NCBI GenBank assembly: GCA_027450185.1
Contig: DAIDKF010000002.1
Span: 117,672-153,208 of the forward strand
DNA length: 35,537 bases
Direction: 5' to 3'
From: Granulicella sp.
GTDB lineage: Bacteria; Acidobacteriota; Terriglobia; Terriglobales; Acidobacteriaceae
Shown in pieces: positions 1-35,537 of this stretch (positions are counted from its first letter, which is position 1; every line of letters begins with the position of its first letter). The notes under the pieces are model-generated. The model was not told where the DNA came from, ran no database searches, and was given only the letters and a program-made list of their open reading frames with translations. The position numbers were made by a program, and so were the translations under genes.

Positions 1-2478
1 TCTGGCCAGCCGGTTCGGCAGGATATCCTGCGAGTTGTTCGCGCGCAGCTCCCAGATGCTGCGCCGTGCCTCCTCCAGACCTTCGGTCACCAACTGGCGG
101 GTTCGCTTGACCTGAGCGCTGGCCAGTTCTACTTTCCCGCGATTCAAGTACTCGGTGATGAGGTCAAGCTGCAGCGAGGCCCCCACAAAATCCTGCGTCA
201 GCGTGTCGTGAATCTCGCGAGCCATGCGATTCCGCTCCGCCAGTACCGCGTCGAACTGCCCCTTCAATCGCCTGAGCCGCAGCAGGTACATCCCAGCCAG
301 CAAGGCCAGTACGCCCAGCAGGCAAGACAGAAGGAACCACCACTGGCGATAGATCGGCGGGATGATACGAAAGCGCACCTCCGCGCCGACGCTGTTCCAT
401 ACGCCGTCGTTGTTCATCGCCTGCACGTGAAAGAGATAGGAGCCAGGCGTCAGGTTCGTATAGGTCGCTGAACGCCGATTGCCCGCGTCGGTCCAATGCT
501 TGTCGAAGCCCTCCAGGCGAAAGCGATAGCGCACCTCCGACGGCGCCATGAAGCTGAGCCCCGCATACTCCATCGTGAAGCGCGCGTGGCCAAACGGAAG
601 ATCGATCGATGCCGGACCGAGGGGCTCAGAGATGTCATCCACCAGAAATCGTTGCAGCACCACCGGAGGCGCAACTGTATTCGACGGCAGATGCTCGGTA
701 TCCACAATCGCCACGCCGCCACGCGTGGGGAACCAGAGTTCTCCGTTATCCGCCAGCCATCCGGTAGAGGGTTCGCCGGCTACAACTTCGTCGTTGGGCA
801 GTCCGTCGGCTAGACCGTAGCGAGTCATCGCACCATCCGGCAATGTGCAGGGCGTCTTCCCCACGCATGCGCGCAACGCCTTTAACGCGATGCGGCGAAT
901 ACCCCGATCCATCCGCAACCAAAGATATCCCAACCGATCCGCAGTCATCCCCTCGATATTGCCATCGTGTTCTCCGGCCAAAGGAGAAGCCCCGACAGGG
1001 ACCAGTCGTACGCCGTCATAGAAGCTCAGTCCCCCGTTGTGGGTGGCCACCCAAAGCTGGCCCGCGCGATCCTGTGCGATGGACGTCACAATGGTTGCGC
1101 CCAGCCCGTCGCGCGTTGTAAAGTTGCGAAGTTTTCCATCGCTGCGCACCTCGGACAGGCCTCCGGATGTAGCCGCCCAAAGCTCTCCGGATTGCAGCAG
1201 CAGCGACCCGATCATGTCGCCTCCCAACCCATCCGCGCTGGTCAGGGTGTTGATCCTGAACTGCCTCCCAACCTCCCGCAGATGCGCCAGGCCCTGCCGC
1301 GTGCCCACCCACACAGACCCATCGGGGTCCACGGCCAGCGCTCGAATATCATCGTCCGGAAGCCCATCGGCCGAGGTAATATGCCGCACGGCGTTGTCGC
1401 GGCCAATGTAGTTGAGGCCATCGGGCGTGCCCACCCAGAGGCCGCCCTTCGCACCCGCCGCAAGGCTCAGAATGACGGCGCTGGTGAGCTTGTTTTCAGG
1501 CACCGGAGCGTCCATCTCCCCGCCGCGGACGCGACGCAGACCGTTATCACGCGTGCCCAGCCAGATGGCGCCATCGGTGGTCTCGACCGCACTCGTCACC
1601 GCCTTGTCGGCCAGCGCAGGCTCGCTGCGGAATGGCAGCCGCCGCAGCACATGCAGGCCGGATGTCTCGGTGCCAATCCAGTGATCTCCCTCCACATCCT
1701 CCTCGATCGAAAGCACGGAGTTGCCGCTCAGCAAGGCCACAGGCGTCGCTGCTGGCCTCTCCCTGTTCAGCACAAACAGCCCACTGTTCAACCCCACCCA
1801 CGCCAATCCCTCACGGTCCACAAACACTGTCTGGATGCGGCCCATCGGCAGTTCATGCCCCACGCTCCAAGTGCGCTGCGCACCGGCTGCGTTCACAGAC
1901 ACCGTCGCCGGGGAGAACCTCCACAGCGACGCAACCGCGGACATCCCCGAGCGGTCGCGGCTGAGGTCTTCAGGCGCGCCTGCAAGGGTCTCAAAACCTC
2001 GCTGCTTCCGCACCGCCCACCCTGCCGCTGTCCCCACCGCCAACGCACCATCCCTGCGTACCGTCAGCGATTCGATGGACGAAGACCCCAGCCCATCTTC
2101 CATGCCGTATCGGCGGAATCGTCCCTGCTGCATCCGTAGAAGGCCATCCGCCGTACCCAGCCAGAGACCATCGTGATTCCAGGCGAGACAGCAGACATCG
2201 TCGCTGCGAAAGGCGGGCTCCGTCCCTCGGCTGAAGACCCGGAATGCGAGCCCATCGAACCGCGCCAATCCTCCCTCTGTAGCAATCCAAAGATAGCCGT
2301 CCGGCGTTTGCACGATGCTGTGCACGCTGCTTTGCGGAAGCCCTTCCTCGGTGGACCACACCTGCTGGCTGAGGTAGCGCAGGTTCTGCGCCGGGCTCTG
2401 ACCGCCGCCAAGCGATAGCACTACGCAGACTGCAGCCAGCCTGCCGACCCACTCGCGCCGTGTGAACCATGTTTGCAT
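1..2478 (-). CDS. Propeller-type sensor histidine kinase (C-terminus beyond the window edge)
   Basis: The minus-strand frame is open from an ATG at 2478 to base 1, giving 826 residues without a stop. The order is: signal peptide (about residues 1-31, ending SPAQ); a long two-component-regulator propeller with repeated blade motifs such as GYLWIATEGGLARFDG, LWLGTADGL and LWVGTPDGL; a Y_Y_Y domain around 647-690; one transmembrane helix around 712-732 (WWFLLSCLLGVLALL); then a HisKA_3 H-box, MAREIHDTL, with phospho-acceptor His757. The HATPase_c domain should lie beyond base 1. The protein would sense a periplasmic ligand and phosphorylate a response regulator that is not in the window. An in-frame ATG lies five codons upstream (2493); the 2478 start was chosen because GGAG sits about 6 bases before it. 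It is divergent from the outer-membrane protein at 2740, so it may respond to the same nutrient, which is inference. Confidence 0.9.
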   Translation of the reverse strand, partial: MQTWFTRREWVGRLAAVCVVLSLGGGQSPAQNLRYLSQQVWSTEEGLPQSSVHSIVQTPDGYLWIATEGGLARFDGLAFRVFSRGTEPAFRSDDVCCLAWNHDGLWLGTADGLLRMQQGRFRRYGMEDGLGSSSIESLTVRRDGALAVGTAAGWAVRKQRGFETLAGAPEDLSRDRSGMSAVASLWRFSPATVSVNAAGAQRTWSVGHELPMGRIQTVFVDREGLAWVGLNSGLFVLNRERPAATPVALLSGNSVLSIEEDVEGDHWIGTETSGLHVLRRLPFRSEPALADKAVTSAVETTDGAIWLGTRDNGLRRVRGGEMDAPVPENKLTSAVILSLAAGAKGGLWVGTPDGLNYIGRDNAVRHITSADGLPDDDIRALAVDPDGSVWVGTRQGLAHLREVGRQFRINTLTSADGLGGDMIGSLLLQSGELWAATSGGLSEVRSDGKLRNFTTRDGLGATIVTSIAQDRAGQLWVATHNGGLSFYDGVRLVPVGASPLAGEHDGNIEGMTADRLGYLWLRMDRGIRRIALKALRACVGKTPCTLPDGAMTRYGLADGLPNDEVVAGEPSTGWLADNGELWFPTRGGVAIVDTEHLPSNTVAPPVVLQRFLVDDISEPLGPASIDLPFGHARFTMEYAGLSFMAPSEVRYRFRLEGFDKHWTDAGNRRSATYTNLTPGSYLFHVQAMNNDGVWNSVGAEVRFRIIPPIYRQWWFLLSCLLGVLALLAGMYLLRLRRLKGQFDAVLAERNRMAREIHDTLTQDFVGASLQLDLITEYLNRGKVELASAQVKRTRQLVTEGLEEARRSIWELRANNSQDILPNRLAR

Positions 2479-2739
2479 TCTCCACTCCAGCATGGGGCCG
2501 TGCGCGACGTTTGTCCACATTCGAAGGCCGCCTCCGTATCAGCACAGAGACAGAGAACGAAAATCATCCTTTTGATGGATATGCGGTTGAAGTGTTCAGC
2601 CTTTAGATTGATTGGAACACGATCGATACGTTGATTCTCCCGAGGCAGGACAGCTCATGTCAGGCCTTACCACGCAACGCTACAGCAAACGTTTACGTCG
2701 TCTTGCGTGATTCATCTATATCGATATAAGGGACAATGC
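2479..2739. promoter_or_regulatory. Divergent intergenic region, kinase / outer-membrane protein
   Basis: This 261-base stretch separates two divergent genes and must hold both promoters. It contains a LacI-type operator at 2685-2696 and a perfect palindrome, TATATCGATATA, at 2717-2728 just before the ribosome-binding site of the downstream gene. I could not assign convincing -35/-10 boxes. No open frame in it looks coding. Confidence 0.6.
2685..2696. promoter_or_regulatory. Putative LacI-family operator upstream of the outer-membrane protein gene
   Basis: The site GCAAACGTTTAC is a 12-base palindrome with one mismatched pair and the central CG typical of LacI-family operators. It shares CAAACGTTT with the perfect site upstream of the GH3 gene (10539-10550). 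It lies 43 bases before the ATG at 2740. The LacI regulator at 10667 is the obvious candidate binder; this is inference. Confidence 0.6.
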
Positions 2740-4251
2740 ATGAATCTTAGGAACTTTCTGAACTCTATCGTAGGGATACCTCTGGCCACGGTGTTCTTTG
2801 CGGGTGGCCTCGCATGGGCACAGACATCCTCTGCTGCTGCTCCGGCAACCACCGCTCCTGCAGCCGGTTCGCCGATAAGCTTCAATATCTACGAGCGCAA
2901 TCGCACCGATGCGTATAACTGGTACGCAGACCCTCCCTACACCACTACCTACCCGTTCGTGGAGCAGTTACTCCGGGTCAGCGTAGCGCAGCAGATTCGG
3001 CGCTTCGACTGGCTGCTCGAACTCGCCTCGAACGATAGCTTCGATCTGCCAACCACGGCGGCCTCTACTGTCGCCGCGCAAGGTGCGCTAGGCCTGGGCG
3101 GAAACTACTATACCGCAAACGCCAACACCACGCCTGCTGCTGTCGCGCTGAGGCAGGGGTACATTCGTGCCCGCGCAGCGGGCCCGGACACCAGCCTGCG
3201 GCTCGGCCGCTTCGAGTTCTTTGATGGACTGGAGACTCACCCCAAGGATTCCACCCTTGCATGGTTGCAGGATAACCGCGTCGCGCAGCGGCTCATCGGA
3301 AACTTCGGGTTCTCCACCGGCCAGCGCAGCTTCGATGGCATCGACGGCCACTACGGCAAAGGTTCATGGGACATAACGGCAATGGCTGGACGCGCTACGC
3401 AAGGTGTCTTCAACATGAACTCCAACCCGGAGATCAATGTTGACCTGCAGTACCTCGCCTACAGCAAATATCAATTCAGCCATCGCATGTTGTGGAGGGC
3501 GTTTGCCATCGACTATCACGATGGGAGAACCGGCATCGTCAAGACCGACAACCGGCCGCTGGCCATCCGCCAGGCCGACCATAAGAACATCCGTGTGGGC
3601 AGTTATGGCGCGGACATGCTCTCGTCCACGCCCGCAGGCTCGGGCGAGTTCGATGTTGTCTTGTGGGGGGTGCTGCAGAACGGCAACTGGGGAGCTCTTA
3701 CGCAGCATGCAGGTGCGTTCGCCGCCGAGGCTGGCTACCGGCTAACATCGCTGGCCAGCAAGCCCTGGCTGCGCGCCGGCTACTTCCGCAGCACCGGCGA
3801 CAACCATCCTGCCGACTCCGTGAACAACACCTTCTTCCAGATTCTCCCCACCGCGCGTGCCTACGCCCGCTTCCCGTTCTATAACCTGATGAACAACAAG
3901 GATGAATTTGCGGAGATCGTCGATACACCGGGGAAAAGACTCACGCTGCGTTCGGACCTCCATTTCCTGCAGTTAACCTCGAGCTCAGATCTCTGGTATC
4001 AGGGCGGCGGAGCCTACGATAATCTTGTCTTCGGCTATGCCGGGCGTCCGGCGGGCGGAAGCAACAGCCTGGCGACCGTTTTCGACATAAGCTCTGACTA
4101 TCAACTCACCCGAACGCTCGCGCTGAACCTCTATTACGCTCATGCCGCGGGCAAGTCTGTGGTAGCCGCCGACTATCCAGCCGGTTCTGCCGCTAACTTC
4201 GGTTACCTTGAGCTTCTTTATAAGTGGGGAACGGGGGCGGCTCGCAAGTAG
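2740..4251 (+). CDS. Outer-membrane beta-barrel protein, alginate-export-like
   Basis: The product is 503 residues. It starts with a signal peptide (MNLRNFLN... hydrophobic core ... AWA-Q, cleavage near residue 27) and an Ala/Thr/Pro linker, then alternating polar/aromatic strands typical of a beta-barrel (for example TSLRLGRFEFFDGLE and GYIRARAAG). The pattern resembles the Alginate_exp family of outer-membrane channels, which move anionic or oligosaccharide substrates; the substrate here is unknown. The ATG at 2740 was chosen over the GTG at 2707 because AAGGGA lies 6 bases before it and the signal peptide begins cleanly there. A LacI-type operator upstream, shared with the GH3 beta-glucosidase, suggests a role in glycoside uptake. 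It may equally be a structural barrel of another family; that it is a secreted barrel is fairly sure. Confidence 0.75.
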   Translation: MNLRNFLNSIVGIPLATVFFAGGLAWAQTSSAAAPATTAPAAGSPISFNIYERNRTDAYNWYADPPYTTTYPFVEQLLRVSVAQQIRRFDWLLELASNDSFDLPTTAASTVAAQGALGLGGNYYTANANTTPAAVALRQGYIRARAAGPDTSLRLGRFEFFDGLETHPKDSTLAWLQDNRVAQRLIGNFGFSTGQRSFDGIDGHYGKGSWDITAMAGRATQGVFNMNSNPEINVDLQYLAYSKYQFSHRMLWRAFAIDYHDGRTGIVKTDNRPLAIRQADHKNIRVGSYGADMLSSTPAGSGEFDVVLWGVLQNGNWGALTQHAGAFAAEAGYRLTSLASKPWLRAGYFRSTGDNHPADSVNNTFFQILPTARAYARFPFYNLMNNKDEFAEIVDTPGKRLTLRSDLHFLQLTSSSDLWYQGGGAYDNLVFGYAGRPAGGSNSLATVFDISSDYQLTRTLALNLYYAHAAGKSVVAADYPAGSAANFGYLELLYKWGTGAARK

Positions 4252-4260
4252 CCGCCTTCT
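4236..4260 (+). terminator. Putative terminator of the outer-membrane protein gene
   Basis: GGCGGCT (4236-4242) pairs perfectly with AGCCGCC (4250-4256) across a 7-base loop, followed by TTCT. The hairpin overlaps the stop codon at 4249-4251. The T-tract is short, so Rho-independent function is only likely. Confidence 0.45.
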
Positions 4261-4521
4261 ACCCAACCCTACGGAGGGGGGAGACGCGCGGGCCTCCTGA
4301 ATCGAACTGCCCGAACCGGAGCATGTATGCGCGAGCCACAGAACACACAGGCATCCAGAGCAGCATAACCGGACTCCATCTCTTCCCCGCGCATAACCCA
4401 ATCAGAACCCTTGCCACGTCAACGCCGCAGAGTGGTCCATCTGCCACCTGGACGCAGCCGTTCGTCCAATTGATGCGCTAAAATCTGCTAGCGAGACTTG
4501 ATATTGGCTACGTCCTCCCGC

Positions 4522-6288
4522 ATGCAGGTGTTGTCTCCCGTCGACTTTGTGAAGATCCTTCGCCCCATCCTCGTAGCACCCTGCTTATGCTTCGCCGGCG
4601 CTGCGCTGTGGGCGCAAACCGCAGCTAAGCCGGCCCCTGCAAATAGTGCTGTTTCAACTCCACCGCCAATCGTGTTTGAGAATGTGCTCAAGCAGTCGAA
4701 GATACGTTTCGAACTCAAGAACAGCATCAGTCCGAACCGCTATTCCATTGAGACCATGACCGGCGGAGTGGCGTTGTTTGACTACGACAATGATGGGCTG
4801 CTCGACATCTTTTTTACCAACGGTGCGGCGATCCCCTCGCTGGAGAAGACGGATTCCAGCTTCTCGAACCGCTTGTTCCATAACAACGGAGATGGTACGT
4901 TCACCGACGTCACGGAGAAGGCTGGGCTGGCCGGCATTGGCTACTCGATGGGCGTCGCCGCAGGGGACTATGACAACGATGGATACGTCGATCTTTACGT
5001 CACCGGCGTCAATCATAATCAGCTCTTCCACAATAACGGGAACGGCACGTTTACCGATGTGACAGCGAAGGCCGGAGTTACCGGCATCGTTCCGGGGATC
5101 GGTAAAGCATGGGCGGTGACCGCTGGATGGTTCGACTACAACAACGATGGATTACTCGATCTGCTGGTGGTCAACTATCTGGATTACGACATTAAAACCG
5201 CATCGCTTTGCAGCGAGCAGAAGCTTCCCACCTATTGCTCGCCGAACGATTTTCAGGGTGCGCCCAACATCCTGTACCGCAATAACGGCGATGGCACCTT
5301 CACCGACGTCTCCGCCTCTTCACACATCGGGCAGTATATTGGCAAAGGAATGGGCGTCGCCTTCGCCGACTACGATGGGGATGGCTTCACCGATATCTTC
5401 GTCTCGAACGACACCTATCCCAATCTCCTTCTGCATAACAATGGGGATGGCACCTTTACCGATCAGGCGACCGACGCCGGAGTAGCCTACAACGAGATGG
5501 GAAAGACCGTTGCAGGAATGGGCGCAGACTTCCGGGATATCAATAACGATGGCCTTCCCGACATCTTCCATACCGCGATGTTCGGGGACTCATTCCCGCT
5601 CTACGAGAATATGGGAAAGGGCCAGTTCAGTGACGTCACCGGCGTATCGGGACTTACGGCTGAAACCGGCAGCCTCACCGCGTGGGGAACGGGCGCGTTT
5701 GACTTTGACAACGACGGACTCAAAGATCTTTTCACTGCGAACTCCGCGATTCTGGACAACTCATTGGAGATTGAGCACCGGCCATTCCCTTTGCCCAATA
5801 CGGTTTTCCGCAATGTCGGAAGTTTCAAATTCAAGAATGTCAGCAGCACCGCCGGTCCAGGCTTTGATGTCGCCGCAGCTCACCGTGGCGCTGCGTTTGG
5901 CGATTTGAACAACGACGGCAAGGTGGACGTAGTCGTGACCGTCCTCAATGGGCCACCCGAGATTCTGATGAACCGGACCGCGAATCACAATCACTGGATC
6001 ATTCTGAACCTTGTGGGCGTCAGAGATAATCGCGATGGATTGGGAACCAGGGTGAAGATCACTACGGCCCATGGTAGCCAATACAACGAGGCTACGACTG
6101 CTCTCAGCTACAACTCATCCAGTGATAAGCGCGTTCACTTTGGGCTGGGAGAAGACACAGTGGTCGATCGCATTGAACTGTCGTGGCCCACGGGCATCCA
6201 ACAGGTGCTGACCCACGTGAAAGCCGATCAGGTCCTGACGATCAAAGAGGCTTCGACGAATCCCGGTTCATTTGTCACAAGCAAGTAG
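4522..6288 (+). CDS. CRTAC1-family secreted FG-GAP/ASPIC-UnbV protein
   Basis: The product is 588 residues from ATG 4522. A signal peptide (about 1-33, ending ALWAQ) is followed by at least seven FG-GAP/VCBS propeller repeats with calcium-type DxDxDG loops (DYDNDGLLDIFFTNG, DYDNDGYVDLYVTG, DYDGDGFTDIFVSN, DFDNDGLKDLFTAN, DLNNDGKVDVVVT). An ASPIC/UnbV C-terminal domain begins near NHNHWIILNLVG and continues to the stop. Such proteins are predicted extracellular or periplasmic adhesion/binding proteins, and their exact job in Acidobacteriota is not established. The frame also opens at TTG 4498, and neither start has a strong ribosome-binding site, so the start is uncertain. The gene converges on a TPR gene 3 bases away. 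A second CRTAC1 gene at 11584-13602 is also beside a TPR gene, so the two families work as a pair here. Confidence 0.85.
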   Translation: MQVLSPVDFVKILRPILVAPCLCFAGAALWAQTAAKPAPANSAVSTPPPIVFENVLKQSKIRFELKNSISPNRYSIETMTGGVALFDYDNDGLLDIFFTNGAAIPSLEKTDSSFSNRLFHNNGDGTFTDVTEKAGLAGIGYSMGVAAGDYDNDGYVDLYVTGVNHNQLFHNNGNGTFTDVTAKAGVTGIVPGIGKAWAVTAGWFDYNNDGLLDLLVVNYLDYDIKTASLCSEQKLPTYCSPNDFQGAPNILYRNNGDGTFTDVSASSHIGQYIGKGMGVAFADYDGDGFTDIFVSNDTYPNLLLHNNGDGTFTDQATDAGVAYNEMGKTVAGMGADFRDINNDGLPDIFHTAMFGDSFPLYENMGKGQFSDVTGVSGLTAETGSLTAWGTGAFDFDNDGLKDLFTANSAILDNSLEIEHRPFPLPNTVFRNVGSFKFKNVSSTAGPGFDVAAAHRGAAFGDLNNDGKVDVVVTVLNGPPEILMNRTANHNHWIILNLVGVRDNRDGLGTRVKITTAHGSQYNEATTALSYNSSSDKRVHFGLGEDTVVDRIELSWPTGIQQVLTHVKADQVLTIKEASTNPGSFVTSK

Positions 6289-6291
6289 CCC

Positions 6292-8016
6292 TCAGGAAGG
6301 CTGCTTGCGCTGTAGCCTGTCAGCAAGGTCCTGTTGTTGGTTGCGGTTCAGCAGATCAAGCACCCCCTGCACCACTTCAGGCTGATTCTTCGAATAGGCG
6401 ATTGCCAACTCCGCGGTGAGATCTGCCTCTTTCACTTTACTCAGGTGAAAGTAGGAATCGCACAACATGTACAACAGCGAAGGAGCCATCGTCTTGGACT
6501 TCGAGAGCAGATCCGCTGCATCGGACCACCGTCTCTGGCGGTAACGCACCTCCCCCATCTCCGCCAGTGCGGATAGGTCGTTGGGGTGTAGGCTCAACTC
6601 GGCTTTGAATTCGCTCTCTGCCTTGTCAAGATCATCCCGCTGCAGCGCAAGCATCCCGAGCGAGGTGTGCGCACCGCTTACCTTTGGAGCCACCGCCAAA
6701 GCCTTGTCGAGGCATCGCTCCGCATCTTTCGGTCGATCCATGAAGATATAAAGAGTTCCCACTAACACGTACGATCCGGCTGGTGTTGCGAAGGGTCCTT
6801 TGGATTTATCTCGAAATAGTTGCAGCGCCTGCGGCTCCTTATCTTCGGCCAGTAACTGCCGTGCCTGATTCCAGATGATCTTCTCCTGATCGGTGTCGGC
6901 TGCAACGGCGGAGGACGAGACCTCTTCGAGCATCGTGCGGTGTAACTCTGCCTCATACTGCGCGTCTGCCGTCCTTCCCAGACCCATATAAGCTCGCGAA
7001 AGATAGAAGTGCGCAAGAATCTGGGTAGGATCCTGCTGCAGTAACTGCTCAAGCAAATCCACAGCCTGCTGGTAGTTCTTCAGTTCCAGTTCACACTCTC
7101 CCAGCCCGAGCAGCGAAGGAGCGTCTCCACTCTTCACCTCAAGGATTGCGCGAAAGATGGGCTCGGCATCCTGCCACTTTCCTAACTTCACATCGACCGC
7201 GGCAAGCAGAGCCTGCGCTGTAAGGTCATTCGGCCTGCGCTCGGCGGCCTGCGTAGAATACGCAAGCGCATGATCCATATCCATGCTTCTGTAACTCGCT
7301 ACGCCTAGATCGAAATCGATTCGATCCAGCGAAGGATCCGATTGCTGCGCTTTGAGCAGCCAATGCAGCGCTGCCTGGTTATCGCCAGAGCTGCAAAGCA
7401 GTTCACCATATTTCTGCCACACAGAAGCATTGTTCGGATCCACCTTCAGGCACTCCTGAATGCTCTTCAGCGCAAGCTCGTTGTCGCCGTTCAGGTGGTA
7501 GGCCTGGGCCAGATAGTAAAGCGTATCGCGGTCCCTCGGTGCATACTTCAGGCCACGCACAAACAGTCCGATCGCTGCGGCATCATGACCAGTCTGAAGT
7601 TGATAGATGCCAACCTTGAGCAGCAGCTCCGGATCAGTGGGTGCAAGCTTCAGTGCCGCCTGATAGGACGCTGCTGCTTCCGCACCGTGCCCCATATCTT
7701 CCAGCAGCGCACCTTGAAATTTCAGTGCTGGCTCGAAGCTCTGATGCCGCTCGAGTATCTCTTGCGTCAGAGCCAGGGCCCTCCCTTCGTCGCCATGCTC
7801 CGCGATCGCAATGGCCTGATGCAACTGCGACGTCAGTGTCTGGTTATCCGTTGGAGCGGTTCTCTGCGCGTGAATCGCTGCGAGGATGACGACGAACCCC
7901 ACAGAGAGCACCAGCGATCGACAAGTCAATCCACCGTACACTGGCCTGCGCAAGGAGACAGGGGTTTGCTCCGGCCAGGGGTTGACCGCCGCGACTGCGG
8001 TTTCGCGCTTGCTCAT
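6292..8016 (-). CDS. Tetratricopeptide-repeat protein, membrane-anchored
   Basis: The product is 574 residues with one N-terminal transmembrane segment (about residues 33-48, SLVLSVGFVVILAAIHA), then about 12 TPR-like helical pairs over nearly the whole length (for example AAASYQAALKLAPTDPELLLKVG and ALKSIQECLKVDPNNASVWQKYG). TPR arrays are protein-protein scaffolds, so the partner may be the neighbouring CRTAC1 protein. The start at 8016 is well supported by AGGAGGAGGGG before the ATG. The gene lies 93 bases downstream of the GH3 gene on the same strand, with no clear terminator between them, and may be co-transcribed with it. A signal anchor is more likely than a cleaved peptide, because no lipobox or clear cleavage site follows the helix. 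Confidence 0.85.
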   Translation of the reverse strand: MSKRETAVAAVNPWPEQTPVSLRRPVYGGLTCRSLVLSVGFVVILAAIHAQRTAPTDNQTLTSQLHQAIAIAEHGDEGRALALTQEILERHQSFEPALKFQGALLEDMGHGAEAAASYQAALKLAPTDPELLLKVGIYQLQTGHDAAAIGLFVRGLKYAPRDRDTLYYLAQAYHLNGDNELALKSIQECLKVDPNNASVWQKYGELLCSSGDNQAALHWLLKAQQSDPSLDRIDFDLGVASYRSMDMDHALAYSTQAAERRPNDLTAQALLAAVDVKLGKWQDAEPIFRAILEVKSGDAPSLLGLGECELELKNYQQAVDLLEQLLQQDPTQILAHFYLSRAYMGLGRTADAQYEAELHRTMLEEVSSSAVAADTDQEKIIWNQARQLLAEDKEPQALQLFRDKSKGPFATPAGSYVLVGTLYIFMDRPKDAERCLDKALAVAPKVSGAHTSLGMLALQRDDLDKAESEFKAELSLHPNDLSALAEMGEVRYRQRRWSDAADLLSKSKTMAPSLLYMLCDSYFHLSKVKEADLTAELAIAYSKNQPEVVQGVLDLLNRNQQQDLADRLQRKQPS

Positions 8017-8109
8017 AACCCCTCCTCCTCAACATAGACTACTGCGCCAGCGGTACGTGTGATTGCGCACCTTGCAACGTCGGAGGTCAATGAGGTCCAT
8101 GCGAACACC

Positions 8110-10434
8110 TCATCGCAGAAGCTCGAAGGACGCGTGGTCTGTAGCATTCTCATCGTCGCCTACCCAAAGGTCGAAGGTGCCGGGCTCCATGCCCCAGTGA
8201 TGCGTTTCAGGGCTCCAGAAGCCTAGATCTTTGGTATCGAGTGAGAGAGTGACGGTGCGGGACTCGTGCGCTTCCAGAGAGATGCGGAGAAAGCCCTTGA
8301 GCTCACGAACCGGGCGTGAGGCGCTGCCGGCACGCTGGTGGGTATAGAGCTCCACAACCTCATCACCGGCGCGATCGCTGGTGTTGCGGACGTTGACGGA
8401 GACGGAGAGCGTTGCGCCGGCGCGAACAGACGGCTGAGCAATGCGCAGGTTGTCGATGGTGAAGGTGGAGTAGCTGAGGCCGTAGCCGAAGGGATACAGT
8501 GGTGCGCTGGAGCTGTCCCAGTAGCGGGTGTTGGGGGCTTCCGGGATCTGTGTAAGATTGCGCGCGTAGTTGATGGGAATCTGACCGACGCTGCGAGGCC
8601 ACGCTACGGTGAGTTTGCCGCCGGGGTTGGAGTCGCCGGAGAGCAGATCAGCGATCGCGTTGCCACCTTCGGTGCCGGGATACCAGGCTTCAAGGATAGC
8701 GGGGACGTGCTCGGAGGCCCAGGTGATGTTGAGAGGTCGGCCATTCAACAGGACCAGCACGATAGGTTTGCCGGTAGCAACGGCGGCCTCGAGAAGTTGT
8801 TCCTGCTTGCCAGGCAGGTCGAGGCTTGATCGCGAGGCACGCTCTCCGCTCATACTCTGCAACTCCCCGAGGACGAGGACGGCTACGTCGGACTGCTGGA
8901 TGAGGTCGATGGCATGATGGAACTCTGCGTCGCGTTCGGCCTCGGTCTTCAACGTGGGCTTGGGACTGGAGAACTGGTTGTCGAAGATCGAGGGCTGCTC
9001 ACGCTCAATCTCGACGCCCTTCGTGTAGAGAATGTTTGCGGTTGAGCCGAAGCGCCGCCGCATGCCTTCAAGAACGGTGACGGAGTCTGCGGGATGACCG
9101 GCCAGGGACCACGAACCCATGATGTCAGCCTTGGAGTCTGCCAGCGCGCCGATGACCGCGATAGTCTTGTACCTGTCGCCGAGGGGAAGAAGATTCCCCT
9201 GATCGCGGAGAAGCACAGCAGTCTTTGTCGCAATCGTGCGCTCGGTCCTGCGCTGCTCGGGCGTTACCATATGGGCCGCGGCTTGAGACGCATCGATGTA
9301 TGGGTTCTTGAAGAGGCCTAGCTTGTACTTGGCGACCAGAATGTCCCGAACCGCTGTATTGATCGTGGCCTCCGAGACGAGTCCCTTGCGGACCGCATCG
9401 GCGAGCGTATCGCGGAACGTGAAGCTGGACATCTCCATATCCACGCCTGCGTTGACGGCGCGGGCGGCAGCGTCTTCTTCGTCCCTGGCAAAGCCATGCG
9501 TGGTGAGGCTCTTTACGGCTGCCCAGTCGCTGACCACCATGCCATCAAACTTCCAGTCGTCGCGAAGCACGTCATGAAGCAGGTAGTGGTTACCCGCTGC
9601 GGGGACACCATTGAGATCCATGTAGGCGCTCATGATCGAACCTGCGCCCGCTTCAAGCGCCGCGTGGAAAGGAGGGAAGTAGACGTTCCAGAGCTGCTCG
9701 TCCGAGATGTTGGACTCTTCGTAATCGCGCCCGCCAAGGGCTGCGCCATAGCCGGCGAAGTGCTTCACGCAGGCCATAATGTGGTCGGGTGCGCCGAGGT
9801 AGCTGCCCTGGAAGCCTTTCACCTGCGCCGCGGCCATGCGGGAGCCGAGAAAGGGATCTTCGCCTGCGCCTTCCATGATGCGTCCCCAGCGCGGGTCGCG
9901 AGCGATGTCGACCATCGGAGCAAAGGTCCACTGGATGCCGGTGTAGCGAGCTTCGCGGGCAGCCATGGATTGCGCCAGCTCCACCACGTCGGGGTTCCAG
10001 CTCGAGGCGAGCGCGAGCGGGATCGGATAGATGGTGCGGAAGCCGTGTATGACGTCAAATCCGAAGAGTAGAGGAATGTGCAGCCGGCTCTGCTCCACCG
10101 CAATGTGCTGGAGATGGTTGATCTGCGCGGCGTCGGTGATGAAGAGAAAGGATCCTACGGAGCCATCGCGCGCCATCTCGTCGGCCGGACGAACAGGCTT
10201 GGAGTTGAGGGGAACCTGAGTCATCTGACCAATTTTTTCCGCGAGCGTCATCTTGCTGATCAGCTTGTCGGCGAAGACATCTGCCTCTTCGTCGGAGTTG
10301 GAGCGTGCAATGGGCTGGGTAACCTGGTGAGCGGATACCGGGTGGTTCGAAGCTGAGATGCCGCGTGCGGCAAGGACGGCGAGCAGGGAGATAGCAGATA
10401 CGATCAGCAAGTTTGGGAGGGACAGTGCCCGCAT
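8110..10434 (-). CDS. bglX: Periplasmic GH3 beta-glucosidase
   Basis: The product is 774 residues and matches BglX-type glycoside hydrolase family 3 enzymes from end to end. A signal segment (LPNLLIVSAISLLAVLAARG) precedes the TIM-barrel domain, with DVIHGFRTIYPIPL, the KHFAGYG motif (Lys224-His225) and the nucleophile Asp303 in VVSDWAAV. The alpha/beta sandwich domain and a C-terminal fibronectin-III-like domain (DEVVELYTHQ, PVRELKGF) follow. It removes terminal beta-linked glucose from oligosaccharides in the periplasm. The frame is open back to an ATG at 10542, but I chose 10434: it has GGAG 7 bases upstream and begins with the signal peptide, whereas 10542 sits inside the LacI operator. 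It is divergent from the LacI gene and presumably repressed by it. The call is secure; the exact substrate is not. Confidence 0.93.
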   Translation of the reverse strand: MRALSLPNLLIVSAISLLAVLAARGISASNHPVSAHQVTQPIARSNSDEEADVFADKLISKMTLAEKIGQMTQVPLNSKPVRPADEMARDGSVGSFLFITDAAQINHLQHIAVEQSRLHIPLLFGFDVIHGFRTIYPIPLALASSWNPDVVELAQSMAAREARYTGIQWTFAPMVDIARDPRWGRIMEGAGEDPFLGSRMAAAQVKGFQGSYLGAPDHIMACVKHFAGYGAALGGRDYEESNISDEQLWNVYFPPFHAALEAGAGSIMSAYMDLNGVPAAGNHYLLHDVLRDDWKFDGMVVSDWAAVKSLTTHGFARDEEDAAARAVNAGVDMEMSSFTFRDTLADAVRKGLVSEATINTAVRDILVAKYKLGLFKNPYIDASQAAAHMVTPEQRRTERTIATKTAVLLRDQGNLLPLGDRYKTIAVIGALADSKADIMGSWSLAGHPADSVTVLEGMRRRFGSTANILYTKGVEIEREQPSIFDNQFSSPKPTLKTEAERDAEFHHAIDLIQQSDVAVLVLGELQSMSGERASRSSLDLPGKQEQLLEAAVATGKPIVLVLLNGRPLNITWASEHVPAILEAWYPGTEGGNAIADLLSGDSNPGGKLTVAWPRSVGQIPINYARNLTQIPEAPNTRYWDSSSAPLYPFGYGLSYSTFTIDNLRIAQPSVRAGATLSVSVNVRNTSDRAGDEVVELYTHQRAGSASRPVRELKGFLRISLEAHESRTVTLSLDTKDLGFWSPETHHWGMEPGTFDLWVGDDENATDHASFELLR

Positions 10435-10666
10435 CGTAAGACTCCGGCAATCAGATATTCCATCCGTCGTGTCCTTGCAGGCAAAGACAGCCGCACAAAC
10501 GCCGTGCAGTGTTGCGACCAATAGAGTATCGATTTTAGACAAACGTTTGTTTCTGTGTCTATACAGAATGAATTGATCCTGTAAGTTGACTGCTCCGGCG
10601 CTGTCCGCTGCGCCGCACGACAGCTAAATTCCAGCCAATGCTCGTGAAGGCCATCTCCTAGTTGCT
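10435..10666. promoter_or_regulatory. Divergent control region, GH3 gene / LacI gene
   Basis: These 232 bases separate the start of the beta-glucosidase gene from the start of the LacI-family gene. They hold the perfect operator palindrome at 10539-10550, about 105 bases before the GH3 start codon. TATAGA-like sequence on the minus strand just outside the operator could be a -10 box, but the -35 match is poor. Confidence 0.55.
10539..10550. promoter_or_regulatory. LacI-family operator, perfect palindrome
   Basis: ACAAACGTTTGT is a perfect 12-base palindrome with the central CG dyad typical of LacI-family binding sites. It lies between the GH3 and lacI-type genes and matches 10 of 12 positions with the site at 2685-2696. 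Confidence 0.72.
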
Positions 10667-11767
10667 ATGCTGATACGAGGCACATTCGACCGTATGCGAA
10701 ACGTTCAAGGCACCGATCCGGCCGGCAAGGCAAAGGTAGGTCATGCTCGAAGGGTGAGCTTGAAGGACTTAGCTGCGCATCTAAACTTAAGTCCTTCCAC
10801 GATATCGTTTGTGCTGAATGACACACCGGGTCGATCCATCCCCGAACCAACGCGCGAGCGGATTCGAGCCGCGGCGATCGAGTTCAATTACAAACCCAAC
10901 ATGATTGCCAGGTCCCTGCTGGGAAAGCCTATGAGGAGTATCGGAATTCTACTGCCGGTACTGGGGGAGGGCTACCATTCGCAAGTCCTGTCGGGCATAG
11001 GCGACCTGCTGATGGAAGAGGGATACTTCTACTTCACAGTGCATCATCGGCATAAGGAGAGCCTGATCAAGGAGTATCCTGCGCTGCTACAGGCCAGAGG
11101 TGTGGACGGGATTCTGGCCATTGATACCAAGCTAACGAGTGCGTTGCCGTTGCCGACGGTATTGATCGCCGGGCATACGACGTTGCCCGAGGTTACGAAC
11201 GTTGTGTTGGACCATGAACTTGCCGCACGGCTGGCGTTGCAACACCTGTATGACCTTGGGCACCGCAAGATTGTATATATGAAGGGCCAGACAGTGAGTA
11301 CGGATACGGAGCTACGCTGGTCCGCGACGATGAAGGCCGCACGGGAGCTTGGGCTTACGGTTGATGCCCAGTTGACGATTCAATTGGCAAAGGATTCAAC
11401 TTCGCCAGAGATCAGTTATCCGGTCATTGATGATCTGCTTGAGAGACGGCAGAAGTTCACTGCGATCCTATCCTTCAACGATATTGCGGCGATGGGAAGT
11501 ATACGTGCGCTGCATGATTATGGATTGCAGGTGCCGCGTGATGTTTCGATCGTAGGCTTCGATGATATCCAGGCTGCGTCGTATCATGTGCCGAGTTTGA
11601 CGACGATTCGGCAGCCGTTGAAGCTGATGGGAAGTACCGCGGCGGCGGCCCTGCTGCGGCGCTTGGAGCATGAGGCACTGCCGCAGTTTATTACCGTAGA
11701 GCCGGAACTCATTGTTCGCGAGTCGACTGCTCGACTGGTGTCTCGGCATAAAGCTCGCGCGCGGTAG
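10667..11767 (+). CDS. LacI-family transcriptional regulator
   Basis: The product is 366 residues. The helix-turn-helix lies at about residues 29-52 (RVSLKDLAAHLNLSPSTISFVLN), followed by the hinge helix region NYKPNMIARSLLGKP and a periplasmic-binding-protein-like sensor domain with the usual motifs (GVDGILAID, VVLDHELAARLALQHL, FNDIAAMGSIRAL, SIVGFDDI, LTTIRQPLKLMGSTAA). It should repress sugar-utilisation genes until a glycoside inducer binds. Palindromic AAACGTTT sites upstream of the GH3 gene and the outer-membrane protein gene are likely targets. An in-frame ATG at 10694 could be the true start; neither has a strong ribosome-binding site. The last 184 bases overlap, on the opposite strand, the 3' end of the CRTAC1 gene. 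Confidence 0.92.
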   Translation: MLIRGTFDRMRNVQGTDPAGKAKVGHARRVSLKDLAAHLNLSPSTISFVLNDTPGRSIPEPTRERIRAAAIEFNYKPNMIARSLLGKPMRSIGILLPVLGEGYHSQVLSGIGDLLMEEGYFYFTVHHRHKESLIKEYPALLQARGVDGILAIDTKLTSALPLPTVLIAGHTTLPEVTNVVLDHELAARLALQHLYDLGHRKIVYMKGQTVSTDTELRWSATMKAARELGLTVDAQLTIQLAKDSTSPEISYPVIDDLLERRQKFTAILSFNDIAAMGSIRALHDYGLQVPRDVSIVGFDDIQAASYHVPSLTTIRQPLKLMGSTAAAALLRRLEHEALPQFITVEPELIVRESTARLVSRHKARAR

Positions 11768-13602
11768 GTATGCAATTCTGGTGACCACCACGGGGACGGC
11801 CGTGCCGCCCTGCTTGCCGGAGCAGCGGATACAACGAGAGTACCGTTCTGCTTGAGCGAGTAGAAGCGATCGGGCTGGATGTTGACGAAGGTTTGCGTGC
11901 CGCCGTTGGGCCACATCACCTCAACCTTGTCGATGATGCGTGCGCTGCCGATGCCGAAGTGCAGGTGTAAGTCGTCCTGGGAGAGATAACTGCCGCCGCT
12001 GCGAATCTCCTTGAGTTGCTGGAGATTGCCGGTGGTAATGCGGATGCGTGCGTTGAGGGCAAGACGGTTTCTGGGGCTTCCTTCCAGCGCGAAGCTGACC
12101 CACTGATGGGAAGGGTTCGGTTTGGATGCGAGGATCATGGGGGCGCCAACCAGATTTTCGACGACCAGATCCATGGCGCCGTTGTGGAAGAGGTCGCCGA
12201 TGGCCAGGCCTCGACTGACCTGCGGGATGCGGACGCTGCTGCCGGTCTCGGCTCCCATCTCGCGAAAGGTTCCGTTCTGCTGATTCATGTAGATGAGCTT
12301 AGGCTCGCGGTACGCTGTACCGGCCTTGACGTCGTCGACCTGCGGATAGACGTGGCCGTTAACGATGACGAGATCCTGCCAGCCGGAGTTATCAAGATCG
12401 ACGAAGGCATCGCCCCAACCGACGTAAGGAACGCTGGGCTGGGCGATGCCGGCCTCGTGTGACACGTCAGAGAAATTGAGATGGCCGTCATTGCGGTACA
12501 GTGTGGCGTACTCGTCGCTGAAGTGCGAAATAGCGATGCTCATGCGGCCAAGATTCAGGTAGTCGCCGACGGCAACGCCCATGTTCGCCTGCTCAAGGCC
12601 CTCGTCGCTGACGGCAACTCCGCTGTCGAGTGCTACGTCGTTGAAGTGGCCGGCTCCATCATTCCGATACAGATAGTTGGGCTCGCCATCGTTGGCAACC
12701 ACGAGATCGAGTTTTCCATTGTTCTCGAGATCTGACCATACGGCGCCCAGGCCGAAGTAGTTATTGGAGTCTTCGACGCCGGCCGCTTTGGAGACATCCG
12801 TGAAGGTGCCATTGCCGTTGTTGTGGTACAGCGAGTCTGGCGAGCCTTTGAGACCCCGCGGACCGCACTGCACCGCTACGTGGTGGTACTGGCAGGTGAC
12901 CTCCGACCCGAACTTCGGAAGATCGTTCATATCAAAATCGACGTAGTGAGGAACGAAGAGATCAGAGTTGCCATCGCCGTCGTAATCACCAAAGGTGACG
13001 CCTGTGGCCCATCCTTTGTCGACGTCGAGCCCGGCCGCCTTGGTAACGTCGGTGAAGGTGCCGTCGCCGTTGTTACGATACAGTACGACCCCGCCAAAGC
13101 AGCTCACAATGAGATCAGGAAGTCCGTCGTTGTTAAAATCACCAACGGCCGCACCCATGGCCCAGCAGGGATAGCCGACGCCTGCTTTGTCGGTAACGTC
13201 GGTAAACGTGCCGTCGTGATTGTTGTGGTACAGAGCGCTGCGCGCCTTTTTGCCGGCGAGCGCCATGGCGACGCTGGGGGCATTGGTGAAGTAGATGTCG
13301 GGCCAGCCATCGCCGTCATAGTCAATCAGCGCAACGCCCCCGCTCATGGACTCCACAATATATCGCTGGTCAAGGCTGGATAGATGCTCGAAGTGGACGT
13401 GGGTTGATGCAGTGATGTCGACGAGCTGGGGAACTTCAATCGGCTGTGCGGAAGGTGCAGACTTGGTTTGCGAAGCCTGACCGCGAGCGCTTGTATACAA
13501 GCAGAAGAAGGCTCCTGAAAGGATGCACACAGAGCAGACAACGGAGTGCAACCTATTCGGTAGGCGCCAGGCTGAGCACGCAGAACGCAGGAAACGATTC
13601 AC
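11584..13602 (-). CDS. CRTAC1-family secreted FG-GAP/ASPIC-UnbV protein with antisense C-terminal tail
   Basis: The product is 672 residues from a GTG at 13602, with GAGG about 7 bases upstream. An N-terminal signal segment (LHSVVCSVCILSGAFFCLYTSARGQA) precedes FG-GAP repeats with DxDxDG loops (DYDGDGWPDIYFTN, DFNNDGLPDLIVS, DYDGDGNSDLFVP, DLENNGKLDLVVAN). An ASPIC/UnbV domain begins near SHQWVSFALEG and ends at PDRFYSLKQNG. Residues after about 612 are read from the antisense strand of the LacI gene and look like non-coding sequence (Arg/Ser-rich), so the original stop may have been lost. The TPR gene 10 bases upstream is certainly in the same transcript. The function is as uncertain as for the paralogue at 4522-6288, with which it shares the SGGVAL(I/F)DYD opening motif. 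Confidence 0.85.
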   Translation of the reverse strand: MNRFLRSACSAWRLPNRLHSVVCSVCILSGAFFCLYTSARGQASQTKSAPSAQPIEVPQLVDITASTHVHFEHLSSLDQRYIVESMSGGVALIDYDGDGWPDIYFTNAPSVAMALAGKKARSALYHNNHDGTFTDVTDKAGVGYPCWAMGAAVGDFNNDGLPDLIVSCFGGVVLYRNNGDGTFTDVTKAAGLDVDKGWATGVTFGDYDGDGNSDLFVPHYVDFDMNDLPKFGSEVTCQYHHVAVQCGPRGLKGSPDSLYHNNGNGTFTDVSKAAGVEDSNNYFGLGAVWSDLENNGKLDLVVANDGEPNYLYRNDGAGHFNDVALDSGVAVSDEGLEQANMGVAVGDYLNLGRMSIAISHFSDEYATLYRNDGHLNFSDVSHEAGIAQPSVPYVGWGDAFVDLDNSGWQDLVIVNGHVYPQVDDVKAGTAYREPKLIYMNQQNGTFREMGAETGSSVRIPQVSRGLAIGDLFHNGAMDLVVENLVGAPMILASKPNPSHQWVSFALEGSPRNRLALNARIRITTGNLQQLKEIRSGGSYLSQDDLHLHFGIGSARIIDKVEVMWPNGGTQTFVNIQPDRFYSLKQNGTLVVSAAPASRAARPSPWWSPELHTYRARALCRDTSRAVDSRTMSSGSTVINCGSASCSKRRSRAAAAVLPISFNGCRIVVKLGT

Positions 13603-13612
13603 TGGATGCCCT

Positions 13613-14788
13613 CTATTTCCCTGGGCTCTGAGATGGAGAATCGCGGGTTTGATAGATGATCGTCAGCTTCTCGTGCATCGTCTTGTATTTTGAGTACGCA
13701 TCGAGTTCGCGTTTGACGTCCTCTGGACGGTGGAGTTTGCGGTAGACGGCACTCAGACGATAGTGCGCGAGGTAGTTCGAGGGATCCGCAGCGATAACCT
13801 GCTCCAGCAAGGGAGCGGCGGCGGAAGCATCCCCCTTTTCACTGAGGACGTTGGCCATGCCGATCTTTGCGTCCGCAGAGTTGGGTTGAAGTTTGAGCGC
13901 CTGCTGGTAGTCTTTTTGCGCTGCACCAAGGTCTCCGTTCTCCACTTCGATATCGCCCAGGCGGCTTGCAGCCTTGGCGTCCCCTGGGTCAGTAAGGACG
14001 GCGAGCCTGTACTGCTGCTCGGCCTCGTCGCGGAGACGCTGATCGTCGGATGCGTGCAGGGCCTCCGCCAGTTCGAAGTGAATACCGGGAAGATTGGGAT
14101 CGAGAGCCAGTGCTTCGCGAAGATTCTTGATGGTGCCTTGAAGGTCGTGTGTCCGCTGCAACTCATGCGCGATGGCTTGATGCAGTTGCGCCGACTCCGG
14201 TGCCGCAAGGGAGAGACTGAGCAGATCCTGGCTCATCATCTGCGCGTGAATACGATATGCGGCATACAGCAGAGTTGGGTCTGTAGGCTTGACGCGCAAG
14301 AGTTGAGAGATGAGATCAGAAGCTTTGTCCAGATCTTCGGTAGCCGTGTAACTCTCGATGAGTTGAAGTCCAACATCGATTTTGAGTTTCGGGTCTTCGA
14401 TGTGGGGAAAGGCCGATTCGAGGTCAAGGCGGCCCTGGTGATCGTCACCTGTTCTGCGTTCGGCAATGCCCAGCAATGATTGAATCTTCCAGAGATCAGG
14501 CTTCATCTGGATGGCTGTTCGTAGTTGTGGCAGCGCCTCGCTAAATTCTCCCTGGAAGAACAAGAGGACGCCCAGATTCGCGCGTGCGTCGAGATTCTTC
14601 GGATCAAGCAACACGACTGCCTGCAGCTCTGGGATTGCCTGCGCGGGCTTGCGTTCACTCAAATACTGCTTGGCCAGCCCCTCATGATGAGCAAGTTCGG
14701 CTTGTCTCGATGAGGCGGATTGTCCCTGGCCGAGAGCAGGAAGAACGAAGAGCGCGAACGCGAAATAGCCGGGCTTGCTGAGGCGCAT
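13613..14788 (-). CDS. Secreted tetratricopeptide-repeat protein
   Basis: The product is 391 residues. A signal peptide (MRLSKPGYFAFALFVLPALGQGQ) is followed by TPR units through most of the chain, including AIPELQAVVLLDPKNLDARANLG, AQKDYQQALKLQPNSADAKIG and AAPLLEQVIAADPSNYLAHYR. It is probably a periplasmic scaffold. The ATG at 14788 was chosen over the one at 14803 because AAGG lies just before it and the signal peptide starts there. It is the first gene of a tight two-gene unit with the CRTAC1 gene downstream (10-base gap). It repeats the CRTAC1-TPR pairing at 4.5-8.0 kb, though the two pairs differ in orientation. Confidence 0.85.
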   Translation of the reverse strand: MRLSKPGYFAFALFVLPALGQGQSASSRQAELAHHEGLAKQYLSERKPAQAIPELQAVVLLDPKNLDARANLGVLLFFQGEFSEALPQLRTAIQMKPDLWKIQSLLGIAERRTGDDHQGRLDLESAFPHIEDPKLKIDVGLQLIESYTATEDLDKASDLISQLLRVKPTDPTLLYAAYRIHAQMMSQDLLSLSLAAPESAQLHQAIAHELQRTHDLQGTIKNLREALALDPNLPGIHFELAEALHASDDQRLRDEAEQQYRLAVLTDPGDAKAASRLGDIEVENGDLGAAQKDYQQALKLQPNSADAKIGMANVLSEKGDASAAAPLLEQVIAADPSNYLAHYRLSAVYRKLHRPEDVKRELDAYSKYKTMHEKLTIIYQTRDSPSQSPGK

Positions 14789-14829
14789 GTCACCTTGAAT
14801 CATACTGATTTCTGAGTGGGCTTAAAGAG

Positions 14830-14858
14830 CGAAGGGACAACCGTAGGTCGTCCCTTCG
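14830..14858 (-). terminator. Putative terminator downstream of the TonB-dependent receptor
   Basis: CGAAGGGAC (14830-14838) pairs with GTCCCTTCG (14850-14858) across an 11-base loop, 17 bases beyond the receptor stop on the minus strand. The tail after the stem is CTCTTTAAG, so the T-run is weak. Confidence 0.45.
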
Positions 14859-14874
14859 GATTGAGAGGATCGGT

Positions 14875-17529
14875 TTAGAACTGGAGCCGCGCGCCTAACT
14901 GAATGGTGCGTGGTCCGCCCTGAATGCTGCCGTTGATCTGCTCGCCAGAGAATGCATTTTCTGGGTACGCTTGTCCCGGCTGTAGATTGCCGGTTGGGAG
15001 GTTGGTCTGAGGGAAGCCGAAGTTGGCATGGTTGAAGGCGTTGGTCGCATCGGCGCGGATCTGAAGTTTGACGGTTTTGTAGATGTCAAAGATCTTGCCC
15101 GCCGAGATGTTGACCAGCTCGATGCCAGGCCCGTAGAGACTGTTCCTTCTCACGTTTCCAAAGGTTCCATTGGCTGGCAGCGTGAACGCGGCTGGGTTAT
15201 ACCACTCCTGGATCGTACGTCCATTTCTGGGCCGCACCGGTATACCCGAATAGTTCGGGAACACCGAGCCAGCCTGGGCATAACTGGTAGCGCTCGTGGT
15301 CACGGTGAACGGCTGACCGCTGGTGAGTTGAATGGTGCTGGAGAGTTGATAGCCGCCAACCAATTCGTCGAGCAGATGATTATTGTTCAGGAATCTTCTT
15401 CCCCTGCCAAAGGGCAGTTCATAGACCACATTACCCTTGAAGGCATTGCGGACATCGAAGTTCGAATTGCTGTAATTGGCTCCAGGATTATTTGCAATCT
15501 GGTAGGGTTGCGCACCGGCACGGCCGCCCCATCCCGAAGAGTCCGCATCATCGAGGAAGTGAGACCAGGTGTAGTTGAAGTTGAACTCCAGGCCGGCTGA
15601 GAGGCGTCGCTGAACCGTCACCTGCAGCGAGTTGTAGTTGGAGATTGCATTGTTGGTGCTGCCGCCGATGCCCTGATAATTGGGATAGGGACGGAAGGAT
15701 ATATCGTTCGGAGATAAGTCAGCCTGGGGAATCTGGTTCAGGTCGGTTGGGAAGTTCAGATTGAACCCGTGGCTTGCCACATAGGCCACTTCAAACTCCA
15801 TGTTGGGTCCAATCTCATTTTGCGTCGACAGGTTCCACTGGTAGATCTCAGGATCGGGCGTATGGTACTGCGTGTAGGTGACGCCTTGACCATTGAAACG
15901 TGTTGGGCTGGTGGAGGCCGGCGTGTACGGTAGAGGTGCGCCGGTCTGGAAGTCCGTACCCGTACCACCAAGAATGGTGATAGGTTGAATGCCATTGGTC
16001 TGGTCGGCGATGCTGCCGGAGCTGCTGATAGCTGCTCCCATACCGCCGCCGTAGGTATCAAGGCTGAGGTTATAGGCATAGACTCCGAAGCCGCCGCGAA
16101 TGGTCATTCTGGGGTTAGGAAGATACGAGAACCCGAACCGCGGGAGAATGGTCGTGAAGGTTGTATCTTCCAGCGCGCCGCGTCCATTGGCCTTGGTGAC
16201 GCCGTACCAGTAGGCCCCGAGGGTGTTGGTGGCAGGGTTCAGTACCGTGGGATCGAAGACCGCTTCATTGCCATGGACTTCGCTCCATCCATGACGAATC
16301 TGATATCGGAGGCCGATATTGAGCGTGAGGTTAGGCTTCACCTTGTAGTCATCCTGGATGAACATCTGCGGACTCTTGAGGCGGGCGCCATACTCCGGTG
16401 AGACGCTCGCGTTCCAGTTCTGCGCTTCGCCGAGCAGGAAGTCAGCATAGTCGGCTCCAGTGGCTCCATTGGGGGAGGCCACTCCCGAACCATTGAGTGT
16501 CCAGTTCTGCGTGTACTGACCTGAGAACTGATAGGTGCCAGCGTTGGTGTTACCCCACGCCGTAGAGTCATCGCGGAAGAATTGCATCTCGCCGCCGAAG
16601 TGAAGAACGTGCTTCCCGATGATCATGGTCACTACGTCGGAAGGATCGAAGACGTGCTCTTTGTAGACCGCGTTGGCGCTTGGCTCAATCCACGCATAGG
16701 GGTAGTTGGTGATGAACTGGATGGCTGGAAAATCATCGGCTTTCGCCGCCTGCCAACCAAGCTGGCTGGCATAGCCTCTGTCGAGCGCCTGATCACTGTA
16801 GAAGTTTCCCTGATAGGTGTACCCCATCCGAGCTTCGTTGATGACGCGGGCGCTGATCGTCCAGACGTCGGACACCTGTGAGTTGTAGCTCTCCACGTCA
16901 CCGTTCTGGCAGCCGATTGGGCACGCAGAGACAACGCTGGGAAACACCGCGGGGTTATCACGGTTTGTCACCGAAGCGGTCAGGCGGTTGTGATGCGTAA
17001 TGTCGTAGTCCAGACGCCCAAAGTACTTGCGGAATGGATTCGGGCTCGGCTCCTTCGCGAAGAAGTTGTTCTGGATGATGCCGTTGTTATCGCTTCCGGG
17101 CAGGAAGATGCCACCGGGAATGTGGTTGCTGGGCGTTGGGTAGAACTTCTGGAAGTTTTGCGCAACCTTGTCCTGAAGAAATGCTGGAACCGCATTGGTA
17201 CCGTACTCGCTGAGGAAAGATTGCCGGACGGGGTACGGATTCCCCTTCGCATCGTGCGCTATGGTCTGCGTGGTGGGATCGTAGATCAGTGGCTGACCCG
17301 TAAAATCGCCCGACATGACCTGCGGGGTTGGGATGCTGTTGGTGCCACTGCTGCTTCCCTTGTTTACCGTCTGGTCGTAGTTGAAGAAGAAGAATGCCTT
17401 TTGCTTGAGGATCGGACCACCAATGGTTCCGCCAAAGTTGTCAAACCGAATGCGCGTCTTGGTTGACTGGTTCCCATAGAAACCAAACGGACTGCCGTTG
17501 AATGCGTCATTCTGAATGTGTGAGTAGGT
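14875..17529 (-). pseudogene. TonB-dependent receptor, 5'-truncated at the mobile-element boundary
   Basis: The frame codes for about 885 residues of an Oar/CarboxypepD_reg-type TonB-dependent receptor. Visible parts are the barrel (GGPILKQKAFFFFNYDQT, LTASVTNRDNP, MFIQDDYKVKPNLTLNIGLRY, IRADATNAFNHANFGFP) and a terminal beta-signal ending LGARLQF. Family members usually run to 1,100-1,200 residues. The signal peptide, carboxypeptidase-like domain and plug are all missing. Receptor-like sequence can be followed upstream of the first Met (17316) to about 17520-17530 (SHIQNDAFNGSPFGFYG), after which the frame continues as nonsense to a stop at 17635-17637. Without signal peptide and plug it cannot work as a transporter. 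It borders the mobile-element genes, so insertion or deletion at this point is the likely cause. A misassembly would give the same picture. Confidence 0.8.
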
Positions 17530-17659
17530 TTTTAGAACTTGCTGATTTATCGAGAGATAAATAGCCTGTTTTTGGCTGTGTAGGAACTGTGCAGGCGATT
17601 TCTCGATTTCTGTGCATTTCTCGAACGCAAGGCACTATTCTACAGGGACGATTCATAGC
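17530..17659. other. Boundary segment between the truncated receptor and the mobile element
   Basis: This AT-rich segment has no coding sequence. It holds a perfect inverted repeat ATTTATC/GATAAAT (17545-17562, 4-base loop), a small inverted repeat AGCC/GGCT (17563-17577), and a 9-base direct repeat ATTTCTCGA at 17598-17606 and 17616-17624. TCGAGA at 17550-17555 is the reverse complement of TCTCGA inside the direct repeat. Such arm-like repeats can mark a recombination (att) site. The second copy would lie outside the window. Confidence 0.4.
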
Positions 17660-20431
17660 TTAAAGGCTATGTCCTAAGCCCATGCCGTGCTCGATGACTG
17701 GCGAGATTTCTGGCTGTGGCGGCTTGATGGATTGCTCCGGCTTTATCGCTGGCGTGTGGGCGCTTTCGTGAGATACGTCATGCCCTAATGCTTGCGGCAG
17801 CTTTGCGCGGTCATTGGTATAAATCTGCGCGTCCTCTGCGCCACGCGAGACGGCAACATAGGCCATGCGGCTGTTGAGCAGGTCTTTCGCGGCCAGCTCG
17901 GTATCGACGTGAATCAAGACGCGCTCGGCAGTCTGCCCCTGGCTGGAATGGCTCGTCACCGCATAACCGTGATCGAGATGCGGGTGTTCGCGGGGATCGA
18001 GTTGCACATTGCGGCCTCCGTCCATCTTCAAACGCATCTGTCCGCCCTCGATGGCTTCGACCGTTCCTAATTCGCGGTTGGCAATCTTCAAGTCGTTGGC
18101 TGGCGCGGTGAACTGGATGCGGTCGCCAACGGCGAAGCTGCGCGGTTCTTCCCGATACACGGACACGCCCTGCTGCCTGCGAGGATCATAGGTCAGCTCT
18201 GAACCATCGGCCCGCACCACGGTTAACAGGTTCTTGTCAGCGTCAACGCTCTTGACCCGCGCGTATTCCCCACGCTCCATGCCAGTCTCTTTCGATGCGC
18301 GAGCGTAGCGCACTACATCGTTGAACTCGTACCGCGTGGCCCATGTCCGCTCCGGCCCGGTGAGGTCTTGGCGCGGTACAAGCGCCTCGATGCGATGTTC
18401 GTCTTTGCTGACTGAGCCGCGCTCCTGCATCTCGGCACGGATGCGCTCATTGATCTCCACGCGGGAACGATTGTCGGGGGAGACGACCAGCGTGCCTTCT
18501 GGCGACTTCGCGTATTCCTTCGCTATGGCTGTAATGCGTTCCTCGCGTCCCGCAATCTCATGGACGCGGCCCTGCCGCTCCAAGCCTTGCACCGCTTCGC
18601 GCACCTCGCCCCGCGCAAGCTGCTCGACCACCTGTTTCAACTCCGGGTTTTTCTGGCGGACGATCTCTTCGAGCCTTACCGTTTTCATGCCCGCGTCCTG
18701 AAGCTGCGCGAAGGGACGCCCGGCCTCGATTGCCTCATGCTGTCTCCGGTCGCCCACCAGCAACACGCGGTCGTTCGGATGCAGGCGGTTCACAAACTCG
18801 TGCATCTGCTTGGTGGACGCAAGCGAGGATTCATCGAGCACATACAGGCGGCGTTCTCCGGTGTCCGGCTTTTCTCCACGCGCAAGATGTTTTTGCAGCG
18901 TGGATGTTTCCATGCCTGCATCGGCCAGCTTTTGCGCCGCGCGGGACGTGGGCGCGAAGCCTTCGACCTTGTACCCTTGTGCCTCCGCGCCTTCTCGGAT
19001 GGCGGCCAGCGTCGTTGTCTTGCCCACACCGGCGACGCCATCTATCCCGACAATCTTTTCGCGGGAAAGAAACACTTGGTCAACGGCTTGGCGCTGCGAG
19101 ACATTCAGCTCCGGGTAGCGGTCTTCCGTCGTAATCCGAATCTGCGGAGAAACGAGCATCGGGTCACTCACCCCGCGCTGATTGCCTTCCTGCATCCGTG
19201 TGATGATTTCGCGTTCCATGCGAAGCATCGCGGCAGTGGTGTACTGCTGCCCTGCGCCGCCATGAGCGACGGTGCGGAACTCACCTCGTGCGGCCCGCTG
19301 CTCGAACTCCTGCCGGACGTGGGCATACGTTGTTTCACCCATGCCGCGATTGAGCGCCGCTTCCAGAAGGTCGCGTCTATCCAGCACGGCGGAACGCTCG
19401 AAGAGATGATCGCGGGCATACGTAACGGCCTGTTGCGCGGCCACGGTGCTCCGATTCAGCGCGGGTTCGTGAACGTGGCGCTGTCCACGCTCCCGCGCCT
19501 CCGCCACAACCCGGTCGGCCTGATGTCCATACTGCGCGGCCAGATTCCGATGCCTCTCTAATACCTGTTCCGGCGATAGCAGTTCCTTGCTGTCCCGCGT
19601 TCGGTGTGCCGCAACCTGCGCGGCTCCCGCTCCGTCTATCCCCATCTCTCGGAGATGGTCTTTGATCTGCTCGCGACGTGGGCTGCTGGCCTCCAGATAC
19701 TCTTTCGTATAGCCCTTGATCTCCGGCTGTCCGTGCTTGCCGCGCTCCAGCTCATAGCCCAACCCCTGCAACCGCATCGAAAGCTTGGAGCGGTAAACGC
19801 TGGTGGCGTAGCGTTGCGAAGCAAATAACTCCTGCGGCTGCAAGGCGCGGGTTTGTCCGTTGTCGCGCTCGGTGACATTGAAGATCACGGCATGGGTGTG
19901 GAGCTGCGGCGCGGCGTAGCCGTCCACAGGCCGCGCGGTATCGTGCTCGAAGGTAGCCGCAACGAATTTGCCTGTCGTCTCTGGAGCATGGACATTGCCG
20001 ATGCGTGCCTGCGTGTACTTCTCCAACTCGATGAGCGCCACGCGGACACTTTCCCGATGCGCCTCTCGCACGCGCTCATCGCCGCCGACAAGTGCGGTGA
20101 GTGAAACAGACTTCGGCGCGGAGAACGTAGCATCCCAACCGGCGCGATGTTCTACACTCGTTACTTCCTTGCCGAATTTACCTTCATAGGTTTTGGAGGC
20201 TTGATGGCGAACGAGCTGCGCTTCTGTGGTTGGGTGCTGGCCTTCGGTCAATCTGGCAAAGTGCTCATTGCCAACCGGACCCGATAAGCCCCACTGCTCG
20301 GCCAGCCTGCCTTGCCACTCGCTATGCCCCTGCTGGTCGCGGCTCCAATAGTTCTGCCGCTCAGAGGCAAACTCCCGCTCATGGTACGTCCGTACCTGCG
20401 AGGCTGACAGCGGCTTGGAAATCGTCAGCAT
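17660..20431 (-). CDS. MobF-family conjugative relaxase/helicase (TraI/TrwC type)
   Basis: The product is 923 residues. The N-terminal TrwC relaxase domain has candidate nicking tyrosines Tyr16 and Tyr28 and the metal-binding histidines His163 (FEHDTAR), His178 and His180 (LHTHAV). The C-terminal half is a RecD-like helicase with Walker A GVAGVGKTTT (Lys471), Walker B VLDESSL, the motif LVGDRRQHEAIEAG, and a UvrD_C_2-like end (HGYAVTSHSSQGQTAERV, YVAVSRGAEDAQI). It nicks one strand at oriT, stays bound to the 5' end and unwinds the plasmid for transfer. It works with the coupling protein encoded at 21841-23826, although a cargo gene lies between them in the opposite direction. The ribosome-binding site is weak, but the relaxase domain normally begins with MLTI, so the start is good. 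The stop is within 130 bases of the truncated receptor. Confidence 0.95.
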   Translation of the reverse strand: MLTISKPLSASQVRTYHEREFASERQNYWSRDQQGHSEWQGRLAEQWGLSGPVGNEHFARLTEGQHPTTEAQLVRHQASKTYEGKFGKEVTSVEHRAGWDATFSAPKSVSLTALVGGDERVREAHRESVRVALIELEKYTQARIGNVHAPETTGKFVAATFEHDTARPVDGYAAPQLHTHAVIFNVTERDNGQTRALQPQELFASQRYATSVYRSKLSMRLQGLGYELERGKHGQPEIKGYTKEYLEASSPRREQIKDHLREMGIDGAGAAQVAAHRTRDSKELLSPEQVLERHRNLAAQYGHQADRVVAEARERGQRHVHEPALNRSTVAAQQAVTYARDHLFERSAVLDRRDLLEAALNRGMGETTYAHVRQEFEQRAARGEFRTVAHGGAGQQYTTAAMLRMEREIITRMQEGNQRGVSDPMLVSPQIRITTEDRYPELNVSQRQAVDQVFLSREKIVGIDGVAGVGKTTTLAAIREGAEAQGYKVEGFAPTSRAAQKLADAGMETSTLQKHLARGEKPDTGERRLYVLDESSLASTKQMHEFVNRLHPNDRVLLVGDRRQHEAIEAGRPFAQLQDAGMKTVRLEEIVRQKNPELKQVVEQLARGEVREAVQGLERQGRVHEIAGREERITAIAKEYAKSPEGTLVVSPDNRSRVEINERIRAEMQERGSVSKDEHRIEALVPRQDLTGPERTWATRYEFNDVVRYARASKETGMERGEYARVKSVDADKNLLTVVRADGSELTYDPRRQQGVSVYREEPRSFAVGDRIQFTAPANDLKIANRELGTVEAIEGGQMRLKMDGGRNVQLDPREHPHLDHGYAVTSHSSQGQTAERVLIHVDTELAAKDLLNSRMAYVAVSRGAEDAQIYTNDRAKLPQALGHDVSHESAHTPAIKPEQSIKPPQPEISPVIEHGMGLGHSL

Positions 20432-20518
20432 GGAGACATTTTAGACCTCGGGATAAACAAAAGACGCTTGAGAAGGCGACAGCGCCGAGTACCCGCTGTA
20501 CTTTGTTAGTCTTTCTCC

Positions 20519-21751
20519 ATGCGAACACTTGCCGTGACTCTGTTGACTCTTTGCGTATTGCAAATCAACATGCAGGCGCAAGCGCCAGAGAGTGATCTAA
20601 AAAACTTGTACGAGTCGCATCGTTGGTTTGCGCTTCGTAAGGCCGTGGCACATGCCCCAACAAATCTTTTTTACAAGGCTGCTGTGGAAGCCGCCTTTCA
20701 TCAGGATCGAGAGGCGGAGGTCGATTTAAGCAGCTACATCGCCTCGCACCCCACTTCGGACATGCTCTTGGAGGCACGGGAACTTCTCCTTGGCATGGAC
20801 TTCAGAAGTGCTCGTTATCAGGATGCTCTAGTTCAGGCTCAAGCAATTCTTTCTCTGAAACCTGACGCGCAGGACATTGCCAACTTCCTTCCCACGCTCA
20901 AAGTGCTTGCTCCATTTGTGCGCCAGACCGCAGCGTCGAGCCATGCGTCCACGATCCACCTCAAACTTCTCGATCAGAACCTGGTTCTGCCCGTAACGAT
21001 TGGAGGAACTATCGCAAACTATATTCTGGATAACGGATTTAGCCTTTCGGGAATGAGCGAATCGGAAGCGCACCGTTTGAATCTTCCCGTTCATACGGTG
21101 GACACGCAGATCGACACTATGAATGGAACGCACGTCAGTATTCGTATCGCCGTGGTTTCTGATCTTCTTCTTGGCGCTGTACACCTCAGAAATGTTGCGT
21201 TTTATGTCCTTCCCGATAGTCAGCCACCGTTCAATCAACTCGCTTCTGGACATCAAGGCATCCTCGGCCTTCAAGTCGTCCTTGCATTGGGGCACTTCGC
21301 ATGGCAACCTGCATCCAGCACCTTCAACATCTTTCCGGGCCATTCGGCACGACCTACGCTTGGGGCTAATCTTGCCTTCGACGGAACGAGTATCTTTACG
21401 CAGCTTATGTTTCGTGGACAGGCGGTGAATGTGAGTCTGGACACTGGGGCGCAGAACACAGTTCTCTATCCCACATTCGGCAAGCGGTTTCCTGAAATTC
21501 GGAATCAAAGCACGATAGAACAGCACCGAGTGACAGGTGTTGGAGGGTCTACTTCGATAAAATCCCTTGTCTTGTCCTCCCTGGAATTTCGTTTAGGCGG
21601 ACATGATGTGTCTCTCAAACCAGCTACCGTTTTGCTCGAACGCAACAACAGCACGAGCGATTGGTTTGAAGGGAATCTTGGAATGAATCTTCTGAATCAG
21701 GCCCATAGTGTAGACGTAGACTTTGGCTCTATGACACTCGTTCTCAAATGA
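20519..21751 (+). CDS. Secreted two-domain retropepsin-like aspartic protease
   Basis: The product is 410 residues with a signal peptide (about 1-20, MRTLAVTLLTLCVLQINMQAQA) and an alpha-helical N-terminal region of TPR-like character. Two aspartyl-protease-like lobes follow. The second has the catalytic triplet Asp308-Thr-Gly (VSLDTGAQNTVLYP). The first has the equivalent Asp171 in ILDNGFSLSGMS, with Asn instead of Thr/Ser. Retropepsin-like enzymes act as dimers, so the two lobes could pair within one chain, or the first lobe could be degenerate. The substrate is unknown. It is a single gene on the plus strand between the minus-strand relaxase and coupling genes, which normally lie side by side. 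It looks like chromosomal-type cargo. Confidence 0.8.
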   Translation: MRTLAVTLLTLCVLQINMQAQAPESDLKNLYESHRWFALRKAVAHAPTNLFYKAAVEAAFHQDREAEVDLSSYIASHPTSDMLLEARELLLGMDFRSARYQDALVQAQAILSLKPDAQDIANFLPTLKVLAPFVRQTAASSHASTIHLKLLDQNLVLPVTIGGTIANYILDNGFSLSGMSESEAHRLNLPVHTVDTQIDTMNGTHVSIRIAVVSDLLLGAVHLRNVAFYVLPDSQPPFNQLASGHQGILGLQVVLALGHFAWQPASSTFNIFPGHSARPTLGANLAFDGTSIFTQLMFRGQAVNVSLDTGAQNTVLYPTFGKRFPEIRNQSTIEQHRVTGVGGSTSIKSLVLSSLEFRLGGHDVSLKPATVLLERNNSTSDWFEGNLGMNLLNQAHSVDVDFGSMTLVLK

Positions 21752-21840
21752 ACCACGCGCTTTCCAGCGGCTCCCGAGGCAGCGTCGTGTATCTTTCCAA
21801 GTTTTCAAATATTCTCAAGTCCTGATAAACACAACTCTCG

Positions 21841-23826
21841 TCACTCGATCCCTTTGGACTCATCCCACACAAACGCTTCTTTGGGTTTATCGGTGGGCTT
21901 GTCGGCAGGCGCATCGAAAAGTGGGAGTGTAGCCTGGGCTGCTGCTGGTATCCTGGGTTGCTCTGTGCGAACTATCGGCATGGCCGGTGACGGCCTGGGC
22001 GCAATCTCCGGTAACTTGCGCTCGATAAACTCCAGTTGTCCTCCGCGCTTCTTTGCGAACTGAAAGTGAACCGGAACGACTTTATTTTCCTGCTTGATGA
22101 AACCGTGCAGCGGCTCCAGGCCGGAGATTTCCGAAGCCATGACAAGCGGCTTGGTCGCAATCTCCATTGCATACGATTTCCTGCTGCCGAGCAGCCTCAT
22201 GCTGCGCGATTCCTTCAGCCGCTCAACCTCGACCTCTCCGATAGCATCGGAAATCCACTTGGCCGCGCGTGGCTCGGTGGTCTTGAAAAACAGCTTGGTC
22301 GCGGGTTGCGAAAGCATAGCTTCGGCGTCCTGCCCGTAGCGTTTTTCAAGCTGGCTGCGTCCCTGAAAACCCACCACAACGGGATTGCCGTACTTGCGAT
22401 TTTCCGTGACGGCAGTGTGGAGTTGCGGCAGTTTGTTGAGGCTCGCCAGCTCGTCCAGCACAAACCATACCGGCTTCGCCGTGTGGTCTTCGCAGTACCC
22501 CATCATGCGCAGGATGAATAAATCGAGCCACACGGAATGCAGAGGCAAAATCTTCGCACGATAAGCCGGAGTGGAAGTCAGAAACACCCATCGCTTCCGG
22601 TTGGTGTACCACTCCGCCGTCGCAAATGTCGGCCTCGTATGCTCCCATTCCGGCAACAGTTCTAAGCTATCGGCCACCATGTTTAAGCTCGCCAGCACAC
22701 CGGCCCGCTGCGCCGGTGCTCCCGCATCGAGCAGCGCGGCCAGCGGCGTTCCTTTCACCGCAAACTCGATCCGCGACGGCTCGGCCATCATGCTCAGAAT
22801 GTCCCTCGGCTGCGGCTGCCGCTTGAGCAGATGGGCCAGTATCCGGCGCGGCCCATCGGTAAAAAACTCCTTTTCGTACTCTTTTTCCGGCAGGAACGCG
22901 GCGGTAATCGTCGCCGCTGTTTCGTCGCGGTCGATCTCGTTGCCAAGACTCCAATACGGGCATCTCTGATCCAGCGGATTGAGAATCAAATCACCACGTG
23001 CGGGCGAGTAAAACTCGCTTACAAAATCCATCGCTGGGTCATAAACGATGGCGCTCTCTCCGCGCTCCCGCACCTGCCGGAGAAGCTGCCGGATGGCGTT
23101 GGACTTCCCGCTGCCAGTGTCACCCATCATCAGCATGTGGCTGGCTTCAAGGCGCTTTGGCACCCGGTAGCTTGGCCCGACTGGAAGCCATCGCAAAAAG
23201 CGATTCTCGAAGTGCAGACGGAAACGGATGCCGTCTGTTTTAGCGCCGCGCCACCGCAAAGCCGATGCCAGCTCCGGGCCTTTGGTTCTGCGTCCGTGAC
23301 GTTCTTCCTGCTGCCGACTCCGGGCAAAACCTTGCTTCATCCAAAGCCGGAGCACATAGAGCAGCATCAGCACGGCAAGGCTGTTGAGCATGGGACGACC
23401 AAATAACCACCACACGCTCACCCCGTCATAAACGTAGTCGCGCAATCCTTTGGCGAGACTGTCTGCGGGCACTTTCTCCGGGGCGCTGTAAGCCACCCCG
23501 CGCCATCCCTCCGCGATGGCTTTGGGCGAGAGACCGACCGGCAGTTTCCTGTCCGGGCCTTTCACTACATCCTCGGCGGAAGCGGGAACCGGCTTCCGCT
23601 TGGGAGCCGTCTTCATTACCCACCGGATCGTCATTTCGCTGTGCGGCATCCCGGCCCCTACGGAACTGGCGGCATAGGTCGGAAGGTAGACCGTCTGGAG
23701 CGGTTCGAGCGTCCAGTAGAGCCATAGCGAAGCCGGGAAGATGAGGACAAGCGGGCCGAGGGCAAGCCAGAACAGGAACCAGAACAGCCGTCCCGTCCGG
23801 CTTGGGAAACGCATCGGGCGACTCAC
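21841..23826 (-). CDS. VirD4/TraD-type conjugative coupling ATPase
   Basis: The product is 661 residues. Two N-terminal transmembrane segments (about 13-35, FWFLFWLALGPLVLIFPA; and about 146-163, LNSLAVLMLLYVLRLWM) are followed by the cytoplasmic ATPase with Walker A GDTGSGKSN (Lys241) and Walker B VWFVLDELASL (Asp458-Glu459). TraG/TrwB-like motifs such as GFQGRSQLEKRYG and KLFFKTTEPRAAKWISDAIG are present. It pumps the relaxase-DNA complex into the type IV secretion channel; no channel (trb/vir) genes are in the window. Its start overlaps the upstream small gene by four bases (ATGA), showing translational coupling. The C-terminal 50 residues are proline-rich and probably flexible. Confidence 0.94.
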   Translation of the reverse strand: MSRPMRFPSRTGRLFWFLFWLALGPLVLIFPASLWLYWTLEPLQTVYLPTYAASSVGAGMPHSEMTIRWVMKTAPKRKPVPASAEDVVKGPDRKLPVGLSPKAIAEGWRGVAYSAPEKVPADSLAKGLRDYVYDGVSVWWLFGRPMLNSLAVLMLLYVLRLWMKQGFARSRQQEERHGRRTKGPELASALRWRGAKTDGIRFRLHFENRFLRWLPVGPSYRVPKRLEASHMLMMGDTGSGKSNAIRQLLRQVRERGESAIVYDPAMDFVSEFYSPARGDLILNPLDQRCPYWSLGNEIDRDETAATITAAFLPEKEYEKEFFTDGPRRILAHLLKRQPQPRDILSMMAEPSRIEFAVKGTPLAALLDAGAPAQRAGVLASLNMVADSLELLPEWEHTRPTFATAEWYTNRKRWVFLTSTPAYRAKILPLHSVWLDLFILRMMGYCEDHTAKPVWFVLDELASLNKLPQLHTAVTENRKYGNPVVVGFQGRSQLEKRYGQDAEAMLSQPATKLFFKTTEPRAAKWISDAIGEVEVERLKESRSMRLLGSRKSYAMEIATKPLVMASEISGLEPLHGFIKQENKVVPVHFQFAKKRGGQLEFIERKLPEIAPRPSPAMPIVRTEQPRIPAAAQATLPLFDAPADKPTDKPKEAFVWDESKGIE

Positions 23827-24248
23827 TGCTTGCCCCCGTCCTGTCCCTCCTGGGACAAAAACTCTGCGAGCAATTTGCGGGCGTCGGCCAGCTTCCGCGC
23901 GTTGGCCTGGTCACGGATTTTCAGTACGGAATCGGGTAGCAGATTCTTGCCTTCGGCGTTGGCCTGGGCGGTCGCGTGAAAGAGATTCAGAAGCATGTAT
24001 CGCAGCGCCGAAACCTCGGCCAGTACCAACTCGGTAGGGTCTGCCGGACGTTGCCGCGCGGCTTTCAGGGCCAGCTCGCGCAGCCACTCGGCTACGGTTT
24101 TCCCCGCGCCTTCGGCGGCGGTTTCTACCTCGGCCAGTTCTTCCGGCGTTACTCTGGTTGCAATGGTTTTGGCACGGAGAACCGGACGCGCTTCGACACT
24201 CGGAGAGGCCGGAGACTGCAACGGAGCCGGGATGCGGGGAGTGCTCAT
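23823..24248 (-). CDS. Small relaxosome-type protein (MobC/RHH-like)
   Basis: The product is 141 residues. A proline-rich N-terminus is followed by KTIATRVTPEELAEVETAAEGAGKTVAEWLRELALKAA (two stretches), a pattern of strand plus two helices typical of ribbon-helix-helix proteins that bind oriT in plasmids of the MobC/TraY type. A helical C-terminus follows. It would bind oriT-proximal DNA and help the relaxase. An upstream ATG at 24278 is in frame, but 24248 gives the natural start. The gene overlaps the coupling gene by ATGA, and its 5' side faces the repeat-rich leader at 24249-24947. The family call is from pattern only. Confidence 0.65.
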   Translation of the reverse strand: MSTPRIPAPLQSPASPSVEARPVLRAKTIATRVTPEELAEVETAAEGAGKTVAEWLRELALKAARQRPADPTELVLAEVSALRYMLLNLFHATAQANAEGKNLLPDSVLKIRDQANARKLADARKLLAEFLSQEGQDGGKQ

Positions 24249-24365
24249 AGGGAAACCCGCCTCGAAAACAGCTTGCACCCTGCGATTTTCGCCGTCAAGG
24301 GCCGGGATGCTCGAAGCCCTTGCCTATCAATGCGTTTACACGTTGGGCGCTGTAAGGTGCTCTGC

Positions 24366-24385
24366 GCGTTTACGCGCGTAAACGC
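24366..24385. repeat. 20-base perfect palindrome GCGTTTACGCGCGTAAACGC
   Basis: GCGTTTAC (24366-24373) and GTAAACGC (24378-24385) flank GCGC. The right arm plus ATTG pairs with CAATGCGTTTAC at 24328-24339 to form a second, 12-base inverted repeat. Possible binding site for a mob-region regulator. Confidence 0.6.
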
Positions 24386-24806
24386 ATTGTCGCCACGCCG
24401 GATACACGCATTACCAAACTGCTGATTCAAAGTGCGTTCACGTCGCCCGCCTAACATTTCAAGCCGGTTTACCGGCAGCATCCCATTTGGGGGTGACGTG
24501 TCACCTTCCAGCCGGTGCGTAGCACCGTTTCTTTTACACATCGCCGTACTGAAGGGACAAATCCTTCCAGTACCGCTGCATGAACGGTCCCTAAAGTGGC
24601 GCTCCTTTTTCCAATCGTATAGCAATACTGCGCTGAGGCTGATTGGCGATCATCGCCGTGTCTGTAATGACATCGCCTTGGATACTACCGGAACCCTCTG
24701 GATTTCTGGGTCAAAATTATGGGACGTGAACCGGCCTATGGTGAAGACGGCTGAAGTTCGCCTGCATTGCGCCGATACAACCATCAAGTAAACGCGCTAA
24801 TCGCAG

Positions 24807-24851
24807 CGTTCGGCAGCCCGTTACGCTAGTACCGCATCGTGCTGCCGAACG
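24807..24851. repeat. 11-base inverted repeat with 23-base spacer
   Basis: CGTTCGGCAGC (24807-24817) and GCTGCCGAACG (24841-24851) are perfect reverse complements separated by 23 bases. No T-tract follows, so this is not an obvious terminator. It may be the inverted repeat beside the oriT nick or a regulator site. Confidence 0.55.
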
Positions 24852-24868
24852 GTTGCATAAATTTATAC

Positions 24869-24896
24869 TTGATAAGCCGATTATTGGTGCTAGGAT
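24869..24896 (+). promoter_or_regulatory. Putative sigma-70 promoter of the protease pair
   Basis: TTGATA (24869-24874) and TAGGAT (24891-24896) are separated by 16 bases and lie about 70 bases before the start of the small ORF that precedes the protease gene. No other gene here needs a rightward promoter. Confidence 0.4.
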
Positions 24897-24965
24897 TGCA
24901 GACATTTGTAAACTGTAACGGATGCTTGCATGGCTGCACATTTGAATATGGAGCGACGAACGAGC

Positions 24966-25163
24966 ATGAAACAGGCGACAGCGAAGCGTTCTGCGGGAGA
25001 GATTGATGCACTCTTTCGCTCTCTCAATTTGGAGACTGAGGACCAGCGCAGCGCGATGCGGTTTGAACAGTTTATTGCTGAAGAGCCGCATCCCATTCAT
25101 GTTGTCGTGACCGACAGCACATCCACACAAGTGACTGCGACGGAGAACGAACGCATTGCCTAG
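24966..25163 (+). CDS. Small acidic protein coupled to the ClpP-class protease
   Basis: The product is 65 residues from ATG 24966 (MKQATAKRSAGEIDALFR...), with a GGAG about 12 bases upstream. In-frame ATGs at 24948 and 24930 give 71 and 77 residues. I see no known domain. The N-terminal half is basic and the C-terminal half (SLNLETEDQRSAMRFEQFIAEE, then a Thr/Val-rich end) is acidic. Its stop overlaps the TTG start of the protease gene by 8 bases, so the two are probably translationally coupled and the product could be a cofactor or substrate. It could instead be a leader peptide. Function unknown. Confidence 0.55.
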   Translation: MKQATAKRSAGEIDALFRSLNLETEDQRSAMRFEQFIAEEPHPIHVVVTDSTSTQVTATENERIA

Positions 25164-26151
25164 TTTGACGGAGATTCTGAGCGAGACAGCGGCCGTAGGT
25201 AGTGGGTTCGATGTCATCCGACGTAAGTACATCAAGGCGCTCAGTGATCTGACCGGGCGCAATGTGATTGCCTATTATTCGGGTTGGCTTCAGAAGCCGC
25301 CTATCAAAGACCTCCAGCCTCTTGTCTCCGTCAACGACAACGATAAAAACGGGTTCATGGCTACGATTCACCAGCTTGATCGTAGTCAGGGCTTGGACCT
25401 CGTTTTGCATACCCCCGGTGGTGATCTTGCTGCCACGGAATCGCTAGTCGATTATTTGCGGCAGATGTTCGGGACAGACATTCGAGCATTTGTTCCGCAG
25501 TTGGCCATGTCGGCTGGCACAATGATTGCACTTGCCTGTAAGGAAATCGTGATGGGGCGGCACTCGAATCTTGGGCCGATTGACCCGCAGATTGGTCCGT
25601 TCCCCGCACACGGCATCTTGGAAGAATTTAAGAGAGCGCAGGATGCCATTGCTTCCGCGAAAACGCCAGCGGAGCAGGCATCGCGGATTGCGACGTGGCA
25701 ACCAATCATCGCAAAGTATTCTCCTTCGCTGATTGGCGAGTGTTCTAACGCCGTTGATTGGTCTTCGAGCATCGTTACAGAATGGCTGAAAACAGGGATG
25801 TTCGCAGGTGACGCCGATGCGGATACAAAGGCCAGCCGCATAGTTGCGGAACTGAGTAGCCATGAGCAGACAAAAACTCATGCACGCCACATTCATCTTG
25901 AGCGGTTGCAGGAGTTAGGTGTCAAGGTAACGCGCCTGGAGGACGATCAGGCTTTACAGGATGCCGTGCTGACAGTGCATCATGCGTGTGTCAATACGCT
26001 GATGAGAACGCCTGCCGTGAAGATCATCGAAAATCAGAAGTCCGTCGGCTTCATAGTGCAGGCAGTTTTCCAAGTACAACCCCCGAACGGTATGCAGCCA
26101 TCAGCCGGGACATCTGACGGTATTCCAGAAACGCAACCTGCAAATTCCTGA
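25156..26151 (+). CDS. ClpP-class serine protease, SDH_sah/SppA-like
   Basis: The product is 331 residues with a ClpP/crotonase-like fold. The motif HTPGGDLAATESLVDYLR (from His85) forms the oxyanion loop, and Ser119 in QLAMSAGTMIAL is the likely nucleophile. CKEIVMGRHSNLGPIDPQIG follows, as in Ser-dependent SppA/SDH_sah members (Pfam SDH_sah, once named serine dehydrogenase proteinase). It has no signal peptide, so it is probably cytosolic or peripheral. It starts with TTG at 25156, with GGAG at 25142-25145, overlapping the preceding small ORF by 8 bases. It ends at a strong terminator, so it is transcribed separately from the Type III restriction genes. The target is unknown. Its position among defence genes suggests a role in defence, which is inference. 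Confidence 0.8.
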   Translation: MPSLTEILSETAAVGSGFDVIRRKYIKALSDLTGRNVIAYYSGWLQKPPIKDLQPLVSVNDNDKNGFMATIHQLDRSQGLDLVLHTPGGDLAATESLVDYLRQMFGTDIRAFVPQLAMSAGTMIALACKEIVMGRHSNLGPIDPQIGPFPAHGILEEFKRAQDAIASAKTPAEQASRIATWQPIIAKYSPSLIGECSNAVDWSSSIVTEWLKTGMFAGDADADTKASRIVAELSSHEQTKTHARHIHLERLQELGVKVTRLEDDQALQDAVLTVHHACVNTLMRTPAVKIIENQKSVGFIVQAVFQVQPPNGMQPSAGTSDGIPETQPANS

Positions 26152-26180
26152 TCTGAACGCACCGGAAGATTCCAGAATCA

Positions 26181-26216
26181 TCAAAGCGCGGCCACACAGC
26201 CGCGCTTTGATTTTTT
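26181..26216 (+). terminator. Strong Rho-independent terminator
   Basis: A perfect 12-base stem (26181-26192 with 26199-26210) with a 6-base loop CACACA is followed by six T residues (26211-26216). It ends the protease transcript 30 bases after its stop and isolates it from the mod gene. Confidence 0.93.
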
Positions 26217-26319
26217 GGCGTCGCGTGAGATCCCATGCAGACCAGCGCCAGCGCGAATTAGAATCCTGATTGACCAACTTTTTCAGCGCAGACAACACAA
26301 AAGACGGAGCAGGGGCACG

Positions 26320-28527
26320 ATGGCAAGGCTGACGGAACAGGAACAGCAGGAAGTGGTCCGGTTTATTGAAGCAGGCAAACCCCTGCCCGATAAGTACCGC
26401 TTTCTTCTCTTCGATGACAAACGCGAAGTGGAGCTTGTGTGGAATGGCAAGACCAACGAAGTCACCAACGTGGTGCTGCCGTTTCAGGTGATTGAGCAGG
26501 TGGATGAACCGCGCGCCGAAAAGCCGGAAGAGATGGCAGTGCAGCCTGGGCTGTTCGATGCGCGTGGGCGTCAGTTGAAGGGATGGACCAACAAACTCAT
26601 CTGGGGCGAAAACAAGTTGATTCTTTCCTCACTCAAGAACGGACCATTGCGCGATGAGATTGAAGCGCAGGGCGGCCTGAAGCTCATCTATATTGATCCG
26701 CCGTTTGATGTGGGCGCGGACTTCAGCATGGATATTGAGATTGGAGATGAGCATTTCACGAAAAAGCCTGGCATCCTTGAAGAAATTGCTTATCGTGATA
26801 CGTGGGGGCGCGGAACAGATTCATTCATGGCGATGATTTATGAGCGCCTGATTCTGATGAATGACCTTCTCGCGGATGATGGAAGCATATTTGTTCATTG
26901 TGATTGGCGTGTTAGTCCTCTTCTCCGCATGGCGATGGGTGAGATATTTGGTCCAGATAGTTTTCAGAATGAAATCTACTGGTATTACTACAACAAACTG
27001 CATGGCGCAACAAAACAAGTGTTTCCGCGAGCGACAGATACGATTCTCTACTATGTCAAGAACCGTGAAGCGGGCTACACCTTTCAGCACCTAACGGAAC
27101 CGAGAGAGAAGCCAATCAAGAAGCTCAAATATAGCTTTGTTGGAGGGAAGATCGTCAACGACAAGGATGCATCAGGGAAGACGATTACATATTTGAGCAC
27201 CGAACGACAGATTGACAATGTATGGCGGATAAGGTGTCTTCAGCCCGCAGACCAGAAAGAATGGCTAGGCTATCCAACACAGAAACCACAAGATTTGATT
27301 GAGCGAATCATACAGGCTGTAACCAAGCCGGGAGATATTGTTGCGGACTTCTTCTGTGGTTCAGGTAGCTGTCTTGCAGCAGCAGAATCATTCGGGCGCA
27401 AGTGGATTGGTACTGACCTGGGAAAGTTCGCCATCCATACCACGCGCAAACGTATGATTGGCGTTCAGCGCCAGTTGAAGACCGATGGTAAAAACTATCG
27501 CGCCTTTGAGATTCTGAACCTTGGCAAGTATGAGCGCCAGCATTATGTTGGCGTGAATCCGAATCTGCGCGAGGCCGAACAGCAGGCCCAACTTGCAGCC
27601 AAGGAGGCCGAATTTCTGGCGCTGATACTTCGTGCCTATGGCGCGGAAAAGACGGATGGTTTTGCCACCTTCCACGGCAAGAAGGCCGGACGACTCGTTT
27701 CCGTTGGTCCAGTAAACCTGCCCGTGACACGCCTCTATGTGGAGGAAGTGATTGCTGAATGCCGTCAAAAACGGATTACCCGCGTGGACATTTTGGGCTT
27801 TGAATTTGAGATGGGCCTGTTTCCCAACGTGCTGGATGAGGCTCGCGCGAAGGGTATCGACATTGCGCCCAAGTACATTCCTGCCGAGGTATTCGATAAG
27901 CGCGCCGTTGAAAAGAATCAGGTGCGTTTCCACGATGTCTCCTACATCGAAGTAAAGCCGCATATAGGAAAGAGCGAAAACGGCTTTCCGACCGTGGCTG
28001 TCGAGTTGACCGACTTTAGCGTTTATTACTCGCAGGGTTCCATCAAGCAGTCCGAGTCCACGCTGAAGCCGGGAGGCAGTGCGGTTGTTGTGGAGAAGGG
28101 CCAGATCGTCAAAGTCTCGAAAAGCAAGAGCGATGTGGTGACGCGCGAAGTGCTGACAAAGAAGTGGTCCGACTGGATTGATTATTGGGCTGTGGACTTT
28201 GACTTTGAGAGCAAGCGCGAGATTATCCGCAAGCCTATCGTGCCGGATGACAGGCTGCCGGGTATCGAAGCTGACCAGCAGGCGCTGGAAGCCTATGAAG
28301 AGGTCTGGACGGGCGACTACATCTTTGAAAACGAATGGCAGACCTTCCGCACTAGAAAGGATCGCAGCCTGGAGTTGAAATCGGTTGCCAAAGAGTGCGT
28401 GCCGGGCAGACGCAAGATTGCCGTCAAGGTGGTAGACATCTTCGGAAATGACACGATGACGATTGTGGAAGTGAGCCTGGGCGAAGCAGGCGCGAAGCCG
28501 AGCAAATCCGGTAAGGGGGCAAAGTAA
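26320..28527 (+). CDS. mod: Type III restriction-modification methyltransferase subunit
   Basis: The product is 735 residues, an adenine-specific DNA methyltransferase. Motif IV is LIYIDPPFDVGADF (Asp126-Pro-Pro-Phe) and comes before motif I, DFFCGSGSCLAAAESF (343-358), so the order IV-TRD-I places it in the beta class used by Type III Mod proteins. The segment between them is the likely target-recognition region. The C-terminal half (from about 400) is a long extension typical of Mod subunits that contact Res. It sets sequence specificity and protects the host by methylation. The ATG at 26320 has AGGGG 5 bases before it; an upstream in-frame ATG at 26215 lies inside the terminator hairpin tail and is unlikely. 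Its TAA shares the A with the ATG of res (TAATG). Confidence 0.93.
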   Translation: MARLTEQEQQEVVRFIEAGKPLPDKYRFLLFDDKREVELVWNGKTNEVTNVVLPFQVIEQVDEPRAEKPEEMAVQPGLFDARGRQLKGWTNKLIWGENKLILSSLKNGPLRDEIEAQGGLKLIYIDPPFDVGADFSMDIEIGDEHFTKKPGILEEIAYRDTWGRGTDSFMAMIYERLILMNDLLADDGSIFVHCDWRVSPLLRMAMGEIFGPDSFQNEIYWYYYNKLHGATKQVFPRATDTILYYVKNREAGYTFQHLTEPREKPIKKLKYSFVGGKIVNDKDASGKTITYLSTERQIDNVWRIRCLQPADQKEWLGYPTQKPQDLIERIIQAVTKPGDIVADFFCGSGSCLAAAESFGRKWIGTDLGKFAIHTTRKRMIGVQRQLKTDGKNYRAFEILNLGKYERQHYVGVNPNLREAEQQAQLAAKEAEFLALILRAYGAEKTDGFATFHGKKAGRLVSVGPVNLPVTRLYVEEVIAECRQKRITRVDILGFEFEMGLFPNVLDEARAKGIDIAPKYIPAEVFDKRAVEKNQVRFHDVSYIEVKPHIGKSENGFPTVAVELTDFSVYYSQGSIKQSESTLKPGGSAVVVEKGQIVKVSKSKSDVVTREVLTKKWSDWIDYWAVDFDFESKREIIRKPIVPDDRLPGIEADQQALEAYEEVWTGDYIFENEWQTFRTRKDRSLELKSVAKECVPGRRKIAVKVVDIFGNDTMTIVEVSLGEAGAKPSKSGKGAK

Positions 28528-31226
28528 TGGCCCTGCATCCGAAGTTTCCAAGCTCACCATACACGATTCTGGCCCCGGAGATTCGCTGGTTTCCCGCCGA
28601 TGAGACGCTGCGCGAAACAAGTGCAGACAAACTGATGCCGCCGCTTGTGCCAACGCTGCGTAAGAAGGTGAAGGAATGGCGTGATAGCGGCTATGTGGGC
28701 GCGAGCGATACCAGCCGTAGTCTGCTGAACTGGTGGTTTGTCGAACAGAAGCTATGGCCGCAGCGGGATGGCACATTAGCCGAGTTTCAATACTACTTTG
28801 CACAGCGCGAGGCTATAGAGACCATCGTTTACCTGTACGAAGTAGTGGGCGCAAAGGACAAGCATGACCTGATGCGCTTTGACTCTTCAGGGCTGGTAAG
28901 CGGCGGTATGTTCGATGAGAACTGGTTGCGGCTGGTCGTCAAAATGGCAACGGGTTCGGGCAAAACGAAAGTGTTGAGCCTGGCGCTGGCGTGGAGCTTC
29001 TTTCACAAGACGTATGAGGCGGAGTCGAATCTGTCGCGCAATTTTCTGGTGATTGCACCGAACATCATTGTGCTGGACCGCATTCGCAAGGACTTCGACG
29101 GGCTGCGTATCTTCCTGAAAGATGATCCAGTGCTGCCTGAGAATGGCCGCGATGGGCGCAACTGGCGAGATGATTTCCAGTTGACGCTGCATATTCAGGA
29201 CAACGTGCATGTGACACAGAAGACCGGCAACATCTTTCTGACGAATATCCATCGTGTCTATGCGGGCAATGAGGTACTGCCCACGGCTGACGATGACGAT
29301 ACGATGGATTACTTCCTGGGGCCGCGTCCAACGGGCGCGACTACGGACCAGAGAGTTGACCTGGGCATGATTGTCCGCGAAATTGACGAGTTGATGGTGC
29401 TGAACGATGAGGCGCACCATATCCATGACGCGGGCCAGGAATGGTTCAAGTCGATTCAGGATATTCACAATCGGCTATTGCAGAAAGACGGGGCGCTGTC
29501 GCTTCAGGTAGACGTGACAGCGACACCGAGGGCGAACAACGGCGCTATCTTTGTCCAGACCGTCAGCGATTACCCGCTGGTGGAGGCGATTGCGCAAAAC
29601 GTGGTGAAGCATCCTGTTCTGCCTGACGGGCCGAGCCGGGCCAAACTGGTGGAACGGCAGAGCGCCAAGTACACGGAGAAGTATTCGGACTACCTTGACC
29701 TGGGCGTGATTGAGTGGCGTAAGGCGAAGGATGAGCATGAAAAAGTAGGCAAAAAGGCCATCCTGTTTGTGATGACCGATGACACGCGCAACTGCGATGA
29801 CGTTGCCGAGTACCTGCGTGGGCATTACCCGGAGCTTGCCGGGGACGCCACGCTGGTCATTCATACGAACAAGAACGGCGAGATTTCCGAGTCTACTTCC
29901 GGCAAGAACAAGGAAGAGTTGGATAAGATGCGTGAACAGGCTAATTCCATCGACGGATGGGACAACCCCGCGCGAGCCATCGTTTCCGTGATGATGCTGA
30001 AGGAAGGTTGGGACGTTCGCAATGTGACCACGATTGTGGGCCTGCGCGCGTACTCGGCCAAGAGCAACATTTTGCCTGAGCAGACGCTAGGGCGCGGGCT
30101 GCGCAAGATGTATCCGGGCGGGGTGGAAGAGTATGTCAGCGTGGTGGGTACAGACGCCTTCATGGACTTCGTGGAGTCAATCAAAAACGAGGGCGTAGAG
30201 CTTGAGAAAAAGCCGATGGGCGAAAAAACCGCGCCCAAGACGCCGCTGATGATCGAGGTGGACGAAGAGAACGAAAAGAAGGACATCGACGCGCTGGATA
30301 TTGCGCTGCCCCGACTGACGCCGAGGGTTTATCGGGAGTACAAGAACCTAAGCGAACTGGACGCGGGTGGGATGGGGCACGCTGAAGTGCTCTATCAGCA
30401 CTTCAGCGAGGAAGAGCAGCGCCATATTGTCTTTAAGGATGTGACCACGGGCGAGGTGACGCATACGACCGTGCTGGATACGGCGGGGATTGCAGACTAT
30501 CGGAACGTGGTCGGTTACTTTGCCCAGACGGTTATGAAAGACCTGCGCCTGGTGAGCGGGTACGACGTGCTCTATGCCAAGGTAAAGACGTTTGTGCGGG
30601 ACCATCTTTTTGGGCAAGAAGTGGACCTTGAAGCGCCGAATACGCTGCGCAACCTGTCAGAGCTGGCAGCAACGAAGACGATTCTGGATAGCTTCAAGAA
30701 AGCCATCAATGCGCTGACTGTCCGCGAAAAGGGTGAGGCCGAGATTCGGGATCATATCAAGCTCCGCGAGACCCGGCCCTTTGTAGTGAAGGAACAGGGT
30801 TATGTGGTCTCAAAGAAGAGCGTCTTTAACCGCACGATTGGCGATAGCGGCCTGGAATTGAAGTTCGCGGGTTTTCTGGAGACCTGCGAAGATGTGACCT
30901 CTTACGCCAAGAACTACATGGCCGTGGGCTTCAAGCTGGACTATGTGACGGTGGACGGCAGCATTTCCAATTACATCCCCGACTTCATCGTGAAGCTGGA
31001 CGATGGCGTGATTTGGATAGTGGAGACCAAAGGCCGTGAGGATGTGAACGATCCGGGCAAGTGGGAACGGCTTCAGCAGTATTGCGGCGATGCAAGCAAG
31101 CTGGATTCCGGGCAGCAGTACAGGGCGCTATTTGTCAGGGAAGAGGAGTGGGACAAGTACAGTGGCAAGCTCAAGGGCTTCCATGATGCCGTAAAAGCAT
31201 TTGAAACAGCCCAATCGAGCATATAA
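28527..31226 (+). CDS. res: Type III restriction endonuclease subunit
   Basis: The product is 899 residues. A superfamily-2 helicase core has Walker A MATGSGKTKV (Lys146), Walker B/DEAH VLNDEAHH (Asp294-His297) and motif III VDVTATPRANNG. A RecA-like second half includes SVMMLKEGWDVRNVTTIVGLR and EQTLGRGLRKMY. The C-terminal PD-(D/E)XK nuclease shows Asp819 (YIPDFIVKLDDG) and Glu833/Lys835 (IVETKGRED). It translocates on DNA and cuts when two Mod-Res complexes meet in head-to-head orientation. It overlaps mod by one base, so the pair is one operon. It ends 28 bases from the RT gene, which reads the other way, with no evident terminator. Confidence 0.94.
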   Translation: MALHPKFPSSPYTILAPEIRWFPADETLRETSADKLMPPLVPTLRKKVKEWRDSGYVGASDTSRSLLNWWFVEQKLWPQRDGTLAEFQYYFAQREAIETIVYLYEVVGAKDKHDLMRFDSSGLVSGGMFDENWLRLVVKMATGSGKTKVLSLALAWSFFHKTYEAESNLSRNFLVIAPNIIVLDRIRKDFDGLRIFLKDDPVLPENGRDGRNWRDDFQLTLHIQDNVHVTQKTGNIFLTNIHRVYAGNEVLPTADDDDTMDYFLGPRPTGATTDQRVDLGMIVREIDELMVLNDEAHHIHDAGQEWFKSIQDIHNRLLQKDGALSLQVDVTATPRANNGAIFVQTVSDYPLVEAIAQNVVKHPVLPDGPSRAKLVERQSAKYTEKYSDYLDLGVIEWRKAKDEHEKVGKKAILFVMTDDTRNCDDVAEYLRGHYPELAGDATLVIHTNKNGEISESTSGKNKEELDKMREQANSIDGWDNPARAIVSVMMLKEGWDVRNVTTIVGLRAYSAKSNILPEQTLGRGLRKMYPGGVEEYVSVVGTDAFMDFVESIKNEGVELEKKPMGEKTAPKTPLMIEVDEENEKKDIDALDIALPRLTPRVYREYKNLSELDAGGMGHAEVLYQHFSEEEQRHIVFKDVTTGEVTHTTVLDTAGIADYRNVVGYFAQTVMKDLRLVSGYDVLYAKVKTFVRDHLFGQEVDLEAPNTLRNLSELAATKTILDSFKKAINALTVREKGEAEIRDHIKLRETRPFVVKEQGYVVSKKSVFNRTIGDSGLELKFAGFLETCEDVTSYAKNYMAVGFKLDYVTVDGSISNYIPDFIVKLDDGVIWIVETKGREDVNDPGKWERLQQYCGDASKLDSGQQYRALFVREEEWDKYSGKLKGFHDAVKAFETAQSSI

Positions 31227-31254
31227 AGGCTGGCTTACTCCCAATCGAAATGTC

Positions 31255-32220
31255 TCAGAGTCCTTTCTTGAGAGCTTCCTGAAACCGCTTTTTCAAAGTA
31301 ACCGCATCGTCTGCGCAAATCCGCTCAATATGATTGAGCCTGCCCTCTACGCTTGTGATGTACCGCGTTCTTTCATGCTTACCGATACGACCGACTTCCA
31401 GCTTATGAATCGCGGCTCGAATGTCATGCAGTTTGTCTTTGGGTGCTCTAATGCGTCCGGCTCCGAGCCTGATGCCCGTTATCACCTTCGGGGCGCGGCC
31501 CGCTAAGATGATCCGCTTTTTCGCTGACAGCTTGAATCCATTGGCGGCAAGGATTTGACGAACTGGCTCCATAACGGAGCGCGCATTTTCACCGGAAAAG
31601 ATTAGGTCATCCACCCATGCAGTAGCCATAATGCCCTGCGCGGAGCACGCTTCAAGAACCGGCCCATAGATGGACGCCAGATAGAGGTTGGCAAGAGCCG
31701 GACTCGTCGGTGCACCTTGTGGAAGATGCCATTCGTATGTCGTCAGTTGAGTTAGAAGACCTGCGATTGCGGGGGAGCATAGCAGAATGTGACGCCATAC
31801 AAAATAGACATGCCGATTCGTCACGTTCGGATAGTAGCTCTTGATGTCCATTTTTACGACGGTTCCGCGTCCAATGTGCTCCATCGCATGTTTGTTGACG
31901 CACCTGCTCCGAACCGCTCCAAAGAGAAAATGGGGCAGTTTTACAGGCAGGAGAAGGCGGTTCAGAATCTTTTTCTGAACTGCCTTCAACGCTTCTGAAG
32001 GATTGTCAATATCACGAGTTTTTCCGGTCTTTATCTCGCGCTGAAAAGGCTTAGGCTCTTTCGTTTGCTGGAAAGGGTCGTATTCAGCGCGCCAGTTCTT
32101 TGCGAGAGCGCGAAGCACCTCCCGGTCCTCGCCCAGACGATATTCGAGATCGCGGAGGCTGAGGATCGGCACTCTTGAGCGGTCTTCGCCGCTCTTGATT
32201 TCCTTCAGTCGGTTCGTCAC
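31255..32220 (-). CDS. Retron-like reverse transcriptase
   Basis: The product is 321 residues, the usual size for retron reverse transcriptases. Palm motifs are VVKMDIKSYYPNV (Asp125), HLPQGAPTSPALANLYL (168-181), the catalytic WVDDLIFSG (Asp204-Asp205) and PKVITGIRLG (246-250), a retron VTG-like element. HAMEH (111-115) matches the position of the retron NAxxH motif. Retrons make covalent RNA-DNA hybrids (msDNA) that arm an effector in anti-phage defence. The WVDD in place of the common YADD is unusual and worth a look. The GTG start at 32220 has AGAGGT just before it and lies 137 bases inside the HTH gene. A structured leader lies upstream of the small gene at 32543. No group II intron domain X or endonuclease is present. 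Confidence 0.87.
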   Translation of the reverse strand: MTNRLKEIKSGEDRSRVPILSLRDLEYRLGEDREVLRALAKNWRAEYDPFQQTKEPKPFQREIKTGKTRDIDNPSEALKAVQKKILNRLLLPVKLPHFLFGAVRSRCVNKHAMEHIGRGTVVKMDIKSYYPNVTNRHVYFVWRHILLCSPAIAGLLTQLTTYEWHLPQGAPTSPALANLYLASIYGPVLEACSAQGIMATAWVDDLIFSGENARSVMEPVRQILAANGFKLSAKKRIILAGRAPKVITGIRLGAGRIRAPKDKLHDIRAAIHKLEVGRIGKHERTRYITSVEGRLNHIERICADDAVTLKKRFQEALKKGL

Positions 32221-32503
32221 TTGATACCTCTAAGAGCAATTTCGTTAGAGCTAAGGAAAGACTTGCAATCTGTTCGTGCGAAGCTTTCCGTACATCTGTT
32301 TCTTCGCTACCCAAAAGGCTGAGTAGATGGAATGGAAGTTTGAGAGCGTTTGCGATTTTTTCGATGGTTTCTACGGACGGCTTTCGCTTGCCTGATTCGA
32401 TTAGGGAGAGATAGCTCCGATCAATCTCTGCCCGATCTGCAAGCTCGCCCTGTGAAATGTCCGCCAGCGAGCGGGCGACGCGAATTGCTTTGGAATAGTT
32501 CAT
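32084..32503 (-). CDS. Xre-type helix-turn-helix protein
   Basis: The product is 139 residues. Residues 7-60 form a Cro/C1-type HTH (VARSLADISQGELADRAEIDRSYLSLIESGKRKP), with recognition helix around RSYLSLIESG. A short helical stretch (about 66-92) follows. The last 45 residues (RRRPLKSADPQPPRSRISSGRGPGG) are read in a different frame from the RT start and look non-homologous. Its final 137 bases overlap the start of the RT gene. It may regulate the cassette or be the effector/accessory protein of a retron; HTH-containing partners occur in some retron classes. A frameshift could join it to RT as a fusion. Start: ATG 32503. Confidence 0.82.
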   Translation of the reverse strand: MNYSKAIRVARSLADISQGELADRAEIDRSYLSLIESGKRKPSVETIEKIANALKLPFHLLSLLGSEETDVRKASHEQIASLSLALTKLLLEVSSDEPTEGNQERRRPLKSADPQPPRSRISSGRGPGGASRSRKELAR

Positions 32504-32542
32504 ATATGCCCCGTTATGGTTAAGAAACAGGCTCCCTGGAAC

Positions 32543-32770
32543 TCACTCACCCGATCCAGACTTCAGAATCTCGAATGCTGCTTCGGCGATTTGGCTCACC
32601 ACTTTGAAGACTTGTTTGTGGGTGAGTTTGGTCGCACGCTGCAACCGCTTCAGATCACGGATGCCCTTCTTGAGCTTGCTCTGCTGTTCCGACGACAGTT
32701 CGTTGTTGGGGTCTCCTAGCATCTTCCTGAGCAGGTCGATGCAAGAGTCGATTTGCTTCGTTGTATTCAT
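32543..32770 (-). CDS. Small helical protein of the RT cassette
   Basis: The product is 75 residues from ATG 32770, with AGGAGG 6 bases before it, a strong ribosome-binding site that decides the start over the in-frame CTG-side 32812 option. The sequence (MNTTKQIDSCIDLLRKMLGD, KKGIRDLKRLQRATKLTHKQ, VVSQIAEAAFEILK) is nearly all alpha-helical and charged, with no transmembrane segment. I do not recognise a family. It lies 40 bases upstream of the HTH gene on the same strand, after the structured leader, and its strong ribosome-binding site suggests high expression. It could be a structural partner, an antitoxin or the effector. Function unknown. Confidence 0.75.
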   Translation of the reverse strand: MNTTKQIDSCIDLLRKMLGDPNNELSSEQQSKLKKGIRDLKRLQRATKLTHKQVFKVVSQIAEAAFEILKSGSGE

Positions 32771-32835
32771 ATTTCCTCCTCCGGTTATTACCGGGGGCGT
32801 AGCGGCAGGCACCAGAGTGGAATTACGAACTGTGT

Positions 32836-32990
32836 CAGGAGCCGTTTCTTTGTGCGGAGCCGAGCGACGATGGGGCGTGGCTGGCTGCCAGTCAGCCGAT
32901 GTGACTGTCTGGACTTTGAAAGGCAGAGGTTACCTGCCGAGGGGCCAGTAGTGGCACCTCATTACGCCTACTGCAAGCAGCAGGCTCCTG
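32836..32990 (-). ncRNA. Candidate structured leader (retron msr-msd-like)
   Basis: On the minus strand, upstream of the 75-residue gene, CAGGAGCC (32990-32983) pairs with GGCTCCTG (32843-32836). Within this 155-base bracket sit hairpins at 32966-32985 (one G-U pair), 32944-32955, 32922-32938 and 32879-32897. Further perfect hairpins lie just upstream at 33035-33051 and 33081-33102. An AGC follows the GG of the left arm, as at retron msr starts. TTGACA (33021-33016) could be a -35 box, but the -10 is weak. The bracket and the innermost hairpin share three bases, so the true fold is unresolved. Confidence 0.35.
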
Positions 32991-33080
32991 GAACCGTTGG
33001 ACTACGCCAGAGGATTGTCAAAGAGCAATCGAACATCGGCGGTGCGCCGATACAAATTCAGAGTAGTCGCATTTCGGCGC

Positions 33081-33102
33081 GGAGTCAACAAAAAATGACT
33101 CC
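33081..33102 (-). other. Perfect hairpin near the RT leader
   Basis: GGAGTCA (33081-33087) and TGACTCC (33096-33102) are perfect reverse complements around ACAAAAAA. Read on the minus strand the loop is T-rich. It may belong to the leader RNA or insulate the two divergent units. Confidence 0.4.
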
Positions 33103-33141
33103 CAGAAATATAATTCCGTTAGTGGTTGATGATTCTGCATT

Positions 33142-33160
33142 TGTAATGGAATCCATTACA
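33142..33160. promoter_or_regulatory. Palindromic operator of the RHH/PIN toxin-antitoxin unit
   Basis: TGTAATGGA-A-TCCATTACA is a perfect 19-base palindrome 15 bases before the antitoxin ATG, with a further half-like GTAAT (33163-33167) after it. RHH antitoxins auto-repress by binding such sites, usually overlapping the -10 box. No Shine-Dalgarno sequence lies before the ATG, so the mRNA may be leaderless. Confidence 0.65.
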
Positions 33161-33175
33161 ATGTAATATTCAAGT

Positions 33176-33466
33176 ATGGCTACTGGTACTGCAAGGAAAT
33201 CGAAGGTCTACACGATCAGCTTGCCGCCGGAACTCGCGCAGAGGGCTGAGGCACTGGCGCAGCGAGACAGCCGCACCATGAGCGAACTGTTCCGCGAAGC
33301 CTTCCGCACCTATTCCGCGCAGCAGGCGCGAGCAACGCTGGCTGAACTGGGCGAGTATGCGGCAGGCCGTAATCCCAAGGGCTACACCGAGGCCGATGTA
33401 CCCCGCCTCATCAAAGAAGTGCGCGCCGAGAAGCCGCGCCGCCGCAAGGTACGGTCTAACGGGTGA
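33176..33466 (+). CDS. RHH (CopG-like) antitoxin
   Basis: The product is 96 residues. KVYTISLPPELAQRAEALAQR (10-30) followed by MSELFREAFRTYSA is a ribbon-helix-helix domain, a strand then two helices, that binds DNA as a dimer. The rest, rich in Arg/Lys and Glu, is the presumed toxin-binding tail. Its stop overlaps the GTG of the PIN gene (GTGA), so both are translated together. The operator palindrome upstream is probably its own target. No strong ribosome-binding site is seen. Confidence 0.87.
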   Translation: MATGTARKSKVYTISLPPELAQRAEALAQRDSRTMSELFREAFRTYSAQQARATLAELGEYAAGRNPKGYTEADVPRLIKEVRAEKPRRRKVRSNG

Positions 33467-33861
33467 TCGTCGTCGTAGACACAAACGTTTGGATTTCCGC
33501 GCTTCAATTTGCGAAAGGTCGCGGCACGCCAACGCTGGCACTTGAAAAAGCGATGAGCGAAGACGTGATTGCCACCTGCGATGAGATTGACGCAGAGATT
33601 GTGCGCGTCCTGACGGAAAAGTTCTCTTGGGAACATCACCGCGCAATATTGGCGCTGCAAACGATTCTGGCGCGCGGCATCCGTGTAAAGATTCGAGGCA
33701 CGGTAAAGGTCTGCCGTGATCCAAATGACGATATGTTTCTGGAGTGCGCCGCCCTTGCGAAAGCGGATTTGCTGGTTGCAGGGGACAAGGATTTGCTGAT
33801 TCTGGGCACGTACAAGGGAACGCGCATTATCACTCCCTCGGAATATCTGCGGGCCGGATAG
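33463..33861 (+). CDS. PIN-domain toxin
   Basis: The product is 132 residues and belongs to the COG1569-like putative-toxin PIN family. Acidic residues that bind catalytic Mg are Asp6 (VVVDTNVWIS), Glu45 (DEIDAEIVRVL), Asp90 (PNDDMFLECA) and Asp108 (VAGDKDLLIL). It is probably an RNA nuclease held inactive by the RHH protein. The GTG start at 33463 overlaps the antitoxin stop by four bases. Such pairs stabilise mobile elements or act in defence. The full catalytic set is intact. Confidence 0.9.
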   Translation: MIVVVDTNVWISALQFAKGRGTPTLALEKAMSEDVIATCDEIDAEIVRVLTEKFSWEHHRAILALQTILARGIRVKIRGTVKVCRDPNDDMFLECAALAKADLLVAGDKDLLILGTYKGTRIITPSEYLRAG

Positions 33862-33878
33862 AATCATCCGGCCACTGC

Positions 33879-34895
33879 TCAGAGATAAGCATGGCCGTAA
33901 ACCGCCGGAGCGATATTTATCGCTCCGGCTGCGGGGATGCCGCTGACAGCGGCATCCCCGGCGTTTTCGGTTGTCTCGTTCTCTTCCTCAAACGTGCTGC
34001 CGAGAATCAGGTCTACGGCTCTCTGCGCGTTGGCGGCGGCATGAACGATGAGGCGGTTATCCTCTTCCAGCTTTTCAATCCAGTTCTGAATGTACGCGGT
34101 GGTATTTCGGTCAGTGTGCTCGTTTGCGATACCAGCGATAGCGCAAAGAAAAGCGGCTCCCATCTCTGCAACTAATTCCTCCTTGCTGTAAAGCTCATCT
34201 CCAAAACGGTCGCCAAAGGTACGATGCAAGCGGCTTTCGTGCCCGGTGCTGTGAATCAGCTCATGGAATAAGGTGCTGTAATAGTGCGGCACATCCACGA
34301 ACCGGGAGCGGGCGGGCATGTGTACGGAATCGGTAGATGGCCGATAGTAAGCGCGGTACTCCGTGGGGGTGTTGAGATGGAGCGCGGGGCGGTTCTCCCA
34401 GCCGGTGACAATGCTGTCGCAAAGCTCGTCCTCGTCAACTTCCGGCGCGATGGCAGGCTGCGAGATTTCGGGGAGCGTGAGGCCGTCGCACTGCTCCACG
34501 TTGAAAACCGTGTAGTGGCAAAGAACGAACGGCACGCGCTCATCGTCGCCCGTTGCTGCGTCGTCTTTCTTCGCATGTTCGGGAAGCTGCTTGTAAAAAA
34601 TAATCTGCGTTCCGTGCTCACCCTTGCGAACAGTGCCTTTCAATGCCTGGGCCTGCTTGAACGTAAGCCAAAATGGAGAGCTATATTCGCTCGACCAAAG
34701 CAAGAGAACATTGATGCCACGGTAGGGCTTGCCAGTGTAGAAGTTGCGCGGGAACGGGCCGCCTGCATAGCGCGGCGTCTTCCACGGCTTTTCCCACGGA
34801 ATCACACCTGCTTTGAGGCTGGAAATAATACGGTCAGTGACGGTCTGATAGATGCTCGGCCTGCTGGCTGCGTTGCAGTGGTTGCGGTATGCCAT
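33879..34895 (-). CDS. ArdC-like anti-restriction protein
   Basis: The product is 338 residues. The N-terminal half (SIYQTVTDRIISSLKAGVIPWEKPWK ... RNFYTGKPYRGINVLLLW ... KGTVRKGEHGTQIIFY) is the ArdC single-stranded DNA-binding domain (DUF1738). The C-terminal half is a zincin-like domain with HELIHSTGH (His211-Glu-Leu-Ile-His215) and EELVAEMGAAFLCAIAG. ArdC proteins protect entering plasmid DNA from the recipient's restriction enzymes. ATG 34895 was chosen over 34970 because it has AGGAG upstream and starts the conserved domain. The end of the gene is built over two perfect palindromes (33904-33960), giving a C-terminal tail AAGAINIAPAVYGHAYL of unusual composition. It faces the toxin gene end-to-end (17 bases apart). 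Confidence 0.92.
   Translation of the reverse strand: MAYRNHCNAASRPSIYQTVTDRIISSLKAGVIPWEKPWKTPRYAGGPFPRNFYTGKPYRGINVLLLWSSEYSSPFWLTFKQAQALKGTVRKGEHGTQIIFYKQLPEHAKKDDAATGDDERVPFVLCHYTVFNVEQCDGLTLPEISQPAIAPEVDEDELCDSIVTGWENRPALHLNTPTEYRAYYRPSTDSVHMPARSRFVDVPHYYSTLFHELIHSTGHESRLHRTFGDRFGDELYSKEELVAEMGAAFLCAIAGIANEHTDRNTTAYIQNWIEKLEEDNRLIVHAAANAQRAVDLILGSTFEEENETTENAGDAAVSGIPAAGAINIAPAVYGHAYL
33904..33929. repeat. First of two perfect palindromes in the ardC 3' end
   Basis: GCCGGAGCGATA (33904-33915) pairs perfectly with TATCGCTCCGGC (33918-33929) across TT. It lies within the coding part of the ardC-like gene and after the end of the toxin gene. Confidence 0.85.
33932..33966 (+). terminator. 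Second palindrome, likely terminator of the toxin-antitoxin unit
   Basis: A 14-base stem (33932-33945 with 33947-33960) is perfect, with a single unpaired base. On the plus strand GCGTTTTC follows, so the hairpin plus T-run could end toxin-antitoxin transcription while lying inside the ardC-like gene. Confidence 0.7.
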
Positions 34896-35357
34896 GACGT
34901 TTGCTCTCCTGTGCTGCCCGCGTGGGGCGAGATTCTGAAGGAGGGCTTTTCGCCTTTGGCTCTCAACCAAATTTCTTTTGTTGAGCGCCCCCGCTTCATG
35001 TCTTGTGCGGCGGGCGGAGACGAGGCGGGTTCGGTCAAGGGCGCGCGTACTCTGCGCGTTTATGGAGCGTCAGCGAACACCCTTGACGGGTTCCGACCGG
35101 CTCTGCCATAAAGCCGCATGAAGCGGGGGCACTGGATAAAAGAAGAAATTTCGGTCTATTTCCGCATGATTTTAGGGAGGGGCGTTGCGGGGAAGGAACG
35201 GCCCCGCATGGATGGGAAGCGGAAAACGCCCGGCACTATTGGGCGGTTGCAGCGCGGGAAGGGCGCAGCATCCTTCCCGAAAAGAATGGAAACGATCTGA
35301 ATTGCCTATATCCCGGACTATTGACAAGGGGCAGGCTACGAGCTACACGTTCGGAAG
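34896..35357. other. Non-coding region with nested inverted repeats
   Basis: About 460 bases between the ardC-like start and the next gene hold no convincing coding sequence. They include the leader of the ardC-like gene and the nested repeat listed at 34969-35151. It also holds a 13-base match (ctctgcgcgttta, 35050-35062) to the mob leader at 24360-24372. Confidence 0.6.
34969..35151. repeat. Nested inverted-repeat element
   Basis: GCCCCCGCTTCATG (34987-35000) is the exact reverse complement of 35117-35130, and AAATTTCTT (34969-34977) of 35143-35151. Inside, GTCAAGGG (35034-35041) pairs with CCCTTGAC (35080-35087). A large stem-loop of about 180 bases results. Possible ori, RNA leader of the ardC-like gene, or mobile remnant. 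Confidence 0.65.
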
Positions 35358-35537
35358 TTAAACTGTCTTGCTCTTCGCGCTCTTGGAGGTCTTCGGGCGT
35401 CCGGTGATTGGTGGGATTTTCCCTGACTTTAATCGGACTTGGGCCTTCGCTATCGAGGCTAGATCGGCTTCGTGTTCGCGTCGTTCCTGCGCTCTTCGTT
35501 TCGCTCGCAGGTCATCCGCCTCATCTGTTTCCACATC
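35358..35537 (-). CDS. C-terminus of a charged protein (gene runs off the right edge)
   Basis: The minus-strand frame is open from the window edge to TAA at 35358-35360, giving 59 residues. The sequence opens acidic, continues with an Arg/Lys/Glu-rich helix (DDLRAKRRAQERREHEADL), then RLKSGKIPPITGRPKTSKSA and a Lys-rich end. I do not recognise a family. The charge pattern is common in small accessory proteins of plasmids. It probably belongs to the same transfer-region strand as the ardC-like gene. Confidence 0.5.
   Translation of the reverse strand, partial: DVETDEADDLRAKRRAQERREHEADLASIAKAQVRLKSGKIPPITGRPKTSKSAKSKTV

Follow-up and report, generated by a model that had tools for sequence, protein, structure and literature searches.

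Background

Type VI retrons, which are said to go back to Mestre et al. 2020, are bacterial reverse-transcriptase systems with a presumed role in antiviral defence, and seem to have been little studied. Retron reverse transcriptases (RTs) carry NAxxH and VTG motifs. One description gives the type VI retron as an RT, a DNA-binding protein and a small protein (PMC8541194), and boxA and boxB are presented in two other sources as elements of rRNA antitermination (PMC4807359, PMC10250234).

In this study we analyse a cassette in a stretch of 35,537 nucleotides from Granulicella sp. (GCA_027450185.1, contig DAIDKF010000002.1, positions 117,672 to 153,208; hereafter the window), whose source assembly is 54% complete. 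The original prediction, made from the sequence letters, had seen a retron-like RT cassette that might be a new subtype owing to its extra small helical protein. We find with good confidence that the cassette is a type VI retron and that its leader is its ncRNA; the locus adds a new member to the type VI retrons, and its architecture is not new.

Results

The cassette and its surroundings

All the parts originally predicted, namely a leader, a small helical ORF with a strong ribosome-binding site, an Xre-type HTH gene and a 321-residue RT, lie in that order on the minus strand at 31255-33102, where the order of transcription is promoter, structured leader of about 260 nt, 75-codon ORF with AGGAGG preceding its ATG, 139-codon Xre-type HTH gene and 321-codon RT gene. 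The HTH and RT ORFs overlap by 137 nt. The three genes are:

32543..32770, minus strand: small protein, 75 aa, a three-helix bundle and presumed effector; kept in 13 of 13 loci; SP_VI match at 0.0022
32084..32503, minus strand: Xre-type HTH protein with a basic tail, 139 aa; HTH_VI match at 4.6e-21; aligned in 12 loci
31255..32220, minus strand: retron reverse transcriptase, 321 codons, GTG start; RT_VI match at 2.4e-65; in the PDB the family profile finds the retron Ec86 RT first

The left half of the window consists of ordinary metabolic and envelope genes. Further along are a TrwC relaxase (17660-20431) and a type III restriction-modification pair (26215-31226), and to the right of the cassette an RHH-PIN pair (33176-33861) and an ArdC-like antirestriction gene (33879-34970). 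Judged by gene content, these neighbours are consistent with a mobile element carrying defence genes.

Reverse transcriptase and type assignment

Among the PADLOC models the window RT is matched best by RT_VI (218.6 bits; the runner-up, RT_III-A, reaches 156.8 bits) and the HTH protein by HTH_VI, and the same two models also lead clearly for loci L083, L020 and L021. A PADLOC scan of the whole RT alignment was non-discriminating, with 25 models among the matches listed each matching 47 of 47 members. A sequence-profile search of the PDB placed the retron Ec86 RT first (5.7e-58), ahead of a maturase (1.8e-11) and Drt2 (6e-07), the solved structures nearest the family profile being retron RTs. 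The group II model gave the window RT 30.5 bits against a cut-off of 300, and Drt2 and Drt3a lay far below their cut-offs; grouping of the RT with group II introns, which had been named as an outcome that would speak against the retron prediction, was not found, group II and DRT enzymes being only distant matches. The predicted residues D125 and D204/D205 are invariant, as are H115 and K235, across 21 aligned RTs, with N111 and G249 nearly so. The window RT itself has H at 111, so that the HAMEH noted at the outset is NAxxH with N changed to H and H115 kept, and the VITG element is present as well.

A tree was built from 47 of the 63 RTs listed; in it the window and 11 loci of the same gene order form one clade of 12 RTs (SH-aLRT 96), and the next RTs outside it, those of L020 and L021, also come with a small ORF and an HTH gene. 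The closest relative is L058 (genome G736), with identities of 52% for the RT (kept columns), 53% for the small protein and 61% for the HTH protein. The RTs of L061 and L063, of the same gene order, score best as RT_V, that of L031 as RT_III-A and that of L026 as RT_XIII. Sixteen RTs stand outside the tree: L024 and L037 were wrong ORFs, L055 has an in-frame stop in its RT, and L010, L011, L012, L027, L030, L032, L034, L035, L038, L044, L073, L076 and L081 were omitted for tree size.

A new subtype by architecture, the possibility that the extra small protein had suggested, is not supported: PADLOC has RT_VI, HTH_VI and SP_VI profiles, and type VI has been described with a small protein and a DNA-binding protein (PMC8541194). 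The PADLOC profiles, this published description and the nearest solved structures agree, and the unrecognised architecture is therefore that of type VI.

Relatives in the Acidobacteriota

Relatives were sought in 101 relatives' genomes, 396 genomes of the phylum and 399 of the class, and in genome_contigs. The order small protein, HTH protein, RT recurs in 12 further acidobacterial loci after removal of duplicates (13 of 13 with the window): L002, L003, L055, L058, L083, L084, L086, L087, L088, L089, L090 and L092. Dropped as duplicates were L056 (equal to L089), L057 (L090), L085 (L002) and L091 (L003), together with L001, L022, L053 and L054, which repeat the window or L002; L093, whose RT is cut at a contig edge, was also dropped. 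The leader of L092 is masked by N, and 12 of the 13 loci, window included, have readable leaders. Scans of genome_contigs and viral_contigs with single proteins gave no relatives; a three-row RT alignment as query gave 11 loci in genome_contigs and none in viral_contigs. Leader, small ORF, HTH gene and RT are co-conserved in these acidobacterial loci, the opposite of the missing synteny that would have counted against the prediction.

A predicted msr-msd RNA

The leader features, in the order of transcription, are:

33081..33102, minus strand: inverted repeat GGAGTCA-N8-TGACTCC that overlaps the -35, a candidate operator for the HTH protein; better than letter-shuffled sequence in the window, p 0.003
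33060..33088, minus strand: promoter-like TTGACT, 17 nt, TACTCT; TTGAC followed at 17-18 nt by a -10-like hexamer in 12 of 12 leaders
33034..33052, minus strand: boxB-like hairpin; two-sided changes in 5 of 9 pairs, covariation score matched by 0 of 500 shuffles
33014..33025, minus strand: putative boxA, core TCTTTGACAA; in 12 of 12 leaders; all ten bases recur in the family's 16S leaders, 7 of 7
32796..33014, minus strand: predicted retron ncRNA (msr-msd), a1 to a2; a1/a2 permutation p=0.00028 with windows anchored post hoc, and unconstrained fold
32966..32985, minus strand: msr hairpin 1, from the fold; similar hairpin in L058, L083 and L088; priming G probably at 32987 or 32985
32939..32960, minus strand: msr hairpin 2, from the fold
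32922..32938, minus strand: msr hairpin 3, from the fold
32821..32921, minus strand: msd (reverse-transcribed part), approximate, placed between the msr hairpins and a2 with presumed limits
32796..32820, minus strand: a2 strand, whose 5' part (about 32809-32827) is also anti-Shine-Dalgarno, from pairing tests
32775..32794, minus strand: hairpin abutting the ribosome-binding site, and AGGAGG; 96% of cells paired in 12 loci, with 4 of 500 shuffles attaining the covariation score

The leader had been predicted to be structured, and its fold is indeed stronger than chance: a stretch of 350 nt reaches -134.9 kcal/mol, shuffled versions average -106.1 (z -5.5), and 0 of 100 dinucleotide shuffles is as low. 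From boxA to the small ORF, the unconstrained fold of the window RNA is closed by an a1/a2 helix and contains three hairpins in a row plus further arms, a layout found again in L058 and L088 and, broadly, in L083. Imposing the best a1/a2 duplex on the 12 leaders costs 0 to 7.2 kcal/mol relative to their unconstrained folds. The a1/a2 pairing of each leader with its own partner averages -20.1 kcal/mol against -15.9 for permuted partners (p=0.00028), a p value that is optimistic, since the windows were anchored only once cruder choices had returned p=0.79, 0.019 and 0.98; L002 alone gives no support, ranking 10 and 11 of 12. A search of Rfam returned no match at gathering scores. The leader is very probably a retron msr-msd RNA, in which the a1/a2 helix encloses three msr hairpins and an msd arm. 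The retron reading of the cassette rests on the RT profile and RT tree, on this RNA and on the co-conservation of leader, small ORF, HTH gene and RT.

Possible masking of the ribosome-binding site

The 5' side of a2 (UUCCUU-UCGG-like) can also pair with the Shine-Dalgarno sequence of the small protein (own against permuted pairs, p=0.0006). This pairing beats letter shuffles at p<=0.05 in nine of the 12 leaders, the exceptions being L058, L002 and L088. In a scan of 20-nt windows the anti-Shine-Dalgarno stretch as cut ranks 6th to 41st; the top-ranked window is this stretch moved by 2-6 nt in ten of the 12 loci, and lies elsewhere in L002 and L088. The anti-Shine-Dalgarno helix shares 2-8 nt with the a1/a2 helix, and the two therefore compete. 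Their energy difference, masking against a1/a2, runs from -9.2 to +10.4 kcal/mol, with seven leaders favouring masking and five a1/a2; the window favours a1/a2 by 1.3 kcal/mol. In the ensemble, 11 of 12 leaders have a majority of the listed Shine-Dalgarno bases mostly paired, the exception being L058 with half. This alternative pairing suggests that folding or reverse transcription of the ncRNA is coupled to translation of the small protein.

A boxB-boxA element in the leader

MAFFT alignment of whole leaders followed by RNAalifold brought out nothing beyond the boxB hairpin and a single short helix, and anchored tests were therefore used. All readable leaders carry TCTTTGA[C/A]AA, as TCTTTGACAA in nine and TCTTTGAAAA in three, with the covarying hairpin just upstream. 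The former sequence also stands 155-158 nt before the 16S start motif in 7 of 7 16S genes, drawn from 6 of the 9 genomes searched, and both 16S copies of G736, the host of L058, carry it; G000, G019 and G060 gave no 16S gene in the search, and none came from the window's own assembly. On sequence identity we take the ten-base leader element to be the boxA of rRNA operons. Its reading as a second -35 was rejected, the corresponding -10 matching 2.17 of 6 positions against 2.20 at random.

A covariance model of hairpin plus boxA was trained on the 12 retron leaders and run on 11 genomes and on 89 sources (the fetched loci and the window). In the 11 genomes four places fall below E 1e-6, the retron loci of G051, G000, G060 and G736, all of them training sequences; every other match is at 0.11 or weaker, and the model did not pick up the type VI loci of G339 or of G157, the latter giving no match at E<=1. 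Matches upstream of the RT in loci that were not used for training are L063 (0.013), L031 (0.016), L020 (0.019), L060 (0.029), L026 (0.17) and L062 (0.48), and the model also matches unrelated places, such as one downstream of the RT of L011 (0.028). The rRNA leaders match it weakly (0.04-0.34, 14.5-17.7 bits, against 39-58 bits for the training leaders). By eye, L060 has the full layout with a broken RT gene, and L049, a Pseudomonas plasmid locus with an RT_VI enzyme, has a similar hairpin and TTCTTTGAA. A search for boxA patterns before the RT_VI phage and plasmid loci L050-L052, L103, L105 and L106 found none; in L104 the sole match lies inside a coding stretch, and L101 has TTCTTTGAG without a hairpin. 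The pattern was not found either in L061 and L064, with small ORFs of 82-83 aa, and boxA is therefore not strictly tied to the class of small protein in this non-random sample.

Candidate promoter and operator

The -10-like hexamers of the 12 leaders average 3.75 of 6 matches against 2.20 at random. Ten of the 12 leaders have GTCA-N4-10-TGAC close to the promoter, but p<=0.01 is attained by the best repeat of only three. Where an Xre protein has a dyad over the promoter it usually acts as a repressor, and the HTH protein may repress the operon, to judge from the position of this repeat. A dyad common to operator and msd, prompted by GTCACATCGGCTGAC in the window's msd, was ruled out (1 of 12 leaders).

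The small protein

In the four pairs computed the small protein has dN/dS of 0.19-0.33 (0.33 against L058); it is under purifying selection. Its AlphaFold2 model has three helices at a mean pLDDT of 87.6, and the small helical ORF of the original prediction is thus a gene present at every locus and modelled as helical. The HTH protein is better conserved (dN/dS 0.12-0.15). Foldseek with the model returned generic helix bundles, none at E<=0.001. The SP_VI match of the window protein is marginal (0.0022 and 0.024), and SP_VI matches 2 of the 13 small proteins at E<=1. RT_VI systems have small proteins of at least two unlike classes: those of MuM16-1, P2_2H1 (from an inner ATG), Celeribacter, Azospirillum and Citrobacter are about 48-55 aa, cationic and amphipathic, and that of KS5 is longer. 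A search upstream of these six systems did not detect the boxA patterns.

Discussion

The most likely reading is that the cassette forms one operon in which a retron ncRNA is joined by genes for a small three-helix protein, a DNA-binding protein of Xre type and a retron RT, and that it is most probably an anti-phage (abortive-infection) module. Transcription would start just past the promoter at 33060-33088, with the HTH protein probably repressing at the overlapping dyad. We lean towards the view that the hairpin and boxA, computed features with a proposed function, would recruit the host Nus complex, whereby polymerase would cross the untranslated leader without Rho-dependent termination in the manner of an rRNA operon. 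The leader would then fold as msr-msd, as computed, and the RT would prime from the G ending a1 and copy the msd from beside a2. Because the 3' end of the template overlaps the stretch able to mask the small protein's Shine-Dalgarno sequence, ncRNA folding, RT binding or reverse transcription might alter small-protein output, a step for which the pairing is computed and the switching itself is doubtful. By analogy with other retrons, there is about an even chance that the small protein is a toxin, held by an RT-msDNA-HTH complex until a phage disturbs that complex. Taken as a whole, the leader could be composite, an rRNA-style nut site followed by an msr-msd whose template 3' end doubles as the anti-Shine-Dalgarno of the effector, with reverse transcription as a translational switch; we put this forward as speculation that is rather more apt to be wrong than right.

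This reading has four rivals. The HTH protein could itself be the active output, or could form a toxin-antitoxin pair with the small protein as antitoxin or adaptor, as might be argued from its lower dN/dS, from the wide variation of small proteins among RT_VI systems and from the winged-helix protein of a type IX retron, which is reported to bind msDNA (PMC13405049); however, rapid divergence of the small protein equally fits an effector, the HTH protein has a candidate promoter dyad, and proteins of the Xre kind with such a dyad are usually repressors, so that we regard this as improbable. A larger share of doubt attaches to the boxA-like element, which could serve RNA processing or the binding of RT or HTH protein, or be a leftover, and not an antitermination signal at all: the hairpin upstream of it is unlike that of rRNA leaders (14.5-17.7 bits with the retron model), and the pattern was not found in several RT_VI systems. 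This is a sizeable possibility, though a minority one, against which stand the ten-base identity with the family's rRNA boxA, the order of hairpin then boxA, the conserved place right past the promoter and the long untranslated RNA to be crossed.

The remaining two alternatives concern what the cassette is. Were the leader only a regulatory 5' UTR of the small-protein gene, with an RT working without msr-msd RNA like some DRT enzymes, the pairing that masks the ribosome-binding site and the lack of an Rfam match would be accounted for, but the a1/a2 covariation and the retron-like fold would not, and the RT is of retron type with DRT matches distant; we consider this very unlikely. A separate retron type close to type VI has somewhat more to commend it, in that no relative found exceeds 52% identity to the window RT (the value for L058), the SP_VI match is marginal, RT_VI small proteins are of at least two unlike classes, and the RTs of L061 and L063, with the same gene order, score best as RT_V. 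It is still quite unlikely, given that RT_VI and HTH_VI lead clearly for the window, L083, L020 and L021 and that the gene content is as described for type VI.

Taking the cassette as a type VI retron, the locus and its 12 relatives supply a candidate ncRNA, a candidate effector family and two candidate control elements. If boxA works, the retron would use the housekeeping machinery of rRNA antitermination and so have a natural means of registering when a phage takes over transcription; if the anti-Shine-Dalgarno switch does, translation of the effector would be gated by reverse transcription itself. Under the composite-leader reading, if true, copying or not copying the msd would free or mask the effector's ribosome-binding site, and phage attack on Nus factors, Rho, RNase H or msDNA would be read out as effector translation. 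In the open literature searched, which may miss published work, we found no description of boxA in a retron leader; the one source to mention both looks unrelated, being by its listing a book of cancer posters.

The cassette resembles type VI retrons in its RT and HTH profiles, its small-protein gene and the order small protein, HTH protein, RT with overlapping HTH and RT ORFs; it differs in a diverged small protein (E 0.0022) and in the H for N in the NAxxH of its RT. The RT_VI systems of Shewanella phage MuM16-1, Peduovirus P2_2H1 and Burkholderia phage KS5 likewise have an HTH gene and an RT with a small ORF upstream, but the window RT is 24-29% identical to theirs, and their small proteins are short, cationic and amphipathic in the first two and of another kind in KS5. 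The RT_VI phage and plasmid loci L050-L052, L103, L105 and L106 differ in that the boxB-boxA leader was not found there. The type IX retron Kva2, as reported, also combines a retron RT with a DNA-binding helper and a separate effector, which in Kva2 is a HEPN RNase (PMC13405049) whereas the window has a putative three-helix effector. The antitermination leaders of rRNA operons share with the retron leader a hairpin followed by boxA, with the same ten-base core in the family's own rRNA leaders, yet here the element would drive a retron operon and its hairpin sequence is unlike theirs; what would be new, if confirmed, is the composite leader.

Genomic neighbourhood of the retron

The type VI retron operon is oriented convergently with a type III restriction-modification pair and divergently from a toxin-antitoxin-like pair, beyond which lies an antirestriction gene. 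The relaxase also found in the window is a sign, judging from sequence, of a conjugative or mobilisable element.

Genes near the retron (window coordinates)
17660–20431, minus strand: TrwC-type relaxase with helicase domains
21841–23826, minus strand: partial match to mad8 (PADLOC, 2.3e-17)
26215–31226, plus strand: type III restriction-modification pair (MTase_III, 7.3e-107; REase_III, 1.6e-16)
33176–33861, plus strand: RHH-PIN toxin-antitoxin-like pair
33879–34970, minus strand: ArdC-like antirestriction gene

Comparison with other reverse transcriptase loci

The boxA element may precede retron types other than VI, since boxA-like elements lie upstream of the reverse transcriptases (RTs) of L031 (222–244, plus strand) and L026 (401–423, plus strand), which score best with the PADLOC models RT_III-A and RT_XIII, respectively. 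The order small ORF-HTH-RT is found in L059 and L064, with RTs that the tree does not place in its type VI region; the RT of L059 scores about equally with RT_XIII and RT_VI. On a Celeribacter plasmid (L103), a TIR-domain gene (2373–3338) lies downstream of the RT_VI operon.

Small ORFs also precede the HTH and RT genes in other RT_VI systems.

Small ORFs (coordinates of each locus)
L051: 1375–1521
L103: 948–1115
L105: 952–1107
L106: 957–1115

Whereas the window retron encodes a predicted three-helix protein, the products of these four ORFs are short, cationic, amphipathic peptides that look membrane-active.
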